DNA from: Micromonospora sp. HM5-17
Lineage (GTDB): Bacteria > Actinomycetota > Actinomycetes > Mycobacteriales > Micromonosporaceae
Length of the DNA: 64,000 nt
Direction: 5' to 3'
Assembly: GCF_003762835.1 (NCBI RefSeq)
Contig: NZ_RJWA01000001.1
Span: forward strand, 372,001 to 436,000
How positions within the stretch are numbered: position 1 is the first letter of the stretch; every line of letters begins with the position of its first letter. This document shows, piece by piece, positions 1 through 64,000 of this stretch. Below the pieces are notes generated by a model, which saw nothing but the letters and a program-made list of their open reading frames with translations, did no database searches and had not been told where the DNA came from. Made by a program: the position numbers and the translations under genes.

Positions 1-307
1 CGTCGATCATCACGGACGTGAAGCCGATGCGGATCGCGGTCAGGATCTGCTCGTAGGTGGCGCCGTGGTCCCAGTGGATCGCGATGGGGACGCTGGAGCG
101 GTTGGCCCGCTGGATCACCGCCGCGATCATGTCGGCGCCCACGTGCCGTACCTCGTCGGGGTGGATACCGAGAATCAGTGGCGCGTTCTTCTCCTCGCTG
201 ATCTCCACGATTCCGTTGAACATGGCCCAGTCGCTGATGTTGAACGCGGGCACGGCGAAGTTGTGCTCGTTCGCGACGTCGAGAATCGCCTTGCCGGTCG
301 TCAGCAT
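1..307 (-). CDS. class II (zinc) fructose/tagatose-bisphosphate-type aldolase, partial
   Basis: The first 102 codons are present and the 3' end lies outside the window. The N-terminus is LTTGKAILDVANEHNFAVPA, and residues about 81-86 read HWDHGA, matching the HxDHG motif of class II ketose-bisphosphate aldolases that carries the catalytic Asp and a zinc-binding His. Family members cleave fructose-, tagatose- or related sugar bisphosphates to dihydroxyacetone phosphate and an aldehyde in the cytoplasm. The ATG follows GGAGACCACC. The gene sits 28 nt behind the second sugar permease and is probably the last known member of that operon, which suggests it processes the imported sugar or polyol. 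The exact substrate cannot be read from this part. Confidence 0.85.
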   Translation of the reverse strand, partial: MLTTGKAILDVANEHNFAVPAFNISDWAMFNGIVEISEEKNAPLILGIHPDEVRHVGADMIAAVIQRANRSSVPIAIHWDHGATYEQILTAIRIGFTSVMID

Positions 308-335
308 GTTGGTGGTCTCCTTTTGGGATGGGATG

Positions 336-1184
336 TCAGGCCTTGACGGCGCCGGAGGCGAGGCCGCCGACGAACCGTCGTTGGAAGAGGAGGAAGAGGA
401 GGAGCACGGGAATCGACCCGAGGATGCTCATCGCCATCATCTGGTTCCATTCGTACGAGTGTTGGCCCATGAGCAGTTGAATGCCGATGGGGACCGTGCG
501 CATGTTGTCGGTACGGGTGAGGGTGAGCGCGAACAGGTACTCGTTCCACGAGATCATGAAGGTGTAGACCCCGACCGCGACCAGCCCGGGGACCGAGACG
601 GGTACGAGGACGCGCCAGAGCGCGGTCCAGCCGTTGCCGCCGTCGACCTTGACGGACTCGTCCAGTTCGCGCGGCAGCGTGTTGAAGTACGCCGTGATCA
701 TGATGATCGCGTACGGCAGGGTGAACACCATGTGGGTGAGGATCAGCCCCGGATAGGTGTTGTAGAGGCCGAGCGCGACGACGAGCCCGAAGTACGGAAT
801 GACGAGCGTGATCGGCGGCACCGCCTGGACGCTGACGATCACGGCGTTGATGAGTCGCTGGAGTGGGAAGCGGAATCGGCTGAACGCGTACCCGGCCAGG
901 GTCGCCACCACGAGCGTCAGAATGGTCACCGCGAGGGCGACGACGTAGCTGTTGACGAAGAACCGCAGTTGCGCGGTGTTGCCGAGGATTTCGCGGTAGG
1001 CGTCGAACGAGAAGTTCTCGGTGATCAGCTTCGGCGGTGTCGCGAAGACCTCGCCGTTGCTCTTGAACGAGGTGGAGAGCATCCACAGGACGGGGAGCCC
1101 GGCGAATGCCGCGCCGAGAACCAGTCCGGTGAGAACGCCGACCTTGGCGGCGGTCCGCCGTGCCCTGGAGGTGCGTCCGCGCAT
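336..1184 (-). CDS. carbohydrate ABC transporter permease, MalG-type
   Basis: This 282-residue integral membrane protein has about six predicted transmembrane segments, beginning with KVGVLTGLVLGAAFAGLPVLW. The cytoplasmic EAA loop, where the ATPase docks, reads ELDESVKVDGGNGWTALWRVLVPV, and a conserved NEYLFALTLT stretch follows. These mark the CUT1 family of sugar importers. The ATG lies one base after the TGA of the upstream permease, with GGAGCGG as ribosome site, so the two permeases are translated together. No ATPase gene is in the window. Actinobacterial CUT1 systems often share one MsiK-type ATPase encoded elsewhere, which would explain this. Confidence 0.92.
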   Translation of the reverse strand: MRGRTSRARRTAAKVGVLTGLVLGAAFAGLPVLWMLSTSFKSNGEVFATPPKLITENFSFDAYREILGNTAQLRFFVNSYVVALAVTILTLVVATLAGYAFSRFRFPLQRLINAVIVSVQAVPPITLVIPYFGLVVALGLYNTYPGLILTHMVFTLPYAIIMITAYFNTLPRELDESVKVDGGNGWTALWRVLVPVSVPGLVAVGVYTFMISWNEYLFALTLTRTDNMRTVPIGIQLLMGQHSYEWNQMMAMSILGSIPVLLLFLLFQRRFVGGLASGAVKA

Positions 1185-1185
1185 C

Positions 1186-2148
1186 TCACCGCTCCCTCTG
1201 CTGGCGGACGTAGAAGAAGGCCAGAATCATCGTGAGCAGGAGGACGATCACCGCGCTGGCGGAGGCGGTGGCGAACTCGTACTCGCTGAATGCCTGCTTG
1301 TAGGTGTAGGTGCTGAGCATTTCGGTGGCGTTCAGTGGCCCGCCGCCGGTCGTCATCCAGATCAGCGCGAACTGCTGCGAGGTCCAGATCAGGTCGAGCA
1401 CCGCCATGCTGACGATGACCGGACGCAACTGCGGGAGCGTCACGCTGAGGAACCGCTGGACCGGGTTCGCTCCGTCCACCGCGGCGGCCTCGTAGAGGTC
1501 GGCGGGGATGCCCTGGAGCGCGGCGAGCAGGCTGATCATGAAGAACGGGTAGCCGGACCAGATGTTGACGAACGTCAGGACCCAGAGCGCCTTGCCCGGG
1601 TCACCGAACCAGTTCACCCCGTCGTGGATGAGGCCCAGCGTGCCCAGCACGTAGTTCACCACGCCGGCCGGGTCGAGCAGGAGGCGCCAGATGACGGCGA
1701 TCACCGCGATCGTGAACAGCCAGGGCAGGATGTAGACGATCCGGAAGATGGCCTTGGTGACCCCGCTGAGCAGCGGCGTGTTGAGCATCATCGCGAAGGC
1801 CAGGCCGAGAACCAGGTGGGCGACCGTGCTGACCGTGATGAAGACGAACGTGTTCTTCAGCGCGGTCAGGAACTCCGGATCGGTCAGGACCCTGGTGTAG
1901 TTGGCGAACCCGACGAAGACCGGGTTCTCCTGCACGATCACGTTGTCCCGGAACGAGTAGCTGATCACCATGACGATGGGGACCACCATCAGGACCGCGA
2001 TCAGCAGCGCCGTGGGGGACAGGTAGGCGTACGGCACCAGGCGCCGGGCAACGGCGGCGGGCCGGGCGCGGCGGGGGGTGACCGGTTGGAGGGCCGGCGG
2101 GGCGGCCTCCGGCGCGAGCATGGGGTGGTCGACGTGCGCGGATGTCAT
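1186..2148 (-). CDS. carbohydrate ABC transporter permease, MalF-type
   Basis: This 320-residue membrane protein has a proline-rich cytoplasmic head of about 35 residues. Transmembrane segments follow, starting at PYAYLSPTALLIAVLMVVPI. The EAA motif DLYEAAAVDGANPVQRFLSVTLPQLRP identifies it as the MalF-like half of a CUT1 importer. It precedes the MalG partner with a single-base gap and follows the binding-protein gene by about 60 nt. The gene order, binding protein-permease-permease-aldolase, is typical of a dedicated sugar uptake and catabolic operon. Confidence 0.92.
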   Translation of the reverse strand: MTSAHVDHPMLAPEAAPPALQPVTPRRARPAAVARRLVPYAYLSPTALLIAVLMVVPIVMVISYSFRDNVIVQENPVFVGFANYTRVLTDPEFLTALKNTFVFITVSTVAHLVLGLAFAMMLNTPLLSGVTKAIFRIVYILPWLFTIAVIAVIWRLLLDPAGVVNYVLGTLGLIHDGVNWFGDPGKALWVLTFVNIWSGYPFFMISLLAALQGIPADLYEAAAVDGANPVQRFLSVTLPQLRPVIVSMAVLDLIWTSQQFALIWMTTGGGPLNATEMLSTYTYKQAFSEYEFATASASAVIVLLLTMILAFFYVRQQRER

Positions 2149-2209
2149 CGCTGTCTCCTTGGTCGGGTGCCGCGCCGGTCCACCGGCGCGGCACCCGGGC
2201 CGACGGTCC

Positions 2210-3496
2210 TCACATCTGCGAGGACCAGGCCTCCTGCGACCTGGCGAGGGCGTCGTCGACGCTCTGCTTGCCGGTCAGCACGAGCTGGAGCTGTTCGGCG
2301 AAGCTGCGCATCAGGTCCTCGGACTTTGGCAGGCCCACGAACTCGTTGGCCGGGTAGCCCTGGGAGTAGATGTCGAAGGCGGTCTTGAACAGCGGGTCGC
2401 TCTGGCTGAAGTCCGGTACGGCGGTCTTGTTGCCGGGGAACCCGTTCGCCAGCGTGCTCAACTGGGCGTTGGTCTGCTGGCTGAGCAGGAACTGGACGAG
2501 CTTGAACGCCTCGGCCTTGTGCTTCGAGGAGTTGGCGATCCCGATCCCCCACGACGCGTACGGCATGCCGCGCTGACCGGTGTAGCCGTCCTCGGCCGGC
2601 AGGGCCGCCACCGTGAACTTCAGGTCCGGGTTGTTCTTCTTGATCAGGTTGATGTGCGCGAGCGAGTCGATCACCATGCCGACCTGGCCGGTGGTGAACT
2701 TCTCGACCTTGTCCTGTTCCTTCATCGTGAGCGAGCCGGGCACGATGACCCCGGCGTCGTTCAGGCTCTTGATGAACTCGATCGTGCTCTTGACCGGCGC
2801 GCTGGTCAGGTTGGGCTTGCCGTCGGCGAGCATGCTGCCGCCGGAGGCCCACAGCCAGGACATCACGTCGTTCTGGACACCGTTCGGGACGGCCGTGTCG
2901 AGCGGCAGGGCCCAGCCCTTGACGTTGCCGCCGGTGGCGCTGATCTTCTTGGCCGCGTCCAGGAACTCGGAGCGGGTGCTGGGCACCGCCGAGACCCCCG
3001 CCTTGGAGAGCAGGTCCTGGTTGACGAAGAGCGGGTAGACGAAGTTGACCACCGGGATCATGTACGTCTTCCCGTTGACCTGCACCTGGCTGGCGAGCTG
3101 GCTGGCGTCGTAGTTCGCCTCCCTCATCAGCGGGGTCAGGTCGGCGATCGCGCCCTGCTTGGCGAAGTCGTTGACCCAGGCGCCGTCCAGGCCGACCACG
3201 TCGGGCAGGGTTCTCGACGCCGCCCCGGTCACCAGTTGCTGCTTGGTGGAGGCGTAGGGCGCGCTCAACAGCTTGACCTTGATGTTGGGGTTCTGCGCCG
3301 TGAAGTCGGCGATGAGCTTGTCGAAGGAACCCTCCGGCAGCTCAGGGGCCCACCACTGCGCGAACTCCAGCGTCACCGTCCCGTCCGAGCTCGCGTCGCC
3401 CGAGTCGCCGGAGCCGCAGGCTCCCGCCGCCAACGCGACCGCCACGGCCGCCGTCACTGCTCCCAGTCGCTTCAGCCGGGCTGCGCGTACCGCCAT
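2210..3496 (-). CDS. sugar ABC transporter substrate-binding lipoprotein
   Basis: A bacterial extracellular solute-binding protein (family 1) that captures the substrate for the two permeases downstream. I start it at the ATG at 3496 because GGAAGGAG lies seven bases upstream. This gives a lipoprotein signal: basic head, hydrophobic VTAAVAVALAAGA core and lipobox AAGAC with Cys27, so the protein should be lipid-anchored outside the membrane. The body has features typical of the family, including EFAQWWAPE near the N-terminus and repeated INLIKKNNPDL and AFKLVQFLLS stretches. The 428-residue length is normal. A longer frame reaching 3571 adds a non-signal-like Arg-rich head and is not favoured. 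Confidence 0.92.
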   Translation of the reverse strand: MAVRAARLKRLGAVTAAVAVALAAGACGSGDSGDASSDGTVTLEFAQWWAPELPEGSFDKLIADFTAQNPNIKVKLLSAPYASTKQQLVTGAASRTLPDVVGLDGAWVNDFAKQGAIADLTPLMREANYDASQLASQVQVNGKTYMIPVVNFVYPLFVNQDLLSKAGVSAVPSTRSEFLDAAKKISATGGNVKGWALPLDTAVPNGVQNDVMSWLWASGGSMLADGKPNLTSAPVKSTIEFIKSLNDAGVIVPGSLTMKEQDKVEKFTTGQVGMVIDSLAHINLIKKNNPDLKFTVAALPAEDGYTGQRGMPYASWGIGIANSSKHKAEAFKLVQFLLSQQTNAQLSTLANGFPGNKTAVPDFSQSDPLFKTAFDIYSQGYPANEFVGLPKSEDLMRSFAEQLQLVLTGKQSVDDALARSQEAWSSQM

Positions 3497-3512
3497 GGCG
3501 AACTCCTTCCAT

Positions 3513-3560
3513 GGAGATCTTCTTGCTCTATGCCGGGGAGATCTTTCTGTTCTCTGCCGG
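3513..3560. repeat. two adjacent 24-bp direct repeats in the binding-protein leader
   Basis: Two head-to-tail copies (3513-3536 and 3537-3560) of GGAGATCTTNNTGNTCTNTGCCGG differ at four positions. They lie immediately upstream of the ribosome site of the binding-protein gene, between it and the divergent DeoR gene. A small hairpin, CACGCT...AGCGTG (3569-3583), follows. Spacing of about two helical turns would suit paired repressor binding, but no binding data are implied. Confidence 0.6.
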
Positions 3561-3816
3561 GTTGTCGCCACGCTAGCAGCGTGTTAGAGCTGGGGACAAG
3601 AGCAAGAACGGCAAGACTCGGCTAAGTACTGCATACTCTTGCGAGATGCGGCAGAGCGGGGGCGTCAACGGTAGCGCGTTGACCTGAGGAACGGGCAGGT
3701 AGAGATGAGATGGCTACGGGTGGTGCGCGAGTGTGCCGCACTTCGCCGCTCTGTGCGGCGGTTCGGCTCGCCGGCGCCCGGTTGTGGCATACTGCCGCAC
3801 TAGCGAGGGGGAACAC

Positions 3817-4656
3817 GTGAGCCCTGAGAAGGACGACCGACAGCGCCGCCTGCCCGCGGGACGCAAGGCCCAACTGGCCGCGTACGTCGCCGAGGCCGGG
3901 CAGGTGACCGTGGCTGCGCTGGCCGAACGCTTCGGCGTCTCCATCGACACCGTCCGGCGCGATCTTGATCAGCTCAGCGCCGACGGGGTGCTGGTGCGGA
4001 CGTACGGCGGCGCCGTGAGCCTGGCGACGGCCTTCCGCACCGACCGCACCGTCGACCAGCGGCTCACCATCCAGGAGCGGGAGAAGGAGAAGATCGCGGC
4101 GTTGGCCGCGACGCTGGTCCAGGACGGTTCCACCATCATGATCAACGGTGGGACGACAACCCTGGCGCTCGCCCGTAACCTGCGCCAGCACCGCGACCTC
4201 ACCGTGGCGACGAACAACCTGCTGGTGCCGGCGGCGCTGCCGCCCTCGGCGATCCGGGACATCTACGTCTTCGGCGGGGCGGTCCGCTCGCTCACCCTGG
4301 CCACGATCGGCCCGGTCAGCTTCCGTACCTCCGGCGGCGACGAGCTGGACATCCGCTGCGACCTGGCGCTGATCGGCGTCGGGGCGGTCTCCGCGGACGC
4401 CGGCTACACGACGAGCAATCTCGCCGAGGCGGCGATGATGCGGGACATGATCTCGCGGGCGGCGCGGGTGGCGATCCTCGCCGACTCCTCGAAGTTCGGC
4501 CGTCGGCTCTTCGCGCAGGTGTCAGAGCTGGCCAGTGCCGACTACCTTGTCACTGACTCGATGCCGCCGCCCGATCTGCGGGATGCGCTCGCCGCGAACG
4601 GCGTGGAGCTGCTGACTCCGGCGGCGTCCCCGAGGCCACGACACGCTCCCGCCTGA
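3817..4656 (+). CDS. DeoR-family transcriptional regulator of the sugar operon
   Basis: The 279-residue product has an N-terminal DeoR helix-turn-helix (AGQVTVAALAERFGVSIDTVRRDLDQLSADG, about residues 29-58). A C-terminal sugar-phosphate-binding domain follows, with INGGTTTLALARNL and a TSNLAEAAMMRDMISRA stretch typical of DeoRC. The GTG at 3817 is preferred because GAGGGGG precedes it and the frame upstream is not family-like. It is transcribed away from the importer/aldolase operon across a 320-bp gap. DeoR proteins usually repress such operons until a phosphorylated intermediate binds, so the importer operon is the likely target. Confidence 0.9.
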   Translation: MSPEKDDRQRRLPAGRKAQLAAYVAEAGQVTVAALAERFGVSIDTVRRDLDQLSADGVLVRTYGGAVSLATAFRTDRTVDQRLTIQEREKEKIAALAATLVQDGSTIMINGGTTTLALARNLRQHRDLTVATNNLLVPAALPPSAIRDIYVFGGAVRSLTLATIGPVSFRTSGGDELDIRCDLALIGVGAVSADAGYTTSNLAEAAMMRDMISRAARVAILADSSKFGRRLFAQVSELASADYLVTDSMPPPDLRDALAANGVELLTPAASPRPRHAPA

Positions 4657-4878
4657 GCGACGGCTGCCCGAGCGACGGCTGCTCGCCGCCGTCGGACCGG
4701 CCGCGACGGGCGCGGCCGGTGGCCGGCGCTGCGGTAGCGGGCGGTTCTGCCTGCCCCGGCGGTGCCGCCCAGGGTCGAGGCCACCGCCGTCTTACCCACG
4801 TCCTGCCCCAGCGGACTGGCCCCGATCATCAGAACGATGCGTCCCGTGCCAGCATCCGGGGCCGCGCCCGAGACACCC
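4657..4878. other. intergenic, no gene recognised
   Basis: About 220 bp separate the DeoR gene from the small ribbon-helix-helix gene and mark the left edge of the accessory island. An open frame on the minus strand contains LGQDVGKTAVAST, faintly like a nucleotide-binding loop, but it is short and lacks the rest of an ATPase. It may be debris of a lost gene. Confidence 0.4.
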
Positions 4879-5043
4879 ATGACGCTGGTCAACACCCAAC
4901 TGCCGGTGCCGCTCGTCGGACGCCTCGACCAGCTCGCCGAGCAGGCCACAGCCCGCCGACCCGGCATCATCCGTGAGGCCCTGACCGCGTACGTCAATGA
5001 CCGTACGGCGCCTGTCAGCCGGGACGAGGCCGAACACGATTGA
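4879..5043 (+). CDS. small ribbon-helix-helix (CopG/Arc-like) protein
   Basis: The 54-residue product starts TLVNTQLPVPLVGRLDQLAE, a beta strand followed by a helix, and continues RPGIIREALTAYVNDR, the second helix. This is the usual pattern of RHH DNA-binding proteins and antitoxins. The frame stays open upstream to 4762, but those residues are not family-like, so I start at the ATG at 4879. No obvious toxin partner follows; the next gene is the restriction nuclease about 100 bp downstream. It could be a local regulator of the restriction genes, an orphan antitoxin or a relic. Confidence 0.5.
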   Translation: MTLVNTQLPVPLVGRLDQLAEQATARRPGIIREALTAYVNDRTAPVSRDEAEHD

Positions 5044-5141
5044 GGGACCGCAAGCTCTAAAGGCGAGGTCCGGGGGCATTGGCATCGACAGTGGAGGTCT
5101 CCCCGTGGCTAGGTGCCGTGCTTGCCAGTACGCTCCCTCAC

Positions 5142-6044
5142 GTGTCAAACACGAACCATCACGCTGAGTTTAAGCTGTCGATCACCAAGGCGCTGGCTGA
5201 CCAGCTTTCAGCCGCTTTGAAGAAGCTGACCCCGGCTCCCTTGACCGCCGAGGTGATTGACGTGCTTCCCAAGGGTCCTGGCGTCTACCAGCTATACCTC
5301 GACGGTCAGCCCGTGTACGTCGGCAAGGCGAGCAAGTCGTTGCCCACAAGGCTCCGCAAGCACTATCGAAAGCTGTCGGGTCGCCCTATCACCGGAGAGG
5401 TTTCCTTTGTCTGCCTCTATCTTGAGGAAGATCTAGAGGCGTCAGCGCCAGAGAAGATGCTACTCGGCAAGTACGAGGGCAAGTACGAGCGCGCTGACGG
5501 TGAGCCAGCGCAGAAGCTGCCCTGGAACAACAACGGGTTCGGGAACAACGACCCGGGACGGAGGCGCGATACCAGCGAAGTCGCGGCCAACCATTTCGAC
5601 GCTCTGTATCCGGTCAACCTCGATCTGACGATCGATTGGCTTACCGCAGGCGTGAGGCCGGTCGGCAAGGTGCTGACCGAGCTAAAGGATAACCTGCCGT
5701 ACAATCTTCGCTTCGAGCAGCCCAAGAACAGTACCCGGGCACGTCACGACTACAAGCTTAATGTAGAAGTCCCGTCCCACCCCATGACCGTGCGGGCGGC
5801 GCTCCAGCTGGTCGTGGGCGCACTTCCCGAGGGATGGCAGGGTACTGCTCTTCCTGGCTATCTAATCCTTTACTACGAGAACACCAGCTACAACAGTGCT
5901 CAGTGCTGGTGGAGGCGTTCCGGCTCGGAAGTTATCGAGACCCCAGGACCTGCCTTATTCGCTCCGGCTACGGACATCGTTGAGGAGCCGGATGAGGACG
6001 ACGAAGGCTCTCGTGACAACGGGAACGAAGAGATTGAAACATAG
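5142..6044 (+). CDS. Eco29kI-type GIY-YIG restriction endonuclease
   Basis: The first 160 or so residues match the Eco29kI restriction enzyme family, GIY-YIG nucleases that cut CCGCGG. The signature strands are GVYQLYLDG (47-55) and VYVGKA (58-63). The Arg/His pair is in TRLRKHYRK (69-77), the metal-binding Glu is about 104 (APEKMLL) and the Asn-rich PWNNNGFGNNDPGRR is at 128-141. These correspond to Eco29kI catalytic residues Tyr49, Tyr76, Arg104, His108, Glu142 and Asn154. Eco29kI is about 214 residues, so this 300-residue protein has an extra C-terminal region of roughly 110 residues and an acidic tail. Codon use is much less GC-rich than in flanking genes, a sign of transfer. The GTG at 5142 is my preferred start; in-frame TTG 5079 and GTG 5091 are alternatives. 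Confidence 0.85.
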   Translation: MSNTNHHAEFKLSITKALADQLSAALKKLTPAPLTAEVIDVLPKGPGVYQLYLDGQPVYVGKASKSLPTRLRKHYRKLSGRPITGEVSFVCLYLEEDLEASAPEKMLLGKYEGKYERADGEPAQKLPWNNNGFGNNDPGRRRDTSEVAANHFDALYPVNLDLTIDWLTAGVRPVGKVLTELKDNLPYNLRFEQPKNSTRARHDYKLNVEVPSHPMTVRAALQLVVGALPEGWQGTALPGYLILYYENTSYNSAQCWWRRSGSEVIETPGPALFAPATDIVEEPDEDDEGSRDNGNEEIET

Positions 6045-6121
6045 CTTAGCTTTTTGGTCCCTCTCGTGCGGATGGACCATCCGGCCCGCCGGGCGTAAAG
6101 TGCCGAAGGGTCTGTGTGTCG

Positions 6122-6580
6122 CTAGAGATTATCGTGGGTTGGAGTCGGGACGACTTCGGTTTCCGATTCGATTGGAGCGAGCCCCGCTCGTAGCCGTTCT
6201 ACGACGCTGACGGCTTCTTCCTCCTCAATGTGTCCGACCCATTGCTGGCGCCATGCTGACCCTTCGGCTAGCACCGCGTCGAGCGCTCGTCCGGCCAGGT
6301 CCAAAAGCGACGGGCTAACCGGGATGTCGCGAGGGCCAAGGAAACGCGGTGCGTAGGCCGAGTCCGACGGGGGCGTGCCGGTAAGCGCCTGCGATACCGT
6401 CGCCGCTGCCGCGATCGCACGGGCCGCGTCCTCCGTGCCGAGCGCGGGACCGGCTTGGGCGGCGCGCTCAAGGGTTCGGCGAACCAGGCTGAGGCGCTCG
6501 GGGGTATTCGTCCCTTTCAGGGTTCCGCACCAGTCAACCGCGTCGTCGTTGTCAAATGGTCCGAGCTGCCATGTGGCCAT
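6122..6580 (-). CDS. DUF4259-like protein between restriction and modification genes
   Basis: The 152-residue product begins ATWQLGPFDNDDAVDWCGTL, the characteristic start of DUF4259 proteins (typically WGxGPFDNDDAxDW), and has a helical remainder. The ATG at 6580 is preceded by GAGGAGG. An upstream extension of the frame is Arg/Pro-rich noise. Function is unknown for the family. Here it lies on the opposite strand between the nuclease (convergent) and the methyltransferase (divergent), inside the restriction-modification locus. That position makes a link to control or tolerance of the system possible but unproven. Confidence 0.75.
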   Translation of the reverse strand: MATWQLGPFDNDDAVDWCGTLKGTNTPERLSLVRRTLERAAQAGPALGTEDAARAIAAAATVSQALTGTPPSDSAYAPRFLGPRDIPVSPSLLDLAGRALDAVLAEGSAWRQQWVGHIEEEEAVSVVERLRAGLAPIESETEVVPTPTHDNL

Positions 6581-6732
6581 GGATCCTCCTCGTGTCCAAG
6601 TAGGTCGGTGGGCGTATGGATGGAGGTGGGCGCTGGCGTGGCTTCGGGTCCGATCGGGCCGGGACGACTCGCCGCGCCCGGGCTCGCACGGGCGGCTCAC
6701 GGCGAGAGTGAGCATCGCACACCGCGTGTGGG

Positions 6733-6768
6733 TTTCCAAGATCGGAAACTCCGCGGTATGATTTCGCA
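6733..6768 (+). promoter_or_regulatory. likely leaderless promoter of the methyltransferase with abutting CCGCGG site
   Basis: TATGAT at 6757-6762 ends six bases before the ATG at 6769, the geometry of a leaderless actinobacterial mRNA. A weak -35 (TTCCAA, 6734-6739) lies 17 bp upstream of it. CCGCGG at 6751-6756, the Eco29kI recognition sequence, directly abuts the -10 box. A small dyad TTTCC/GGAAA (6733-6737 and 6744-6748) overlaps the -35. No ribosome site precedes the ATG. Methylation or cognate-protein binding at CCGCGG could tune transcription. Confidence 0.55.
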
Positions 6769-8073
6769 ATGCCTGAGCCGCAGCTGGAGCCAACCCGGGA
6801 TCGCACGTCGGTGGAGTTGTTCGCTGGCGGGGGTGGGCTGGCGATGGCGGTCCATAGGGCTGGCTTTCGTCCTCTCTTGGTCAACGAGATCGTCAAGTAC
6901 GCGTGCGAGACACTTAAGATCAACGCTGCCGAGCCGCGAGGTGAGCGGGAGCGAGTCCCTGGGCCTGGCGAGCGCTGGCCGTTGATCGAGGGCGACGTAC
7001 GCGACGTCAGGTTTGAGTATCTGTGGGGTCAGGTCGATCTGCTGGCGGGAGGCCCCCCTTGTCAGCCTTTTAGCCTCGGGGGTGTCGCTAGGGGCGATGA
7101 GGATAAGCGCAACATGTTTCCGGAGATGATTCGGGCCGTTCGGGAGATTCAACCAAAGGCGGTCATCTGCGAGAACGTCCAGGGCTTGTTGCGCCCATCG
7201 TTTAGGCCCTACTTTGAATACATTGAACGAGCGATGAGCTTGCCGTTTGATGAGCGCGGCGAGGATATCACCTGGCGCGAGCATGATGAAGTATTGCGCA
7301 GCGAGCTATCGAAAGATCCTACTGACCCGAAGCGACGCTATGTCGTGCTTACGACAAGAGTGAACGCTGCTGATTACGGGGTTCCGCAAATCCGAAACAG
7401 GATTATTCTCGTAGCGTTCCGCGCTGACCTCGAAGTCGACATCCAGCGATTTGAGCGCGAAGTGCAGCCAAGTCACTCGGAGGCAGCGCTTATTCGTTCA
7501 ATGCTGGACGGATCCTATTGGGATCGGCACCCCAATGTTCCTGGCCATGTGCGCAAACGGGTTATGTCCCGGATATCGAATACCTTGCCCTTGGATGATG
7601 GAAAGTTGCCATGGCGAACGTTGCGAGACGCCCTCCACGGCACTGATAGTCAGCCCGCGCTTCCGCCGGTGCCATGGGAATGGCTCGATCGACAGGAGCA
7701 TCACCTCGGCGGCTTTACAGACCACATTGGCTGGCCCGGCGCCCGAATCTATCCGGGTCATACGCCTAACGAACTTGACCGCCCCGCGAAGACAGTGAAG
7801 GCGGGAGTGCACGGGGTACCTGGCGGAGAGTCTGTTTTGTTGACTGACGAACTCTGGCCAGAACAGCCGCAGGATTCGCCTTACCCATACCGGCATCGGT
7901 ACATGACCGTACGTGAAACAGCGCGCGTTATGACTTTTCCGGATGATTGGAAGCTTGCTGGTCCACGTGGTGAGCAGATGCGGCAACTGGGCAATGCGGT
8001 TCCCGTGGCCCTTGGTGAGTTCTTCGCTAGGAAGATTTACGCCGCACTGGACGAGGCTGAGAGTCGACGGTGA
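6769..8073 (+). CDS. DNA (cytosine-5-)-methyltransferase
   Basis: This 434-residue C5 methyltransferase transfers a methyl group from S-adenosylmethionine to cytosine. Motif I is SVELFAGGGGLAMAVHRAGF (14-33), and motif IV is GGPPCQPFS with catalytic Cys at about 98. Motif VI is ENVQGLL (about 135-141), motif VIII is QIRNRIILVAFR (about 207-218), and motif X is QLGNAVPVALGEFFA near the C-terminus. The variable target-recognition region lies between VIII and IX. Its neighbour is an Eco29kI-type nuclease, and M.Eco29kI is also a C5 enzyme, so CCGCGG is the probable target; this is inference. Base composition is lower in GC than the chromosome around it. It overlaps the downstream repair gene by GTGA. 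Confidence 0.93.
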   Translation: MPEPQLEPTRDRTSVELFAGGGGLAMAVHRAGFRPLLVNEIVKYACETLKINAAEPRGERERVPGPGERWPLIEGDVRDVRFEYLWGQVDLLAGGPPCQPFSLGGVARGDEDKRNMFPEMIRAVREIQPKAVICENVQGLLRPSFRPYFEYIERAMSLPFDERGEDITWREHDEVLRSELSKDPTDPKRRYVVLTTRVNAADYGVPQIRNRIILVAFRADLEVDIQRFEREVQPSHSEAALIRSMLDGSYWDRHPNVPGHVRKRVMSRISNTLPLDDGKLPWRTLRDALHGTDSQPALPPVPWEWLDRQEHHLGGFTDHIGWPGARIYPGHTPNELDRPAKTVKAGVHGVPGGESVLLTDELWPEQPQDSPYPYRHRYMTVRETARVMTFPDDWKLAGPRGEQMRQLGNAVPVALGEFFARKIYAALDEAESRR

Positions 8074-8879
8074 CTACCCCAACGGCGGAGCCCGATCATC
8101 GGTGGGCTGAGAAGTCCCCGGACCCGAAGGCGTGGAAAGGGCGGAAAGGCCGCAGTCGACGAGCGGCTGCGGCTGAACAGGACGCCGCTGCCGGCGGGGC
8201 CGACCGACGGTGGGTTGACCTGGGGGATGGCCGCCGAGCACGAGCGTCCGTTGACCTCAAACTACTGCCACGAACACGCCGGATCCGCGCCTACCTGCGC
8301 TGGTCGGATAAGGGGCACTCACCGACTCGCTATCTCGGAGAGGTGCATCACGCCACCCGCGCGGAGAATCTTGCCGAGGGTTGGCGCCTGGCCTTCGCCC
8401 AAGGTCTCGTCGTTCCGCCCGAGACGGTGCGGACGTCGTGGGCGAAGAGCCCGGCAGTCAGAGCGGTGATGCGTGCCAACAAGGCACGGGACACTGGTCC
8501 TGAACGGAGACTACGGTCATTACTACACAAGGCTGGCCTGCGTTACAGAGTTAACGCGAAACCACTGCCGACTCTACGCCGCACCGCCGATGTGGTCTTC
8601 TCCGCCGTTCGCGTTGCGGTCTTCGTTGACGGATGCTATTGGCATGGCTGCCCGGAGCACTATCGTCCCGCTCGAGTGAACAACGAATTCTGGCGGAACA
8701 AGATTGAAGGTAATCGTGCTCGTGACCGTGAAACTGATCAGCTGCTTACCGACGCTGGGTGGACTGTGATTCGGATCTGGGAACATGAGGATCCAGCGAC
8801 GGCTGCACGATTGGTCCAACGCGTCGTTAGAGAAGCGGCCAAAACGCCGCAACCCCCTAGATGCGTCGGACCGTGCTGA
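8070..8879 (+). CDS. vsr: Vsr-type mismatch endonuclease with extra N-terminal domain
   Basis: Residues about 127-265 form a Vsr domain that nicks T:G mismatches arising from deaminated 5-methylcytosine. Visible motifs are MRANKARDTGPERRLRSLLH, ADVVF (the metal-binding Asp at about 174), FVDGCYWHGCPEH, NEFWRNKIEGNRARD and IRIWEHE. E. coli Vsr has about 156 residues. This protein has 269, because some 120 residues precede the nuclease, including a compact segment (about 48-115, RRWVDLGDGRRARASVDL...RYLGEV) that I do not recognise. The GTG start overlaps the methyltransferase TGA, giving strict coupling to its partner, as in other methyltransferase-Vsr pairs. Composition again suggests acquisition from outside. 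Confidence 0.88.
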   Translation: MTTPTAEPDHRWAEKSPDPKAWKGRKGRSRRAAAAEQDAAAGGADRRWVDLGDGRRARASVDLKLLPRTRRIRAYLRWSDKGHSPTRYLGEVHHATRAENLAEGWRLAFAQGLVVPPETVRTSWAKSPAVRAVMRANKARDTGPERRLRSLLHKAGLRYRVNAKPLPTLRRTADVVFSAVRVAVFVDGCYWHGCPEHYRPARVNNEFWRNKIEGNRARDRETDQLLTDAGWTVIRIWEHEDPATAARLVQRVVREAAKTPQPPRCVGPC

Positions 8880-9003
8880 ATTAGCGTACCGGTCGTGAAG
8901 ATTCCTTGAGCCGTGTGCTCGGCGAGCCTCGTTGGCGCTGAAGTCGCTGTCCCTTCAACTCGTTAGGCATTGAAACGCATGACATCATGGTGTGCGGTGC
9001 GAG

Positions 9004-9435
9004 CTACCCCTGCGACGATGCGATCGACGCTGCTTCGTTGAGAAGGTTGGCGAGGTCGTCGTCGGAAATGGGCCTGTCGTTAAGGGCCTTGTGTAGCGCG
9101 TGAGTTTGAATTTTGCCCATCATGCCCGGCTCAATATTCAAGGGAGTGTCAGGGTCGAAGACGCTCGTGATCAGCGCTTCAGCGGCGGTAGGGTCTATGG
9201 AGCTACCGCCGACATCAAGTTGCGATCTCATCCCGGCGACGAACTGGATGATGGCGGCGTCGTCACGCCGTCCGTCGAAGTACCGATCGACCGCTAGGAA
9301 GAAGGCTGCGTTAAGGAGCAGGGCATAGTTGCCCCAACCTTCCTCGTCCAACTCCTTTTCCAGGCGATCGTTCGCGTCTGCCTCATCGCGTACGAACGTG
9401 CGTAGGAACTCAATCAGCTTCGGATTCGTCGTCAC
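9004..9435 (-). CDS. protein of unknown function, third gene behind the GntR-type regulator
   Basis: I do not recognise this 143-residue protein. It is acidic and mostly helical, with GNYALLLNAAFFLAVDRYFDG as a hydrophobic helix near residues 32-52. It has no signal peptide and no catalytic motif I can name. The GTG at 9435 has GAGGAG eight bases upstream. The gene overlaps the end of the upstream 221-residue gene by 26 bp, so it belongs to the same transcript as the two helical proteins and probably the GntR gene. GC content is intermediate between the restriction genes and the chromosome. Confidence 0.65.
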   Translation of the reverse strand: MTTNPKLIEFLRTFVRDEADANDRLEKELDEEGWGNYALLLNAAFFLAVDRYFDGRRDDAAIIQFVAGMRSQLDVGGSSIDPTAAEALITSVFDPDTPLNIEPGMMGKIQTHALHKALNDRPISDDDLANLLNEAASIASSQG

Positions 9436-10075
9436 GTTGCCGTCTCCTCTTGCGAATTTCCCTAACTTTTTCGATGCCAGCTCTCACCGCCAGCGTCAAA
9501 CTTGCGGCTGCAAGCAAAATGTCCGTAGCTGGAGGTTGACTGTTGCTGGCCATCGGCTGAGCTGGAGGTGGCTGGCTGGGCGTCCCTACCGACGCCTGCC
9601 CGTCACCCGGACGAAGTCTGTCCCGGAACGCGGCTACCGATTCGCGCGAGAGCTGTTCGACATTCTTGATGTCGCCCTCTCGGTCGGCGAGGAATTGAAC
9701 CGTTCTCCGATGAAACCTCGCCAGCCTAGCCTCTCGGTCGGCCGCCTCGCTCACCAAGCGCTCGCCGTCGGGCATGACATCAGAGGCGGCGTCTCTACTG
9801 GGAGTAGCGCCCGGCGCGATGATGTTGATGTAAGCGGAGAAGTGGCCTGCCGCCTCACTGAGCAGACGCGCGACCTTGCCCGCCTTCTCACTGGCCGTTC
9901 GGCTCTCCGTGATGGCGGCTCGCATTCTCGGATCGGCAGTTCCTCGCCCGGCCTCCACAAAGGATTTATGTGACAGCTCGGACTCGTTCCTGGCTCCATC
10001 GGCGTTGATAGCGGACCGGTCGATGGCCTCTACAGCTTGCAGGAGGCGCGCTACCACCTCGCCGATGCTGGTCAT
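9410..10075 (-). CDS. helical protein with C-terminal hydrophobic helix, unknown function
   Basis: Starting at the ATG at 10075, which overlaps the previous gene's stop as ATGA, the product has 221 residues. The first 170 are mostly amphipathic helix with many Ala, Arg and Glu (ESRTASEKAGKVARLLSEAAGHFSAYINIIAPG). A Pro/Gln-rich linker follows (TPSQPPPAQPM). Near the C-terminus a hydrophobic helix, DILLAAASLTLAVRAGIEKV, precedes a basic tail REIRKRRRQR, which could be a single membrane anchor. It resembles the helical DUF6244-like proteins of Micromonosporaceae only in general style. No function can be assigned. Confidence 0.65.
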   Translation of the reverse strand: MTSIGEVVARLLQAVEAIDRSAINADGARNESELSHKSFVEAGRGTADPRMRAAITESRTASEKAGKVARLLSEAAGHFSAYINIIAPGATPSRDAASDVMPDGERLVSEAADREARLARFHRRTVQFLADREGDIKNVEQLSRESVAAFRDRLRPGDGQASVGTPSQPPPAQPMASNSQPPATDILLAAASLTLAVRAGIEKVREIRKRRRQRDDESEAD

Positions 10076-10332
10076 CCGAGCGCCGACAGGTAGGAGGTCG
10101 CGGCGTCGACAGTCGCCTTCAGGCGGCGTGCTGTCAACTCCAGCTCGTGCTCGGCAGCTTTCAGGCACGCGAGACCCTGTTTGACCTCCTCATGCCTGCT
10201 GTCGTGCAGGGTTTGGGCAGCGAGAGCCCTTGCCTCGGCAGCCTCCCTCATGACTGCCTGGATCGCCCTTCGGCTGTGCTCGGCTGACTGTAGGCCCCGT
10301 TTGATGGTGGCCTTCGCCTCACCGACACTCAT
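10072..10332 (-). CDS. small all-helical protein, first of a coupled trio
   Basis: The 86-residue product looks like one long coiled-coil or helical hairpin (SVGEAKATIKRGLQSAEHSRRAIQAVMREAAEARALAAQTL...) with no Cys, no signal peptide and no membrane segment. Its stop overlaps the next start (ATGA), implying equal expression with the 221-residue protein, and the two may form a complex. It lies 105 bp behind the GntR-type gene on the same strand. It is similar in size and helix content to WXG-like proteins but lacks the WXG motif. Function unknown. Confidence 0.6.
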   Translation of the reverse strand: MSVGEAKATIKRGLQSAEHSRRAIQAVMREAAEARALAAQTLHDSRHEEVKQGLACLKAAEHELELTARRLKATVDAATSYLSALG

Positions 10333-10437
10333 CGCGCCTCGATCATGGTCGACTCACCCTCGCTGCCTCGGTAGGTCCACCTGCGACAAACACTATCGGG
10401 TGACCTCAATGCGGGGTACCGCCTGACTCTCGGCTCG

Positions 10438-10665
10438 CTAACTCTCTGGCGTCTCGGCGACGAAGACACCACGGCCGGGTCGGCCGACCAAGATCCCGCG
10501 CTGCCGAAGCTTCGCGACGGCGCGAGAGACGGTTGACATGGAGACGTCGTAGTAGTCGGACAACTCCTTGGTCGAGGGGATCTTGGTGCCAGGCGGGTAG
10601 ATGCCTTCGTCGATGCGCCTGACAAGATCCTCGATCAACTCATCCATCGTCGGCGGGATAGGCAT
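10438..10665 (-). CDS. GntR-type winged-helix protein without effector domain
   Basis: The 75-residue product is a bare GntR DNA-binding domain: IDEGIYPPGTKIPSTKELSDYYDVSMSTVSRAVAKLRQRGILVGRPGRGVFVAE, with the helix-turn-helix at about residues 30-50 and the wing at the end. Normal GntR regulators carry a further 150 or more residues for ligand binding. Effector-less forms like this are common in actinobacterial integrative elements and beside small gene clusters. The ATG follows AAGGGG. It heads the same-strand cluster of three unknown genes and is its most plausible regulator. Confidence 0.8.
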   Translation of the reverse strand: MPIPPTMDELIEDLVRRIDEGIYPPGTKIPSTKELSDYYDVSMSTVSRAVAKLRQRGILVGRPGRGVFVAETPES

Positions 10666-10954
10666 GGCTCGCCCCTTGCGGTCGGTTGGCCTCTCCAGTA
10701 TTGATCACCGTTCTCGACGTAGGCAACGCAGCTACCAGCGAAGACATAGCTTGTGCGTCTTCCTTACTTGACGTAGGTGAAAGAGGTTGGCTAGCGTCAT
10801 CGATGGCGGTTGTCGGGCGGGTGCGGTCGGTTGGCACCTTTCGCGCAGGTCAGGGCACCCGCCGGAAATCACCTGGGTCGGAGTGCTGGTGGGCGCCCCT
10901 CCGTTCATCAGTTCTGCCCGGGGCCAGGTGCGAACCGAAAGAGGAGCGACCCCG

Positions 10955-11050
10955 GTGCCGTACTGCCAACGGAGGCTGCGGTGGCGGGGTGGGGTGGTCC
11001 GGGCCGGACCCGGGCGGTCCGGACCACCCCGTCCATTCCCGACGGTGTGA
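10955..11050 (+). CDS. possible 31-codon leader peptide upstream of the DivIVA-domain gene
   Basis: A GTG at 10955 is preceded by GAGGAG (10941-10946) at eight bases and opens a 31-codon frame beginning VPYCQRRLRWRGG and ending PFPTV. It stops 14 bp before the DivIVA-domain start. The frame runs through a 12-bp-arm hairpin (10991-11030), so translating it would disturb that hairpin. It may be a leader peptide or chance; low confidence. Confidence 0.25.
   Translation: MPYCQRRLRWRGGVVRAGPGRSGPPRPFPTV
10991..11030 (+). promoter_or_regulatory. perfect 12-bp stem-loop before the DivIVA-domain operon
   Basis: GGGGTGGTCCGG (10991-11002) pairs perfectly with 11019-11030 around a 16-nt loop. It has no T-run after it and lies 34 bp before the DivIVA-domain start. 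It could be a terminator for leftward or rightward read-through out of the island, or an attenuator in the operon leader. Confidence 0.5.
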
Positions 11051-11064
11051 AAGGAGCCCTTGAC

Positions 11065-11379
11065 GTGCGCAGATTCCTCCGCTGGCTACGGCCGGCCCGG
11101 CGCGGGCCGCAGCCGCGCCTGGTGACGACTGGCGCGTACCGCACGGCGACGTACGCCCCGTTGCGGCCCTGGCAGGTGCGGGGCCGGCACTTCACGATCA
11201 CCCGGCGCGGGCTGGACCCCGCCGAGGTCGCCGCCTTCCTCGACCGGGTGGCGCACGACCTCGACAGCCTCTACGCCCGGCTGGCCGTCAGCGACGACGA
11301 GAACCGGCGGATCAAGGACGCGCTGCGCCGCTGGCAGTCCAGTCAGGCGCCGAGCATGCGGGACCTGGCTCGGCGATGA
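11065..11379 (+). CDS. DivIVA-domain protein
   Basis: The 104-residue product contains the DivIVA-like signature FTITRRGLDPAEVAAFLDRVAHDLDSLYARLAVSDDENRRIKDALR (about residues 47-92), a short N-terminal motif followed by coiled coil. DivIVA proteins recognise curved membrane at poles and septa and recruit partners. This one is far shorter than Wag31 and has only one coil, so it is an accessory homologue. The GTG at 11065 has AAAGGAG at eight bases. Its stop overlaps the next start (ATGA), beginning a three-gene coupled operon whose role is unknown. Confidence 0.8.
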   Translation: MRRFLRWLRPARRGPQPRLVTTGAYRTATYAPLRPWQVRGRHFTITRRGLDPAEVAAFLDRVAHDLDSLYARLAVSDDENRRIKDALRRWQSSQAPSMRDLARR

Positions 11380-11633
11380 GCGAGGACGTGAACCGGTACG
11401 TCATCCACGTGCCGGTCGTCGCCACCGACCTGCGCCATGCTCGCATCCTGGCCCGGACCGCCGCCCGGGCGCTGTCGTTCCTCGCCGTCGACGCCCGGGA
11501 GACGACCGTCTCCGAGGAGGACAACCAGGGTGTCCACCACCGGGTCTTCTGCGATCGGCTGCTGGCGGACGGCCGGCGCTGCGCGCTCCGGGCCGAACAC
11601 CAGTCCGAGTGTGCCCCGCAGGTGCCCCGGTGA
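11376..11633 (+). CDS. small protein of unknown function, middle of the coupled operon
   Basis: The 85-residue product (SEDVNRYVIHVPVVATDLRHARILARTAARALSFLAVDARETTVSEEDN...) has no signal or membrane segment and no motif I can name. Two cysteines in its C-terminal third (VFCDRLLADGRRCALR) plus one in SECAPQ may bind a metal. It is locked between its neighbours by ATGA at its start and GTGA at its end, so it is made with the DivIVA-domain protein and the large zinc-ribbon protein. The repeated HARILARTAARAL style suggests a small alpha/beta fold. Confidence 0.7.
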   Translation: MSEDVNRYVIHVPVVATDLRHARILARTAARALSFLAVDARETTVSEEDNQGVHHRVFCDRLLADGRRCALRAEHQSECAPQVPR

Positions 11634-13750
11634 CCGTCCCACCCGTCGTCACCTGTTCCGCCTGCGCGGGACTGACCTTCACCCTCGACCCCTGTCGCTG
11701 CACCTGGCACGGCGACCGGTTCCTGGTCGACGACGAACTGCCGCCGGTCCGGAGCGGCGAGGCGTACCAGGACTGCCAGCTCTGCCAGGGCACCGGCACG
11801 GTCGCCAGCGGCTGCCACCGGTGCGGCCAGCGGGGCCGGCGGCGCGCCCAACTCGTCCTCACCGTGGTCAACGCCGACACCGGGGCCGTCGCGTCGGCCA
11901 GCGTCACCCCGGGCGCCGTCGAACCCCGACCCCGGGACGGCCGTTGGGTGCTCGCCCTCACCCCGCTGATCCTCGAGCTGGCCGCCGCCGTGTCGGCCAC
12001 CGCGCTGGTCGAGCTGACCGGCGGCGGCCAGCCGCTCGGCGACGAGGAGCTGATCCTGCCCGCCGAATGGCGCCCCGACCTTCCCACCGACCAGCGGGAC
12101 GCCCTGGTCGCGACGGTCCTCGCCGACCATGCCCACAACCCGTGGCGGGTCTACCAGGGGCGAGCCGTCGCACCGCCACCCCTCGACCCGGGCACCCGGC
12201 TCACCCAGCTCTGCCGGCTCGCCGACCAGCTCCACCTCGACCTGGTGGTCGAGGTACGGCACCCGGAGTGGGGCGGGTCGGCCTGGGACGTCCGCTACGA
12301 GCTGCCAGGCGGCAGCGTGCCGACCCGACCCCGCGTACAGGGCGACGACCTGCCGGCCGCCGTCGCCGCCACCACGATCGTCGACGCCTTCGACGGGTTC
12401 GAGCCCCGCAACCTCGACGCCCCGGCGTACTTCCTCCGGCCCGGTGCCGGCCCGCCCGACCGGCCCGAGCCGATCGACCTCGACCAGGTCGAGCGGCGGG
12501 TGCTCCGGGACGCCGAGGACCGGCCCGGCGCCCAGGCGATCTGGCGGAACGGCCGGTGGTGGCACACCTCGCTCCGGGTCGGCCGGACCGTCGAGACGCT
12601 CCACGAGGAACCGACCGGACAGGTGACGCGCCGGGTCACCACCATCCTGACCCGGAGGTGGGAGCCGCCCGCTCCCGACTGGTGGGGTGCCCCGATCCCG
12701 TACGACGACTGCCCCGACTGCGACCCCCACAGCCGGCTCCGGGCCTGCTGGTGTCGGCTCGGCGGCCGTCCGACCGACCCCGGTTGTGCCGCCTGCGGCG
12801 GGACCGGCGTCCACGTCGAGCACCTGCCCTGCCACACCTGCGGCGACAGTCGGCGCGTCTACCGGGGCGCCGTCATCAGCGTCACCGACCTCGCCGGTCG
12901 GGTCGTCCACGAGAACTGGCCGATGGCGCCGGTGACCGCGCCGCTGGTCGCCACCCAGCCCGGCGGGAAGCCCGTGGTCCACCTGCCCGAACGGTACCGG
13001 CTTGCCCGGCTGGCCACCCGGCTCGACCAGGCACCGACCGACCTCACCGAACTCGACCTCGGGCACACGGTCTGCCAGGACCTGCGGGACGGGGTCGTGA
13101 CGCTGGACCACCCGGACACCCACCCGCTCGCCGCGCAGCTCGCCCGCGCCACCCGGGGCCGACCCGGCGGCCGGCTGCTGCTGGCGGCCCGCCCACCGGA
13201 GGCGCCGCCGCTGATCGAGCTGATCCGGATCGCCCTCGGCCTGCACCTCGCGATCGCGATCACCGTGCAGGACCACCGGCCCAACGCCGACGACCCGCGG
13301 CGGATCCACGGCGAACGCTGGGCGGTGGAGGTGCTACCCGCCGACCCGGCCGCCCCGTTCACCGACCTGCCGACCCAGCCGAGCCTCGCCGCGGCGGTGT
13401 CGAACTGCGTGACGTACCTGGAGGTGGCGCTGGCGGCGACGGCCCCCGCCGAGCCGGACCGGCCGATCCCGGTGCCGCAGACCCCGGTGCCGCCGCCGAC
13501 ACCGGCACCCGTCGCCAACCCGGCCGCGCCGGCCGCCGACCCGGGCCGGCTCGTCGCGCGGCTCGGCCGACATTACGCCGGCACCCCGGTCACGGTACGT
13601 CTCGACCGGGCCGGCTGCACCGTCCACCTGCACGAGTACGGCGTACCCCGCCGGCTGGCCACGGCACCGACCCTCGCCGCCGCGCTCACCGCCCTCGGCG
13701 TACCCGCCGACGACGGGTGCCCCGAGCGGCGGGCCGACGGGGCGTCCTGA
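11630..13750 (+). CDS. large protein with DnaJ-like CxxC zinc-ribbon clusters, unknown function
   Basis: This 706-residue protein starts at GTG 11630, overlapping the previous stop. It has two clusters of CxxC pairs: CSACAG...CQLCQGTGTVASGCHRCG in the first 70 residues, and CPDCDPHSRLRACWC...CAACGGTGVHVEHLPCHTCGDSRRV near 355-415. CxxCxGxG resembles the DnaJ zinc-binding repeat, but no J domain is present. Regions between and after the clusters are Pro/Ala-rich, with a segment (VNADTGAVASASVTPGAVEPRPRDG) that may be a beta domain. No enzymatic motif is visible. It may scaffold protein-protein contacts with the DivIVA-domain partner; that is inference from the operon alone. Confidence 0.75.
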   Translation: MTVPPVVTCSACAGLTFTLDPCRCTWHGDRFLVDDELPPVRSGEAYQDCQLCQGTGTVASGCHRCGQRGRRRAQLVLTVVNADTGAVASASVTPGAVEPRPRDGRWVLALTPLILELAAAVSATALVELTGGGQPLGDEELILPAEWRPDLPTDQRDALVATVLADHAHNPWRVYQGRAVAPPPLDPGTRLTQLCRLADQLHLDLVVEVRHPEWGGSAWDVRYELPGGSVPTRPRVQGDDLPAAVAATTIVDAFDGFEPRNLDAPAYFLRPGAGPPDRPEPIDLDQVERRVLRDAEDRPGAQAIWRNGRWWHTSLRVGRTVETLHEEPTGQVTRRVTTILTRRWEPPAPDWWGAPIPYDDCPDCDPHSRLRACWCRLGGRPTDPGCAACGGTGVHVEHLPCHTCGDSRRVYRGAVISVTDLAGRVVHENWPMAPVTAPLVATQPGGKPVVHLPERYRLARLATRLDQAPTDLTELDLGHTVCQDLRDGVVTLDHPDTHPLAAQLARATRGRPGGRLLLAARPPEAPPLIELIRIALGLHLAIAITVQDHRPNADDPRRIHGERWAVEVLPADPAAPFTDLPTQPSLAAAVSNCVTYLEVALAATAPAEPDRPIPVPQTPVPPPTPAPVANPAAPAADPGRLVARLGRHYAGTPVTVRLDRAGCTVHLHEYGVPRRLATAPTLAAALTALGVPADDGCPERRADGAS

Positions 13751-13834
13751 GCACGATCGGCGTACCGGGCCACGGCGCCACCGGGGCGAACGCGCCGCCG
13801 TCCCCGCCCACGAGCGCGGCTCGGCCGGCGGCGC

Positions 13835-15163
13835 CTACGCCGAGCGCAGCTCGACCAGGGTCACCTGGGGCGGGGCGCCGACCCGGACCGGCGGGCCCCA
13901 GAAACCGGCGCCGTTGGTGACGTAGATCTGGGTGCCGTCGATGGTGGCGTGACCCGAGACGACCGGCTGCTGGAGCGCCACCGCCAGGTTGAACGGCACG
14001 ATCTGGCCGCCGTGGGTGTGCCCGGAGAGCTGCAGGTCCACGCCGCGCTTGGCCGCCTCGTGCACGTTGATCGGCTGGTGGGCCAGGAGCACCACGGGCC
14101 GGCTCGGATCCCGGCCGCCGAGCGCCGCGTCGAAGTCCGGGCCCTGGGCGAACCCGAGCCCTTCCCCCGCCGGGTCGTTCACGCCGGCCAGGTCGAGCGC
14201 CCCACCCCGGGCCAGGATCTCCTGCCGCTCGTTCTGGAGCACCCGCAGCCCGAGCCGTTCGATCTCGACCACCCACTCCTCGACCCCGGAGTAGTACTCG
14301 TGGTTGCCGGTGACGAAGAAGGCGCCGTACCGGGACCGGAGGTCGCGCAGCGGGGCGGCGGCGTCGCCCAGTTCGGCGACCGTCCCGTCGACCAGGTCGC
14401 CGACCACGGCCACCAGGTCCGCGTCGAGCCGGTTGATGGCGGCCACCACCCGCTCGGTGTGGGCCCGGCCGGCCAGCGGTCCGATGTGGATGTCGGAGAC
14501 GGTGGCGATCCGCAGCCCGTCCATGCTCCGGGGCAGCTTGGCGAGCGGGATCTGCACCCGGTCCAGCCGCGGCGGCCCCAGCGCGGTGCGGACGCCGTAC
14601 CCGACGATCCCGGTGGCGGTGAGCCCGGCGAAGATCGCCGCTCCCCGGGCCAGGAGCCGCCGCCGGTCGGGGTCGTGATCCGGCTCGACCGGCGGGGTGT
14701 CCACCGGCGGTACGGCGTCGGCCGGCGGCTCGGCCACCGTCGTCGCCCCGGCCGGCGGCTCGGCCACCGTCGTCGCCCCGGCCGGCGGCTCGGCCACCGT
14801 CGTCGCCCCGGCCCCCGCCGGTACGGCCACCGTCTCCGGGGCCTTCGCGGCGGCGCGACGAGACCGCCGGGCCAGCACGAGCCGGGTCACCAGCATCGGC
14901 GGTTCCAGGACCGCCAGCACCACCAGCAGGTAGAACATCACGGCGAGCCAGAGGTAGCCCGGCCAGGCGAGCCAGTACAGCCCCTCCCGGGTGCCGATCA
15001 TCGTGGCCGGGGTGAGCAGGGCCAGCACGAGCGCGGCCACCGTCCCGACCCGACGCCACCGCCCCGGCGTGGTGGTGTCCCGGACCAGGCGCTTCCAGAG
15101 GTAGAGGTGGATCAGGCCGGTGACCAGCACCATGACCCCGACGAACCCCAGGACCCCGAACAC
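13835..15163 (-). CDS. membrane-anchored metallophosphoesterase
   Basis: The 442-residue product has three N-terminal transmembrane helices (FGVLGFVGVMVLVTGLIHLYLW, TVAALVLALLTPATMIG, YLWLAVMFYLLVVLAVLEPPML). A low-complexity linker, a fourth hydrophobic segment (LLARGAAIFAGLTATGIVGYG) and the catalytic domain follow. Calcineurin-type metal ligands are all present: SDIHIGP, GDLVDG, GNHEYYSG, LLAHQP and SGHTHGGQ. This architecture matches YkuE/YaeI-like phosphoesterases that act on phospholipid-type substrates at the membrane; the substrate here is unknown. I start at the GTG at 15163 with GAGGAGGGG upstream, which gives the first helix. moaD stops 10 bp upstream. Confidence 0.9.
   Translation of the reverse strand: MFGVLGFVGVMVLVTGLIHLYLWKRLVRDTTTPGRWRRVGTVAALVLALLTPATMIGTREGLYWLAWPGYLWLAVMFYLLVVLAVLEPPMLVTRLVLARRSRRAAAKAPETVAVPAGAGATTVAEPPAGATTVAEPPAGATTVAEPPADAVPPVDTPPVEPDHDPDRRRLLARGAAIFAGLTATGIVGYGVRTALGPPRLDRVQIPLAKLPRSMDGLRIATVSDIHIGPLAGRAHTERVVAAINRLDADLVAVVGDLVDGTVAELGDAAAPLRDLRSRYGAFFVTGNHEYYSGVEEWVVEIERLGLRVLQNERQEILARGGALDLAGVNDPAGEGLGFAQGPDFDAALGGRDPSRPVVLLAHQPINVHEAAKRGVDLQLSGHTHGGQIVPFNLAVALQQPVVSGHATIDGTQIYVTNGAGFWGPPVRVGAPPQVTLVELRSA
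14721..14810. repeat. three perfect 30-bp tandem repeats inside the metallophosphoesterase gene
   Basis: Three identical 30-bp copies (14721-14750, 14751-14780, 14781-14810) encode GATTVAEPPA three times in the linker between the membrane part and the catalytic domain. Perfect identity suggests recent expansion by slippage, and copy number is likely to vary between strains. Linker length should be tolerated by the enzyme. Confidence 0.9.
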
Positions 15164-15173
15164 CTGCCCCTCC

Positions 15174-15440
15174 TCAGCCGCCCGCGAACGGCGGCAGCAC
15201 GTCGACCGTCGCCCCCGCCGGGATGGGGGCCTGACGATCATGGCAGGCGACGCCGTTCACCAGAAAACTCGCCACCCCGAGCACCCGGGCGAGCCGTTCG
15301 CCGTGTCGCCGGGCAAGGTCGTCGGCGAGCTCGTCGAGGCTGCGACCGCCGGGCACCGACTCCTCGGCGACCCCGGCGGCGGCCCGGGCCGCCGCGAAAT
15401 AGCGTACGACCAGGGTGGGTTCCGTGTGCGTGGTCTCCAC
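15174..15440 (-). CDS. moaD: MoaD-family sulfur carrier for molybdopterin synthesis
   Basis: The 88-residue product has the ubiquitin-like MoaD/ThiS fold pattern: VVRYFAAARAAAGVAEESV at the start, FLVNGVACHD in the middle, and a C-terminal LPPFAGG. The terminal Gly-Gly is the residue pair that is adenylated and thiocarboxylated. MoaD delivers sulfur within molybdopterin synthase. It follows moaA directly, the moaA TGA lying two bases before this GTG, so the two form a molybdenum-cofactor operon. A TTG at 15446 is an alternative start overlapping moaA. Confidence 0.88.
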   Translation of the reverse strand: METTHTEPTLVVRYFAAARAAAGVAEESVPGGRSLDELADDLARRHGERLARVLGVASFLVNGVACHDRQAPIPAGATVDVLPPFAGG

Positions 15441-15442
15441 TC

Positions 15443-16480
15443 TCAACCCCCGATCGCGGACATCGGGCGTACCGGCTGGAGAAAGCTCGGATCGTCGATG
15501 CCGTGCCCGGCCCGCTTGCCCCACATCGCCACCCGCCACCGGCGGGCCAGCTCCTCGTCGTCGGCACCGCCACGCAGGGCGGTACGCAGATCCGACTCCT
15601 CCAGCGCGAAGAGGCAGTTCCGGACCTGCCCGTCCGCGGTGAGCCGGGTCCGGTCGCAGTCCCCGCAGAACGGCCGCGTCACACTGGCGATCACCCCGAC
15701 CCGGGCCGGCCGACCGTCCGGCGTGGTCCAGCCCTCCACCAACCACGTCTCGGCCGGTGCCCCGCCCCGCTCGGCCGGATCCGGCAGCAGCGTGAACTCG
15801 GCCCGCAGCGCGGCGAGGACCTCCTCGGCCGTCACCATCGTCGACCGGTCCCAGCTGTGCTGGGCGTCCAGCGGCATCTGCTCGATGAAGCGCAGCTCGT
15901 AGCCGTGTTCCAGGGCGAAGCGCAGCAGCGCCGGCGCCTCGCCGTCGTTGACGCCGCGCATCAGCACCGCGTTGATTTTGACCGGGGCCAGGCCGGCGGC
16001 GACCGCCCCGGCCAGCCCGTCCAGAACGGCCCGCAGCCGCGGTCGCCGGGTCAGCGCGGTGAACCGGTCGGGATCGAGACTGTCCAGCGAGACGTTGACC
16101 CGGTCGAGCCCGGCCGCGCGCAGCGGGCCCGCGAGCCGGTCGAGCCCGATCCCGTTGGTGGTCAGGGAGAGGACCGGTCGTGGGGTGAGCGCGGCGACGG
16201 CGGCGACGATCCCCAGCAGCCCGGGCCGGATCAGCGGCTCGCCGCCGGTGAAGCGCACCTCGGTCACGCCGAGCAGACGTACCGCCACGCCGACCAGCCG
16301 CACCACCTCGTCGTCGGTCAGCACCTCCGACTTCGGCAGCCACGGCAGCCCCTCGGCCGGCATGCAGTACGTGCAGCGCAGGTTGCACCGGTCGGTCAGC
16401 GAGACCCGGAGGTCGGTGGCCACCCGGCCGTACCGGTCGACGAGGCCGGGCACCTCCGGCCGGGAACCGGAGATGGTCAT
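15443..16480 (-). CDS. moaA: GTP 3',8-cyclase MoaA (molybdenum cofactor)
   Basis: The 345-residue radical-SAM enzyme converts GTP to 3',8-cyclo-GTP, the first step of molybdopterin synthesis. The radical-SAM cluster motif is CNLRCTYC near residues 27-34, and the C-terminal cluster uses CGDC...VRNC. The segment FTGGEPLIRPGLL is typical. The protein ends SAIGG, matching the conserved Gly-Gly tail that helps bind SAM/GTP. The ATG at 16480 gives a normal length; the open frame upstream of it belongs to the preceding kinase-like gene's antisense noise. It forms an operon with moaD. Confidence 0.96.
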   Translation of the reverse strand: MTISGSRPEVPGLVDRYGRVATDLRVSLTDRCNLRCTYCMPAEGLPWLPKSEVLTDDEVVRLVGVAVRLLGVTEVRFTGGEPLIRPGLLGIVAAVAALTPRPVLSLTTNGIGLDRLAGPLRAAGLDRVNVSLDSLDPDRFTALTRRPRLRAVLDGLAGAVAAGLAPVKINAVLMRGVNDGEAPALLRFALEHGYELRFIEQMPLDAQHSWDRSTMVTAEEVLAALRAEFTLLPDPAERGGAPAETWLVEGWTTPDGRPARVGVIASVTRPFCGDCDRTRLTADGQVRNCLFALEESDLRTALRGGADDEELARRWRVAMWGKRAGHGIDDPSFLQPVRPMSAIGG

Positions 16481-16497
16481 CGCTCGACGGTAGCGCG

Positions 16498-17388
16498 TCA
16501 CGCTGACAGCGCGGCGCGCGCCGCCGCGGCCACCGCGTTCCGGTACGTGGCGCCGAAGAGCGCGGTGTGCACCAGCAGCAGGTGGAGCTGGTGCAGTGGG
16601 ATCCGTTCCCGCCAGCCGTCGGCCAGCGGCCACACCTCCTGGTAGGCGTCGAGGATCAGGTCCAGGTGCGGGGCGCCCCCGAAGAGGGTGAGCTGGGCCA
16701 GGTCGGTCTCCCGGTGTCCACCGTGCGCGGCGGGATCGACCAGCCAGGCCCGGCCGTCGGCGCCCCACAGCACGTTCCCCGGCCACAGGTCGCCGTGGAT
16801 CCGGGCGGGCGGCTCGGCCCCGCCGTACCCGTCGATCCGGGAGATCAGCCGCTCGACCAGGGCGACCTCGGTCGCGGAGAGCGCGCCGTTGTCGACCGAG
16901 CGCCGCAGGTACGGGGTGAGCCGGCGGTGCGCGAACCAGGTGGGCCAGTCCTCGTCGCTCGGGGTGTTGTCCTGGGGCAGCGACCCGATGAAGCCGGGCC
17001 ACTCGGCGCCGAACGAGGGGGCGCCGGCCCGGTGCAGCGCCGCCAGCTCGGCGCCGAACCGCCGGGCCGCCTCCGGCGTCGGCTCGCCCGGTTCCACCCA
17101 CTCCAGCGCGAGCAGCTCCGGCAGCGCCACGACCACCTCGGGCACCGGCACCGCGTTCGCCTCCCGCAGCCACCGCAGCCCGGCCGCCTCACTGGCGAAG
17201 AAGCCCTCGGGCATGTCGGCGTCCGACCCCTCGGGCCAGCTCTTGGCGAAGAGCGAGCTGCCGTCGTCGAGGGTGAGCCGGTTCGCGGCGCAGATGTCTC
17301 CGCCGGAGACCGGCGTCTCTCGGATCCGCTGGTGGGTGAGGAAGAGCGGAAGCTGCCTCGGGTGGGTCCGGAGGTACGCCAGGTCCAT
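16498..17388 (-). CDS. fructosamine kinase family protein
   Basis: The 296-residue product belongs to the fructosamine/ketosamine-3-kinase family of aminoglycoside-phosphotransferase-like kinases. The nucleotide-binding part contains GGDICAANRLTLDDGSSLFAKSW (about 29-51), and the catalytic loop is RIHGDLWPGNVLWG with LVDPAAHGGHRETDLAQL downstream, the HGDxxxxN and DPA signatures. Members phosphorylate glycated amines so the sugar falls off protein, though bacterial substrates are often small ribulosamines. The ATG at 17388 fits the family start MDLAYLRTH. It is upstream of and on the same strand as moaA with a 17-bp gap, though the functions look unrelated. Confidence 0.9.
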   Translation of the reverse strand: MDLAYLRTHPRQLPLFLTHQRIRETPVSGGDICAANRLTLDDGSSLFAKSWPEGSDADMPEGFFASEAAGLRWLREANAVPVPEVVVALPELLALEWVEPGEPTPEAARRFGAELAALHRAGAPSFGAEWPGFIGSLPQDNTPSDEDWPTWFAHRRLTPYLRRSVDNGALSATEVALVERLISRIDGYGGAEPPARIHGDLWPGNVLWGADGRAWLVDPAAHGGHRETDLAQLTLFGGAPHLDLILDAYQEVWPLADGWRERIPLHQLHLLLVHTALFGATYRNAVAAAARAALSA

Positions 17389-17438
17389 GCGGGAACGGTA
17401 ACCGCTCGCCGGCGCGCCGGTGTCGGGTGTCGGACGTC

Positions 17439-17513
17439 GGGAGTCCCGGACCCCGGCCTCGGCGGGAGTCCCGGGCTCTGGCCTCGACGGGGGTCCCCGG
17501 CTCCGGCCGTGCC
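17439..17513. repeat. three imperfect 25-bp tandem repeats
   Basis: Three head-to-tail units (17439-17463, 17464-17488, 17489-17513) follow the pattern GGGAGTCCCGG-N-C-NCNGGCCT. They sit in the 150-bp gap behind the ROK gene and before the kinase-like gene, both on the minus strand. They contain small GGGA/TCCC dyads. No function is evident. Confidence 0.65.
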
Positions 17514-17540
17514 GGGCGGGTGTCGCGGGTCCGCCGCCGG

Positions 17541-18800
17541 TCAGTCCGCCGAGCGGAGGTGCGCAGCCCACTCGGCGAGGGCACTCTCCCCGGTGATGTG
17601 GTCGAGGCCGAGCACGGCGGCACCGTGCAGGGGTCCCTCGTCGCCGAAGGCGGCGGCCACGACCGGCGGGGGCTGGGCCCGGTGGACGGACATCAGGCCG
17701 GCGGCGTACGCGTCGTCGAACGCCGGGCCGGCGACGCGGCGGAGCGCCGGACCGAGCCCGCCGAGGGTGACCAGGTCCGGGTCGTGGAGGTTGACCAGGG
17801 CGGCGATGCCGTCGCCGAGGGCCGCCGCGACGGCGTCGACCGCCCGTCGGGCCGCCGGGTCGCCGCCGTCGCGCGCCGGAACCCGCCGGCCGGAGCGGGG
17901 ATCGGGGTCCGGGCCGGGGTGCGGGGCGCCGGTGGCGCGGCGGATCACCTCCCACGCGTAGCTGAGGGCGTCGACGGGCGGGGGTTCGCCGAGGTGACGG
18001 GCCAGCGCGCGGCCGTCGACGGCGAGATCCCAGCATCCTCGGGCTCCGCAGGGGCAGCGGAGGGCGCGGTCGCCGAACGGGAGATGGCCGTACTCGCCGG
18101 CCGCGCCGTGGGCACCGGTGACCGGGCGGCCGTCGATGGTGAGCGTCCCGCCGACCCCGACCTCGACGATGAGGTGCAGCGCCGTTCCGGCGGTGGTGGC
18201 GGCGCCGGCCCGGGCCTCGGCGACCCCGGCGAGCGTGGCGTCGTTGCCGAGCAGCAGCGGCAGGGACGTGTCGCGGGCGACGGCACGCAGGTCGACGGCG
18301 CCCCAGCCGAGGGTGGCCGCCTGAACGAGGTGGTCGTCGTAGATGGCCCCGGCCACCGCGAGGGAGACCGCGCGTAGCCGGTGGCCGTACCGGTCCCGGG
18401 CCCGGTCGACGGCGCGGCGCAGGGTGGCCAGGACGGCGTCGGGCTCGCGGCTCGGGTGGCGGCGGCGTCGTGGCTCGATCAACCGCCCGTCGACGGTGGC
18501 CACTGCGGCCCGCCAGTCCTCCTGACGGAGGGCGAGCGCCAACACGACCGGCCCCTCCGGGTGCGGTCGCAGCACGGTGGTGGGCCGGCCACGGCCGACC
18601 ACCGGCGCCGGCGCCTCGGTCAGCAGCCGCAGGTCGCGCAGCCGGGCGACGATCTCGGTGGCCAGCCCACTGGTCAGCCCCAGTTCCCGGGCCAGCGCGG
18701 CGCGGGTGATCCCCGGGACCCGGCGCAGCGTGGCCAGCACCTGTGCCGCGGTGTGCCAGCGGAGCGTGGCGGCCCGCCCCTGGTCAGGGTTTCGTGGCAT
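17541..18800 (-). CDS. ROK-family transcriptional repressor
   Basis: The 419-residue product has an N-terminal winged helix (ALARELGLTSGLATEIVARLRDLRLL, about 34-59) joined to a ROK sugar-kinase-like domain. The ROK domain includes VSLAVAGAIYDD, GNDATLAGVAEA and EVGVGGTLTIDG. The zinc-binding ROK signature is GEYGHLPFG...RCPCGARGCWD. Such proteins (NagC/XylR type) repress sugar genes until a sugar or sugar phosphate binds. The ATG at 18800 lies 18 bp from a perfect palindrome, shared with the divergent HAD phosphatase gene. Sugar-phosphatase control plus autoregulation is the natural reading. Confidence 0.93.
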   Translation of the reverse strand: MPRNPDQGRAATLRWHTAAQVLATLRRVPGITRAALARELGLTSGLATEIVARLRDLRLLTEAPAPVVGRGRPTTVLRPHPEGPVVLALALRQEDWRAAVATVDGRLIEPRRRRHPSREPDAVLATLRRAVDRARDRYGHRLRAVSLAVAGAIYDDHLVQAATLGWGAVDLRAVARDTSLPLLLGNDATLAGVAEARAGAATTAGTALHLIVEVGVGGTLTIDGRPVTGAHGAAGEYGHLPFGDRALRCPCGARGCWDLAVDGRALARHLGEPPPVDALSYAWEVIRRATGAPHPGPDPDPRSGRRVPARDGGDPAARRAVDAVAAALGDGIAALVNLHDPDLVTLGGLGPALRRVAGPAFDDAYAAGLMSVHRAQPPPVVAAAFGDEGPLHGAAVLGLDHITGESALAEWAAHLRSAD

Positions 18801-18817
18801 GCTCGGCGTCACCACCT

Positions 18818-18838
18818 TATGCTCGTAGGACGAGCATA
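18818..18838. promoter_or_regulatory. palindromic operator between the ROK repressor and HAD phosphatase genes
   Basis: TATGCTCG (18818-18825) and its perfect complement (18831-18838) flank a 5-bp centre. The palindrome lies 17 bp before the ROK start and 10 bp before the HAD start and overlaps any promoter of either gene. Position and symmetry fit an autoregulatory ROK operator. Confidence 0.7.
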
Positions 18839-18848
18839 TTAGGGGGTT

Positions 18849-19475
18849 GTGGTGGAGAGGATCGAGGTCGACGCGGTGCTGCTGGACATGGACGGCACCC
18901 TGGTGGACTCGGACGCCGCCGTCGAGCGCGCCTGGCGTCGCTGGGCGACGGAGTACGGCGTCGACCCCGGCCAGGCGCTGGCGATCGCGCATGGCAGCCC
19001 GGCGGACCACACGGTGCGCCGGCTGCTGCCCGAGCTGGACGAGGCGGGGGTGGCGGCGGCCGCCGCCCGCCAACTGGCGTTGCAGTACGACGACCTCGCC
19101 GACGTCGTACCCACCCGGGGCGCCACCCACCTGCTGTCGACGCTGGCCCGGCTCGGCCTGCCCTGGGCGGTGGTGACCAGCGCGGACGCCCGGCTCGCCA
19201 AGGCCCGGCTGGCCGCCGCCGGCATCACCCCGCCGGTGCTCGTGACCGTCGAGGACGTCAGCGCGGGAAAGCCGGATCCGGAGGGCTACCTGCGCGCCGC
19301 CGCGCTGCTCGGCGTCCCGCCGGCGCGGTGCCTGGTCGTCGAGGACACCGAGGTGGGGCTGCGGGCCGGACGGGCGGCGGGCGCGCGGACCGCCGCGTTG
19401 AAGGGGCTGGACGGCGACGTACGCCCCGACGACCTGGCGCACCTCGCCCGCCTGCTGGAGGCGGCCCGGGCCTGA
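18849..19475 (+). CDS. HAD-family sugar-phosphatase / phosphoglucomutase-like hydrolase
   Basis: The 208-residue haloacid dehalogenase-like hydrolase has all four motifs: DMDGTLVDSD (motif I nucleophile), VVTSAD (II), a Lys in GKPDPEGY (III) and VVEDTEVG (IV). A helical cap between I and II and the GKPDPEGY signature place it in the beta-phosphoglucomutase/sugar-phosphatase (GPP/DOG) subfamily, which removes phosphate from small sugar phosphates. It is divergent from a ROK repressor across a shared palindrome, so it is probably sugar-controlled. The start is GTG 18849 or the adjacent GTG 18852, behind AGGGGG. Confidence 0.9.
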   Translation: MVERIEVDAVLLDMDGTLVDSDAAVERAWRRWATEYGVDPGQALAIAHGSPADHTVRRLLPELDEAGVAAAAARQLALQYDDLADVVPTRGATHLLSTLARLGLPWAVVTSADARLAKARLAAAGITPPVLVTVEDVSAGKPDPEGYLRAAALLGVPPARCLVVEDTEVGLRAGRAAGARTAALKGLDGDVRPDDLAHLARLLEAARA

Positions 19476-19675
19476 GCGCCGGTGCCGTCCGCCCCGCACA
19501 CGGGCGGCGGCTGTCGCCGCTGACCGGGAGGAACCAGCCGGGGAGCGCCCGCCCCCGCACGAATGGCGGGTCACCTGACCGCGTCCCGGCCCTCCCGGCC
19601 ACCCGCCCCGAACTTTTTTCGGCGTTACCGGCGGGCCGAGGTTCGGCCCTGAGCAGGCAAACTACGCTCGGTAAC

Positions 19676-19702
19676 TGTGGATAACCCGGCGTGTCGTCCA
19701 CA
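19676..19702. promoter_or_regulatory. inverted pair of DnaA-box-like sequences
   Basis: TGTGGATAA (19676-19684) is the exact complement of the DnaA box TTATCCACA. TCGTCCACA (19694-19702) matches the actinobacterial box TTGTCCACA at eight of nine bases. The two face each other across 9 bp, 54 bp before the DUF4192 start. In the 280-bp gap 19476-19755 I see nothing else. Confidence 0.5.
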
Positions 19703-19755
19703 GCCAGATCTCGGTGCACTTCCGATCATCGATGCGTCCCGCCACGCTGCCGGGC

Positions 19756-20802
19756 ATGACCTCGACCGTTCACGTGTCCCTCGTGGTCCGATCCACCGCG
19801 GACCTGCTCGCCGCCGTGCCGTACCTGTTGGGCTTCCATCCCGCCGACAGCGTGGTGGTGGTCGCGCTGCGTGGCACACGCATCGTCTTCCTGGCCCGGG
19901 GCGACCTGCCGGGTCTCCCGGCCGCGTCGGAGCCGCCCGGGGACGGGCTCGGCGAGGCCGCCGCGGAGCTCGCGGCGGTCGTCGCCCGACAGGGCGTCCA
20001 CGCGACCATGGTCGTCGGGTACGGTCCGGCGGCCCGGACCACGCCGATGATCGACGCGCTGATCGTCGCCCTCGGTGAGGTGGACCTGCCCGTCCTGGAG
20101 GCGCTGCGGGTGACCGGTGACCGCTACTGGTCGCACGTCTGCGGGGACCCCGTCGGCTGTCCACCCGAGGGTACGCCGTTCGACGCCTCGACCAGCCAGT
20201 TCGCCGCGGCGGCGACCTTCGCCGGCCAGGTGGCGCTCCCCGACCGCGACACGCTCGTCCGCCAGATCGCCCCGGTCGGCGGCTCGGCCCGCCGGGCGAT
20301 GCGCGAGGCGACCCGAAAGGCGGAGGTCCGACTCCGGGACCTGCTGGGCCGGGCACCGGCGGCCGACGCGCTGAACCAGCGGACGGTGTGGCGCGCGGGC
20401 CGTGCGGCGGTACGGCTGGCGCTGCGGCGACACCGCGACGGAGGGCAGCTCACCGACGACGAGGTGGCCTGGCTCAGCCTGCTGCTGGTGCACCTGCCGA
20501 CCCGGGACGACGCCTGGCGGTGGACCGGCGGTGAGGAGTGGCACCTGACACTGTGGACGGACGTGCTCCGTCGGGCCGAACCAGACCTGGGTGCGGCGCC
20601 GGCCAGCCTGTTGGCGTTCGCCGCGTGGTGTGCGGGCCAGGGAGCGCTGGCGAGCGTGGCGGTGGATCGGGCGCTGGAGGCGCAGCCCGACTACTCGATG
20701 GCACTGCTGCTCGCCGAGGCCCTGCGGGTCGGGATACCACCGTCCATCCTGGACGACTGGGCCGAGGTGGCGCGGTCGGCGTGCGACCGGTCGGACGACT
20801 GA
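19756..20802 (+). CDS. DUF4192-domain protein
   Basis: The 348-residue product begins TSTVHVSLVVRSTADLLAAVPYLLGFHPADSVVVVALRG, the standard opening of actinobacterial DUF4192 proteins, and continues with the usual GDLPGLP and WYRYWSHVCGDPxGCPPEGTPFD-like segment (here RYWSHVCGDPVGCPPEG). Function is unknown. The family is widespread and conserved in actinobacteria, often beside housekeeping genes. The C-terminal part (ASLLAFAAWCAGQGALASVAVDRAL) looks like helical repeats. ATG 19756 gives the family start; ATG 19732 in the same frame is possible. Neither has a clear ribosome site, so a leaderless mRNA is likely. Confidence 0.9.
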   Translation: MTSTVHVSLVVRSTADLLAAVPYLLGFHPADSVVVVALRGTRIVFLARGDLPGLPAASEPPGDGLGEAAAELAAVVARQGVHATMVVGYGPAARTTPMIDALIVALGEVDLPVLEALRVTGDRYWSHVCGDPVGCPPEGTPFDASTSQFAAAATFAGQVALPDRDTLVRQIAPVGGSARRAMREATRKAEVRLRDLLGRAPAADALNQRTVWRAGRAAVRLALRRHRDGGQLTDDEVAWLSLLLVHLPTRDDAWRWTGGEEWHLTLWTDVLRRAEPDLGAAPASLLAFAAWCAGQGALASVAVDRALEAQPDYSMALLLAEALRVGIPPSILDDWAEVARSACDRSDD

Positions 20803-20935
20803 TGAGGTGCCGGGCGCCCTCGGGGCCCCGAACCCGCGCCGCACGGGTCATCCGGAGCCGCCGCGCCCGTCCGGGTTCCTTCGGTCGGCGGGCAACGACT
20901 GCCGACCGGACCGCGATCCGGATACCGTTGACCTT

Positions 20936-21643
20936 GTGACCGGGCAGGTGAAACCGGCCGGCTTCGCGGCGGTGGTGTTGACCGGCGGGGCCGCACGCCG
21001 GATGGGCGGCGTGGACAAGCCGGCGCTGCCGGTGGGCGGCAGCCGGATGCGGGACCGCGTGCTGGCGGCGGTCGCCGCCGCGCGGCCCCGGATCGTCGTC
21101 GGCCCGGCGGACGACCTGCCGCCGGACGTCCTTGACGTTCGGGAGCAACCGGCCGGTGGCGGTCCGGTCGCGGCGCTCGCCGCCGGCCTGGCGCTGCTCG
21201 ACGGGACCGACGCGGGGCACGCCAGCCCCGGGCCCGACACGGCGCACGACGGCCCGGGGCCCGACGGCGCCGACGGCGACGGTGAGACCCGACGCGCACC
21301 CGTCGACTGCGTCGCCGTGCTCGCCGGCGACCTGCCGCTGCTGACCGCCGCCGCCGTGCACGGCCTCCGGGCCGCGTTGGACCGAAGCACGGCTGACGGC
21401 GCCGTCTACGTCGACGACGCCGGCCACCCGCAGTGGCTCTGCGGGGTCTGGCGGCCGGCGGCGCTACGGCGGGCGCTGGACCGGCTGGCCGCCCGGCACG
21501 GCGGCCTCACCGGTACGTCGGTGCGCGCGCTGATGGCCGAGTTGACCGTCGCCGAGGTGTCGTGGCTCGGTCTGGGGCCCCCGCCCTGGTTCGACTGCGA
21601 CACTGACGAGGACCTACGCCGGGCGGAGGAGTGGACACGATGA
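20936..21643 (+). CDS. mobA: molybdenum cofactor guanylyltransferase-like NTP transferase
   Basis: The 235-residue product carries the MobA nucleotidyltransferase signature LTGGAARRMGGVDKPALPVGG (residues about 14-34; consensus LAGGxSxRMGxDKxxL). GGPVAALAAGL and a metal-binding VLAGDLPLL follow. MobA attaches GMP to molybdopterin to make the guanine dinucleotide cofactor. A Gly/Asp-rich insertion (DAGHASPGPDTAHDGPGPDGADGDGE, in pieces) after the base-binding part makes it longer than usual. It overlaps the next gene by ATGA. moaA and moaD lie 5 kb away on the other strand, supporting a cofactor role. Confidence 0.87.
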   Translation: MTGQVKPAGFAAVVLTGGAARRMGGVDKPALPVGGSRMRDRVLAAVAAARPRIVVGPADDLPPDVLDVREQPAGGGPVAALAAGLALLDGTDAGHASPGPDTAHDGPGPDGADGDGETRRAPVDCVAVLAGDLPLLTAAAVHGLRAALDRSTADGAVYVDDAGHPQWLCGVWRPAALRRALDRLAARHGGLTGTSVRALMAELTVAEVSWLGLGPPPWFDCDTDEDLRRAEEWTR

Positions 21644-21966
21644 GCAGGATGGACGACTGGGTGGCGGCGGCCTGCGCCGAACTCGGCCTGACGCCGGCCG
21701 AGGTCGACGTGCGGGTGGTACTGGACCTGGCCCGCGACGTCGCCCATCACGTGCTTCGGCCCGGCGCACCGGTGACGGCGTACCTGCTCGGGATAGCGGT
21801 CGGCCGGGGCGCGGATCCGGCCACCGCCGCCGCCGGCCTGGCCCGTCTCGCCACCAGCTGGGCGGACGCCGAGTCCGGGGCGGCCGAGTCGGGAGCACCT
21901 AGGCCGTCAGGCGCCGGTGCCGCCGGTACGGGGTCGCCGGACTCCGGCGCGGTGGCCCCGGCCTGA
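21640..21966 (+). CDS. DUF6457-like small protein coupled to mobA
   Basis: The 108-residue product (SRMDDWVAAACAELGLTPAEVDVRVVLDLARDVAHHVLRPGAPVTAYLLGIAVG) is a compact helical domain typically found next to mobA in actinobacteria (DUF6457). A disordered Gly/Ala/Ser-rich tail follows. The helical region LDLARDVAHHVLRPAAPLTTFL-like is conserved in such neighbours. Its start overlaps the mobA stop as ATGA, so it is probably an accessory of MobA. The last 60 bp overlap the end of the convergent PadR gene, both genes encoding low-complexity tails there. Confidence 0.75.
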   Translation: MSRMDDWVAAACAELGLTPAEVDVRVVLDLARDVAHHVLRPGAPVTAYLLGIAVGRGADPATAAAGLARLATSWADAESGAAESGAPRPSGAGAAGTGSPDSGAVAPA

Positions 21967-22674
21967 CCGGCGGCCGTACGCCGAGTCCGGCTCGTCCGCG
22001 CCCGGCACGGCCGTCCCGGTGGGGCCGCCGGGCTCGCCCTCCGCCGGGTCTGCGGCATTGTCCTCCGCCGGGGTGGCGGAGCCGGGCGGGGCACCGGCCG
22101 GCTGCGGCGGGCCGCCCCGCTCGGCCAGCTCGGCCATCTTCTCCGCCAGCCAGCGGTACCAGGCGATCCGGACCGGTCCGGTCGCCAGGGCCAGCTCCAG
22201 GGTGGCGTACGCCCCGAACTGCGGGTGCTGGACGTCGTCCGCGTTCCGGGAGACGAGGTCGGCGTGCTGCGCCCGGAAGTCCTCGTGGCGCCGCTCGTAC
22301 GCCTCGGCCTCGGCGAGGTAGAACTCCCGCATCCGCGCCGGGTCGGCCGCCGCGAGGGCGTACGTCTTCAGCACCGCCTCGTCGCGCGGGGCGCGGGGCG
22401 CGGGGGGCTCGACCAGCCAGGCGGCCAGCGCCGCGCGGCCGGCGTCGGTGAGCCGGTGGGTCTTGCGCTGCCGCGGTCCCGGACCGGCCTCGGCATCGTG
22501 GGTGATCAGCCCGGCTGCCGACAGTCGGGCCAGCTCGGGATAGATCTGGCTCTGCTGCGCCGTCCAGTAGTACCCGATGGGCTTGCGCATCCGGCGGACG
22601 ATCTCGTAGCCGGTCAGCGGACCGCGATGCAGCGTGCAGAGCAGGGCATAGCCCAGTGGGCTGACAGTGGCCAA
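21907..22674 (-). CDS. PadR-family transcriptional regulator with long disordered tail
   Basis: The 255-residue product opens ATVSPLGYALLCTLHRGPLTGYEIVRRMRKPIGYYWTAQQSQIYPELARLSAAGLI, a PadR winged helix with the signature TGYEI and QIYPEL. A helical dimerisation domain (vir-type C-terminus) follows to about residue 180. The last 70 residues are Pro/Gly/Ala-rich and unlike typical PadR proteins. The start appears to be TTG 22674 with GGGAGG upstream; no ATG is available. It diverges from an esterase-lipoprotein gene, and a PadR-consensus palindrome stands between them. Confidence 0.88.
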   Translation of the reverse strand: MATVSPLGYALLCTLHRGPLTGYEIVRRMRKPIGYYWTAQQSQIYPELARLSAAGLITHDAEAGPGPRQRKTHRLTDAGRAALAAWLVEPPAPRAPRDEAVLKTYALAAADPARMREFYLAEAEAYERRHEDFRAQHADLVSRNADDVQHPQFGAYATLELALATGPVRIAWYRWLAEKMAELAERGGPPQPAGAPPGSATPAEDNAADPAEGEPGGPTGTAVPGADEPDSAYGRRSGRGHRAGVRRPRTGGTGA

Positions 22675-22710
22675 ACTGTTACCTCCCGGTGCCTCCCGGC
22701 TTCAGCCTAG

Positions 22711-22730
22711 CTATGTCAGTTTTGACATAG
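22711..22730. promoter_or_regulatory. PadR-consensus operator
   Basis: CTATGTCA (22711-22718) and its perfect complement TGACATAG (22723-22730) flank GTTT. Read as ATGT-N8-ACAT it is exactly the described PadR-family operator consensus. It is 37 bp before the PadR start and 41 bp before the esterase start, well placed to control both. Confidence 0.75.
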
Positions 22731-22770
22731 TGCCCCGGCACTGACGTGATGGATCGAACGGGGGAAGCTC

Positions 22771-23667
22771 ATGGCACGGAGGCTCGGACACGGGATTCTG
22801 GCGGCGGTCGCGGTGACGGCGATGCTCGGCGCGGCCGGTTGTGGGAGCGAGGGCGGGACGAGCGCGGGAGGCGCGCCGAGTCCGTCCCGTGCGGAGCGCC
22901 CGGAGGTCGCGCCGGCACCCGGTGACCACAGCCTGACGATCGACTCGGGCGGTGTCGAGCGGACCTGGGATCTGCATGCCCCGCCCACCTACCGGCCGGG
23001 TACGCCGGTTCCGTTGGTGGTCGCCCTGCACGGCACCGACCAGAGCGTGGCGACGCTGCGAGAAACCAGTGGACTGGACGCGGTCGCCGACCGGGAGGGC
23101 TTCCTGGTCGCGTACCCGAAGGCACTCGGCCGGGAGTTCAGCAGGCTGGCCGACCAGGGCGACGACGTCACGTTCGTCCGGGCACTCGTCGACCACCTGG
23201 TGACCAGGTGGTCGGTCGACCCGGCCCGGGTCTACGCGACCGGCTTCTCCTCCGGCGCCCGGATGACGTACGCGCTCGGAGTGGAGGCCGCCGACGTCTT
23301 CGCCGCGATCGCCCCGGTCAGCGGTGCCTTCGCCGGAGGTCCCGCCGAGGCCGACCCCACCTACAAGCCCTCCCGGCCGGTAGCGGTGATCACCTTTGTC
23401 GGCAGCCAGGACCGCGGTTCGGCCCGAATCTACGCGGGCCTGGCGCGGTGGCAGAAGAACCTCGGCTGCCAGGTCGGGAAGCCGGTCTGGGTCGACCGGG
23501 AGAAGACCGTGAACCGCACGGTCAGCCGCTGTGCCGACGGCAGCGAGGTGGTCGACTACACCCTGAACGGCATGGGGCACGCCTGGCCGACGTCGACGGC
23601 GGACTGGGCCGTCGACGCGAGCCAGGCCATGTGGGAGTTCTTCACCGCCCACACGCGACGCCCGTGA
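22771..23667 (+). CDS. secreted PHB-depolymerase/LpqC-type esterase lipoprotein
   Basis: The 298-residue product has a lipoprotein signal (ARRLGHGILAAVAVTAMLGAAGC; lipobox GAAGC with Cys24) and an alpha/beta-hydrolase domain of the polyhydroxybutyrate depolymerase (esterase PHB) family. The oxyanion region is VALHGTDQ, the nucleophile Ser lies in GFSSGARM, and the catalytic His in GMGHAWP. Related LpqC and feruloyl esterases cleave short ester bonds outside the cell. The ATG has GGGGGAAG upstream. It is probably controlled by the divergent PadR regulator. Confidence 0.88.
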   Translation: MARRLGHGILAAVAVTAMLGAAGCGSEGGTSAGGAPSPSRAERPEVAPAPGDHSLTIDSGGVERTWDLHAPPTYRPGTPVPLVVALHGTDQSVATLRETSGLDAVADREGFLVAYPKALGREFSRLADQGDDVTFVRALVDHLVTRWSVDPARVYATGFSSGARMTYALGVEAADVFAAIAPVSGAFAGGPAEADPTYKPSRPVAVITFVGSQDRGSARIYAGLARWQKNLGCQVGKPVWVDREKTVNRTVSRCADGSEVVDYTLNGMGHAWPTSTADWAVDASQAMWEFFTAHTRRP

Positions 23668-23883
23668 CCGCTGGCCGGCGCCCGTGACCGTCGACGGGCG
23701 TCCCCGTACGCCCGTGACGCCGTCGCCCGCGAGCGGCGGTCAGGACGGTGGCCGCCGAGGGGTGTAACAGTCGACACTGTGAGTAATAATGACAGCGTTC
23801 GATTGTCCGATGGGGGTCGCCAGTATCCCGCCCCTCCGGTCCGCTGGGTAGGGTGTGCGATGCCCTGACGGACGGAGGCGATC

Positions 23884-24987
23884 ATGACGGCTGACAACGC
23901 GGCACCGCCGGGCGGCGGGGTGGCCTCGGCGAACTCCGCCGACCAGTACGAACCGATCCTGCTCGACGATCCCACCACCGCCGACCTGCGGGTCAAGGTG
24001 ACCGAGGCGTGGCAGGACTTCGCCCGGGCGTTGGCGAGTCAGCTGCGCAGCCTGCCGGCCGGGGCACAGGTCGTCCTGACCCTCGACCCCACGGCCTCCG
24101 GCACCGGGGACGCGATCTACTCGGTCAGCATCGAGGTGGGTGAGGAGGGCCAGATCGACCTCCGGGCGGTCGGCAACGCCGCGCTGCCGCAGGGATACCG
24201 GCTGGACCGGTCCGCGGTCGCCAGCATGGTCGCGCTCGGCTGGTCACCCCCCGGCGTCATCGAGGGCTCCGGCGAGCACTTCGGGATGCGGGCCACCGCG
24301 GCCGAGGCGGGCCGGCTCGCCACCGTGGTCTCGCGCACCCTGCGCGACGTGTACGGCGCACCGCACCCCGCCTTCCTCGTCTTCCTCGTGCACGACGCGG
24401 ACGACGAGCCGATCCCGGTGGAACCCCTCGGCACCGCCCGGCCCGAGACGGCGACCAACCCCCGCCTCGAACTCGAGCGCGAGGAGGCGCTCGTCGCGGC
24501 CCGGGCCGGCCAGATCGGCGACGAGTCGCTGGCCCTGAACGAGCGGGTCCGGACGGTGATCTCGGCGATGCTGAAGTCACCGGTGGACCAGCTCCAGGTC
24601 GACTCCGACGGCGACATCGGGATCCGGGCCGGTTCCGCGATGGTCTTCGTCCGGGTCCGGGACAACCCGCCACTCGTCGACGTCTTCTCTCCCGTGCTGA
24701 CCGAGGTCGAGCCGACCGAGCAGCTGTACGTCAAGCTCTCCGAGCTGACCAACCGGATGCCGATCGGCCGCCTCTACTGCACCAACGACACCGTCTGGGC
24801 CTCGATCCCCGTCTTCGGCCGCAACTTCCAGCCCACCCACCTGATGCTGGCCGTCCAGGTGATGACCGGCCTGGCGGACGAACTCGACGACCGGCTGCAC
24901 GGCGAGTTCGGCGGCCGGCGGTTCTTCGTCGAGGGCGACAAGCCGGCGCAGCGGGAGGGCGAGCACCGCACCGGGATGTACCTCTAG
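23884..24987 (+). CDS. TY-Chap (YbjN-like) domain protein
   Basis: The 367-residue protein has two related alpha/beta chaperone-like domains, about 30-175 and 200-340. Each has a helix followed by strands (EAWQDFARALASQLRSLPAGAQVVLTLDP; LKSPVDQLQVDSDGDIGIRAGSAMVFVRVRDNPPLVDVFSPVLTEVE). The second matches the YbjN/T3SS-chaperone-like (TY-Chap) domain of actinobacteria. Function is unknown; members are thought to bind peptides or protein partners. The ATG has ACGGAGG upstream. A 14-bp dyad ACAGT-CGAC-ACTGT (23767-23780) precedes it by about 100 bp. It converges with the beta-propeller gene with only 22 bp between. Confidence 0.8.
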   Translation: MTADNAAPPGGGVASANSADQYEPILLDDPTTADLRVKVTEAWQDFARALASQLRSLPAGAQVVLTLDPTASGTGDAIYSVSIEVGEEGQIDLRAVGNAALPQGYRLDRSAVASMVALGWSPPGVIEGSGEHFGMRATAAEAGRLATVVSRTLRDVYGAPHPAFLVFLVHDADDEPIPVEPLGTARPETATNPRLELEREEALVAARAGQIGDESLALNERVRTVISAMLKSPVDQLQVDSDGDIGIRAGSAMVFVRVRDNPPLVDVFSPVLTEVEPTEQLYVKLSELTNRMPIGRLYCTNDTVWASIPVFGRNFQPTHLMLAVQVMTGLADELDDRLHGEFGGRRFFVEGDKPAQREGEHRTGMYL

Positions 24988-25009
24988 CCCGTCCTCCCGG
25001 CGCCGCCAC

Positions 25010-27025
25010 TCAGAGCCGTACGGTGCCGAGGGTGGCGAGGCTGTTCAGGTCGGTCGCCTTGAGTCCGCCGTCGGAGACGGTCCAGAGCACGGAGCCGACC
25101 ACCAGGGACCGGCGAATCATCCCGCCGGTCTCCGGGCTCGCCAACTCGGCGTGGTCCACCAGGCCGGCCTCGGCCAGACTGCGGTCGCCCACCCGCAGCA
25201 CCAGCGCCCCACCGCCCGGGGCGCCGCCCTGCGGCTGGTACGTCGTCAGCGGTACCACGAGGGTGCCCGTGGCCGGCCAGTAGAGGAACGCGTGCGGGTC
25301 GAACTCGGCCTCGGAGTGGCCGTACCGGACGTGGTGCTGGGCGATCCGGGTCGGTTGGCTCAGGTCCGAGACGTCGAAGAGCGAGACCTGGCAGCCCTGG
25401 GTACGCCCCTGACCGTCCGCCTCCTGGCCGATCCCGATCAACCGGCCCGCCCCGACCGGGTGCAGGTACGCCGAGTATCCGGTGATCTTGAGTTCGCCGG
25501 TGACCTTCGGCGCCGACGGATCGCGCAGGTCCAGGGTGTAGAGCGGATCGGTCTGCCGGAAGGTGACCACGTACCCGGTGCCGTCGACGAACCGGACACT
25601 GTAGATCCGTTCACCCCTGCCCAGCCCGGTGACCCGGCCGGTCTCGGTCAGCGTCCGCCCGTCCGCCCGCAGCACGTACACCGCCGAACTCGACGCCGCG
25701 GCGTCGCGCCGGGACTCGCCGCTGGTGGTGGCGACCCGCAGGTGGCCGTTCCACTCGGAGAGGGCGTACTGGTTGATCAGCCAGCCCGGGACGGCGGCGG
25801 CGGTGACGTAGCGCGGCCGGCCGCTACCCGTCACGTCGAACTGGTAGATCTCGGTCCGCTCGTTCTTCGGGTCGGGCGTGGTCACCCCGCCGTCGGCACG
25901 GAACACCGACATCCGCCAGCGCTGGTCGCTGGTGACGTAGAGCCGGGATCCGTTGCTGTAGACGGTGTCGCCGTCGGCCACCACGGTGACCGGATCGCCG
26001 TCGCCGAGGCTGGTCGCCCCGAGGTCGAAGCTGAGCACCGAGAGCAGTGAGGTGCCGGAGTACTCCGCCGGCCGGCTCAGCCGGTCGCAGCCGACCCGAC
26101 CGGTGGTGGTCCGGCCGGCGGTGGTCGTCTCGTACCGGGGCAGCCAGGCCTCGATCGGAGCCTTCTCGACGATCTTCCGGTTCGTGGCGAGGCTCTTCCG
26201 CTCGTCGACCGGCCCCGATCCCCGGTGCGTCGGGAAGGCGAACCGGGGCCTGGAGCGCACCACGACCCGGACGGTCGCGCCCACCTGCCGGGCATCCACC
26301 AGCTCACCGTCGAACCGGTACTCGCCGAGGATCCGCGGCGCGCCGGCCAGGTCGACCAGGATCAGTCGGGGGCCGACGACGGGGGTGTCGTCGGCCGGCG
26401 GTACCTCCGCTCCGCCCGGCCGACCCACGGGGTGGGACAGGTCGATCCCGTACTGCCGGACCAGCACCAGGGCCCGGTCGCCGTGCAGCAGCAGCTCCGC
26501 CTCGGCCCAGCCGTCCCGGTCCGTACCGGGATCGAGGTCGAGGCTGCCGGCGAGCCGCCGGCCCGCCGGGTCGACCACCCGGAGCGTGCCCCGGCTGACC
26601 GTGACGATCCGCCGGCCGTCGGTCTTGACGAGGTCGGGCTCGTCCACCCCGGCCTCGTGCGTGTTCGTGCCGGAGTGGCCGGGGCCGCCGGGACCGTCGG
26701 GCACGCCCTGCTCCGTGGCGGCCCGGTTGTCGGTTTCGGCGCCCTCCAGCGCCGGCTCCGCCCGGAACCACCCGTCGCCGACGAGCCCGTACGGCCCGAC
26801 CGCGGCCACGGTGGCGGCCCGGAGCCCCTCCAGCGCGTCGGTGCAGGAGTCGAAGGAGACGAGCCGGAACCCGCCGGCGGGTACGCCGGGGTCGCGGACC
26901 GGGGCGGTCGGCGTCGGTTCGGGCTCGGCGGTGCAGCCGGCGAGCAGGGTGCCGGCGAGCAGTGTCAGCCCCGCGATCAGCGCGGTGCCGGGAGTGGCGG
27001 CGCGGGTTCCGCGATCGGAGCTCAT
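25010..27025 (-). CDS. secreted beta-propeller-domain lipoprotein
   Basis: The 671-residue product has a lipoprotein signal (TPGTALIAGLTLLAGTLLAGC, lipobox LAGC). Two copies of a propeller-like core typical of the beta-propeller-domain protein family (COG4880) follow. Visible elements include DEPDLVKTDGRRIVTVSRGTLRVVD and DGDTVYSNGSRLYVTSDQRW. The family, common in archaea and actinobacteria, is often called secreted protein containing a C-terminal beta-propeller; its function is unknown. It may bind partners at the cell surface. The gene has its own start (ATG 27025) with a 150-bp gap to the Lrp regulator upstream on the same strand, where I see nothing. Confidence 0.82.
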   Translation of the reverse strand: MSSDRGTRAATPGTALIAGLTLLAGTLLAGCTAEPEPTPTAPVRDPGVPAGGFRLVSFDSCTDALEGLRAATVAAVGPYGLVGDGWFRAEPALEGAETDNRAATEQGVPDGPGGPGHSGTNTHEAGVDEPDLVKTDGRRIVTVSRGTLRVVDPAGRRLAGSLDLDPGTDRDGWAEAELLLHGDRALVLVRQYGIDLSHPVGRPGGAEVPPADDTPVVGPRLILVDLAGAPRILGEYRFDGELVDARQVGATVRVVVRSRPRFAFPTHRGSGPVDERKSLATNRKIVEKAPIEAWLPRYETTTAGRTTTGRVGCDRLSRPAEYSGTSLLSVLSFDLGATSLGDGDPVTVVADGDTVYSNGSRLYVTSDQRWRMSVFRADGGVTTPDPKNERTEIYQFDVTGSGRPRYVTAAAVPGWLINQYALSEWNGHLRVATTSGESRRDAAASSSAVYVLRADGRTLTETGRVTGLGRGERIYSVRFVDGTGYVVTFRQTDPLYTLDLRDPSAPKVTGELKITGYSAYLHPVGAGRLIGIGQEADGQGRTQGCQVSLFDVSDLSQPTRIAQHHVRYGHSEAEFDPHAFLYWPATGTLVVPLTTYQPQGGAPGGGALVLRVGDRSLAEAGLVDHAELASPETGGMIRRSLVVGSVLWTVSDGGLKATDLNSLATLGTVRL

Positions 27026-27175
27026 GCCCGGTCAGACGCGGGGACCCGGCTCACCGTTCCCGCGGCACGTCGGGACGGACCGGTCACCCCGGCACCCGCC
27101 CCATCCGGGCCGGGGGCACCGCAGCGCCGAAGGATCTCTCGGTCGCGGTCAGGGTGTGGGAGTGCGTCGCCCGGG

Positions 27176-27634
27176 TCATTCCGGGGCGGCGATCACCGTC
27201 GGCGCCTCGACCAGCCGGGAGAGCACGATCATGCTTCGGGTCGAGGTGATGAAGGGTTCGGCGCGGAGCCGCTCCAACGCCTGTTCCAGGTGGGCGATGT
27301 CGGCCGCGCGCAGGTGCACCAGGGCGTCCGCCTCGCCGGAGACCGTGTACGCGGCCACCACCTCCGGGTGCCGTCGGGTCGCGACCGCGATCTGGGCCGG
27401 GGTGGTCCGGCCGGTGCAGAAGAGCTCGACGAAGGCCTCGGTGCTCCACCCCACGGCGGCCGGGTCGATGACGCTGGTGAATCCCCGGATCACCCCGGCG
27501 GCCCGGAGCCGGTCGACCCGCCGCTTGACGGCGGGCGCGGAGAGGGAGACCCGGGCCCCGATCTCCGCGTACGACGCCCGGGCGTCCGCCACCAGCGACG
27601 CAATGATTCGCTGGTCAACGTCGTCGATCTGCAA
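27176..27634 (-). CDS. Lrp/AsnC-family regulator, divergent from the amidinohydrolase
   Basis: The 152-residue product has an AsnC helix-turn-helix (IDDVDQRIIASLVADARASYAEIGARVSLSAPAVKRRVDRLRAAGVI) followed by a RAM ligand domain (VVAAYTVSGEADALVHLRAADIAHLEQALERL). I start at the TTG at 27634, behind GAGGCGG; TTG 27655 in the same frame is possible. It diverges across 67 bp from a dimethylargininase-like gene, an arrangement seen in actinobacteria where AsnC proteins control arginine/ornithine catabolism. Two GCAACG-TTCCG sequences 21 bp apart in the gap could be its half-sites. Confidence 0.9.
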   Translation of the reverse strand: MQIDDVDQRIIASLVADARASYAEIGARVSLSAPAVKRRVDRLRAAGVIRGFTSVIDPAAVGWSTEAFVELFCTGRTTPAQIAVATRRHPEVVAAYTVSGEADALVHLRAADIAHLEQALERLRAEPFITSTRSMIVLSRLVEAPTVIAAPE

Positions 27635-27701
27635 CGTTCCGCCTCTCGTAGGCAACGGTTCCGGCTGTTAGTAAACCTGCACCGTACCTACCCTTGGACC
27701 C

Positions 27702-28526
27702 GTGAGCCAGCCGAGGATGCCAAGAAAGCGGACATATCTTCTCTGTCCGCCGGAGTACTTCGCGGTGGAGTACGTCATCAACCCGTGGATGGACACCGCC
27801 ACCCCGGTCGACCGCGAACTCGCGGTCAAGCAGTGGCACCGGCTGCGTGAGACCCTGCTCGACCTCGGCCACACGGTGCACGAACTCACCCCCGAGCCGG
27901 GGCTGCCGGACATGGTCTACGCGGCGAACGGCGCGTTCACCGTCGACGGCACCAGCTACGGTGCCCGGTTCCGGCACCGGCAGCGGGCGGCCGAGTCCGA
28001 CGCCCACCGGGCGTTCTACGAGGCGTACGGCTGGCCGTACGTCGCGCCCACCGAGACGAACGAGGGCGAGGGAGACTTCACGTACCTCCCCGAGGCGCAC
28101 GGCGGCCTGATCCTCGCCGGGTACGGCTTCCGCACCACCGCCGCCGCGCACACCGAGGCGCAGGAGGTACTGGGCCGGCCGGTGGTGTCCCTGCGGCTCG
28201 TCGACCCCCGCTTCTACCACCTGGACACGGCGCTGGCCCCGCTCGACGACCGGACGATCGCCTACTACCCCGGGGCGTTCTCGGCCGCCTCCCAGCGGGT
28301 CCTGGCCCAGCTCTTCCCCGACGCGGTCCTGGCCGACGAGGCCGACGCGGTCGCGTTCGGGCTGAACCTGGTCAGCGACGGCCGGCACGTCGTCCTGAGC
28401 AGCGAGGCGACCGGGATGGCGGCCAAGGTCAAGGCGGCCGGCTACCTGCCGGTGCCGGTGGAGCTGTCCGAACTGAAGAAGGGCGGCGGCAGCGTGAAGT
28501 GCTGCGTCGCCGAGCTCCGGGCGTAG
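27702..28526 (+). CDS. ddaH: dimethylarginine dimethylaminohydrolase / amidinotransferase-family enzyme
   Basis: The 274-residue guanidine-modifying enzyme has its catalytic elements: an Asp-containing GEGDF, DPRFYHLDTALAPL with the catalytic His, and a C-terminal GGGSVKCCVAEL with the Cys nucleophile. The EYFAVEYVINPWMD start is typical of actinobacterial dimethylargininases, which hydrolyse methylated arginine to citrulline. Ornithine-aminotransferase-linked arginine catabolism is an alternative role. Its GTG start has no ribosome site and may be leaderless. The divergent AsnC gene is the likely regulator. Confidence 0.83.
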   Translation: MSQPRMPRKRTYLLCPPEYFAVEYVINPWMDTATPVDRELAVKQWHRLRETLLDLGHTVHELTPEPGLPDMVYAANGAFTVDGTSYGARFRHRQRAAESDAHRAFYEAYGWPYVAPTETNEGEGDFTYLPEAHGGLILAGYGFRTTAAAHTEAQEVLGRPVVSLRLVDPRFYHLDTALAPLDDRTIAYYPGAFSAASQRVLAQLFPDAVLADEADAVAFGLNLVSDGRHVVLSSEATGMAAKVKAAGYLPVPVELSELKKGGGSVKCCVAELRA

Positions 28527-28557
28527 CCCGACCCCGACCCGACCCCGGCGCGGCGCC

Positions 28558-28611
28558 GGCTCCGGCCGTGGTCGAGGCTCCGGCCGTGGTCGAGGCTCCG
28601 GCCGTGGCCGA
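28558..28611. repeat. three tandem 18-bp repeats
   Basis: Three head-to-tail copies of GGCTCCGGCCGTGGTCGA (28558-28575, 28576-28593, 28594-28611, the last with one change) fill the gap between two convergent genes. They probably arose by slippage and may vary in number; no function is evident. Confidence 0.8.
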
Positions 28612-28626
28612 GGGCGCCGCCAGCCG

Positions 28627-29019
28627 CTATCCGTCCGGCAGGTCCGCCGGGTGCGCCAGAGCGGTCGCGATGCCCAGCGCCCCGGGCAGCCGGGTGTCCT
28701 GGCGGCCGAACTGCACGACCACCGGCACGCTGGAGTGCAGCACACACCCGAACGGCCGGTCCAGCCGCAGCGCCTCCGGGTCGATCAGGTCGTTGAACCG
28801 GATGTGCCGGACCCGGCGGGCCGGCACCTGCACCGGATACGGGCCCACCGGCTCCTGGTCCTCGTAGTAGATGGTCAGGACCAGGTCGGCGGGTTCGTCT
28901 CCCGCGTTCAGCACGCAGACCTCGTCGAAGCTGGTGAAGGCCGGCTCGGGCCCGTTGCTCGGGAACGGGATCCGGCCGGCGGGGACCACCCACACCCGGT
29001 GCCCCAGTTCCCGGGTCAC
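28627..29019 (-). CDS. sensory rhodopsin transducer (ASRT) superfamily protein
   Basis: The 130-residue product matches the Anabaena sensory rhodopsin transducer family. It shows VWVVPAGRIPFPSNGP near the start, CVLNAGDEPADLVLTIYYEDQEPVGPY in the middle, PARRVRHIRFNDL after that, and PVVVQFGRQDTRLPGALG near the end. ASRT proteins are small soluble beta-sandwich proteins that bind sugars or a rhodopsin, but most bacterial homologues have no rhodopsin partner and are suggested to be carbohydrate-binding. No rhodopsin gene is in this window. The GTG start overlaps the oxidase stop by GTGA, so the two are made together. Confidence 0.82.
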   Translation of the reverse strand: MTRELGHRVWVVPAGRIPFPSNGPEPAFTSFDEVCVLNAGDEPADLVLTIYYEDQEPVGPYPVQVPARRVRHIRFNDLIDPEALRLDRPFGCVLHSSVPVVVQFGRQDTRLPGALGIATALAHPADLPDG

Positions 29020-30206
29020 GGCTGCTCCAGCAGGCGGGCCAGGTCCGGGGTGAGGAAGACGCCGTCCGGGTCGAGGGTGCGACGGACCTCGGCGAAGGCG
29101 TCCCACGCGGGATAGAGCGGACGCAGCTCCCGGGCGGTGAGCGAGTGCTTCTTCCCCCAGTGCGGTCGTCCGCCGTACTGCAGAAACACCTCCTCGACGT
29201 CGGCGAAGTACGCGTCGTGCGGCAGGGAGGTGTTCTGGAGGCAGGCGATGGTGGTGGTCGGCCGGCCGTACGCGCCGCTGAGGTAGATGTCGTCCGCCGC
29301 CACCGTACGGACCAGGATCCGCCAGCCCACCTCCCGCCGGTGGCGGTCCCTGATCCGCCGCCGCAGTTCGGCGAAACAGTCGGGGAAGGCCGCGGAGGGG
29401 ATCAGGTACTCGATCTCGTCGAACCGCAGCTCGCGGTGGCGGGGAATGCTGAGGTGGCTCGCCTCGGCGAGGCTCTCCCGGTACGGCGTCGGCGGCCGCA
29501 GCTCCGGCTCGTGCCCGATCGGGTTCAGTGTCCGGATCTGGGTCTGATCGCTGCGCGGGTACCAGTAGAAGTCCATGTTCCGGTTCTCCCGCTGGAGCTG
29601 TTCCAGGTTGTCGAGGGTCCAGTCCACGTGGCTGCACCAGGTGCGCCGGTGCAGCTTGTACACCTGACTCAGTTGCAGGGTGATCCGGGTGAGGACGCCG
29701 AGCGCGCCCAGGGAGAGCCGGACCGCCGGCAGCAGGTCGGGGTGGTCGGTGGCGGAGACGTCCAGCACGTCACCGGTCCCGGTGACCAACCGGACCGCCA
29801 CGATCTGCGTGGAGAGATTGCCGAACCGCAGCCCGGTGCCGTGCGTACCCGTGGCGGTGGCGCCCGCGATCGTCTGCAGGTCGATGTCGCCGAGGTTGTC
29901 CATCGCCAACCCGGCGTCGTAGAGCTGCTCGCCGAGGTCCCGCAGCCGGCTGCCGGCGCCGACGGTGGCCTGCCGGCGCTGCTGGTCCTGGTGCAGCAGG
30001 CCGTCGAGTCGGCGCAGGTCGATCAGGATCCCGTCGGTGCGGACCAGCGGGCTGGAGGAGTGCCCGGAACCGACCGGTCGCAGGGTCCGGCCGGTGGCCC
30101 GGGCCCGTTCGACCAGCCCCCGGACCTCGTCCTCGCTGGCCGGCTCCGCGTACTCGCCCGGAACGAAGCGGAGGCTGCCCGACCAGTTGCGCCATTCCCG
30201 GGCCAT
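29016..30206 (-). CDS. FAD-dependent sugar-1,4-lactone oxidase (D-arabinono-lactone oxidase family)
   Basis: The 396-residue flavoprotein has an N-terminal PCMH-type FAD domain (LRPVGSGHSSSPL, about 42-54, and GDIDLQTIAGATATGTHGTG, in pieces, about 106-125). A C-terminal ALO domain ends with RPHWGKKHSL. That HWGKxH segment is typical of aldonolactone oxidases such as L-gulono- and D-arabinono-1,4-lactone oxidase, which oxidise sugar lactones with oxygen and make ascorbate-like products. It has no signal peptide. The ATG follows GGGGGGTGGC, and its stop couples to the ASRT-like gene. Confidence 0.88.
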   Translation of the reverse strand: MAREWRNWSGSLRFVPGEYAEPASEDEVRGLVERARATGRTLRPVGSGHSSSPLVRTDGILIDLRRLDGLLHQDQQRRQATVGAGSRLRDLGEQLYDAGLAMDNLGDIDLQTIAGATATGTHGTGLRFGNLSTQIVAVRLVTGTGDVLDVSATDHPDLLPAVRLSLGALGVLTRITLQLSQVYKLHRRTWCSHVDWTLDNLEQLQRENRNMDFYWYPRSDQTQIRTLNPIGHEPELRPPTPYRESLAEASHLSIPRHRELRFDEIEYLIPSAAFPDCFAELRRRIRDRHRREVGWRILVRTVAADDIYLSGAYGRPTTTIACLQNTSLPHDAYFADVEEVFLQYGGRPHWGKKHSLTARELRPLYPAWDAFAEVRRTLDPDGVFLTPDLARLLEQP

Positions 30207-30276
30207 GCCACCCCCCTCGTCCGGTTCTTACCCAGGCCGGGGGGACCGAAACAGCGACGCGGCGGTACGGAGGCGG

Positions 30277-31479
30277 TCAGCCCAGGGTCGCCAACTCGCT
30301 GATGAGGACGTTGGAGAGGACCTGCCCGTCCCGTTGCACCCGGCGCAGGTACCACTTCTGCTGCGGGGTACGCGGCTGGTTGAACTGCCACGGCCCGCGC
30401 GGGCTGTCGATCTGACCGACCCGGCCGAGCGCCAGGTTCAGGTTGAGCGGGCTGAGGTCGCGACCGGCGAGCCGGATTCCCTTGTCCAGCACCTGCGCCG
30501 CGTCGTACGACGCCACCGCGTAGGTGGTCGGCGTCGAGCCGTGCGCCTTGCGGAAGGCGGAGGCGAACCGGCGGTTGGCCGCGTTGTTGAGGTCCGCCGA
30601 GTAGTTCAGCGAGGTCAGGATCCCCTCGGCCTCGGAGACCTTGAGCTGTTCGAGCACGGTCCCCTCGGTGAGGAAGCCCGGCGCGTAGATCTGCTTGCGG
30701 AAGCCGGCCTCGTGCAGCCGCTTCAGGAACACGACGGCGGCCTCGCCGGAGAAGAAGCAGTAGAGGGCGTCCGGCTTCCGGGACATGATCTCGTTGATCG
30801 CCGCGGCGTACGTGTTGCGGCCGGGCTTGCCCTTGACGTACCTCGTCCAGATCACCGGGTCGGCGATCCGGTCGTCGGACTCCCCGAAGCTCTGGCGGAA
30901 CCCCTGGACCGCGTCGAACCCGGCGTCGTAGTCGGGGGCGACGATCGCGACCCGACCGCCGGCCGGGACCCGCTGGGCCACGTACGGGGCGAGGGCCCGC
31001 CCCGCCTCGTCGTTCACGTACGAGGTGCGCCAGATGTAGACGACGCTCTGCAACGTCGCCGGCGAGGCGTTGGAGCTGATCAGGGGGACCTTCGACTGCT
31101 CCACGGTGTCCCGGATCGCGGACATCACCGCCGAGCTGACCACCCCGGTGAGCGCCACGACCCCCTGCTTGATCAGCCCCTCCACCGCGGCCTTGCCGGA
31201 GTCGGGCGTCTCGCCCTCGTCGGCGACGACGAGCTCCACCGGGTGCCCGCCCAACCGCTGGTCGTTCAGGTCGAGATAGAGCTGGAAACCCCGGATGAGT
31301 TCGTCGCCGATCGGCTTGAAGGCGCCGGACTGGGCGGCGACCATGCCGATCCGGACCGGCTCGTCGCTGCTCGGCTCCCCGGCGTCGTCACCGACCCACC
31401 GGCTGCAGGCCGCGGTCAGGCCGGTAGCACCCAGGGCACCCAGCACCCTGAGCGCCTGTCTGCGGTCCATCTGCGACAC
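30277..31479 (-). CDS. branched-chain-amino-acid-type ABC substrate-binding lipoprotein, Tat signal
   Basis: The 400-residue protein begins DRRQALRVLGALGATGLTAAC, a Tat-type twin-arginine start followed by a lipobox (TAAC). The Peripla_BP_6 ligand-binding fold follows (IGMVAAQSGAFKPIGDELIRGFQLYL; GGHPVELVVADEGETPDSGKAAVEGLI). Such proteins capture amino acids, amides or small aromatic compounds. No permease or ATPase gene is adjacent, so it acts with a remote transporter or as an orphan sensor. GTG 31479 follows GGAGGG at five bases; ATG 31470 is an alternative. Confidence 0.88.
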   Translation of the reverse strand: MSQMDRRQALRVLGALGATGLTAACSRWVGDDAGEPSSDEPVRIGMVAAQSGAFKPIGDELIRGFQLYLDLNDQRLGGHPVELVVADEGETPDSGKAAVEGLIKQGVVALTGVVSSAVMSAIRDTVEQSKVPLISSNASPATLQSVVYIWRTSYVNDEAGRALAPYVAQRVPAGGRVAIVAPDYDAGFDAVQGFRQSFGESDDRIADPVIWTRYVKGKPGRNTYAAAINEIMSRKPDALYCFFSGEAAVVFLKRLHEAGFRKQIYAPGFLTEGTVLEQLKVSEAEGILTSLNYSADLNNAANRRFASAFRKAHGSTPTTYAVASYDAAQVLDKGIRLAGRDLSPLNLNLALGRVGQIDSPRGPWQFNQPRTPQQKWYLRRVQRDGQVLSNVLISELATLG

Positions 31480-31560
31480 GAAACCCTCCCGGAGGTGCGC
31501 CTGGATCGCAGCCCCTCCGGCGTTCTACCGGGTACGCGACGCTGCGTCAATGGTGTGTGG

Positions 31561-32394
31561 TTACTCGGTGAGCGAATGTAACCCGGCTATCACCGCAGTC
31601 CAGGCGGCGGACAGGGGATCAATCAGGCCGAAGTGCTCGCAGTCGGGCAGTTCGACCAGCCGCAGGTCGGCACCGGCACGTCGGGCCAGGGACGCGTACC
31701 CGACGCTCAGCTCCACCGGCACCTGTTGGTCCCGTCGCCCGTGCACGATCCGTACCGGCACGGCGGGCGGGGGACGGCGGGCCGGGTCCGCCGCCGCGTA
31801 CCGCTCCGGCACGTCGTCGGGGCCGCCGCCGAGCAGCGCCGCCACCGCGCCGCCGTCCAGGTCCCGCCGGTACGCCTCGGTCAGGTCGGCCACCGGGGCC
31901 AGGGCGAGCACCCCGCGGAGGTCGGCCCCCGCCCGGGTGGCGTACCAGAGCGCGAGGTGCCCGCCCGCGGAGTGCCCGAGCAGGATCGGCGGACCCGGAG
32001 CGACCCGGTCGGCGGGAAGCGCCGCCCGGGCCAGGGCGGGCACGGCGGTCACCCCGTGCGCGACGTCGTCGAGGGTGCCCGGCCAGCCGCCGCCCGGTTG
32101 ACCGGTCCGCCGGTATTCCAGCTGGGCGACCGGGTAGCCCCGGGCGGCCAGGTCAGCGGCGAGCGGACCGGTGTGCCGGCGGTCGTACTCGGCCCGCCAG
32201 AAGCCACCGTGGATCACCACCACCAGCGGCCGGGGCGGACCGGGAGCCGGCGTACGCAGGTCGGCGACCTGGTCGGGATGGTCGCCGTACCGGACCTGGG
32301 CGTCGGGCGGCGGCGCCGGTCGGTCGAGGACCGAGCGTGGGTCGTCGGACGGGACCCCGGCATCTCCCGCGGCGGCGGCTGGGCTGTCGACCAT
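31561..32394 (-). CDS. alpha/beta-hydrolase with HGGFW oxyanion motif
   Basis: The 277-residue product has the oxyanion motif VVVIHGGFWRAEYDRR, the nucleophile elbow GHSAGGHLALW, an acid in HGRRDQQVP and a catalytic His in DCEHFGL. The HGGxW form places it with kynurenine-formamidase-like and BD-FAE-type esterases. The substrate is unknown, and no Trp-catabolic gene is next to it. A 50-residue Pro/Ala-rich N-terminus precedes the domain. ATG 32394 is the first in-frame codon with family-like sequence after it. It is divergent from the bpa gene. Confidence 0.86.
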   Translation of the reverse strand: MVDSPAAAAGDAGVPSDDPRSVLDRPAPPPDAQVRYGDHPDQVADLRTPAPGPPRPLVVVIHGGFWRAEYDRRHTGPLAADLAARGYPVAQLEYRRTGQPGGGWPGTLDDVAHGVTAVPALARAALPADRVAPGPPILLGHSAGGHLALWYATRAGADLRGVLALAPVADLTEAYRRDLDGGAVAALLGGGPDDVPERYAAADPARRPPPAVPVRIVHGRRDQQVPVELSVGYASLARRAGADLRLVELPDCEHFGLIDPLSAAWTAVIAGLHSLTE

Positions 32395-32531
32395 GGCCGG
32401 ACGGTACCGGCCGCGACCATCGGGGCGGTGTGACCAGACCCGCTCCGGCGGGTCGCTCCCGCCCACGGCCGTGGTTCCGACCACGTGGCGCCGATGCGCG
32501 GCGGGGCGGCGGGTTGCGCAAAGATGGGAGC

Positions 32532-33128
32532 ATGACCGACGTGCCACGTTCCCCGGAAGGCAAGGACGAGTCGAGCAAGCCGGGTGACCGACCCGGTGGG
32601 GCGGTGCTGGTGGTCGGCCCGGACGGGCGTCCGGTTGGCACCATGCCGACTGATGGCGAGACGTCGGGCGAGGACCCGGGCCGGTTGATCGAGCAGCCGG
32701 CGAAGGTGATGCGGATCGGCAGCATGATCAAGCAGCTGCTGGAGGAGGTCAAGGCCGCGCCGCTGGATGATGCCAGCCGCAACCGACTCCGCGAGATCCA
32801 CCAGCGGTCGATCGTCGAACTGGAGGACGGGCTCGCCCCGGAGCTGCGGGAGGAGCTGGAGCGGCTTTCGCTGCCGTTCGGTGAGGACGCCACGCCGAGC
32901 GAGGCCGAACTGCGAATCGCCCAGGCCCAGCTCGTCGGCTGGTTGGAGGGGCTCTTCCACGGCATCCAGGCGGCCCTGGTCGCGCAGCAGATGGCGGCCC
33001 GGATGCAGCTGGAGCAGATGCGCTCCGGTCGGCCGGCGCTGCCGATGGGGCCGGGTGGCACCGCGCCGGGAGTGCCCGGAGGCCCCGGTGAACGGAGCGA
33101 GGGCCACGGCACCGGCCAGTACCTCTGA
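32532..33128 (+). CDS. bpa: bacterial proteasome activator
   Basis: The 198-residue protein matches the bacterial proteasome activator Bpa/PafE (M. tuberculosis Rv3780). The central region (KVMRIGSMIKQLLEEVKAAPLDDASRNRLREIHQRSIVELEDGLAPELREELERL) forms the four-helix bundle that rings the 20S core. The C-terminus ends GTGQYL, the GQYL tail that docks into the proteasome alpha-ring and opens the gate for ATP-independent degradation. The N-terminal 40 residues are disordered. The presence of Bpa implies a proteasome-bearing actinomycete. Confidence 0.95.
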   Translation: MTDVPRSPEGKDESSKPGDRPGGAVLVVGPDGRPVGTMPTDGETSGEDPGRLIEQPAKVMRIGSMIKQLLEEVKAAPLDDASRNRLREIHQRSIVELEDGLAPELREELERLSLPFGEDATPSEAELRIAQAQLVGWLEGLFHGIQAALVAQQMAARMQLEQMRSGRPALPMGPGGTAPGVPGGPGERSEGHGTGQYL

Positions 33129-33229
33129 CACTCCCGACCGGCCACCGTGCGCCTGACTCCCGACCGGCCACCGTGTACCGTCCCGGCTGGGCTGGTCCCG
33201 GCCGCAGCCTCCCACCCGGCCCGGACGGC

Positions 33230-34756
33230 TCAGGAACGGCCGAGCGGTGTGCCGGCCGGCCGTCGGGCCTCCGCCCCGCCGGCGGCGACCTCCTCCGCCC
33301 CGGCCTCACCAGGGCGCGGCGTCCGACCGCCCGCCGCCGCGGCGCCGGTCCGGGTCGGTGCGTCAGCCCGGCTCGGTGCCGTGGCACCCACGAGCACGAC
33401 GGTCAGGACGGCGCCCACCAGCCCCGCCCCGCCCGCCACCAGGTAGCTCGTGGTGAGCGCGGCGGCGACCTCGGCGACCTCGGCGACCTCGGCGGCCGGC
33501 CCGGCCGGCCCGCCGGGCGCCACCGCCGAGACGATCCCACCCAGTACCGCCACCCCGAGCGCCAGCCCGAGCTGGCGGGCCGCGTTCAGCGCACCTCCGG
33601 CCATCCCGGCCCGTTCCCGGGGCACCGTGCCGAGCAGCGCCGACGACAGCGGGGGCAGCGCCAGCCCCGCGCCGAGGCCGACGCAGACCATTCCCGGAAC
33701 GAGCACCCCCGCGCCCGAGCCGGCCTGGATTCGCGCCTGTAGGACATCTCCCACGCCGACCAACAGCAGCCCGCCCGCCACCGACCACCGGGCCGGGACA
33801 CCGTGCCCGAACCGCCCCATCACCAGGGGCACCACGAACGAGACGAGGCTCATCGGCAGGATGACCAGGCCGGCGGCGACCGGACCGAGGCCGAGCCGAT
33901 GCTGCATCCAGAGCGAGGCGTACGGAAGCATCGCCCACGCCGACAGCGACAGCAGCGCGCCGGCACCGAGCAGCCCGACGAAGGCCCGGTGCCGGAACAA
34001 CCCGAGATCCAGCATCGGCTCGGCCACCCGACGCGCGACAGCGACGAAGCCCACCAGCGCCACCGCCGCCACCAGCAGGGGTGCCCAGGAGTCGGGCCCG
34101 GTCCAGCCCTGCTCGCCTCCGCGGATCAGCCCGTACGTCGTCGCCGCCGCGGCGATCGTGAACGTGACGATCCCGAGCGGGTCGAGCCGGCGCCGACCCG
34201 CCCCGGTGCCACCGGCGACGGTCCACAGCGTGATCGCGACGGCCAGCGCCGCCACCGGCACGTTCACCGCGAAGATCCACCGCCAACTCAGGTGCTCGGT
34301 GAGCAGTCCGCCGACGACCGGGCCGGCCGCGGCGGCGCCCCCGTTGACCGCGCCCCAGACCCCGAACGCGACCGCCCGGTCCCGTCCGTGGTACGTCGTG
34401 CCGAGCAGCGCCAGCGTGGTGGCGAACATCGCCGCCGCCCCGGCTCCCTGGAGCAGCCGACCCGTGATCAGCATCCCGGTCGACGGGGCCAGGGCGCAGC
34501 CCAGCGAGGCGAGACCGAAGAGCCCGAGCCCGCCGACGTAGACCCGCCGGTGGCCGAGCCGGTCCGCCAGCGTGCCGGTGCCGAGCAGCAGCGCGGCCAG
34601 GGCCAGGGCGTAACCGTCCACGACCCACTGGAGACCGGCGAAGGACGTACCGAGCTCGTCCGCCATCGCCGGCAGCGCGACGTTGACGATGGTGACGTCG
34701 ACCAACAGCATGAACGCGCCCAGCCCGACCGCGACCAGTGGCCACCACCTTCGCAT
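33230..34756 (-). CDS. MFS drug-efflux transporter, DHA2 (14-TM) type
   Basis: The 508-residue transporter has about 14 transmembrane helices, starting RRWWPLVAVGLGAFMLLVDVTIVNVALPAM. The family motifs are present: LADRLGHRRVYVGG (motif A) and LTEHLSWRWIFAVNVPV (motif C-like). DHA2 proteins exchange protons for drugs or metabolites. Its last 50 residues are a charged, Ala/Gly/Arg-rich tail. ATG 34756 lies 8 bp after GGAG; longer open frame upstream is not coding-like. The divergent double-Lrp regulator is probably its controller. The gene converges with bpa. Confidence 0.92.
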   Translation of the reverse strand: MRRWWPLVAVGLGAFMLLVDVTIVNVALPAMADELGTSFAGLQWVVDGYALALAALLLGTGTLADRLGHRRVYVGGLGLFGLASLGCALAPSTGMLITGRLLQGAGAAAMFATTLALLGTTYHGRDRAVAFGVWGAVNGGAAAAGPVVGGLLTEHLSWRWIFAVNVPVAALAVAITLWTVAGGTGAGRRRLDPLGIVTFTIAAAATTYGLIRGGEQGWTGPDSWAPLLVAAVALVGFVAVARRVAEPMLDLGLFRHRAFVGLLGAGALLSLSAWAMLPYASLWMQHRLGLGPVAAGLVILPMSLVSFVVPLVMGRFGHGVPARWSVAGGLLLVGVGDVLQARIQAGSGAGVLVPGMVCVGLGAGLALPPLSSALLGTVPRERAGMAGGALNAARQLGLALGVAVLGGIVSAVAPGGPAGPAAEVAEVAEVAAALTTSYLVAGGAGLVGAVLTVVLVGATAPSRADAPTRTGAAAAGGRTPRPGEAGAEEVAAGGAEARRPAGTPLGRS

Positions 34757-34886
34757 GGGAACGCTCCGTGCCGATCCGATACCCGCCGGTCTCCCACTCT
34801 GCGGCCGCTCCGGCGGGAACGGCTCGTCCCGCCGGCTGATTCGGTGGAAATCAGGATCCGGCAAGACTAAACAGGTGGAAAGCGTC

Positions 34887-35945
34887 ATGGACGAGCGCGA
34901 TCAGTGGATCATCCAGGCCCTCCAGGTCGACGGCCGGGCGTCGTTCGAGCGGATCGGCCGGGCCGTCGGACTGCCCGCGCAGATGGTGGCCCGCCGGTAC
35001 CAGCGGTTGCGCGCCGAGGGGACGGTGCGGGTGGTGGGGTGGAGTCCGTACTGGGCGCTCGGCGCCACGCCGTGGCTGCTGCGGATCCGGTGCGCCCCGG
35101 ACCGGGCCGACCGCATCGCGCGGGCGCTCGCCGCGCGGTCCGCCACCACCTGGGTACGGACCTCCGGGGGCGGCGAGATCGTCTGTGGCCTGCGCGCGGC
35201 GACCCCGGGGGAGGAGGAACAGCTGCTGGTTAGCCTGGACCGGACGCCCCGGGTGGTCAGCGTCGCCGCCTACTGCGTTCTGCACCGCTTCGGGGCCGGC
35301 CGGGCGCCGTGGCGCGGCTGGCCCTCCCCGCTCGGCCCGGACCGGGTCGCCCTGCTCGCACCCGACGAGCCGACGTCACGCCGTCCGGAGCGGGCAGGCG
35401 GGCGCCGCCCGGAGGTGAGCGCCGTCGACCGTCGCCTCCTGGCGGAGTTGGGGGTCGACGGCCGCACCCCGGTCAGCGACCTCGCCGCCCGGGCGGGCGT
35501 CTCCGAGTCGGCGGCTCGCCGCCGTCTGCGGGCACTCCGGGAGACCGGCGTCGTCCGGTTCGAGGTCGACTTCGATCCACGCGCCGTCGGCCTGCGGACC
35601 GAGGCGATGCTCTGGCTGACCGTCCCACCCTCCGCGCTCGCCGAGGTCGGTGACGCCCTCGCCGGGCACCCCGACGTCTCGTTCGCCGCCGCGACCAGCG
35701 GCCCGGTCCCGCTCGCGGCGAGCCTGCTGCTGCCCGACCCGTCGGCCGTCTACACCCACCTGATCGACACGGTCGGGGCGCTCTCCGCGGTCACCGGGGC
35801 CAGCACCACGATCTTCACCCGCACCTACAAGCGGCAGGGCGGTCCGCCGCTGTGGCCCAGACCGTCACCCGTCGGCGCGGGCACCGGTACGCGGCCGGTC
35901 GGCACCGGCATCCCACCGGTCGACGCCGCGCTGCGCCGGGGCTAA
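34887..35945 (+). CDS. double Lrp/AsnC regulator (two HTH-RAM units)
   Basis: The 352-residue product contains two Lrp modules in tandem. The first is an HTH (DERDQWIIQALQVDGRASFERIGRAVGLPAQMVARRYQRLRAEGTV, 1-47) with a RAM-type ligand domain, followed by a short linker. The second is an HTH (SAVDRRLLAELGVDGRTPVSDLAARAGVSESAARRRLRALRETGVV, about 176-222) with its RAM domain and a Pro-rich tail. Such fused regulators occur in actinobacteria and act like a covalent dimer. It diverges from an MFS exporter. ATG 34887 gives a standard first helix; GTG 34875 is an alternative. Confidence 0.92.
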   Translation: MDERDQWIIQALQVDGRASFERIGRAVGLPAQMVARRYQRLRAEGTVRVVGWSPYWALGATPWLLRIRCAPDRADRIARALAARSATTWVRTSGGGEIVCGLRAATPGEEEQLLVSLDRTPRVVSVAAYCVLHRFGAGRAPWRGWPSPLGPDRVALLAPDEPTSRRPERAGGRRPEVSAVDRRLLAELGVDGRTPVSDLAARAGVSESAARRRLRALRETGVVRFEVDFDPRAVGLRTEAMLWLTVPPSALAEVGDALAGHPDVSFAAATSGPVPLAASLLLPDPSAVYTHLIDTVGALSAVTGASTTIFTRTYKRQGGPPLWPRPSPVGAGTGTRPVGTGIPPVDAALRRG

Positions 35946-36043
35946 CGGCCGGTCGCCGGGGCTCTGGCGGCCGGTCGCCGGCCTCGAGGCCGCCGAACCG
36001 GAACAGGCGCTCCAGGTGACCACCAGCCGGGGCAGTGCGCTCG

Positions 36044-36865
36044 TCAGCGGGACAGTAGTCGATCAAGATAGATCGCTACCCCGTCGTCGTCGTTGCGCAG
36101 GGTCACCTCGTCGGCGGCCCGGCGGACCAGCGGGTGGGCGTTGGAGACCGCCACCCGCGCCCAGCCCGCCCACTCGAACATCGGCAGGTCGTTGGGCATG
36201 TCGCCGAAGACCAGGACCTCGGCGGGGTCGACACCGAGGGCTTCGGCGACCACCGCGAGACCGGTCGCCTTGTCCACGCCGGGCGGGCAGATCTCGATGA
36301 AGCCGAGTCCGGCCTGGGTGATCGCCGCCTGCTCCGGCGGCACGATCCGCTGGGCGATGGTGAGCAGCTCGTCCACGTCGTGCCCGGGTGCCCGGGCGAA
36401 CGCCTTGATCACGTCACCGGTCAGGCAGTCGAGCCGGGGTCGGGGCTCGAAGCGGTCCTGGTACGGCCAGGTCACGTCGAAATCACCCCAGAGCGGGGCG
36501 TTCGGTTCATCCAGCGCCTCGACCATCACGGTGAGCGGGCCGACCTCGGCCTCGATCGCGTGCAGCAGGTCGGCCAGGGCCGGACCGGGCAGCCGCTCGT
36601 CCCGGAGGACGATCGGCCCGCGCGGGTCGCTCTGGTCGATCACCCGGCCGCCGCCCGCCATCACCAGGAAGTCGGCGGCCCGGATGTCGTTGCGGGTCAG
36701 TTCGGCCAGCCGCGGGCCGCGTCCGGTGGCGCCGACCACCGGGATGCCGGCGGCCCGCACCCGGTCCAGCACCTCGTGGGTGTACGCCGAGACGGTGTCG
36801 TCGCTGCGGACCAGGGTCCCGTCGAGGTCGGTGGCGATCAGCTTCGGCAGCCCGGGTCGCGGCAT
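36044..36865 (-). CDS. HAD hydrolase, Cof/IIB subfamily
   Basis: The 273-residue HAD phosphatase has motif I DLDGTLVRSDD, motif II VGATGRGP and motif III/IV with Lys in PPGVDKATGLAV and GDMPNDLPMF. That is the Cof-type (IIB) signature of sugar-phosphate and flavin-nucleotide phosphatases. The ATG at 36865 has GGAAGGAGG upstream, so a longer frame is not needed. It follows serS on the same strand with a 153-bp gap. A Cof-type HAD beside the serS-pheA region is common in actinobacteria. Confidence 0.92.
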   Translation of the reverse strand: MPRPGLPKLIATDLDGTLVRSDDTVSAYTHEVLDRVRAAGIPVVGATGRGPRLAELTRNDIRAADFLVMAGGGRVIDQSDPRGPIVLRDERLPGPALADLLHAIEAEVGPLTVMVEALDEPNAPLWGDFDVTWPYQDRFEPRPRLDCLTGDVIKAFARAPGHDVDELLTIAQRIVPPEQAAITQAGLGFIEICPPGVDKATGLAVVAEALGVDPAEVLVFGDMPNDLPMFEWAGWARVAVSNAHPLVRRAADEVTLRNDDDGVAIYLDRLLSR

Positions 36866-37018
36866 GGCTCCTCCTTCCGCCCTGCCACCCACCGGCCGCC
36901 CGTGACGAGCGGAGACGCGGTCTCACCGGGTCAGCCGGCGATGGCGGGGCAGCAACCGTATCTCACCTTCCGCAGCCCAACCATGACTTTTGCGTGAAGC
37001 GTCGCCGACCTCCCCGGG

Positions 37019-38275
37019 TCACTTCGGTTCGAGCACGTCCCGTCCCCCGACGTACGGCTGGAGCGCCTTCGGGACCCGGACCGAGCCGTCCGGCTGCTGG
37101 TGGTTTTCCAGGATCGGCACCAGCCAGCGGGTGGTGGCGAGGGTCCCGTTGAGGGTAGCGGCGACCTGCGGGCGGCCCTGTTCGTCCCGGTACCGCACGT
37201 TCAGCCGCCGTGCCTGGAACGTGGTGCAGTTCGAGGTGGAGGTGACCTCCCGGTAGCGGCCCTGCGACGGCACCCAGGCCTCGCAGTCGTACTTGCGGGC
37301 GGCGCTGGTGCCGAGGTCGCCGGCGGCCACGTCGATCACCCGGTACGGGATCTCGACCTTGGCCAGCATCTCCTCCTCCCACGCCAGCAGTCGCAGGTGC
37401 TCGTCGTGTGCCTGCTCCGGTCGGCAGTAGGAGAACATCTCGACCTTGTCGAACTGATGCACCCGCATGATGCCCCGGGTGTCCCGGCCGTACGACCCGG
37501 CCTCGCGCCGGAAGCACGACGACCAGCCGGCGTACCGGATCGGCTCGGTCAGGTCGAGGATCTCCCCCCCGTGGTACGCGGCGAGCGACACCTCGCTCGT
37601 GCCGACCAGGTAGAGGTCGTCGGCCTCCAGCCGGTACACCTCGCTGGCGTGCGCGCCGAGGAAGCCGGTCCCCTCCATCGACTCCGGCTTGACCAGCGTC
37701 GGAGTGATGCTGGGAATGAAGCCGTACTCCACCGCCTGGTTCATGGCGAGCTGGAGCAGACCGAGCTGGAGCAGCGCACCGACCCCGGTCAGGAAGTAGA
37801 AGCGGCTGCCCGACGTCTTCGCCCCGCGTTCGACGTCGATGGCCCCCAGCCTCTCCCCCAGCTCCAGGTGGTCGCGGGGGTTCGCGATCTCGGGCCGGGT
37901 GCCGACCTCACGCAGCACCACGTAGTCGTCCTCGCCGCCGGGAGGCGTCCCCTCCTCGACGATGTTCGGGATCGCGTACTGCGCCCGGCGCAGCGCCGCC
38001 TCGGCCTCGTCGACCGCGGCCTCGGCCGCCTTCACCTCGGCGGCGAGGGCCTTCGTCCGGGCCAGCAGTTCGGCCTTCTCCGCCGGGTCGGCCTTCGGCA
38101 TTCGCTTGCCGAGCTGCTTCTGCTCGGCGCGGAGCGCCTCGAAGCGCTGGACCGCCGCCCGTCGCTCCTCGTCGGCGCGGAGCAGGTCGTCGACCGCGGA
38201 TTCGGACTCTCCACGGGCACGCTGGCTGGCACGTACGGTGTCCGGGTCGTCGCGGAGCAGGCGCAGGTCAATCAC
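37019..38275 (-). CDS. serS: seryl-tRNA synthetase
   Basis: The 418-residue class II synthetase charges tRNA-Ser with serine. An N-terminal coiled-coil arm ([53 protein letters not shown]) contacts the tRNA. Motif 2 is [27 protein letters not shown], and motif 3 is [18 protein letters not shown]. The start is GTG 38275; there is no strong ribosome site and the mRNA may be leaderless. It is a single-copy housekeeping gene in this block. The neighbouring order (membrane protein, metallopeptidase, pheA) resembles the Rv3834-Rv3838 region of M. tuberculosis, from memory. Confidence 0.97.
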
Positions 38276-38371
38276 GGGAACCGAGCCTACCGGGGGCGGG
38301 GGCGGAGGTGCATCGACATATGGCCGCGCCCGGAGCGGGGGCCTCGTCCGGGCCAGGACGCCCCAGGGCGG

Positions 38372-39193
38372 CTAGCGCACGAAGGGCTTGGTCGGGGTGA
38401 CCGTGAGGTCGATCGGCGCCTCCCGATCGTCGTCGTCCGGCTCCGCGCGCCGGCTCCGCGGGGGCCGGTACCACGGCCAGTCCGGCGCCGGCGCCGCGTC
38501 GGTCGTACCCGCCCCGGCGGTCGGTGGCGGGGTGGCGGCCCCGGCCGCCCGGACGAAGGGTCCGGCGAGCAGCAGGGCGAGACCGAAGAGGCCGGTGCCG
38601 ACGAACGCCAGGACCAGACCGCGGCCGTGCTCCGTGGTCAGCCCTTCGAGCTGGCCGTAGCCCTCCCAGCGGCGGCTGGCGGTGTCGCTGAGGAAGGCGG
38701 CGGTGGCGATCAGGAAGCCGAGCACCACGCCGGCGGCCGCCAGGCCGGCCACCCGGGCGTTGTGCCGGATCCCGGGCGAGCCGAAGAGGACCAGGGCGAG
38801 ACAGGCGGTCACCACGAGGATCCCAAGCAGGTACGCCGGACCGAAGGTGAGCAGCTCCGCGACGCCGCTGGCGACCTCGCCCCGCGCGTCGGGGTCGGTG
38901 CCGCTCTCGGTGGGGAGGTGGATGACCGTCCAGTCCTCGACGAGCGAGCCGAAGATCGCGAGTGCACCGAGCGCCGCGGCCACCGGCACCGGCCGGCCGT
39001 CGCGGTGGAGCCGGCTGAGGGCACGCCCGGTCCACCCGCCGCCGGCCCGTCCGCCCAGGGAGACGACGCCGACCGTACCGTCCGGTGTGGCCGCCGAAAC
39101 CGGACCGGCGTCCGCCGCCGGTGCCGCAGGGTCGCTCGGCCCGTCTGGCCGGGGAAATCCGTCCTGCCGGGGAATGGGGAAGTCCTGGGACAT
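38372..39193 (-). CDS. conserved four-TM membrane protein next to serS
   Basis: The 273-residue product has a disordered N-terminus of about 70 residues. Four membrane helices follow (VAAALGALAIFGSLVEDWTVIHL, AYLLGILVVTACLALVLFG, VAGLAAAGVVLGFLIATAAFL, LVLAFVGTGLFGLALLLAG), then a charged cytoplasmic tail. No catalytic motif is visible. It lies between serS and the oppositely transcribed OsmC gene. A membrane protein occupies the same slot near serS in mycobacteria (Rv3835), but I cannot show homology by eye. ATG 39193 has GAGGGG upstream. Confidence 0.75.
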   Translation of the reverse strand: MSQDFPIPRQDGFPRPDGPSDPAAPAADAGPVSAATPDGTVGVVSLGGRAGGGWTGRALSRLHRDGRPVPVAAALGALAIFGSLVEDWTVIHLPTESGTDPDARGEVASGVAELLTFGPAYLLGILVVTACLALVLFGSPGIRHNARVAGLAAAGVVLGFLIATAAFLSDTASRRWEGYGQLEGLTTEHGRGLVLAFVGTGLFGLALLLAGPFVRAAGAATPPPTAGAGTTDAAPAPDWPWYRPPRSRRAEPDDDDREAPIDLTVTPTKPFVR

Positions 39194-39314
39194 GCCTGAC
39201 CCCTCACACGGCGCGCTCCTGCCGTCGATGATGGCACAGCGTCCCGGTCGACACCGGCCACCGCTGTGACCGACACCGTCGCGTCACCCCGCACTTTGGG
39301 TTAGCGTCGTGACC

Positions 39315-39746
39315 ATGCCTATCCGCACCGCATCCGCCCGCTGGCAGGGCAATCTCACCGAGGGCTCCGGCACGATCCGCACCGGCAAGGGCGGGCTCGA
39401 GGGGGCCTACTCGTTCAAGTCGCGCTTTGAGGAGGGCGAGGGGACCAACCCCGAGGAGCTGATCGGGGCGGCCCACGCCGGCTGTTTCTCGATGGCGCTG
39501 TCCAAGGCCCTCGCCGACGCCGGGTTCACCCCGACCTCGGTGGAGACCACCGCCAAGGTGCACCTGGACAAGACCGACGCCGGGATGACCGTGACCCGGA
39601 TCGACCTCGACACCGTGGGCGAGGTGCCCGGCATCGACGAGGCCGAGTTCACCAAGCTCGCCGAGACCGCAAAGGCCAACTGCCCGATCTCCCGGCTGCT
39701 CTCGCCGGGTGCCGAGATCTCCCTCACCGCCCGCCTCTCCGCCTGA
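39315..39746 (+). CDS. OsmC-family peroxiredoxin
   Basis: The 143-residue product matches OsmC, a thiol-dependent peroxidase for organic hydroperoxides. The catalytic cysteines are in AAHAGCFSMAL (resolving/peroxidatic Cys at about 59) and AKANCPISRLL (about 124). The start PIRTASARWQGNLTEGSGTI is standard. ATG 39315 lies two codons after an in-frame GTG 39309; either is possible and there is no ribosome site, suggesting a leaderless message. A strong hairpin follows the stop at 39765-39822. Confidence 0.93.
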   Translation: MPIRTASARWQGNLTEGSGTIRTGKGGLEGAYSFKSRFEEGEGTNPEELIGAAHAGCFSMALSKALADAGFTPTSVETTAKVHLDKTDAGMTVTRIDLDTVGEVPGIDEAEFTKLAETAKANCPISRLLSPGAEISLTARLSA

Positions 39747-39764
39747 CCGACACGTCTGGTGTCC

Positions 39765-39822
39765 GGTCGCGGTGACCGGCAGCTCTTCGGCGAGCGCTGC
39801 CGGATCACCGGTCACCGCGACC
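39765..39822 (+). terminator. strong stem-loop after the OsmC gene
   Basis: GGTCGCGGTGACCGG (39765-39779) pairs perfectly over 15 bp with 39808-39822, 18 bp past the OsmC stop. The 28-nt interior contains the alternative arms CCGGCAGC/GCTGCCGG, so a second, shorter hairpin can form inside. There is no T-run; actinobacterial terminators often lack one. It should end OsmC transcription before the metallopeptidase gene. Confidence 0.7.
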
Positions 39823-39919
39823 GCCGACGCGCGTGGACGTGCCGCTCGTGCTCCGTGGCCCCGGGCTCGTCCCCGGCTCGCCGCTGCTCCCGTGACCGTC
39901 GGTACGGCAGAATGGGCCC

Positions 39920-40273
39920 GTGCCCGTCGAGATGAGCCGCGAGCGCTTCGAGGAGCTGGTCGCCGAGGCTCTCGACGAGGTGCCCGAGGAACTGCTCCGC
40001 CTGATGAACAACGTGGTCATCCTGGTCGAGGACGAGTCGCCGGAGGGCGAGCCGGAGCTGCTCGGCCTCTACGAGGGACACGCGCTGACCACCCGGGGCT
40101 GGGACTACGCCGGGGTGCTGCCAGACCGGATCCTGATCTTCCGCAACCCGATCCTGCGGATCTGCGACACCGAGGACGACGTCGTCGACGAGGTGGCGAT
40201 CACCGTCGTACACGAGATCGCCCACCACTTCGGCATCGACGACGACCGGCTGCACGAACTCGGCTGGGCCTGA
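39920..40273 (+). CDS. minimal zincin-like metallopeptidase family protein
   Basis: The 117-residue product carries the zinc motif VVHEIAHHFGIDDDRLHELGW, a HExxHxxG-x6-H form typical of the short bacterial MMP-like (minimal matrix metalloprotease) family first described in Acidothermus. It has no signal peptide, so any activity is cytoplasmic. Its start is GTG 39920. Homologues sit next to serS/pheA in actinobacteria (Rv3836 in M. tuberculosis), which matches its position here. Whether it truly cleaves peptides is unknown. Confidence 0.88.
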   Translation: MPVEMSRERFEELVAEALDEVPEELLRLMNNVVILVEDESPEGEPELLGLYEGHALTTRGWDYAGVLPDRILIFRNPILRICDTEDDVVDEVAITVVHEIAHHFGIDDDRLHELGWA

Positions 40274-40369
40274 GCGGCCGGAGCGCGGGCGCGCCTCCCG
40301 GGGTCGGCCGGCGCCGCCCGCTTGCGTCGGTTACCTACCCTCGCCTCAGCCACCCTCAGGAGGAACGTG

Positions 40370-41098
40370 ATGCGGAGCGCGCTGTTCTCGTCGGAGAACC
40401 TGGAGAAGGAGTCCCACCAGCCCGGCATGCGGCTGCAGAACTCGAAGATGTTGAAGATCGAACTCAACGGCGAGGCGATGGCCCGGGTTGGCTCGATGGT
40501 GGCGTACCAGGGACACGTGCAGTTCCAGGCGCTCGGCTCCGGCGGGCTCGGCAGGTTCATCAAGCAGAAGCTCACCGGCGAGGGCGTCCCGCTGATGAGG
40601 CTGACCGGCCAGGGCGACGTCTTCCTCGCCGACGCCGCGAAGGACGTCCACATCATCGACCTGGAGCCCGGGGACGCGCTGTCGATCAACGGATCGAACG
40701 TCCTCGCCTTCGAGCCCACCCTCCAGTACGACATCCGGCTGGTCGGCGGGGCCGGGATGTTGTCCTCGGCCGGCCTCTTCAACTGTGTCTTCACCGGATA
40801 CGGCCGGATCGCCATCACCACCGAGGGGACCCCGGTGGTGCTCACCGTCGACGCCCCGACGTACGTCGACCCGCAGGCGGCGGTCTGCTGGTCGGCGAGC
40901 CTCCAGACCGGCTACCACCGGGCCGAGCAGCTGGGTATCGGTACGCTGTTCGGCCGGCGTACCGGCGAGGCCTTCACGATGAGCCTGGCCGGCCAGGGCT
41001 TCGTGATCGTGCAGCCCTCGGAGGAGCAGCCGATCCTGGGCGGCGACGATCACCGCGGCGGCGGGGGCGGATTCCTCAGCGGTCTGCTGGACGACTGA
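40370..41098 (+). CDS. AIM24-family protein
   Basis: The 242-residue product belongs to the AIM24/TRAP-like beta-helix family. Repeating segments are MLKIELNGEAMARVGSMVAYQGHVQF, GQGDVFLADAAKDVHIIDLEPGDALSINGSNVLAFEPTLQYDI and TGYGRIAITTEGTPVVLTV. Yeast AIM24 shapes mitochondrial membranes; the bacterial role is unknown. The C-terminal FLSGLLDD tail after a poly-Gly linker is conserved in actinobacterial members. ATG 40370 follows AGGAGG at five bases, a strong start; a longer frame upstream is not used. Confidence 0.92.
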   Translation: MRSALFSSENLEKESHQPGMRLQNSKMLKIELNGEAMARVGSMVAYQGHVQFQALGSGGLGRFIKQKLTGEGVPLMRLTGQGDVFLADAAKDVHIIDLEPGDALSINGSNVLAFEPTLQYDIRLVGGAGMLSSAGLFNCVFTGYGRIAITTEGTPVVLTVDAPTYVDPQAAVCWSASLQTGYHRAEQLGIGTLFGRRTGEAFTMSLAGQGFVIVQPSEEQPILGGDDHRGGGGGFLSGLLDD

Positions 41099-41167
41099 GC
41101 CCCTTCCGTCCGGGCGGTGGCGTCGGACCCCGGCCCTGCGCGCCGAGCCGCGGCAGGCCCCGCCGAC

Positions 41168-42124
41168 TCAGGTGAGGTCACCGGCACGGAGCCGGGCCAG
41201 CCAGGCCGCGGCGTTGGCGTAGTCGTCGTCGGAGAGGCCGGCGGGGGCGGGAACCGGCCGGTCCGCCACCCCGGCCACCCGCCGGTGCCGGGGGTACGAC
41301 CCGAGGAACCGCACCCGGGCGCAGATCCGGTAGAGCCCCTGCAACGCCTCACCGACCCGGTCGTCGGCCACGTGCCCGGTGCAGTCGAGGAAGAACGCGT
41401 ACCGGCCGAGCGCCTCGCCGGTCGGTCGCGACTCGATCCGGGTGAGGTTGACCCCCCGTACCGCCAGTTCCATCAGGACGGCGAGCAGCGCGCCCACCCG
41501 GTCGTGCGCGATGTAGACGACGAGCGAGGTCAGGTCGTCCCCGGTTCGGGGCGGGGGCGGCCCGGGCCGGGTGAGCAGGACGAACCGCGTCACCGCGTCG
41601 TCGTGGTCGGCGATCTTGTCGGCCAGTACGGCCAGCCGGTGCCGTTCCGCGCCGAACGGCGCGCAGATCGCCGCATCCTGCGCGCCATCGACCACCGCGG
41701 CGGCCGCGGCGGCGTTGGAGAGGACGTCCACCACGACCGCGTCCGGCAGATGCTCCCGGAGCCAGCGCCGGCACTGGGTCGACGCCTGCGGGTGGGCCGC
41801 CACCGTGCGGATCTCGGCCAGGCTCCGGCCCGGCCGGGCGGCGAGGACGAACTCGACCGGCAGGACCACCTCACGGGTGATCATCAGCGGCGCGCCCTCC
41901 ACCATCTCGTCCAGTGTGACCGCGACGGCTCCGCCGATCGAGTTCTCCAGGGGCACCAGGGCGGCGTCGGCCTCCCCGGCCCGGACCGCGTCCAGGGCCT
42001 CGGGGACGCTGCGCGCCGGGATCCGGGTCCCCCGTTCGGCGGCGGGGATGGTCCGCAGCGCCTGCTCGGCGAAGGTCCCCTCCGGACCGAGGTAGACGAA
42101 GCGGGTCGGTGGTGTTCCGGGCAT
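41168..42124 (-). CDS. pheA: prephenate dehydratase
   Basis: The 318-residue enzyme converts prephenate to phenylpyruvate for phenylalanine synthesis. The catalytic domain has FVYLGPEGTFAEQAL at the start, VPLENSIGGAV, and DDAVTRFVLL with the TRF motif. The C-terminal ACT regulatory domain includes GALLAVLMELAVRGVNLTRIESRP, whose GALxxxL and ESRP motifs bind phenylalanine as feedback inhibitor. The tail SDDDYANAAAWLARLRAGDL is an extra helix. The ATG at 42124 is clear. It converges with AIM24. Confidence 0.97.
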   Translation of the reverse strand: MPGTPPTRFVYLGPEGTFAEQALRTIPAAERGTRIPARSVPEALDAVRAGEADAALVPLENSIGGAVAVTLDEMVEGAPLMITREVVLPVEFVLAARPGRSLAEIRTVAAHPQASTQCRRWLREHLPDAVVVDVLSNAAAAAAVVDGAQDAAICAPFGAERHRLAVLADKIADHDDAVTRFVLLTRPGPPPPRTGDDLTSLVVYIAHDRVGALLAVLMELAVRGVNLTRIESRPTGEALGRYAFFLDCTGHVADDRVGEALQGLYRICARVRFLGSYPRHRRVAGVADRPVPAPAGLSDDDYANAAAWLARLRAGDLT

Positions 42125-42178
42125 GGCGTCCAGCCTACGTAACGGCCGGTGCCGGCCGGGCGGGAGTCGCGGCGGCGG

Positions 42179-42703
42179 TCAGTCGCAGGCGAGGGTACGG
42201 ATCCCGGCCGGCGCCTCGACGCGGACCCGGATGGTGCAGACGTCGTTGCCGGCCGTGACCAGCCGGAGCGAGGCGGGGGAACCGGTCGACACCACCTGGA
42301 GGAGATCCCGGTCCGGCACCTCGATCACGCTGAACTGCCATCCGGCGGCGCAGAGCGGCCCGGTCCGGAAGGTGGTCCGGGCGCTGCGCGGCAGGACGTT
42401 CGTACGGCGGAGCAGGGCGATGATCTGCTCCCGGCTGGGCCGCCCCGCGCAGTCCGTCGCGGTCGAGCCGTCCCCGCTCGGCGTGGCGGTCACCGTGGCC
42501 ATCGGGGTGGGGCTGGAGGTCGGCACAGCGCCGGTCGTCGGGGTCGGGCTGGGCCGGGGTGGGGTGGCCGCGCGGGGCGTCTCCAGGTCGGGCGGTACCC
42601 CGCAGGCCGCCGTCGCCAGGCAGCCGACCAGAGCGAGGCCGGCGGCGAGCCGTACGCGGACGCTCGTACGACGGGCCGCGGCGCGGGACGGGGAACTGGG
42701 CAC
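42179..42703 (-). CDS. putative lipoprotein of unknown function
   Basis: The product of 174 residues starts at GTG 42703, behind GAGG. It has a basic head (SSPSRAAARRTSVRVR), a hydrophobic core and lipobox ATAAC. A Thr/Pro/Ser-rich linker and a compact domain follow, with two Cys pairs (TDCAGRP...GPLCAAGW; VCTIRV...TLACD) likely disulphide-bonded outside the membrane. No family is recognised. An ATG at 42763 would prepend a 20-residue non-signal sequence and lacks a ribosome site, so I prefer the shorter form. Confidence 0.68.
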   Translation of the reverse strand: MPSSPSRAAARRTSVRVRLAAGLALVGCLATAACGVPPDLETPRAATPPRPSPTPTTGAVPTSSPTPMATVTATPSGDGSTATDCAGRPSREQIIALLRRTNVLPRSARTTFRTGPLCAAGWQFSVIEVPDRDLLQVVSTGSPASLRLVTAGNDVCTIRVRVEAPAGIRTLACD

Positions 42704-42883
42704 GGCCGGATCCTCGGGCGTAGGCGGGCGCCGTGGTGCTGTCGGCGAGATCTTCCGGCCCATGGTAGGACGTGACCGCCGCGGGTGCCGGCGGCCGGGG
42801 CAGGATCCGACGCGCGAGGATCGGAGAGCGGGGCCCGAGAACCCGGGCCCGCTCAGACCGGTGAGACGAGACCCAAGGCCCGA

Positions 42884-43405
42884 TCAGACCGGGGAGAAGA
42901 AGGTCAGGGAGCCGACCACGGCCCCGTCCGGCCCGAGGATCGGGGTGGCGATGGCGTCGACGGTGGTGTCGGCCCCGTTCGGGCCGGAGCCCTCCACCCG
43001 GAGCAGGCCGCGGGCGAGCCGCTGCGAGCTGACGGCGAGCAGCGGAGGGATCTTCTCGACGTCCTGCTCGGTCAACTCGCCCCTGGCCGCGGTGAAGTCG
43101 AGCAGCCGCAGGGTGTCCAACAGGGGCTGCCCGAAGACGGCGATCGGGGTGCCGAAGCCGAGGAGCTGGCAGCCGGCGGGCGAGACGGCCGCGATGGTCG
43201 AGTCCCGGGTGATGAGCAGGCAGGGTTCGGCGGCGGTCGCGACGGTGTCCGCCCAGCGGTCGAAGCCGTCGACCTCGGCCCCACCCTCCGCTCCGAGGAA
43301 CCCGGCGCGATGCTGCCCGCGCGTCGGGGTCGGTGACGGCGTGAACGCCTCCGAGATCGAGAGTTCGACGTGGGCCACCCGCGCCTCCTGTTCCACCAAC
43401 CGCAT
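42884..43405 (-). CDS. PAS-domain protein
   Basis: The 173-residue product has a PAS-like fold in its C-terminal 120 residues (RWADTVATAAEPCLLITRDSTIAAVSPAGCQLLGF, GELTEQDVEKIPPLL, VDAIATPILGPDGAVVGSLTFFSPV), ending in the usual beta strand. PAS domains bind small ligands or cofactors such as haem or flavin; which one is not visible. There is no output domain, so it must pass a signal to a partner. No kinase is directly adjacent; a histidine kinase with GAF/PAS domains lies 3.5 kb away. ATG 43405 has no clear ribosome site. Confidence 0.78.
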   Translation of the reverse strand: MRLVEQEARVAHVELSISEAFTPSPTPTRGQHRAGFLGAEGGAEVDGFDRWADTVATAAEPCLLITRDSTIAAVSPAGCQLLGFGTPIAVFGQPLLDTLRLLDFTAARGELTEQDVEKIPPLLAVSSQRLARGLLRVEGSGPNGADTTVDAIATPILGPDGAVVGSLTFFSPV

Positions 43406-43421
43406 ACCCCACGCTAGCCGG

Positions 43422-43454
43422 TCCGCGCCGGGAGCGGCGACATCCCGGCGCGGA
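43422..43454 (-). terminator. perfect 12-bp stem-loop
   Basis: TCCGCGCCGGGA (43422-43433) and its complement (43443-43454) enclose a 9-nt loop. It lies 118 bp past the stop of the NERD-like gene and 17 bp before the PAS-gene start, both on the minus strand. It is placed to terminate the upstream message before the PAS gene; no T-run follows. Confidence 0.55.
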
Positions 43455-43572
43455 GCCAGGCGACCTGGTCCGCCGCCGTGCCCCGCCGTCGAACGGTGAC
43501 CCTTCGCCGACCTGCGCTGACGTACGCGCCAGCCTCGGGCCGCCGTTCGGTGGCGGGCCTTGGCTGGTGACG

Positions 43573-44307
43573 CTACCTCCGGGCGGCCCGCTTGTCAGCC
43601 GCCGTTTGGCCCTCCCCGTACCACCGGTAGTCCGCGGCCGACCGATAGGGAGCGTTCAGCCAGGTGGAGGGGCTCTGGGCGATCCGGGAGAGCTTCTCGG
43701 CGGTCGCCGCGCTGATCCGGTTGCCGCCCGCCACGAGCAGCCGGTCCAGCTCCCGATGGGTCGCGACCAGACAGTCCTTCGGCAACCCGTACACGCTGAT
43801 CACGCCGGAGCCGACGAAGGTCAACACCGGCGTCACGGGGATGGTGAGGCCGACGGCGTTGGAGAGGGCCTTGCTGGCGCGCTTCGCGTCCCGGCGCGCC
43901 TCGCTGACGTAGGCCGGCCGCTTTCCGTTGATCTGTACGACGTCTCCCGCGATCAACACCCGGGCCCGTCCGTGGTCCGCCACGGTGACCGCGAAGAGGC
44001 CACTGGGGCCGATCGCGAGGAACCCGGCCCGGTCGTCCCGGGGCCGGTAGTCCAGGTCGAGGAGACTGCTCTCGGTCAGCTCGGTCCGCGGCCAGTCGAC
44101 GACGTGCCACGATGGACCGAGATGCTCCAACCTGCTGAGCGCTCGGGCCCCCGCCGCCTCGATGCGTCGCTCTGCCCGCTCGGCCCGGCGCCGACGGGCC
44201 CACTCCAACGGGGTCGGCCGGACGGCCTCCAACGGTGGGAGCGGGCTGGCGGGACTGGCAGGTAGCGCCCGGGGGGAGGGCACCGAGCGTGCAGAGAAGA
44301 CAGTCAT
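43573..44307 (-). CDS. NERD-like domain protein
   Basis: The 244-residue product has a region (about 82-200) resembling the nuclease-related domain NERD. A hydrophobic strand GFLAIGPSGLFAVTVADHG takes the place of the usual GPxGVFxIDxK, followed by VVQINGKRPAYVSEARRDAKRASKAL. The usual acidic and lysine catalytic residues are only partly visible, so activity is uncertain. The N-terminus is a coiled, Arg-rich helix. ATG 44307 has GGAGG at six bases. It diverges from arcA. Confidence 0.6.
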   Translation of the reverse strand: MTVFSARSVPSPRALPASPASPLPPLEAVRPTPLEWARRRRAERAERRIEAAGARALSRLEHLGPSWHVVDWPRTELTESSLLDLDYRPRDDRAGFLAIGPSGLFAVTVADHGRARVLIAGDVVQINGKRPAYVSEARRDAKRASKALSNAVGLTIPVTPVLTFVGSGVISVYGLPKDCLVATHRELDRLLVAGGNRISAATAEKLSRIAQSPSTWLNAPYRSAADYRWYGEGQTAADKRAARR

Positions 44308-44403
44308 CGTGACCTCCGGCAAAAGGTCCCCTCGAAGTTATCTTCTCACTACGGTACGTGGCGACACCTGGGGGTCGGCAAGTCGCAGCGCCGGAGTGAG
44401 TGT

Positions 44404-44424
44404 GGATGAATGCCCTATTCATCC
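44404..44424. promoter_or_regulatory. palindrome resembling an ArgR box before arcA
   Basis: GGATGAAT (44404-44411) and its perfect complement (44417-44424) flank a 5-bp centre, 48 bp before the arcA start. The inner TGAAT-N5-ATTCA resembles the ARG box TGAATwwwwATTCA, with one extra spacer base. ArgR/AhrC activates arginine-deiminase genes in several bacteria. Confidence 0.5.
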
Positions 44425-44472
44425 GAAGCCCTTTTTCCCGGATAGTGCCAACTCCTGCCCTACGCTGCGAGG

Positions 44473-45726
44473 ATGACCCATTTCGTGGACAGCGAGGTGG
44501 GCCGGCTGCGTACGGTCCTGCTGCACCGCCCCGGACCGGAACTCGCCCGACTCACGCCCCGGAACACCGACTCACTCCTCTTCGACGCCATCCCGTGGGT
44601 CGGGCGGGCACAGGAGGAGCACGACGCGTTCGCCGCCGCGCTGGGCCGGCGCGGGGTCGAGGTGCTCTACCTCGACACCCTGCTCGCCGAGACGCTGGCC
44701 GTGCCGGAGGCCCGGGCCGAACTCACCGAGCGCGTCCTCGCCGATCCACGGCTCGGCGACACGCTGCGTCGCCGCGTCGCCGAGCACCTGTCGTACCTCG
44801 ACCCCGTGGCGTTGGCCGGGGTGCTGATCGCCGGGCTGGCCCACGAGGAGCTGCGGCTCGGCTGGGACCGCGGCGGTGGGCTGGTGTACCGGCTGATGCA
44901 CCGCCAGGACTTCGTCATCGACCCGCTACCGAACCTCCTCTTCACCCGGGACTCGTCCACCTGGATCGGCGACCACGCCGCGGTGACCAGCCTCGCCATG
45001 CCGGCCCGCCGCCGTGAGACCAGCCTGACCGACGCGATCTACCGGTACCATCCGCGCTTCGCCGGGACCTCCCTCGTCTACGAGCCGGAGCTGGAGCCGC
45101 TGGAGGGCGGCGACGTCCTGCTGCTGGCGCCCGGGGTGGTGGCGGTCGGAGTCGGCGAGCGGACCACCCCCGCCGGGGCCGAGCGCCTCGCCCGGCGGGT
45201 CTTCGCCGCCGGCCTGGCGCACACCGTCCTGGTCGTGCCGATCGCGCAGGAGCGCGCCACCATGCACCTGGACACCGTCTGCACGATGGTCGACGTCGAC
45301 GCCGTGCTGATGTATCCACAGGTGGCGGAGACGCTGTCGGCGTACACGGTGATCGCCGGCGCCGACGGCGAACTCCAGCTCGACGGACCGGCGCCGTTCC
45401 TGCGCGCCGCGGCGGACGCGATGGATCTGGACACCCTGCGGGTGATCGACACCGGGCTGGATCCGGTCACCGCGGAACGGGAGCAGTGGGACGACGGCAA
45501 CAACACCCTGGCGATCGCACCCCGGCTCTGCGTGGCGTACGAGCGGAACGTCGAGACCAACGCGCAACTGGAGCGGGCCGGCATCGAGGTGATCCGGATC
45601 GCCGGCTCCGAGCTCGGGTCGGGACGGGGCGGACCACGCTGCATGTCCTGCCCGCTGGTCCGGGATCCGCTGCGTCCGGTGACGTTCAGCCGGGTCGACC
45701 GGGTCGGTCAGCTCACCGGAGTGTGA
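44473..45726 (+). CDS. arcA: arginine deiminase
   Basis: The 417-residue enzyme hydrolyses arginine to citrulline and ammonia, the first step of the ADI pathway. All signature segments are present: [49 protein letters not shown] with catalytic His, [11 protein letters not shown] and the C-terminal [14 protein letters not shown] with the Cys nucleophile. The pathway partners arcB and arcC are not in the window. The last 14 bp overlap the convergent DUF5926 gene. ATG 44473 is preceded by GCGAGG. Upstream regulation may involve an ArgR-like box. Confidence 0.96.
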
Positions 45727-46630
45727 GCTGCCGTCCGAGCAGTCCCTGCCGTGCCCGGCGCGCGGCGGCGTCGAGTTCGGACGGGTCGGCGAGCGCGGCC
45801 GCGTACCGTTTGGCGAACTCCGCCACCGGTTCCTCCCACCGCTCCGGGCCCGGATCGCGGGGAAGATCCCAGACCGGTACGAGCCGGCCGTGTGCCCGGA
45901 ACATCCCGGCGAACCTCGTCTGGTCGCCCAGCGTCAGCTCGCCGGCGGCGGAGAGCCGGGACAGCGCGGCGAGCGCCGCGTCCTCGTCGTCCGGCAGCAC
46001 CCAGCGGACGTGGCTCTTGTCGCTGACCTGACACCAGTAGGCGGCGGGTGCGGCGGTGAGCCGGGCGGTCGGGTAGATCGAGGCGTTCGCCCGCTCCAGC
46101 GACGCCTTCACGTTCGGGTCCTCGTCGGCACCCGGATCGAGCCAGAACTCGAAGCCGTCGTGCATGGTGATGTCGAGCGGCCCGTCGACCAGGACGTCCT
46201 GCAGCCGGGGCCCCTCACCGGGGAGCGCCGGCACCGAGACCGTCCCGCCGGGCTCGGTACGCAGTGCGCAGAGCAGCGCCTCGGCCAGGTCCCGGGAGAC
46301 GTCGCCGGACTGCACGTGCCGCTGCAACCCGAGGAAGATCCGCCCGTCCGGCTTGGCGATCGCCGGCATCGCCATCGGCAGGACGGTGGCGAGGGTGACC
46401 GGGCGGTCGCCGTACTCCTCGACCAGCTCCGGGCGGAGGGTGAGCGGAGCGGAGGCGGCCGGGACCAGCTCCCGGAGGGCGATCCACTCCACCTCGTCGG
46501 TCAGCCCCTCGAAGGGTCGGGGTACGAAGACATCCCGGATCTTCTGCCGCTTCTCGGACCTGCTCGCCTGGTTTCCGGTGGCCGTGGCGTCCGCGGCGGC
46601 GGACCGGTGACTCTTTCGACGCTTGCCCAC
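45713..46630 (-). CDS. DUF5926-family protein
   Basis: The 305-residue product ([64 protein letters not shown]) matches the actinobacterial DUF5926 family of unknown function. It starts with a basic, disordered head, then a mixed fold with [16 protein letters not shown] and [20 protein letters not shown]. The start is GTG 46630, because the preceding residues (MRRRVREPVRIRLGCLA) are not family-like. Its last 14 bp overlap the end of arcA, so the two transcripts are antisense at the 3' ends. Confidence 0.88.
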
Positions 46631-46897
46631 GGCGAGACAGCCTAGGCGTATCCGGACGGGCTCGCGTACCCGGCGGCGCATCCCGCGCCCGACCTGCCCA
46701 TGGGTCGCCCCGGATCCCCGGGGCGACCGGAGCGCGGCGTGGAACCGGTGTCGGGCGGTCCGCCGCCGGGCGTGGTGCGGCGGTGTCCGGGTCCGGACGG
46801 TCGGTCGGAACGCGGCGAGACGGTCGGGGACCGCGCCACCGGACCGGATCGACGACCCGGCGGACCCTCCTCCGTGGCGCGGGTCAGGCGACGCGGG

Positions 46898-48358
46898 TCA
46901 CCCTCGGGGCAGCCGCACCTCCGCGACGGTACCGCCCCCGTCGCGGGGCCGCAGCGAAACCCATCCGTTCTGCCGTTCGACGATCCGGCGGACGAGGTAG
47001 AGCCCGAGCCCGGCGCCCGGGTAGCGGCGCCGGTCCCCCGAGTCGGCCTGCCAGAACCGTTCGAACGCCCGCTCCACGTGGTCTGGACGGACCCCGATGC
47101 CCCGGTCGCTCACCCGGAACGCCACGGTCCGTCGGTCCGCCTCGGCGGTCAACTCCACCGGCGTGCCCTCCGGCGAGTACTTGCCGGCGTTGGTGACCAG
47201 CTCGGTCAGCACCGTGTCGAGGCTGGCCCGGTCGCCGAGCGCCTTCGGCAACTGTTCCGGGAGGCGGACGACCAGCCGGTGACGCAGCTCCGTCGGGAGG
47301 TTGTCGGCGGCCGCGCGCAGCGCCTCCACCAGGTCGAAGGGCATCGGCGGTGATCCGCCGACCCTGCCGGCGTCGTTGGTGCTGGCCAGGAGCCGGTCCA
47401 CCAGTCGGGCCAGCTCGCCGGCACGCTGGCCGATCACCCCGGCCGCCTGGCGGCGGTCCGACTCCGACAGCGAGTCCCAGTGGGTGGTCAGGGTGTCGGC
47501 GTACCCCTTGATCACGGTGACCGGGGTACGGAGTTCGTGGCTGGTCACCGCGACGAAGAGGTCCCGGTCGTGGTCGCGGAGCTGCTGGTCGCTGCTGTCG
47601 GAGAAGGTGACGACCCGGGCGCCGGTCGCGCCGGGCAGGTCGCCCGCCGTGATTGTCAACCAGCGTCCGTCGGGGAGCCGATGGTCGAGGACCTGGCCGG
47701 GCGGCGGCACCGGGATCGGCAGCGGCTGGTCGAGCACCTCGGCGGCGCGCAGCCCGGTCACCCGCTCCGCCGCCGGATTCCAGAGCTGGACGATGCCGTC
47801 CCGGTTGACGATCGCCAGGCCGTCGGCGAGCGCGGCCACCACGCTGCCGTCGCCGTGCACCGGCAGCCCGGCCTGGTCGCGGTAGAGGTGCGCGGCGCCG
47901 GCGGCCAGGAAGCCCAGTACGGCCCGGTGCTCGGCGCAGTCCAGCCGCGTCGCGTCCGGGTAGAACGCGTAGAGCGCGCCGATGGTCAGGCCGGAGATCT
48001 CCACCCGGGCGGCGAGAACGTGCCGCAGGCCGGCCCCGTCCAACTGGTGGGCCAGCTCCGCGGGAAGCACCTCGACCTCCAGCGCCTGCACCGGCGGCCC
48101 GGTGAGCAGCGGGGCGGCGACCTGGTCGGCGGGTGGTAGGGGATGACCGATCGCCCAGCCGGCGGCGCCGATGGCGGCGACGACCCGTCCACCACTGGGG
48201 CCGTACTCGACGAAGGCGAGACCCGGAGTGTCGAGCGTCTGTGCCGCGGACCGGAGCAGGCGGTCGAGGATGGAGAGGCCCTGCTCGCCAGAGTTGATCG
48301 CCTCCAGGACGGCGGTGCAGCCGGCGACGAGGGCGGGGTAGTCGGGGTGTTCCGGCAT
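46898..48358 (-). CDS. sensor histidine kinase (GAF-PAS-HisKA-HATPase), soluble
   Basis: The 486-residue kinase lacks transmembrane segments, so it senses a cytoplasmic signal. A GAF-like domain (about 20-160) and a PAS domain (about 175-280; ADGLAIVNRDGIVQLWNPAAERVTG) are followed by HisKA with the phosphorylated His in VAVTSHELRTPVTVIKGY. The ATPase core has N box VTNAGKYSPEG, G1 SDRGIGV and G2 GAGLGLYLVRRIV. No response-regulator gene is adjacent, so it is an orphan or acts at a distance. ATG 48358 fits well; an open frame upstream to 48508 is not needed. Confidence 0.9.
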   Translation of the reverse strand: MPEHPDYPALVAGCTAVLEAINSGEQGLSILDRLLRSAAQTLDTPGLAFVEYGPSGGRVVAAIGAAGWAIGHPLPPADQVAAPLLTGPPVQALEVEVLPAELAHQLDGAGLRHVLAARVEISGLTIGALYAFYPDATRLDCAEHRAVLGFLAAGAAHLYRDQAGLPVHGDGSVVAALADGLAIVNRDGIVQLWNPAAERVTGLRAAEVLDQPLPIPVPPPGQVLDHRLPDGRWLTITAGDLPGATGARVVTFSDSSDQQLRDHDRDLFVAVTSHELRTPVTVIKGYADTLTTHWDSLSESDRRQAAGVIGQRAGELARLVDRLLASTNDAGRVGGSPPMPFDLVEALRAAADNLPTELRHRLVVRLPEQLPKALGDRASLDTVLTELVTNAGKYSPEGTPVELTAEADRRTVAFRVSDRGIGVRPDHVERAFERFWQADSGDRRRYPGAGLGLYLVRRIVERQNGWVSLRPRDGGGTVAEVRLPRG

Positions 48359-48432
48359 GCCCCGAAGTCTGCCCGGTCCGTCGAACGTTGGGCAGTACCG
48401 GGTGCGTCGGCGCCCCAGCCGGCCGAGGACCA

Positions 48433-48585
48433 TGGCCGGCCGGTGATGATCCCGTCGACCCCGCGGGCCACCGCGGGGTCGACCGCCGTCTCGTCGTTGA
48501 CGGTCCACACGTAGACCCGGTTACCCGCCGCGTTCAGCGCCGACGCGGGCCCGGCGTGCTCCTCGCGCTCGCCGGGGTGCCGCGC
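48433..48585 (-). pseudogene. C-terminal remnant of a glycerophosphodiester phosphodiesterase
   Basis: Directly behind the rhodanese stop and in the same frame, about 50 codons read SALNAAGNRVYVWTVNDETAV...GVDGIITGRP. These are the last two conserved stretches (VxVWTVN and GVDGIITDRP) of GDPD enzymes. The catalytic N-terminal three quarters are absent, and no start codon or ribosome site is seen. The gene is therefore a deletion remnant between the rhodanese and the histidine kinase. Confidence 0.65.
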
Positions 48586-48921
48586 TCAGATGACCCGCGC
48601 GGGCCGGCCGTCCTCGCTCTGCAACGGGTGGCCGGCCGCGGCCCACCCGCGCATTCCACCGTCGAGATTGCGGACGTTGTCCCATCCGTTGCTCATCAGG
48701 TAGCCCACCACCTGGGCGGAGCGGCCGCCGGAGCGGCAGACCACCACGACCTCGCCCTCGGTGGGGATCTCGGACAGCCGTGCGGGAATCTCCATCATCG
48801 GCAGGTGATGGGCACCGGGGGCATGCCCGGCCGCCCACTCGTCCGGCTCCCGGACGTCGAGCAGGTAGGCGTCGGCGGGCACCTCGGCCGGAGCCACCGC
48901 GGGAATGTTGGCTGCGAACAC
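48586..48921 (-). CDS. rhodanese-like single-domain protein
   Basis: The 111-residue product is one rhodanese domain. It has LLDVREPDEWAAGHAPGAHHLPMMEIP at the front and VVVVCRSGGRSAQVVGYLMSNGWDNVRNLDGGMRGW in the middle, with catalytic Cys in the loop CRSGGRSA. It moves sulfane sulfur to acceptors such as cyanide or thiols. The start is uncertain: GTG 48921 gives a typical short N-terminus, but TTG 48930 and GTG 48957 are in frame and no ribosome site decides. A GDPD remnant follows in the same frame. Confidence 0.9.
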   Translation of the reverse strand: MFAANIPAVAPAEVPADAYLLDVREPDEWAAGHAPGAHHLPMMEIPARLSEIPTEGEVVVVCRSGGRSAQVVGYLMSNGWDNVRNLDGGMRGWAAAGHPLQSEDGRPARVI

Positions 48922-49039
48922 GGTTACCAAGCGTAGACGCCCGTGGTTGGCACCCACCGCCGCCGGCTGTCGCGTCCGACGGTGGGGTGTCGACGACGCT
49001 CGCCGCGCCGGCCGCCGGGGTCTGGAGCCGGTTGCCGGT

Positions 49040-49996
49040 CTAGAGCCGATTGACCCACCTCGGGTTGGCGCGGGCCCAGTCGTCCAGGTCGGCGTTGCGG
49101 ACCGAGGCGAAGAGACTGTTCGCCGACTCGTCCATCAGCACGTACGAGACCTCGTCGATCGTGTCGGCGTGTGACGGCAACTGGATTCCGCGCAGCTGAT
49201 CGGCGCGCATCCGGCGCATCCCGAAGACCAGATCATCCAGCGCCATGCCGTTGGTGTCGACGGTGAAGGAGGAGCCGATCGCCCGGATCACCTGATCCAG
49301 GCGGAGCGGATTGCGCAGCATGTCGGTCGTGGTCGCCTTCTCCATCATCGCCCGGAGTACCTGCTGCTGGTGTCGCTGCCGGTCGAAGTCGCCGTTGGGC
49401 AGGTCGTAGCGCTGACGCGCGAAGTCGAGTGCCTGGGCGCCGGTCATCTCGTGGCAGCCGGGGGTGAAGACAGCCCGGGTGTGGATCGAGCGGACCTCGG
49501 TGTCGACGCAGATCCGGACCCCGCCGAGGAGGTCGATCGCGCGCTGGAAGCCGGCGAAGTTGACCAGGGCGGCGCCGTCGAACCGGATCCCGGTGAGCCG
49601 GCTCAGGGTTGCCGAGAGCAGCCGCGTGCCGCCCTGCCCGCCGCCGCCGTACTGGAACGCCGCGTTGATCTTGTCTGCGCCGCCGGGCCAGCCGCCGGCC
49701 GGTGCCGGTGGGATGTCGACCAGCAGATCCCGGGGTACGGAGATCAGGTACGCCCGGTCCAGCCCGGCCGGCAGGTGGGCGATCATGATCGTGTCGGAGC
49801 GTTGGTCCGTCCCCGGCGCGGCGTTCACCCGCTCGTCCGAGCCGACCAGCAGGTAGTTGAGCGGCCCGGAGATGTCTCCGCGTTCCTGCCGGGCGGTCGG
49901 ATCGAGGAGCAACTCCTTGATCACCGCGTTGTCGTAGCGGCTGGCCAGCACCCGCAGGCCCACGCCGCCGATGCCGGAGATCAGCACCAGGACCAC
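49040..49996 (-). CDS. LCP-family cell-wall glycopolymer ligase, odd start
   Basis: The LytR-CpsA-Psr domain transfers wall polymers to peptidoglycan. Conserved stretches include LLVGSDERVNAAPGTDQRSDTIMIAHLPAGLDRAYLISVPRDLLVDIP, DKINAAFQYGG, ALDFARQRYDLPNGDFDRQRHQQQVL and a C-terminal SHADTIDEVSYVLMDE. The first canonical start is GTG 49996, inside the predicted membrane helix (VVLVLISGIGGVGLRVL). Coding-like sequence continues upstream for 60 codons (RRSTPGEPEWPRRDATAGSGP...AWAKLALGCG) to a stop with no ATG, GTG or TTG. The N-terminus is therefore unresolved. A second LCP gene lies immediately upstream. Confidence 0.85.
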   Translation of the reverse strand: MVLVLISGIGGVGLRVLASRYDNAVIKELLLDPTARQERGDISGPLNYLLVGSDERVNAAPGTDQRSDTIMIAHLPAGLDRAYLISVPRDLLVDIPPAPAGGWPGGADKINAAFQYGGGGQGGTRLLSATLSRLTGIRFDGAALVNFAGFQRAIDLLGGVRICVDTEVRSIHTRAVFTPGCHEMTGAQALDFARQRYDLPNGDFDRQRHQQQVLRAMMEKATTTDMLRNPLRLDQVIRAIGSSFTVDTNGMALDDLVFGMRRMRADQLRGIQLPSHADTIDEVSYVLMDESANSLFASVRNADLDDWARANPRWVNRL

Positions 49997-50345
49997 TCCG
50001 CATCCGAGCGCCAGCTTGGCCCAGGCCGGTGTACGGCGCGGTCGGGCCGGCTCGGCGTCCTCCTCCCGGGGGCCGGAGCCGGCGGTGGCATCGCGTCGTG
50101 GCCACTCGGGCTCACCCGGAGTCGACCGTCTGAACCTGAACGTGACCCCTCCCCGGACCGGCTCGGTGAAGCTTTCTCACCTCAGGCTAAAGGCCCGGTT
50201 TGGTTGTCTCGTGGCTTTTGCGGTTTTCGACGGTGGTGTGCGGTCGGCGGCACCCGCCGGAGACGACCGGCCGGCGGACCCGCCGACACCGCCGCGCCAA
50301 ATTCGGGCGCCGCCGGACCGAGCGTCCCGTTTCGTCCGGCGCGCG
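49997..50345 (-). other. open coding-like extension of the LCP gene lacking a start codon, then empty sequence
   Basis: From 49997 up to the in-frame TGA at about 50179 the LCP reading frame stays open and looks coding (Arg/Pro-rich cytoplasmic head, then AWAKLALGCG leading into the membrane helix), but it has no start codon. A GTC stands at 50146 where GTG would give VTFRFRRSTP, directly behind GGGGAGGG. From 50180 to 50345 I see no gene or structure. Confidence 0.5.
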
Positions 50346-51605
50346 CTACCCGCCGTTGGCCGGGCCCTTGGTCGGGTTCGCCTGGACCCACGCGTCCATG
50401 GTGTCGTTCGCCATCGCCTGGTACATGGCGAGCGCCTTCTCCCGGTCGGAGACCACCACCGACTCGCCGTTGACCATCTGGCTGCCGAGGTGCGGGCTGG
50501 TGAGGAAGTGCAGGTTCTCGCTGCGCAGGCCCCGGAACTGGATCGCCATGTCAACCAGGGAGAAGTCCTCGTCCACGGTCACCGCGTTCGTCACCGACCT
50601 CAGGAACGCGTTCAGCTTGGCCGGGTTGGTCAGCGTGCCCGTGCTGACCGCCTTGTCCATCAGGGCACGCAGGAACTCCTGCTGGTGCCGCATCCGGGCG
50701 AAGTCACCGTCCGGGAACTGCTTGCGCTGCCGGATCCAGTCCAGCGCCTCGGCCCCGTTCATGTGGTTGACGCCCTTCTTGAACTTCCGGTACGGCTTGT
50801 GGATCGAGGTGATGTCGCGTTCGACGGTCAGCTCGACCCCGCCGAGCGCGTCGGTCACCTCCTTGAAGCCGGCGAAGTCGATCGCCACGACGTGGTCGAT
50901 CCGGACGTCGGTGAAGCACTCCACGGTGCGGACCGCCAGCGGAAGACCACCGAACGCGAAGGCGGCGTTGATCTTGTGGCGCTCGCCGCTGCCGCAGTCG
51001 GCCCCGGCGCTCTCCGGGATGGGTACGTAGAGGTCACGCGGGATCGAGACCAGGTACGCCTTGTCGTGGCTGGCGGGGATGTGCATCACGATGATCGTGT
51101 CGGCCCGCCACTTGCTGGCCCGGTCGACCGGGGCGTCCGGGTCCCGCGAGTCGCTTCCGACCAACAGGATGTTCAGCGCGCCGCTGACCGACTTGGGGCG
51201 GCCGCCGGCCAGCTCGGCGAAGGGGTCGGTCCGCTTCAGGTCGTTGTCGAGGCCCCTGACGTACGCCCAGAGGCCGCCACCGGCGAGCAGGCCCAGCACC
51301 AGCACCGCGATGCCGGCGACGAGGGCGATCCGCTTCCAGTGGGGCCGGGGGCCACGCCGGGCGGGACCGCCGGGCATTCCCGGGCCGCCGGGGCCACCGG
51401 GACCGCCGGGACCGCCGGGACCGATCGGGCCGCCGGGGCTGTCGTACCCGGGACGGGCCTGGTCCGGTATCCCGACCGGGGCACGGCCCGAGATCCGGCT
51501 CGGGTTGGCCGTGCCGGAGCCGGGCACCGACGCCCGGCCGGCGGATCCGGCGGCCGTCATCCGGTAGCCGGAGGCGGACCCGTTCGGGGGATGGCTCGCG
51601 AACAT
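50346..51605 (-). CDS. LCP-family cell-wall glycopolymer ligase with collagen-like head
   Basis: This 419-residue protein has a cytoplasmic head of about 85 residues with a GGP repeat (GPGGPGGPGGPGGPGMPGGP). One transmembrane helix (RIALVAGIAVLVLGLLAGGGLW) and an extracellular LCP domain follow. Conserved parts are NILLVGSDSRD, RADTIIVMHIP, DKAYLVSIPRDLYVPIP, HKINAAFAFGG, GGVELTVERDI and EALDWIRQRKQFPDGDFARMRHQQEFLRALM, matching the LytR-CpsA-Psr ligases that attach teichoic-acid-like polymers to peptidoglycan. Two paralogues in tandem suggest separate polymer or stage specificity. ATG 51605 is chosen as the first in-frame start; M16 is also possible. Confidence 0.93.
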   Translation of the reverse strand: MFASHPPNGSASGYRMTAAGSAGRASVPGSGTANPSRISGRAPVGIPDQARPGYDSPGGPIGPGGPGGPGGPGGPGMPGGPARRGPRPHWKRIALVAGIAVLVLGLLAGGGLWAYVRGLDNDLKRTDPFAELAGGRPKSVSGALNILLVGSDSRDPDAPVDRASKWRADTIIVMHIPASHDKAYLVSIPRDLYVPIPESAGADCGSGERHKINAAFAFGGLPLAVRTVECFTDVRIDHVVAIDFAGFKEVTDALGGVELTVERDITSIHKPYRKFKKGVNHMNGAEALDWIRQRKQFPDGDFARMRHQQEFLRALMDKAVSTGTLTNPAKLNAFLRSVTNAVTVDEDFSLVDMAIQFRGLRSENLHFLTSPHLGSQMVNGESVVVSDREKALAMYQAMANDTMDAWVQANPTKGPANGG

Positions 51606-51765
51606 GAGCCCAGGGTACGGAGCGAAACCAAGAATTCCCTGGGCGCCACGTCCGGGGATGGCGCGAATCTGGTACGATCCCGCGCCCCTTTCCAGTCGCC
51701 CGCGGTGCGGATCGACCCCGCGGATGTCGCGGTCTGGTCGGTTCGGCCGGTGACCGTGCTGTCCG

Positions 51766-52743
51766 TCAGCTCAGCCGTTGGGCGAAATGCGCGATGGTGC
51801 GACGCAGCCCTTCCCGCGGCGAGACCGTGGGCTCGTAGCCGAGCCGGGTCCGGGCCAGGGTCAGATCCGGCCGGCGCATCTCCGGGTCGTCCGCGGTCCG
51901 GGCGACGTACGTGATCCTCGACTCACTTCCGGTGAGGGCCACGATCGTCTCGGCCAGCTCCCGCATCGACACCTCGTGCTCGGTGCCGCAGTTGATCGGA
52001 CCGGTCTCGGTCGAGTCGAGGAGCAGCAGGATGCCCCGGACCAGATCGTCGACGTAGCAGATCGAGCGGGTCTGGGCCCCGGTGCCGTGCACGGTCAGCG
52101 GCTCGCCGCGCAGCGCCTGGGTGATGAAGGTGGGGATCGCCCGGCCGTCGTCGGGGCGCATCCGGGGGCCGTACGTGTTGAAGATCCGGACGATGCCGAC
52201 GTCGAGCCCGTGGTAGCGGTGGTACGCCATGGTGGCGGCCTCGGCGAAGCGCTTGGCCTCGTCGTACACGCTGCGGATGCCGACCGGGTTGACGTTGCCC
52301 CAGTACGTCTCGGGCTGCGGGTGCACCTGCGGGTCGCCGTACGCCTCGGAGGTGGAGGCGAGGATGAACCGGGCCCGGTCGGCGACGGCCCGGTCGAGCA
52401 GGTGCAGGGTGGCGAGTGAGCCGACCCGGAGGATCTCGATCGGCAGCGTGGTGAAGTCGGTGGGACTCGCCGGCGAGGCGAGGTGCATGATCGCGTCGAA
52501 CCGCTCGGCGATCGCCGGATGATGGCCGGGCAGCCCGTCCGAGACATCGGCCTCGATGAGGGTGAAGCGTGGGTGGTCGACCAGGTGGGCGACGTTCTCC
52601 TTCGACCCGGTGACGAAGTTGTCCACCGCCACCACCGTGCAGCCACGCGCGATCAGGGCGTCGACCAGGTGCGATGGAACGAATCCGGCGCCGCCGGTGA
52701 CGAGGATCCGGTGTTCTGCTCCGAAGCGCTGGGCTACCACCAT
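51766..52743 (-). CDS. NAD-dependent epimerase/dehydratase, UDP-glucuronate-decarboxylase-like
   Basis: The 325-residue extended short-chain dehydrogenase has the NAD motif LVTGGAGFVPSH (about 14-25) and an YxxxK catalytic pair in SVYDEAKRFAE. Segments VDNFVTGSKENVAHL, HLASPASPTDF and GPRMRPDDGRAIPTFITQALRGEPLTVHG are the hallmark of UDP-xylose synthase/dTDP-glucose 4,6-dehydratase relatives, so it makes or remodels a nucleotide sugar for the cell envelope. FVPSHL replaces the usual FIGSHL, a conservative change. LCP ligases lie just downstream on the same strand. Confidence 0.9.
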   Translation of the reverse strand: MVVAQRFGAEHRILVTGGAGFVPSHLVDALIARGCTVVAVDNFVTGSKENVAHLVDHPRFTLIEADVSDGLPGHHPAIAERFDAIMHLASPASPTDFTTLPIEILRVGSLATLHLLDRAVADRARFILASTSEAYGDPQVHPQPETYWGNVNPVGIRSVYDEAKRFAEAATMAYHRYHGLDVGIVRIFNTYGPRMRPDDGRAIPTFITQALRGEPLTVHGTGAQTRSICYVDDLVRGILLLLDSTETGPINCGTEHEVSMRELAETIVALTGSESRITYVARTADDPEMRRPDLTLARTRLGYEPTVSPREGLRRTIAHFAQRLS

Positions 52744-52914
52744 GGCGCCAGCCTACCCACCATGCTGATCTCTGACAGGGGCGAGGGAGCGCCTCCGGCG
52801 GAGCCCGGCGATCCGGTTCGACGGGCGTGGAAACGCCGGCGCGACCGGGCGTGGCGGGTGGTGCCGGGTGATCGCCGCACCCGACACCACCCGTTACCAG
52901 ACAATGACGTACGG

Positions 52915-54591
52915 TCAGTGCGATCCCGAGCCGGTGAGGGCCCGGACCTCGAGTTCGGCGTACTTCTCGGTGTCCGATTCCTTCGAGAGGAGGGTGCCGA
53001 GCCAGCCGCAGAGGAAGCCGACCGGGATCGAGATGATGCCCGGGTTCGACAGCGGGAACCACTGCCAGTCGTGGTTCGGGAACATCGCGCTCGGCGCCCC
53101 GGAGACCACCGGGGAGAAGAAGACCAACCCGACCGCGCTGACCAGACCGCCGTAGATCGCCCACACCGCGCCAGAGGTGTTGAACCGCCGCCAGAAGAGG
53201 GTGTAGAGGATTGCCGGCAGGTTCCCGGAGGCCGCCACCGCGAAGGCGAGGGCGACCAGGAAGGCCACGTTCAGGTCCTGCGCGAAGATCGACAGCGCGA
53301 TCGAGATCGCACCGATCACCAGCGCCGCGATCCGGGCGACGTTGACCTCCTGCCGCTCGGACGCCTGCCCGTCCTTGACCACGTTCGCGTAGAAGTCGTG
53401 CGCGAGGCTGGACGACGAGGCGAGGGTGAGCCCGGCGACCACCGCGAGGATGGTGGCGAAGGCGACCGCGGCGATGATCGCGAGCAGCGCCGCCCCACCG
53501 ACGTCGCCGCCGAGGAAGTCGACGCCGAGCGCCTGGGCGAGCTGCGGTGCGGCCGTGTTGCCGGTCGTGTCCTGGGCCCGGATCGCCTCCTGCCCGACCA
53601 GGGCCGCCGCGCCGAAGCCCAGCGCCAGGGTGAACAGGTAGAAGGTGCCGATGATCCCGATCGCCCAGAGCACGCTCTTCCGGGCGGCCCTGGCGGACGG
53701 CACGGTGTAGAAGCGGATCAGGATGTGCGGCAGCCCGGCCGTGCCGAGGACGAGCGCGATGCCGAGCGAGAGCAGGTCCATCTTGTTGTAGAAGGTCTTC
53801 GCCGAGTCACCGGCGACCTCCACGCCGTACCGTAGCCCCGGCTCGAGGAAGGCGCTGCCCTTGCCCGAGGCGTCCGCGGCGTCCCCGAGCAGGGTGGAGA
53901 GGTTGAACCTGTAGTGCGCCAGCACCAGGATCGTCATGACCAGCGCACCGCTCATCAGCAGGAACGCCTTGACGATCTGTACGTAGGTGGTGCCCTTCAT
54001 CCCGCCCACGGTGACGTAGATGATCATCAGGGCGCCGACCAGGATGATGGTCGCGATCTTTGCCGCGTCCGCGTCCATGCCGAGGAACGTCGTGCCGGGC
54101 CGGATACCGAGCAGCAGCGCGACCAGCGCGCCCGCCCCGACCATCTGGGCGAGCAGGTAGAAGATCGAGACGGTGATCGTGGAGACGGCCGCCGCCGTCC
54201 GGACCGGCTTCTGCCGCATCCGGAACGCGAGGACGTCCGCCATCGTGTACCGGCCCGAGTTGCGCAGCAGCTCGGCGACGAGGAGCAGCGCCACCAGCCA
54301 GGCGACCAGGAAGCCGATCGAGTAGAGGAAGCCGTCGTACCCGTAGAGCGCGATGAGGCCGGCGATGCCGAGGAAGGAGGCCGCCGACATGTAGTCGCCG
54401 CCGATCGCCATGCCGTTCTGGAAACCGGAGAACGACCGGCCGCCGGCGTAGAAGTCGGTGGCCGTCCTGGTCTGCCGGCTGGCCCAGATGGTGATCCCCA
54501 GGGTCACCGCGACGAAGACCAGGAAGAGCGTGATGGTCAGGGTACGGGCGGTGGTGTCGCTCGCCTCCGCCGCCAGGAACAGGTCGCTCAT
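52915..54591 (-). CDS. actP: cation/acetate (SSS) symporter, ActP-like
   Basis: The 558-residue membrane protein has about 13 helices of the sodium:solute symporter family. Segments such as FYAGGRSFSGFQNGMAIGGDYMSAASFLGIAGLIALYGYDGFLYSIGFLVAWL are typical of acetate permease ActP, which takes up acetate and other short carboxylates. The small DUF485 protein encoded upstream, overlapping by ATGA, is its usual partner (YjcH). No acs gene is adjacent. A longer open frame upstream of 54591 lies inside the partner gene. A second symporter pair lies 4 kb downstream. Confidence 0.93.
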   Translation of the reverse strand: MSDLFLAAEASDTTARTLTITLFLVFVAVTLGITIWASRQTRTATDFYAGGRSFSGFQNGMAIGGDYMSAASFLGIAGLIALYGYDGFLYSIGFLVAWLVALLLVAELLRNSGRYTMADVLAFRMRQKPVRTAAAVSTITVSIFYLLAQMVGAGALVALLLGIRPGTTFLGMDADAAKIATIILVGALMIIYVTVGGMKGTTYVQIVKAFLLMSGALVMTILVLAHYRFNLSTLLGDAADASGKGSAFLEPGLRYGVEVAGDSAKTFYNKMDLLSLGIALVLGTAGLPHILIRFYTVPSARAARKSVLWAIGIIGTFYLFTLALGFGAAALVGQEAIRAQDTTGNTAAPQLAQALGVDFLGGDVGGAALLAIIAAVAFATILAVVAGLTLASSSSLAHDFYANVVKDGQASERQEVNVARIAALVIGAISIALSIFAQDLNVAFLVALAFAVAASGNLPAILYTLFWRRFNTSGAVWAIYGGLVSAVGLVFFSPVVSGAPSAMFPNHDWQWFPLSNPGIISIPVGFLCGWLGTLLSKESDTEKYAELEVRALTGSGSH

Positions 54592-54962
54592 CGGGTCACC
54601 TCGCTCTCCGCGCCGTCCCGCTGCGCCGGGCCGTCCAGGTCCTCGCGGATCCGGTTGGCGAGCGGATCCAGCTTCCGGTCCGCGTAGCGGGAGTACAGCC
54701 ACGCGATGAGGAAGGTGGAGACGAACTGGAGCAGGCCGAAGACGAGGGCGACGTTGATGGCACCGACGATCTTGGTGCCCATGAAGTCCCGCGCGTACGC
54801 GGAGAGGATCACGTAGAGGGCGTACCAGAGGAAGAACGCCGCGGTCATCGGAAAGACGAACCGGCGCAGTGCCCTACGCAGGTCGGAGAACTCGTCCGAT
54901 CGCTGTATGGCGACGTACCGGTCGGGCGGGGCGCTCGCCGGCGCGGGCGTGTCCGTGGACAT
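54588..54962 (-). CDS. DUF485 membrane protein, partner of the acetate symporter
   Basis: The 124-residue product has two transmembrane helices (MTAAFFLWYALYVILSAYARDF and VALVFGLLQFVSTFLIAWLYSRYADRKLDPL) and the DUF485 signature R-x3-P-x-A-x5-Y. Small proteins of this kind (YjcH) are encoded with ActP and probably stabilise the symporter. It overlaps the symporter gene as ATGA. The ATG at 54962 follows AGGTGG. No binding motif is known. Confidence 0.9.
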   Translation of the reverse strand: MSTDTPAPASAPPDRYVAIQRSDEFSDLRRALRRFVFPMTAAFFLWYALYVILSAYARDFMGTKIVGAINVALVFGLLQFVSTFLIAWLYSRYADRKLDPLANRIREDLDGPAQRDGAESEVTR

Positions 54963-55159
54963 CCTGGCTCACCACCTTCACAGGGGTCCGGAGTTTCGCG
55001 CACGGTATGAAGCGCTCCGGACATCGGAGAACGGTGATCGGCCAGGCCGGTCGGCGGCTGCGCCGAATGGACCTGTCGCTGCGCCCAGTGACGCCGGTCA
55101 CGCCGCTGGGCGACGCCGGTGTCGCCGTACCGCGGATGGTGCGGTGCCCTCCGGCGGCG

Positions 55160-55840
55160 TCAGCCGGCGAGTTCGCGGTAGCGCCCCCGGTGGTGCAGCA
55201 GGGGGACCGCATCCCCGGTCAGCTCGACCGTCTCGATCGTCGCCTCGACCAGCAGCGCCCAGCCGTACGCCCGGAACCCGTCGAGTCGGCAGCCGGCCCA
55301 GCCCCCGGCGTCGGCCGGCACCGGGCCGTACGGTGTCCGGGTCCACTCGCCGGTGGCGAAGAGGCCACCGGGGGCCGGGAAGAGCCCGGCGAAGCGGTCC
55401 GCGAGCCGCCGGTGCGCCGGCCCGAGCAGGGCGACGGCGAAACGGCCGCTGGCCGAGGCGGCCGCCCACAGGTCCGACTCCTCGTCGACGAGGCCGAGCA
55501 GCCGGGGCGGATCCCCGTCGGCGACCAGCGTCGACGAGACGGTCAGCCCGGCCGGGTCCGCCGGTTCCCCGGCCGCCGGCGAGGCGGTCTCCCCGGCCGC
55601 TGAGGCGGCCTGCCCAGCCGTCAACAGGGCGGTCTGCCCGGCCGCTCGGGCGGTCTGCGTAGCCGCCGGCGGGGCGGTCTCCCCGGCCGCCGGTCGGGCG
55701 TACGCCGTCCACAGGGTCACCGGTGCGGCCAGCCTGCCCCGGAACCGCCGGATCGGTGACCGTTGCCCCTCCGGAGTGGCGAACGGATCGGTGTGGTGGA
55801 TCTGCCCACCCGGCGGCTCGGCTCGGTGCACGCTGTCCAT
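55160..55840 (-). CDS. flavin-reductase-domain protein with Ala-rich insertion
   Basis: The 226-residue product carries a flavin-reductase-like (FMN-binding split barrel) domain: RFRGRLAAPVTLWTAY at the front, then ADPAGLTVSSTLVADGDPPRLLGLVDEESDLW and GRFAVALLGPAHRRLADRFAGLFPAPGGLF. Family members reduce FMN or bind it for a partner oxygenase. Between Tyr and ADPAGLTVSS, where relatives have only a few residues, lies a 45-residue Ala/Gly/Thr/Gln insertion built of roughly 8-residue units (AAGETAPP, AATQTARA, AGQTALLT...). ATG 55840 gives a normal N-terminus. No mono-oxygenase lies next to it. Confidence 0.82.
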   Translation of the reverse strand: MDSVHRAEPPGGQIHHTDPFATPEGQRSPIRRFRGRLAAPVTLWTAYARPAAGETAPPAATQTARAAGQTALLTAGQAASAAGETASPAAGEPADPAGLTVSSTLVADGDPPRLLGLVDEESDLWAAASASGRFAVALLGPAHRRLADRFAGLFPAPGGLFATGEWTRTPYGPVPADAGGWAGCRLDGFRAYGWALLVEATIETVELTGDAVPLLHHRGRYRELAG

Positions 55841-55957
55841 TGTGCCGCCCGGCCCGGCCCGACGGGCCGCGCGGCCCACCAATCCGGCACGCCGCGCCGC
55901 CCACCGGTCCGGTACGGCGCGCGACCGCGTCATCCGGCACCGGCCGGTCTTGACGGC

Positions 55958-55980
55958 CACTATTCACTGAGTGAATAGTG
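55958..55980. promoter_or_regulatory. 23-bp palindrome overlapping the PadR gene start
   Basis: CACTATTCACT (55958-55968) and its perfect 11-bp complement (55970-55980) surround a single G. The dyad ends seven bases before ATG 55987 and overlaps the alternative GTG 55978. It is the likely operator by which the PadR protein represses its own operon. Confidence 0.75.
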
Positions 55981-55986
55981 GCCCGC

Positions 55987-56526
55987 ATGTCCACTCCGCA
56001 CGTACTGCTCGGGCTGCTCGCGATCGGGCCGAAACACGGCTACGACCTCAAACGCGACTACGACCTGCGGCTGCCCAAGGCCAAACCGCTGCCGTACGGG
56101 CAGGTCTACGCCACCCTCGGCCGACTGGAACGGGACGGCCTGGTGGTCCGGGCCGGCCAGGACCGCGAGGCCGGACCCGACCGGACGTCGTACGCGATCA
56201 CCCCGTCCGGACAGGCCGCCCTGGACACCTGGCTCAGTGCGGTCGAACCCCCACTCCCACACCTGAACAGCGTGCTGCTGGCCAAGGTGATCATCACGCT
56301 GCTGGTCGCTGACCTCAGCCGGGCCCGCGACTACCTGAGTCGACAGCGGCAGGCGCACGCCGCCCGACTGCGGGAACTCACCGCCGTCAAGACCGACCCG
56401 ACCGCGTCGGTCGCCGACGTGATCGCCGCCGACTACGGCATCAACCATCTCGACGCCGACCTGCGGTGGCTGCGTACCACCCTGGACCGGGTCGTCGACC
56501 TGCACCGGGAGGTGACGGCCCGATGA
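55987..56526 (+). CDS. PadR-family repressor of the downstream ABC exporter
   Basis: The 179-residue PadR protein has the winged helix at residues about 1-80 (STPHVLLGLLAIGPKHGYDLKRDYDLRLPKAKPLPYGQVYATLGRLERDGLV) with signature HGYDLK and GQVYATL. A helical C-terminal domain for dimers follows. Such regulators respond to small phenolics, drugs or cell-envelope stress. Its stop overlaps the ABC ATPase start (ATGA), so it is part of the exporter operon and probably represses it through the 23-bp palindrome in front. ATG 55987 and GTG 55978 are both in frame. Confidence 0.92.
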   Translation: MSTPHVLLGLLAIGPKHGYDLKRDYDLRLPKAKPLPYGQVYATLGRLERDGLVVRAGQDREAGPDRTSYAITPSGQAALDTWLSAVEPPLPHLNSVLLAKVIITLLVADLSRARDYLSRQRQAHAARLRELTAVKTDPTASVADVIAADYGINHLDADLRWLRTTLDRVVDLHREVTAR

Positions 56527-57212
56527 GTTTCCTGGGCACCCGGGCGGCGGTGAAGTCGTACGGCCCGACCCCGGCCCTGCGCGGCGTCACCGTCGACGTC
56601 GCCGAGGGCGAGATCCTCGCCGTGACCGGCCCGTCCGGTTGCGGCAAGTCCACCCTGCTGCACTGCCTGGCCGGAATCATGCCGGTCGACGCCGGCGAGG
56701 TGTTCTACCGGGGCCGGCGGATCGACACCACCTCCGAGGAGGAACGCGCCCGACTGCGGCGTACCGAATTCGGGGTGCTGTTCCAGTTCGGTCAACTCGT
56801 CGCCGAGCTGACCGCCGCCGAGAACGTGGCACTGCCGCTGCTGCTCGCCGGTGCCCGGCGCCGAGACGCCCGGACCGCGGCGCTGGCCTGGTTGGACCGG
56901 CTCGGCGTCGCCGACCTCGCCGACCAGCGGCCCGGCACGATGTCCGGCGGCCAGCAGCAGCGCTGCGCGCTGGCCCGGGCCCTGGTCACCGAACCCCGGG
57001 TGCTCTTCGCCGACGAACCGACCGGTGCGCTCGACACCCTCGCCGGAGAGCAGGTCCTTGGCCAGCTGGTCCGGCTCGCCCGCGAGCAGCGGACCACCGT
57101 CGTACTGGTCACCCACGACGCGCGGGTCGCCGGGTACGCCGACCGCGAGGTGACGCTGCGCGACGGCGTCGTCGATCCGACCGGCCTGGGCATCGCGGCG
57201 GTACGGCGGTGA
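56523..57212 (+). CDS. ABC transporter ATP-binding subunit (MacB/LolD type)
   Basis: The 229-residue ATPase has Walker A GPSGCGKST (about 37-45), a Q-loop FQFGQLVAELTAAEN, the signature MSGGQQQR, Walker B VLFADEPTGALD and H-loop VLVTHD. The short core with the FtsX-type partner downstream marks the MacB/LolD class, which export peptides, antibiotics or lipoproteins by mechanotransmission. It overlaps both neighbours (ATGA in front, GTGA behind), forming a tightly coupled three-gene operon with the PadR gene. Confidence 0.95.
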   Translation: MSFLGTRAAVKSYGPTPALRGVTVDVAEGEILAVTGPSGCGKSTLLHCLAGIMPVDAGEVFYRGRRIDTTSEEERARLRRTEFGVLFQFGQLVAELTAAENVALPLLLAGARRRDARTAALAWLDRLGVADLADQRPGTMSGGQQQRCALARALVTEPRVLFADEPTGALDTLAGEQVLGQLVRLAREQRTTVVLVTHDARVAGYADREVTLRDGVVDPTGLGIAAVRR

Positions 57213-58711
57213 GGCCAGGCGTGCTGCTCCGGTTCGCCCTGGCCGGTAGCCGAACCGACACCATCCGGGTGGTGCTGACCGGGCTGAGCGCCGCGCTCGC
57301 CACCCTGGCGGTCCTCGCCGCGCTGACCGTGCTCGCGATCCCGACCGTCCTCGACGGCGGCAGAAACGTCTCGCCGCAGTACCGCAACCCGCTGATCGCC
57401 GAGGCCGGACTGCGGGTCGGGGTGGCGGCCACGCTGGTCCTGCTGACCATTCCGGTCCTGGTCCTGGCCGGCCAGTGCGCCCGATTCGGGGCACCGGCCC
57501 GGGACCGCCGACTCGCGGCGTTCCGGATGGCCGGCGCCGGGCCCCGGCAGGCGGTCGTGATCGCCGCCACCGAGGCGGCCCTGGCCAGCGGCCTCGGCGC
57601 GCTCGCCGGGCTCGGGATCTACCTGGTCGGTCGCCAGGTCCTCGGCTCACCGGGACCGGACGGCAAACTCGCGCTGCCAACCGACGTACTGCCACCTGTC
57701 TGGCAACTCGCCGTCGTGGTGGCCGGCATTCCGGTACTGGCCGGGCTGATCGCGATGCTGCTGCTGCGCCGGGTCGTGCTGACCCCGTACGGGGTGGTGC
57801 GCCGGGTACGGACCCGGCCGCCACGTCCCTGGGCGGGTCTGCTGATCCTCGGCGGGCTCGGGACGGCCGCACTGCTCGCACCGCTGACCAGGTACCTGCT
57901 CCGCAGCGGGCGCAGCCTGCCGTACGACCTGTTCGGACTTGCCGTCCTCGTCGCGGCGCTGGCGGTCACCGTCGGAACTATCACCGGCACCGGCTGGATC
58001 GCCCACGTCACCGGGCGACTGCTGCACCGGTTCGCCCGCCGGCCCGCCGGGCTGCTCGCCGCGCGCCGGCTGATGGCCGATCCGTGGACCGGCAGCCGTA
58101 CCCTCGCCGCGCTGCTGGCGGCCGTACTCTTCGCTGCGATCGCCTCCGGGGTACGGATCAGGATGAGCACCGAGTTCGCGGCGGATGCCGAGTACTGGCG
58201 GCGGGACGCCGAACGGACGGGTGAGCCGTACATACCCCAGGACACCACGTTCTACGAGGGAGCGCACGACCTGGTCTACCTCGCGCTCACCGTCGCCCTG
58301 GTGATCGCCGCCGGTGGTCTGCTGGTCGCGTTGGCCGAGTCGATCGTGAGCCGGCGCCGGGAGCTGGCCGCACTGGTCGCCACCGGCGTGCCCCGCGCCG
58401 TCCTGGGCCGGGCGCTGGCCTGGCAGACCCTGACCCCGGCGGTGGCCGGCATCGTGCTGGCGGCTGTCACCGGCATCACCCTGCAACGCAGCCTCTACGG
58501 TGGGGAGGTCCGCAGCAACTGGGGCACCGTGTGTGGGGCTTCGACGACCGACTGCGTCGTACTGCCGCCCATAGTACGCACCGCGCCACTGCCCCTCGGC
58601 GATCTTGCCGGGTTCGTCGGCGTCGCCCTGGCGGTCGTACTCACCCTGCTGCTGGTCAGCCTGCTCCTGCTGCGGACCAGCACCGCGGTGGAGGAACTCC
58701 GGACAGCCTGA
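57209..58711 (+). CDS. FtsX-like ABC transporter permease
   Basis: The 500-residue permease has an N-terminal helix (VVLTGLSAALATLAVLAALTVLAIPTVLDGG) and several hydrophobic segments through the middle. A C-terminal FtsX-like domain follows (LVYLALTVALVIAAGGLLVALAESIVSRRRELAALVATGVPRAVLGRALAWQT), with the characteristic RRRELAxLxATGxxR cytoplasmic loop. It is the membrane partner of the ATPase encoded just upstream, probably for drug or peptide efflux controlled by the PadR protein. The GTG start overlaps the ATPase stop. A terminator hairpin follows the gene. Confidence 0.92.
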   Translation: MRPGVLLRFALAGSRTDTIRVVLTGLSAALATLAVLAALTVLAIPTVLDGGRNVSPQYRNPLIAEAGLRVGVAATLVLLTIPVLVLAGQCARFGAPARDRRLAAFRMAGAGPRQAVVIAATEAALASGLGALAGLGIYLVGRQVLGSPGPDGKLALPTDVLPPVWQLAVVVAGIPVLAGLIAMLLLRRVVLTPYGVVRRVRTRPPRPWAGLLILGGLGTAALLAPLTRYLLRSGRSLPYDLFGLAVLVAALAVTVGTITGTGWIAHVTGRLLHRFARRPAGLLAARRLMADPWTGSRTLAALLAAVLFAAIASGVRIRMSTEFAADAEYWRRDAERTGEPYIPQDTTFYEGAHDLVYLALTVALVIAAGGLLVALAESIVSRRRELAALVATGVPRAVLGRALAWQTLTPAVAGIVLAAVTGITLQRSLYGGEVRSNWGTVCGASTTDCVVLPPIVRTAPLPLGDLAGFVGVALAVVLTLLLVSLLLLRTSTAVEELRTA

Positions 58712-58733
58712 TCCACCCCGCTTGAGAGGTGTG

Positions 58734-58781
58734 AGGAAGGGCCCCTTCTTATACAAAAAACGATAGGAAGGGGCCCTTCCT
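58734..58781. terminator. bidirectional stem-loop of a family-wide intergenic type
   Basis: AGGAAGGGCCCCTTC (58734-58748) and its perfect complement (58767-58781) flank an A-rich centre (TTATACAAAAAACG). Outer and inner bases extend the pairing with one G-T. It stands between two convergent genes and touches the stop codon of the minus-strand symporter, so it can end both transcripts. GGAAGGGGCCCTTCC-type intergenic hairpins recur in Micromonospora and Salinispora, from memory. Confidence 0.75.
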
Positions 58782-60424
58782 TACAGCCGGAGGGCGTCGG
58801 GGGCGTGCAGCCGGAGCATCGTCGCGGCGACGTCGGGCGGCGTCCGGCGTCGGGTGACCCAGGACGCGGCGACCATGACGGTGAAGGCGAGCGGGACGGT
58901 CCAGGCCGCCGGCTGGGCGATCAGGACGGCCGGCCACCCGGTCAGCTCCGGCCCGACGACGGTGAAGAGCACCGCCCCGACCGCCGCCCCGCCGCCGACC
59001 AGGATCCCGGCCGCCGCCCCGGCGTCGGTGAGGCCCCGCCACCAGATGCCGAGCACCAGCAGGGGGCAGAAGCTGGAGGCGGCGACCGCGAACGCCAGCC
59101 CGACGACCTGGGAGACGTCCAGTCCGGAGACGTACAGCGCGAGCACCGTCGGGACCAGCCCGGCGACGACCGTGGCGAACCGGAAGTCGCGTACCGAGCC
59201 GTGGCCGAGCAGGTCGGTGGAGAGCACCCCGGCCACGCTGGTGAGCAGGCCGGAGGAGGTGGAGAGGAAGGCGGCGAACGCCCCGGCGGCGACCAGCGCG
59301 GCCAGGAGTTGCCCGGTCAGGCCGTTGCCGAGGGCCGCGCTGGGGAGCAGCACCACCACCGCGTCGCTCCGTCCGGTCAGGAGCAGCTGCGGGGTGTAGA
59401 TCCGGCCGAGGACGCCGTACAGGGTGGGAAAGAGGTAGAAGGTGCCGACCAGGGCCAGCACGACCAGCGTGGTCCGGCGGGCGGCGGCGCCGTCGGGGTT
59501 GGTGTAGAAGCGGACGAGGACGTGGGGCAGTCCCATGGTGCCGAGGAACGTCGCCAGGATCAGCGAGTACGTGGCGAAGAGCCCCCGGTCGTCGTCGCCG
59601 GCCGTACTCGGCAACAGCCAGTCGGCTCCGTTGACCGTGTCGGTGCTGGAGATCTCCGGTACGGGTTCACCGGCGGCGAAGCTGAGCTCCTCGCCGGGGC
59701 GTACCTCCCGGGTCGTGCCGTCGGCCAGGGTGAGCGTCGCCGCCTGCTCGACCACGACGGTGGTCGCGGCCGGGAAGACGGCTCCGGCCTCCGGGGTCAC
59801 CGCCGGCCGCCCGTCCGACTGCCACTGCAACACGAGAAAGATCGCCGGTACGGCGAGCGCGGTCAGCTTCAGCCAGTACTGGAACGCCTGCACGAAGGTG
59901 ACCGCCCGCATCCCGCCCAGCGCCACGTTCCCGGTCACCACCGCCCCGACCAGCAGCGCGCCGAGCGGGTACGGGCTGCCGGTGACCGTGCTCAGGGTGA
60001 GTCCGGCCCCCTGCAACTGCGGGACGAGGTAGAGCCACCCGATGAAGGCGACGAAGACGGTGGCGAGCGTGCGCAGCCGGCGGGAACCGAGCCGCAGCTC
60101 GCAGAAGTCGGGCAGGGTGAACGCGCCGGAGCGGCGCAGCGGCGCGGCCACGAAGAGCAGCAGCGCCAGGTAGCCGGCGGCGAAGCCGACCGGGTACCAG
60201 AGCACGTCGACGCCGTACTTGAGGATCAGGCCGGCGACGCCGAGGAAGGAGGCGGCGGAGAGGTACTCCCCGCCGATCGCCGCCGCGTTCCAGGTCGGGC
60301 TGACCATCCGGGAGGCGACCAGGAAGTCGGAGGTGGTCCGGGCCAGGGTCAGCCCGTAGAAGCCGATCACCACCGTGGCCAGGGTGACCGCGATCATCGC
60401 CGGAACGGTGTACGGGTTGTCCAC
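58781..60424 (-). CDS. sodium:solute symporter (second SSS transporter)
   Basis: The 547-residue membrane protein has about 13 helices of the SSS family and conserved parts such as SDFLVASRMVSPTWNAAAIGGEYLSAASFLGVAGLILKYGVDVLWYPVGFAAGYLALLLFVAAPLRRSGAFTLPDFCELRLGSRRL. It resembles ActP-type acetate permeases, like the symporter 4 kb upstream. A soluble loop (about 220-280, VTPEAGAVFPAATTVVVEQAATLTLADG) is an insertion relative to that relative. Its stop lies inside the terminator hairpin. GTG 60424 starts three bases after the small upstream membrane gene. Confidence 0.92.
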   Translation of the reverse strand: MDNPYTVPAMIAVTLATVVIGFYGLTLARTTSDFLVASRMVSPTWNAAAIGGEYLSAASFLGVAGLILKYGVDVLWYPVGFAAGYLALLLFVAAPLRRSGAFTLPDFCELRLGSRRLRTLATVFVAFIGWLYLVPQLQGAGLTLSTVTGSPYPLGALLVGAVVTGNVALGGMRAVTFVQAFQYWLKLTALAVPAIFLVLQWQSDGRPAVTPEAGAVFPAATTVVVEQAATLTLADGTTREVRPGEELSFAAGEPVPEISSTDTVNGADWLLPSTAGDDDRGLFATYSLILATFLGTMGLPHVLVRFYTNPDGAAARRTTLVVLALVGTFYLFPTLYGVLGRIYTPQLLLTGRSDAVVVLLPSAALGNGLTGQLLAALVAAGAFAAFLSTSSGLLTSVAGVLSTDLLGHGSVRDFRFATVVAGLVPTVLALYVSGLDVSQVVGLAFAVAASSFCPLLVLGIWWRGLTDAGAAAGILVGGGAAVGAVLFTVVGPELTGWPAVLIAQPAAWTVPLAFTVMVAASWVTRRRTPPDVAATMLRLHAPDALRL

Positions 60425-60427
60425 GGC

Positions 60428-60844
60428 TCAGCGCTCCGGTCGCTGGACCACGTCCGTGAAGTCCTGCTCGTTGCGTTCGGCCAGGTGCACGTACGCCCAG
60501 CCGACCGCGACCAGGAACGGGAAGGCGGCAACCCCGAGCAGCAGCCAGGGCAGGTTGATCCCGAAGAGCTTCGCCGTGCCCACCTCGGGGGCGATGGCGA
60601 AGAGCAGCGGCAGCCCGCCGAGCCCGATCCCCACCACCAGCGACAGCCGCAGCGCGAGGGCGAGCTGTGCCCGGACCAGCCCGCGGACCAGTGCCTCGCC
60701 CACCTGGGTCTGTTGGGCCAGCTCCGCCCGGGTCCGCTCCGCCCCGGTCCGCCGTCGTGCCACCTCGGCCAGCACCACCCGGGTCCGGCGGGGCGGCGCC
60801 TCCGACGGACCGGGATCCCGTGGTGGGTCGACGGGGGTGGCCAT
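60428..60844 (-). CDS. small membrane protein, presumed partner of the second symporter
   Basis: The 138-residue product has a long charged N-terminal helix (RRTRVVLAEVARRRTGAERTRAELAQQTQVGEALVRGLVRAQLALALRLSL). Two transmembrane helices follow (LVVGIGLGGLPLLFAIA, LPWLLLGVAAFPFLVAVGWAYVHLAERNEQDF). Size and position, immediately upstream of an SSS symporter, parallel the DUF485 protein in the first symporter pair, although the family signature is not obvious. It likely stabilises or regulates the symporter. Confidence 0.8.
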   Translation of the reverse strand: MATPVDPPRDPGPSEAPPRRTRVVLAEVARRRTGAERTRAELAQQTQVGEALVRGLVRAQLALALRLSLVVGIGLGGLPLLFAIAPEVGTAKLFGINLPWLLLGVAAFPFLVAVGWAYVHLAERNEQDFTDVVQRPER

Positions 60845-60948
60845 TCCGGCAGTTTCGCCCGCTCGCCACGAATGTCAAGGGTGCGCGGCCAGGGCCGGAC
60901 GTTCGTCCGGTAGGTCGAGCGGATTCGCCCGGGCCGGGCGGCCCGACC

Positions 60949-60976
60949 GGTCACCCCGGGGCGCCCCGGGGTGACC
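60949..60976 (-). terminator. 28-bp perfect palindrome
   Basis: GGTCACCCCGGGGC (60949-60962) is followed immediately by its perfect complement (60963-60976). It stands 11 bp past the stop of the truncated DUF4173 gene, at the end of the two-component operon, and before the next minus-strand gene. It would form a very stable stem once a few central bases open, and fits a terminator without T-run. Confidence 0.6.
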
Positions 60977-60986
60977 CGTGCCGCGG

Positions 60987-61583
60987 TCAGTCGCAGCTCG
61001 CCGAGGCGTGCTCGTCGAAGGGCGGTGTCGACGCCGACACCGGACGCTCGGCGAGGATGCGCCGGGCGGCGATCCGGCCGAGGTTGGTCTCCCGCCAGTC
61101 GTCCGTCGCGGGCAGCTCGTAGGCGATCCAGGCCAGCGCGCAGCGGCGCAGCGGGTCGGGTAGCCGGTCCAGCGCCGGCACCGCGTCGGCGGAGAGCCGG
61201 GACAGGTACCACACGTCGATCCGGCCGGTCCGGTCGTACCGGGCGACGTTGTGCTCCGCGATCAGCCGGTCCGGGTTGGCGACGGCGAGGCCGAGCAGGG
61301 CGAGCACCGCCGTACCGAGGGCGACCCGGGGCAGCCAGGCGCCGGAGAGTCGTATCCCGGCGACCGCGACGAGTACGAAGAGCAGCCCGATCCAGAGCTC
61401 GCAGACCGCGACCAACAGGCGCAGCCGGGTGGCGCCGTACGCGTCGGCGTAGACGTCCATCCGGTACAGCGCGGAGGCGACGATCACCACGCTGAGCAGC
61501 GTCAGCGTGCCGAGCAGTACCCGGATCAGCACCCGGTCGGCCCGCGCGTCCCGGGGCGCCCACCAGCTGGCGGCACCGACCAC
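60987..61583 (-). pseudogene. C-terminal fragment of a DUF4173 membrane protein
   Basis: The 198 residues match only the last part of DUF4173 (DUF4153-type) membrane proteins. Segments are WWAPRDARADRVLIRVLLGTLTLLSVVIVASALYRMDVYADAYGATRLRL, ELWIGLLFVLVAVAGIRLSGAWLP, NPDRLIAEHNVARYDRTGRIDVWYLSRLSADAVPAL and NLGRIAARRIL. Normal members are about 500 residues. Two or three helices and the C-terminal domain remain here. The coding-like frame begins right after the histidine-kinase stop, and GTG 61583 has no ribosome site. The 5' two thirds seem to have been deleted, joining the remainder to the kinase operon; whether the fragment is expressed is doubtful. Confidence 0.72.
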
Positions 61584-61614
61584 CAGCAGAGTCAGCTGGT
61601 CGGGTCTGTGCTGC

Positions 61615-62706
61615 TCATCGTGGCTCCAGGGTTGGCTGGGGGAGGTCGGGGCTGGCGACGAGGGGGAGACTCACCCGGATCCGGCAGCCGGTCGGGCGGT
61701 CCGGCGCGGCGGGCGGGTCGACGACGCCGATGCTGCCGCCGTGCAGCTCCACGACCCAGCGCGCGATGGCCAGGCCCAGGCCGGTTCCGCCGCCGCTCGG
61801 GCGCTCGCCCCGGGTGAAACGCTCGAAGACCGCCGAGCGAAGCTGCTCCGGAATCCCCTCCCCCTCGTCGACGACCTCGAAGCACAACTGGTCGCCCACC
61901 CGCTCGGCGCTCACCAGCACGGTCCCGCCGGGCGGGCTGTGCCGGGCCGCGTTGTCGAGCAGGTTGGCGAAGACCTGGTGCAGACGACGGGGATCGGCCT
62001 CGATGCGCAGCGGGGACGACTGCAGGCGTACCTCGATCCGGACGTCGCGGCCCGAGCCGACCGCGGTCATCGACGCCTGCTGGACGACGTCGGCCAGGAA
62101 CTCCGCGACGTCGATCTCTTCCCGCTGCAGCGGCAGCACCCCGGCGTCGAGCCGGGACAGGTCGAGCAGGTCGGCGACGAGCAGGCCGAGGCGCTCGGTC
62201 TGGGCGAGTGCGCCCCGCAGCGTGGCCTGGTCCGGCGTCGCGACCCCGTCGACGATGTTCTCCAGGACGCCCTGGAGGGCGGTGATCGGGGTACGCAGCT
62301 CGTGCGACACGTTCGCGATGAGCTCCCGGCGGCGCCGGTCGGCCTCGGCCAGGTCGCTGGCCATCTGGTTGAACGCCGCGGCCAACTCGCCGACCTCGTC
62401 CCGCGACGTGGCGCGGACCCGTCGGGTGTAGTCACCGCGGGCCATCGCACGGGCCGCCGCCGTCATCTCCCGCAGGGGAGAGGTCACCCCGTGGGCCAGG
62501 ATCTGCGAGGTCAACAGGGCGACGCCGATCGCCGTGATCGTCGTCCACTTCGGCAGCCAGCCGATGCCGATCCGAAACACGCAGAGCCCGGCGGCGCCCG
62601 AACCGACCAGCAGGATGCCGAGCTTCAGTTTGATCGACCGGATCGGGTCCAACGGCCGGGGCAGGACGTCCATCGCCCGGTTGAAGCCGGCCAGCAGCGC
62701 CTTCAC
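61615..62706 (-). CDS. HAMP-domain sensor histidine kinase
   Basis: The 363-residue kinase starts at GTG 62706, overlapping the response-regulator stop (GTGA). It has two membrane helices (LGILLVGSGAAGLCVFRIGIGWL; ITAIGVALLTSQILAHGV) with almost no extracytoplasmic loop, a HAMP linker and HisKA with His in ANVSHELRTPITALQG. The ATPase domain follows (N box FANLLDNAARHSPPGG, G1 VDEGEGIP, G2 GTGLGLAIARWV). The short outside loop suggests it senses within the membrane or through a partner. It pairs with the regulator encoded just upstream. Confidence 0.95.
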   Translation of the reverse strand: MKALLAGFNRAMDVLPRPLDPIRSIKLKLGILLVGSGAAGLCVFRIGIGWLPKWTTITAIGVALLTSQILAHGVTSPLREMTAAARAMARGDYTRRVRATSRDEVGELAAAFNQMASDLAEADRRRRELIANVSHELRTPITALQGVLENIVDGVATPDQATLRGALAQTERLGLLVADLLDLSRLDAGVLPLQREEIDVAEFLADVVQQASMTAVGSGRDVRIEVRLQSSPLRIEADPRRLHQVFANLLDNAARHSPPGGTVLVSAERVGDQLCFEVVDEGEGIPEQLRSAVFERFTRGERPSGGGTGLGLAIARWVVELHGGSIGVVDPPAAPDRPTGCRIRVSLPLVASPDLPQPTLEPR

Positions 62707-63389
62707 GCCGGCACCTCCAGGGCGTACCCGACGCCGTGCACGGTGCGGATCAGGTCCGCGCCGAGCTTGCGGCGCAGTGCCTTGACGTGGCTGTCGACGG
62801 TCCGGGTGCCGGAACCGTCCGCCCAGCCCCAGACCTCGGCCAGGAGCCGTTCCCGGGGCAGTACGGTGCGGGGCCGGCTGGCGAAGTGGACCAACAGGTC
62901 GAACTCGGTCGGGGTCAGGTGCGCCTTGACCCCGTCCCGCCGGACCCGGCGCTCCGCCTGGTTGATCTCCAGGTCGCCGACCCGGAGAACCTCCCGCCCA
63001 TGCCGGACGGCGTCGGCCGCCCGGTCGACGCGGCGCAGCAGCGCGTGCACCCGGGCGGCCAGCTCCCGGAGCGAGAACGGCTTGGTCAGGTAGTCGTCCG
63101 CGCCGACCGCGAGCCCGATCAGCAGGTCGGTCTCGTCGTCCCGGGCGGTCAGCATCAGGACCGGAATCGGCCGGTCGGCCTGGATCCGACGGCACACCTC
63201 CAGCCCGTCGAAGCCGGGCAGCATCACGTCGAGGACGACCAGCTCGGGCCGGTAGCTCCGGACCGTCTCGACCGCGCTCGGCCCGTCTCGGGCGATCTCC
63301 ACCAGGAAGCCCTCGGCGCGGAGCCGAGCCGCGACCGACTCAGCGATGGTGCGTTCGTCCTCCACGACCAGGATCCGGCGTTGCTGCAT
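62703..63389 (-). CDS. OmpR/PhoB-family response regulator
   Basis: The 228-residue regulator has a receiver domain (ILVVEDERTIAESVAARLRAEGF; acceptor Asp in LVVLDVMLPGFDGLEV; Lys in DDYLTKPFSLREL). A winged-helix DNA-binding domain of OmpR type follows (VGDLEINQAERRVRRDGVKAHLTPTEFDLLVHFASRPRTVLPRERLLAEVWGWADGSGTRTVDSHVKALRRKLG). Its partner kinase overlaps the stop. The ATG at 63389 is clear. Gaps upstream (63390-63649) show no gene but a doubled TTGTCGGCGGGGTCGGC. Confidence 0.96.
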   Translation of the reverse strand: MQQRRILVVEDERTIAESVAARLRAEGFLVEIARDGPSAVETVRSYRPELVVLDVMLPGFDGLEVCRRIQADRPIPVLMLTARDDETDLLIGLAVGADDYLTKPFSLRELAARVHALLRRVDRAADAVRHGREVLRVGDLEINQAERRVRRDGVKAHLTPTEFDLLVHFASRPRTVLPRERLLAEVWGWADGSGTRTVDSHVKALRRKLGADLIRTVHGVGYALEVPA

Positions 63390-63649
63390 GCCCCGACTGT
63401 AGGAAGCGGGCGTGAGTAATCGTGGCTGGCGTTGTGAACAATCTGTGGAGAACGTGGACGCTCACGTACACGGCCGCGGTGGCGAGGGCCGGCCGGTGCG
63501 CCGGTTCCCTTTGTCGGCGGGGTCGGCTTCCCCTTGTCGGCGGGGTCGGCGCGGCGGCGCGGGCCACCGGGGCCAACGCCGCCGGTCACCGTGGTCACCG
63601 CGGCGTTGCGCCCCGTCGGGGTCGGCGACCGGCGTAGCGAGCCGGCGGG

Positions 63650-64000
63650 TCAGGCCGGCGAGGGCTGGTCGCCGAGGTCGTCGGCGGTGAGCAGGCTGAC
63701 GAGCCGAAGCTCGCGGGCCGTCTCCGGCGGACAGTCCGCGACGATGGCGCTCGCCCCGAGCACGGTGCCGCCGCGCGCCGCGACGACCTCGTAGAGGGCG
63801 CGGAGCTGGGCGCCGCTGGCCACCCAGTCGTCGACCACCAGCACCCGGTCGCCCGGTCCGAGGTGCCGGTCGCGTACGCCGAGCGCCAGCCGCCGCCCCC
63901 GGGAGTCGATCCCGGTCCAGGCCCACGTGGTGGGCTCGGCGATGCGCCGGTCGCCGCTGTGCTTGTGGGCCGGTACGAACCCGACGCCGAGCGCGCCGGC
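63650..64000 (-). CDS. phosphoribosyltransferase family protein, partial
   Basis: The 3' part, 116 codons, is inside the window and the start lies beyond position 64000. The PRPP-binding motif reads VLVVDDWVASGAQLRAL, the usual DDxxxTG form with VASGAQ in place of ATGGT, as in several APRT-like proteins. KHSGDRRIAEPTTWAWTGIDSRGRRLALG precedes it. Type I enzymes join a base to phosphoribosyl pyrophosphate. The substrate cannot be judged from this portion. Confidence 0.8.
   Translation of the reverse strand, partial: AGALGVGFVPAHKHSGDRRIAEPTTWAWTGIDSRGRRLALGVRDRHLGPGDRVLVVDDWVASGAQLRALYEVVAARGGTVLGASAIVADCPPETARELRLVSLLTADDLGDQPSPA

Follow-up and report, generated by a model that had tools for sequence, protein, structure and literature searches.

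The window analysed here, a 64,000-nucleotide stretch of the Micromonospora sp. HM5-17 genome, carries four neighbouring genes at 5142-8879: a nuclease gene (R), a DUF4259 gene, a DNA methyltransferase gene (M) and a Vsr-type gene (V). Open reading frames and family models confirmed that all four are present and intact together, as a sequence-only reading of this DNA had stated.

Genes and features of the locus

5129-5134, + strand: TACGCT, -10-like box of R (from the sequence; common to the Asanoa homologue, L032)
5142-6044, + strand: R, Eco29kI-like GIY-YIG restriction endonuclease, 300 aa (active-site residues, profile-profile match)
6122-6580, - strand: DUF4259 protein, 152 aa, head-to-head with M (PF14078; ATG start at 6580)
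6581-6768, no strand: 188-nt region between the start codons of DUF4259 and M, containing the M promoter (aligned with 14 other head-to-head regions)
6751-6756, no strand: CCGCGG within the M promoter, the word that the system is predicted to target (conserved among actinobacterial loci)
6757-6762, + strand: TATGAT, -10-like box of M (start codon 6 nt further on)
6769-8073, + strand: M, C5-cytosine DNA methyltransferase, 434 aa (PF00145, TIGR00675; comparison with M.Eco29kI)
8070-8879, + strand: V, Vsr mismatch endonuclease, 269 aa (TIGR00632, PF03852; 1cw0 by sequence and fold)
8157-8399, + strand: extra N-terminal domain of V, approximately residues 30-110 (predicted helix, beta strands, helix)

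The four genes have a GC content of 0.61, versus 0.718 for the whole window. The low GC content noted earlier is clear against the right flank (0.74 at 10336-16000) but only modest against the left (0.67 at 1-5141), and the low-GC stretch is not confined to the four genes, since it continues to their right (0.611 at 8880-10335).

M passed the cut-offs of PF00145 (E 9.1e-52; 176.9 bits, cut-off 22) and TIGR00675 (139.6 bits, cut-off 100.65), and shared 38% identity with M.Eco29kI of plasmid pECO29. The start of V overlaps the stop of M by 4 nt. V passed TIGR00632 (122.6 bits, cut-off 97.85) and PF03852 (67.2 bits, cut-off 27), and matched the E. coli Vsr structure 1cw0 by sequence and, through its model, by fold (E 1.1e-6). 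The extra N-terminal domain was modelled with pLDDT >90 over most of its length, gave only weak matches in a fold search, and is missing in L056 and three proteobacteria, where V is short.

The label "Eco29kI-type" given earlier to R was too strong, because the protein scored 11.7 bits (E 0.23) against the Pfam model RE_Eco29kI (PF09517), for which the cut-off is 30.8, and no PF09517 match at E <= 0.001 was found in the genome of the window (G000). In a DNA search, the cut-off was passed, at 31.1-40.2 bits, by six matches from five genomes that have window-type R (G079, 40.2; G010, 36.4 and 35.8; G164, 32.4; G160, 31.6; G107, 31.1), and a further match, in G048, passed only when its neighbours in the frame were included. 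Since some window-type homologues pass and the window copy does not, R can be placed at the margin of the RE_Eco29kI family. Its aligned active-site residues (Y49, Y59, R70, H74, E104 and N129) are invariant in 13 homologous sequences and follow the same order, Y, Y, R, H, E, N, as those given for Eco29kI in PMC1952068 (Y49, Y76, R104, H108, E142 and N154). A profile-profile comparison matched R to Eco29kI-type nucleases at 98.4%. Judged by these comparisons, R is best called an Eco29kI-like GIY-YIG nuclease. The TACGCT box lies 7 nt 5' of the GTG codon and is shared with the Asanoa homologue, which supports the start at 5142; the R mRNA is probably leaderless. Boxes of this kind precede 9 of 35 R genes examined, and the R side of head-to-head loci yielded no -10 candidate among the 21 loci listed.

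The CCGCGG site in the promoter of M

We compared the region upstream of M in 98 loci, 87 of them actinobacterial and including the window, which remained from 106 after removal of the duplicates L045, L050, L073, L093 and L116 and of L100, L120 and L216, without the motif used. CCGCGG followed by TANNNT occurred upstream of M in 80 of the 98 loci, against an expectation of 0.07 per locus. All 80 are actinobacterial, from 20 named genera (tally over 78 of the 80 named loci), and in every locus bearing the site it stands directly before the -10 box. It was missing in seven actinobacterial loci (L056, L103, L112 and L217-L220), and no CCGCGG was found before M in the Rhodococcus plasmid locus L222 or in the 11 proteobacterial and myxobacterial loci counted. 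The distance to the in-frame start was exactly 18 nt in 67 loci and exactly 19 nt in 5. M of the window is probably translated from a leaderless mRNA; this arrangement does not fit 8 of the 80 site-bearing loci, because their nearest in-frame start is 36-47 nt away. In the window, the site at 6751-6756 is the sole CCGCGG between 4397 and 13294.

We read the position of CCGCGG beside the -10 box of M as a sign of CCGCGG specificity and of a self-control in which M, as in CfrBI, is regulated via the system's own site. A fixed promoter element unconnected with specificity would also account for a conserved word at this position, and two observations agree with it: the bases next to CCGCGG are conserved as well (consensus AAGATC.ACAACTCCGCGGTATGCT), and G278 and G045, in which no nuclease of either type was found, still carry the site. 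However, 80 of 87 actinobacterial loci retain all six bases of the site, whereas most flanking columns outside the -10 box reach 30-93%, in a consensus that was anchored on the site and so favours it. Moreover, CCGCGG is the Eco29kI word, and M and the sister nucleases are related to Eco29kI (PMC1952068), so that we regard a fixed element as distinctly unlikely.

Somewhat more weight, although still short of probable, goes to repression of the promoter by M itself through binding of CCGCGG, as EcoRII does at control regions, with methylation playing no part as the signal. CCGCGG is the predicted binding target of M and adjoins the -10 box, and a catalytically inactive EcoRII methylase is described as still repressing under certain conditions (PMC12707154); the sequence does not separate control by binding from control by methylation.

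CCGCGG was also rarer than expected in the system's own genes (99 observed, approximately 183 by synonymous shuffling). We dropped this as additional evidence: the whole window is low too (79 observed, 137 by dinucleotide shuffling) and for control palindromes only raw counts were made; the shortfall therefore does not single out the system. A literature search for SacII and its source strain gave no match.

DUF4259 and the M-V core

The DUF4259 protein passed PF14078 (75 bits, cut-off 22.8), and no other family model matched it. It is the only copy found in the genome of the window. Its predicted structure consists of six helices and had no PDB match better than E 3.4 in a fold search; the best E in a PDB sequence search was 0.059. 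With no helix-turn-helix family and no fold match, a C-protein, that is, a small helix-turn-helix controller, was rejected. The protein may be a novel DNA-binding helix bundle; no described role for DUF4259 was found. No match at E 1e-5 was obtained in 50,697 phage records, which weakens a phage origin.

Among 300 genomes of the family, 26 carry this M, the genome of the window included. DUF4259 was in the M locus in all 16 genomes with an M of at least 66% identity to the window's, and in none of the 10 with M at most 64% identical did it lie within 1.5 kb of M. Fifteen of the 16 linked loci have the two genes head-to-head; the regions aligned, from the window and 14 others, are 147-224 nt long. 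The sequence-only reading had made its interpretation depend on co-occurrence of DUF4259 with this R-M type in other genomes, and the linkage in 16 of 26 M-bearing genomes bears this out among relatives of this M in a single family, but not beyond them. Its description of DUF4259 as lying between nuclease and methyltransferase was misleading, because the conserved neighbour is M, while R moves or is replaced. Of the 16 loci, 5 carry window-type R alone, 7 a PF09517 nuclease (>100 bits) alone, 2 have both and 2 have neither. At least seven changes of nuclease type were placed on a tree of 42 sequences, a subset of M, in which loci with both nucleases were labelled R, and the nearest relatives of the window R and of the window M differ. 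Of 76 loci related to that of the window, 52 have R head-to-head with M; this set was brought in mostly by R, includes four myxobacterial loci and leaves out L155-L163 (nine) and the proteobacterial loci. In the window, DUF4259 occupies that slot.

As R is displaced or replaced and DUF4259 remains beside M, DUF4259 as a partner of R was rejected. A role as companion to this R-M type in general was likewise rejected, since DUF4259 is absent from beside M in most relatives; for the same reason it is dispensable for the system type. As far as gene neighbourhoods tell, DUF4259 belongs with M and V, not with R, and the comparison of loci shows that, in one actinobacterial family, it is dedicated to the M-V core and stays while the nuclease is exchanged. 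DUF4259 thereby gains a conserved functional neighbourhood, in which the protective half of a restriction system is constant and the cutter is replaced.

DUF4259 is a common gene (138 of the 300 family genomes, mostly away from this M), and most of the DUF4259 genes examined are not accompanied by this M. A set of 40 neighbourhoods included 15 picked because the match began at profile position 2. In 396 genomes of the phylum, only the window copy scored highly for the linked subtype (217 bits; next, 68.6). In the Embleya locus L087, a single case, a DUF4259 gene of the solo subtype lies approximately 110 nt downstream of V.

This abundance, and the confinement of the linkage to relatives of this M, would suit a passenger that came to lie next to M in a single event within the family, was carried along from then on and has a function unrelated to restriction. 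Its retention in 16 of 16 loci across several nuclease exchanges argues against such an origin, as does the distribution of DUF4259-bearing M sequences over two separate clades (single clade rejected, p 1e-4, for groups picked after a quick tree); we consider a passenger possible but doubtful. A direct buffer of the nuclease, that is, an inhibitor or DNA mimic limiting self-cutting, appears very unlikely. DUF4259 does fill the M-adjacent slot held by R in most relatives, and all 38 sequences compared are acidic (net charge -6 to -29), but acidity is mostly lower in the 16 M-linked copies (-6 to -15) than in the 22 solo copies (-7 to -29), DUF4259 accompanies two nuclease types as well as loci where neither was found, and the phage records contained no match. 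We suggest, tentatively, that DUF4259 might adjust the expression or activity of M rather than one particular nuclease.

Proposed working and comparison with known systems

As a whole, we interpret the locus, with a probability of roughly 0.6, as a Type II restriction-modification-repair system for CCGCGG with self-controlled M and with DUF4259 as a partner of M-V. That R, M and V act together on CCGCGG, as proposed earlier, is well supported by the 38% identity of M to M.Eco29kI, by sister loci that combine this core with full-scoring Eco29kI-type nucleases, and by the promoter site; the co-occurrence of DUF4259 stands as well, among relatives of this M, and the placing of that gene between nuclease and methyltransferase is misleading. 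Cleavage of unprotected CCGCGG by R is suggested by M, the sister nucleases and the promoter site. By family, M would protect CCGCGG by C5 methylation and V would repair T:G mismatches arising by deamination of methylated C. M-V would be transcribed from the promoter whose -10 box adjoins the system's own site, and, by the precedents of CfrBI, AhdI and LlaDII, transcription most likely falls once the site is methylated or held by M. M would then be expressed at a high level just after entry into a new, unmethylated host, and at a low level later. More speculatively, DUF4259, as a new kind of non-HTH accessory serving the M-V half, and a methylation-sensing promoter might together set the level of M, such that one core accepts, loses or exchanges nucleases without killing the host. 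If so, the core could take a window-type GIY-YIG, a full Eco29kI-type or an MZA-like nuclease. In this widespread actinobacterial family, self-methylation sensing by an R-M system could be tested on one short promoter.

The V-M-R systems of Rhizobium, Ruegeria and Methylocaldum plasmids have the same three proteins (36-43% identity over matched parts), but form one operon in the order V-M-R, with a V lacking the N-terminal domain, no DUF4259 and no CCGCGG before M or V. In some sister loci, although not in the window, MzaB/C/D-like genes or a HATPase and Mrr-helicase pair stand beside M-V; the Mza matches fall below the NCBIfam equivalog cut-offs, and MZA and MORC-type defence neighbourhoods of this kind have been described (PMC2292703). 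Eco29kI resembles the window in having a GIY-YIG nuclease whose active-site residues come in the same order, and in its related C5 methylase. Unlike the window, pECO29 has R and M in one operon, lists only these two genes in its record, with neither Vsr nor DUF4259, and contains no CCGCGG at all; control of Eco29kI is described as antisense transcription (PMC12707154).

CfrBI, like the window if its specificity is as predicted, has its own target site in the M promoter, where methylation blocks M and frees R (PMC12707154). R of the window lies upstream of M on the same strand and DUF4259 is divergent from M; because R is not divergent, the full CfrBI switch does not apply, although the head-to-head orientation of R and M in the 52 relatives resembles that of CfrBI, where the promoters of the divergent R and M overlap. 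The specificities of AhdI and LlaDII are unrelated to that of the window system. In both, promoter methylation affects M alone, an effect that has been demonstrated (PMC12707154), and the prediction for the window is likewise an effect on the M promoter alone.

The four genes and their proteins

The sequence-only reading of a complete restriction-modification-repair locus was confirmed, as all four genes were present and intact.

5142–6044, plus strand: R, GIY-YIG nuclease; intact
6122–6580, minus strand: DUF4259 (PF14078); intact, above the curated cut-off
6769–8073, plus strand: M, C5 methylase; intact, above the curated cut-off
8070–8879, plus strand: V, Vsr endonuclease; intact, above the curated cut-off

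The lower GC content ascribed to this locus was also borne out (0.61 in 5142–8879 against 0.718 in the whole window), and the low-GC stretch extends to approximately 10335. Directly after V, the same stretch holds an overlapping pair of minus-strand genes (9004–9435 and 9410–10168) that had no match in the family search; a relative of the first adjoins an Eco29kI-type nuclease in another of the compared loci (L157). Farther on, the minus-strand gene at 13835–15241 encodes a protein with GATTVAEPPA repeated three times in tandem at mid-protein.

In a single-sequence search, R alone matched UvrC-type GIY-YIG domains weakly. A profile built from 13 R homologues hit UvrC chains at E 1.6e-6 and those of Eco29kI at E 0.0041, and profile–profile comparison with Eco29kI-type nucleases gave 98.4% probability over 100 columns, which take in the GFG motif as well as the catalytic region. 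Six residues of R (Y49, Y59, R70, H74, E104 and N129) were invariant across the 13 homologues and match the active-site order of Eco29kI, as described in PMC1952068. The window R scored below the cut-off of PF09517 (RE_Eco29kI), whereas several homologues scored slightly above it. The designation as an Eco29kI-type nuclease thus held for residue order and profile match but not for family score, and the predicted anatomy points to an Eco29kI-like mode of working in a protein at the edge of that family. Two loci (L034, 8548–9594; L035, 11139–12011) carry a second, divergent window-type GIY-YIG gene near the first; these copies are 32–37% identical to the window R and form one clade on a very long branch.

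V combines the Vsr catalytic domain with an extra N-terminal domain, which was predicted with high confidence in the structure model and had no confident match in a fold search. This domain was absent from one of 25 aligned V proteins, the short V of Mycobacterium celatum (L056), and from three proteobacterial V proteins; the V reading frames were also short in L216–L220. The DUF4259 model consists of six helices (mean pLDDT 86.3), and a PDB fold search found nothing better than E 3.4.

A DUF4259-M-V core with exchangeable nucleases

M (E ≤ 1e-60) was present in 26 of the 300 family genomes, including that of the window (G000). DUF4259 stood head-to-head with M in 15 of them and approximately 7.5 kb from M in a 16th (G076). 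The proposed co-occurrence held for every M at ≥66% identity to that of the window (16 of 16), but for none of the ten loci with M at ≤64%, where no DUF4259 lay within 1.5 kb of M; three of these genomes (G010, G159 and G104) carry DUF4259 elsewhere. DUF4259 itself is widespread, occurring in 138 of 300 genomes. Among 40 further DUF4259 neighbourhoods, 15 of which were picked by match type, nine belong to loci with this M; in the other 31, neither M nor V of this kind was seen. In a search of 396 phylum genomes for the linked subtype, the window copy alone scored high (217 bits; next, 68.6). Linked copies are acidic (net charge −6 to −15), and solo copies mostly more so (−7 to −29). In Embleya hyalina (L087, 6222–6746), a solo-type DUF4259 gene follows V on the same strand after approximately 110 nt, possibly a separate second association with this system. 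Within its partial coverage, our literature search turned up one paper mentioning DUF4259 and recognised no description of the DUF4259/R-M-V arrangement.

Nuclease types at the 16 DUF4259-linked loci
Window-type R only: 5 of 16 (G000, G048, G283, G079, G160)
PF09517 nuclease (>100 bits) only: 7 of 16 (G281, G242, G076, G093, G057, G065, G174)
Both types: 2 of 16 (G110, G164)
Neither found: 2 of 16 (G278, G045)
G160 has an additional PF09517 nuclease on a different contig; in G057, a weak R-like gene is present far from the locus.

On the M tree, nuclease type requires at least seven changes. The window R is 80% identical to that of Asanoa, whose M is 66% identical to the window M, and 50–53% identical to the R of loci whose M is 71–78% identical. 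The M data rejected a window–Asanoa clade (p 3e-21), the R data rejected grouping the window R with those from the loci of its M relatives (p 4e-55), and a single clade of DUF4259-bearing M, which form two clades, was rejected (p 1e-4); these values are indicative, because the groups were named after a tree had been viewed. We conclude that the locus is a real, conserved variant of a predicted CCGCGG system, and that its DUF4259-M-V core outlasts its nucleases, which is a testable surprise. DUF4259 accompanies M-V whichever of the two nuclease types is present, and also in loci where neither was found; we therefore suggest, tentatively, that it acts on the M side.

Some DUF4259-M-V loci carry additional defence genes, of kinds whose neighbourhoods are described in PMC2292703. 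An MzaB/MzaD/MzaC-like trio (HATPase, DUF4420, Z1) adjoins the core in five loci (L032, from Asanoa, L157, L160, L162 and L163), and in L162 and L163 is the sole nuclease-like cassette found. In seven loci across phyla (L155, L158, L161, L037, L040, L043 and L222), M-V is adjoined by a HATPase of ~780 aa, which had no PADLOC match, and an Mrr-type helicase of ~556 aa, frequently accompanied by a small third gene lacking a family match; this pair is possibly a separate defence module. An HNH nuclease gene (~325–354 aa) recurs in R + DUF4259 loci (L033, L035, L037 and L038), and the L033 copy matches HNH_2 and resembles a phosphorothioate-DNA restriction family.

The CCGCGG site in the M promoter and known systems

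In all 15 head-to-head regions, CCGCGG directly abuts, on the upstream side, a −10-like box of M. Across 98 loci, CCGCGG followed by TANNNT was found upstream of M in 80, against 0.07 per locus expected by chance from base composition. The distance from CCGCGG to the in-frame start was exactly 18 nt in 67 of these 80 loci and exactly 19 nt in five; in the other eight, the nearest in-frame ATG/GTG was 36–47 nt away. The site occurred in 80 of 87 actinobacterial loci and in 64 of 67 named actinobacterial genomes (20 genera, 12 families). Of the 18 loci without it, 11 are proteobacterial or myxobacterial and four have a distant M of the same family (L217–L220); the others are L056, L103 and L112. 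M on a Rhodococcus plasmid (L222) likewise has no such site before it, nor does M on three proteobacterial plasmids. L103 (Streptomyces radiopugnans) has CTGCGG at this position, a C-to-T change at the second C that, in this single case, would be expected from deamination of a methylated second C. The site was found upstream of R in one of 35 cases; in 13 V-first loci, none was present within 250 nt upstream of V.

The promoter site is the sole CCGCGG between 4397 and 13294 of the window, where other GC palindromes are scarce too. Avoidance of CCGCGG in the system's own genes (99 observed, ~183 expected) was set aside and given no weight, because the whole window is low too (79 against 137). 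Fixation of the predicted target site in the M promoter is a second testable surprise; our literature search, of partial coverage, recognised no account of it in actinobacteria. Streptomyces achromogenes NRRL B-2120 (L068) has this R-M-V system with R head-to-head with M, possibly that of SacII, a CCGCGG enzyme of this species.

From the site, the start-codon distance and the gene layout, we infer that the M mRNA would be leaderless and that M may be controlled by methylation of its promoter site or by binding of M. PMC12707154 reports that CfrBI has overlapping divergent promoters in which methylation blocks M while freeing R, and that methylation affects M alone in AhdI and LlaDII. By analogy, a CfrBI-like switch is plausible in relatives of the window locus, because R faces M in 52 of 76; the R-side promoter was not located in the head-to-head loci searched. 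The window M is 38% identical to M.Eco29kI (pECO29). In CfrBI, R sits divergent from M, whereas in the window that position is held by DUF4259.
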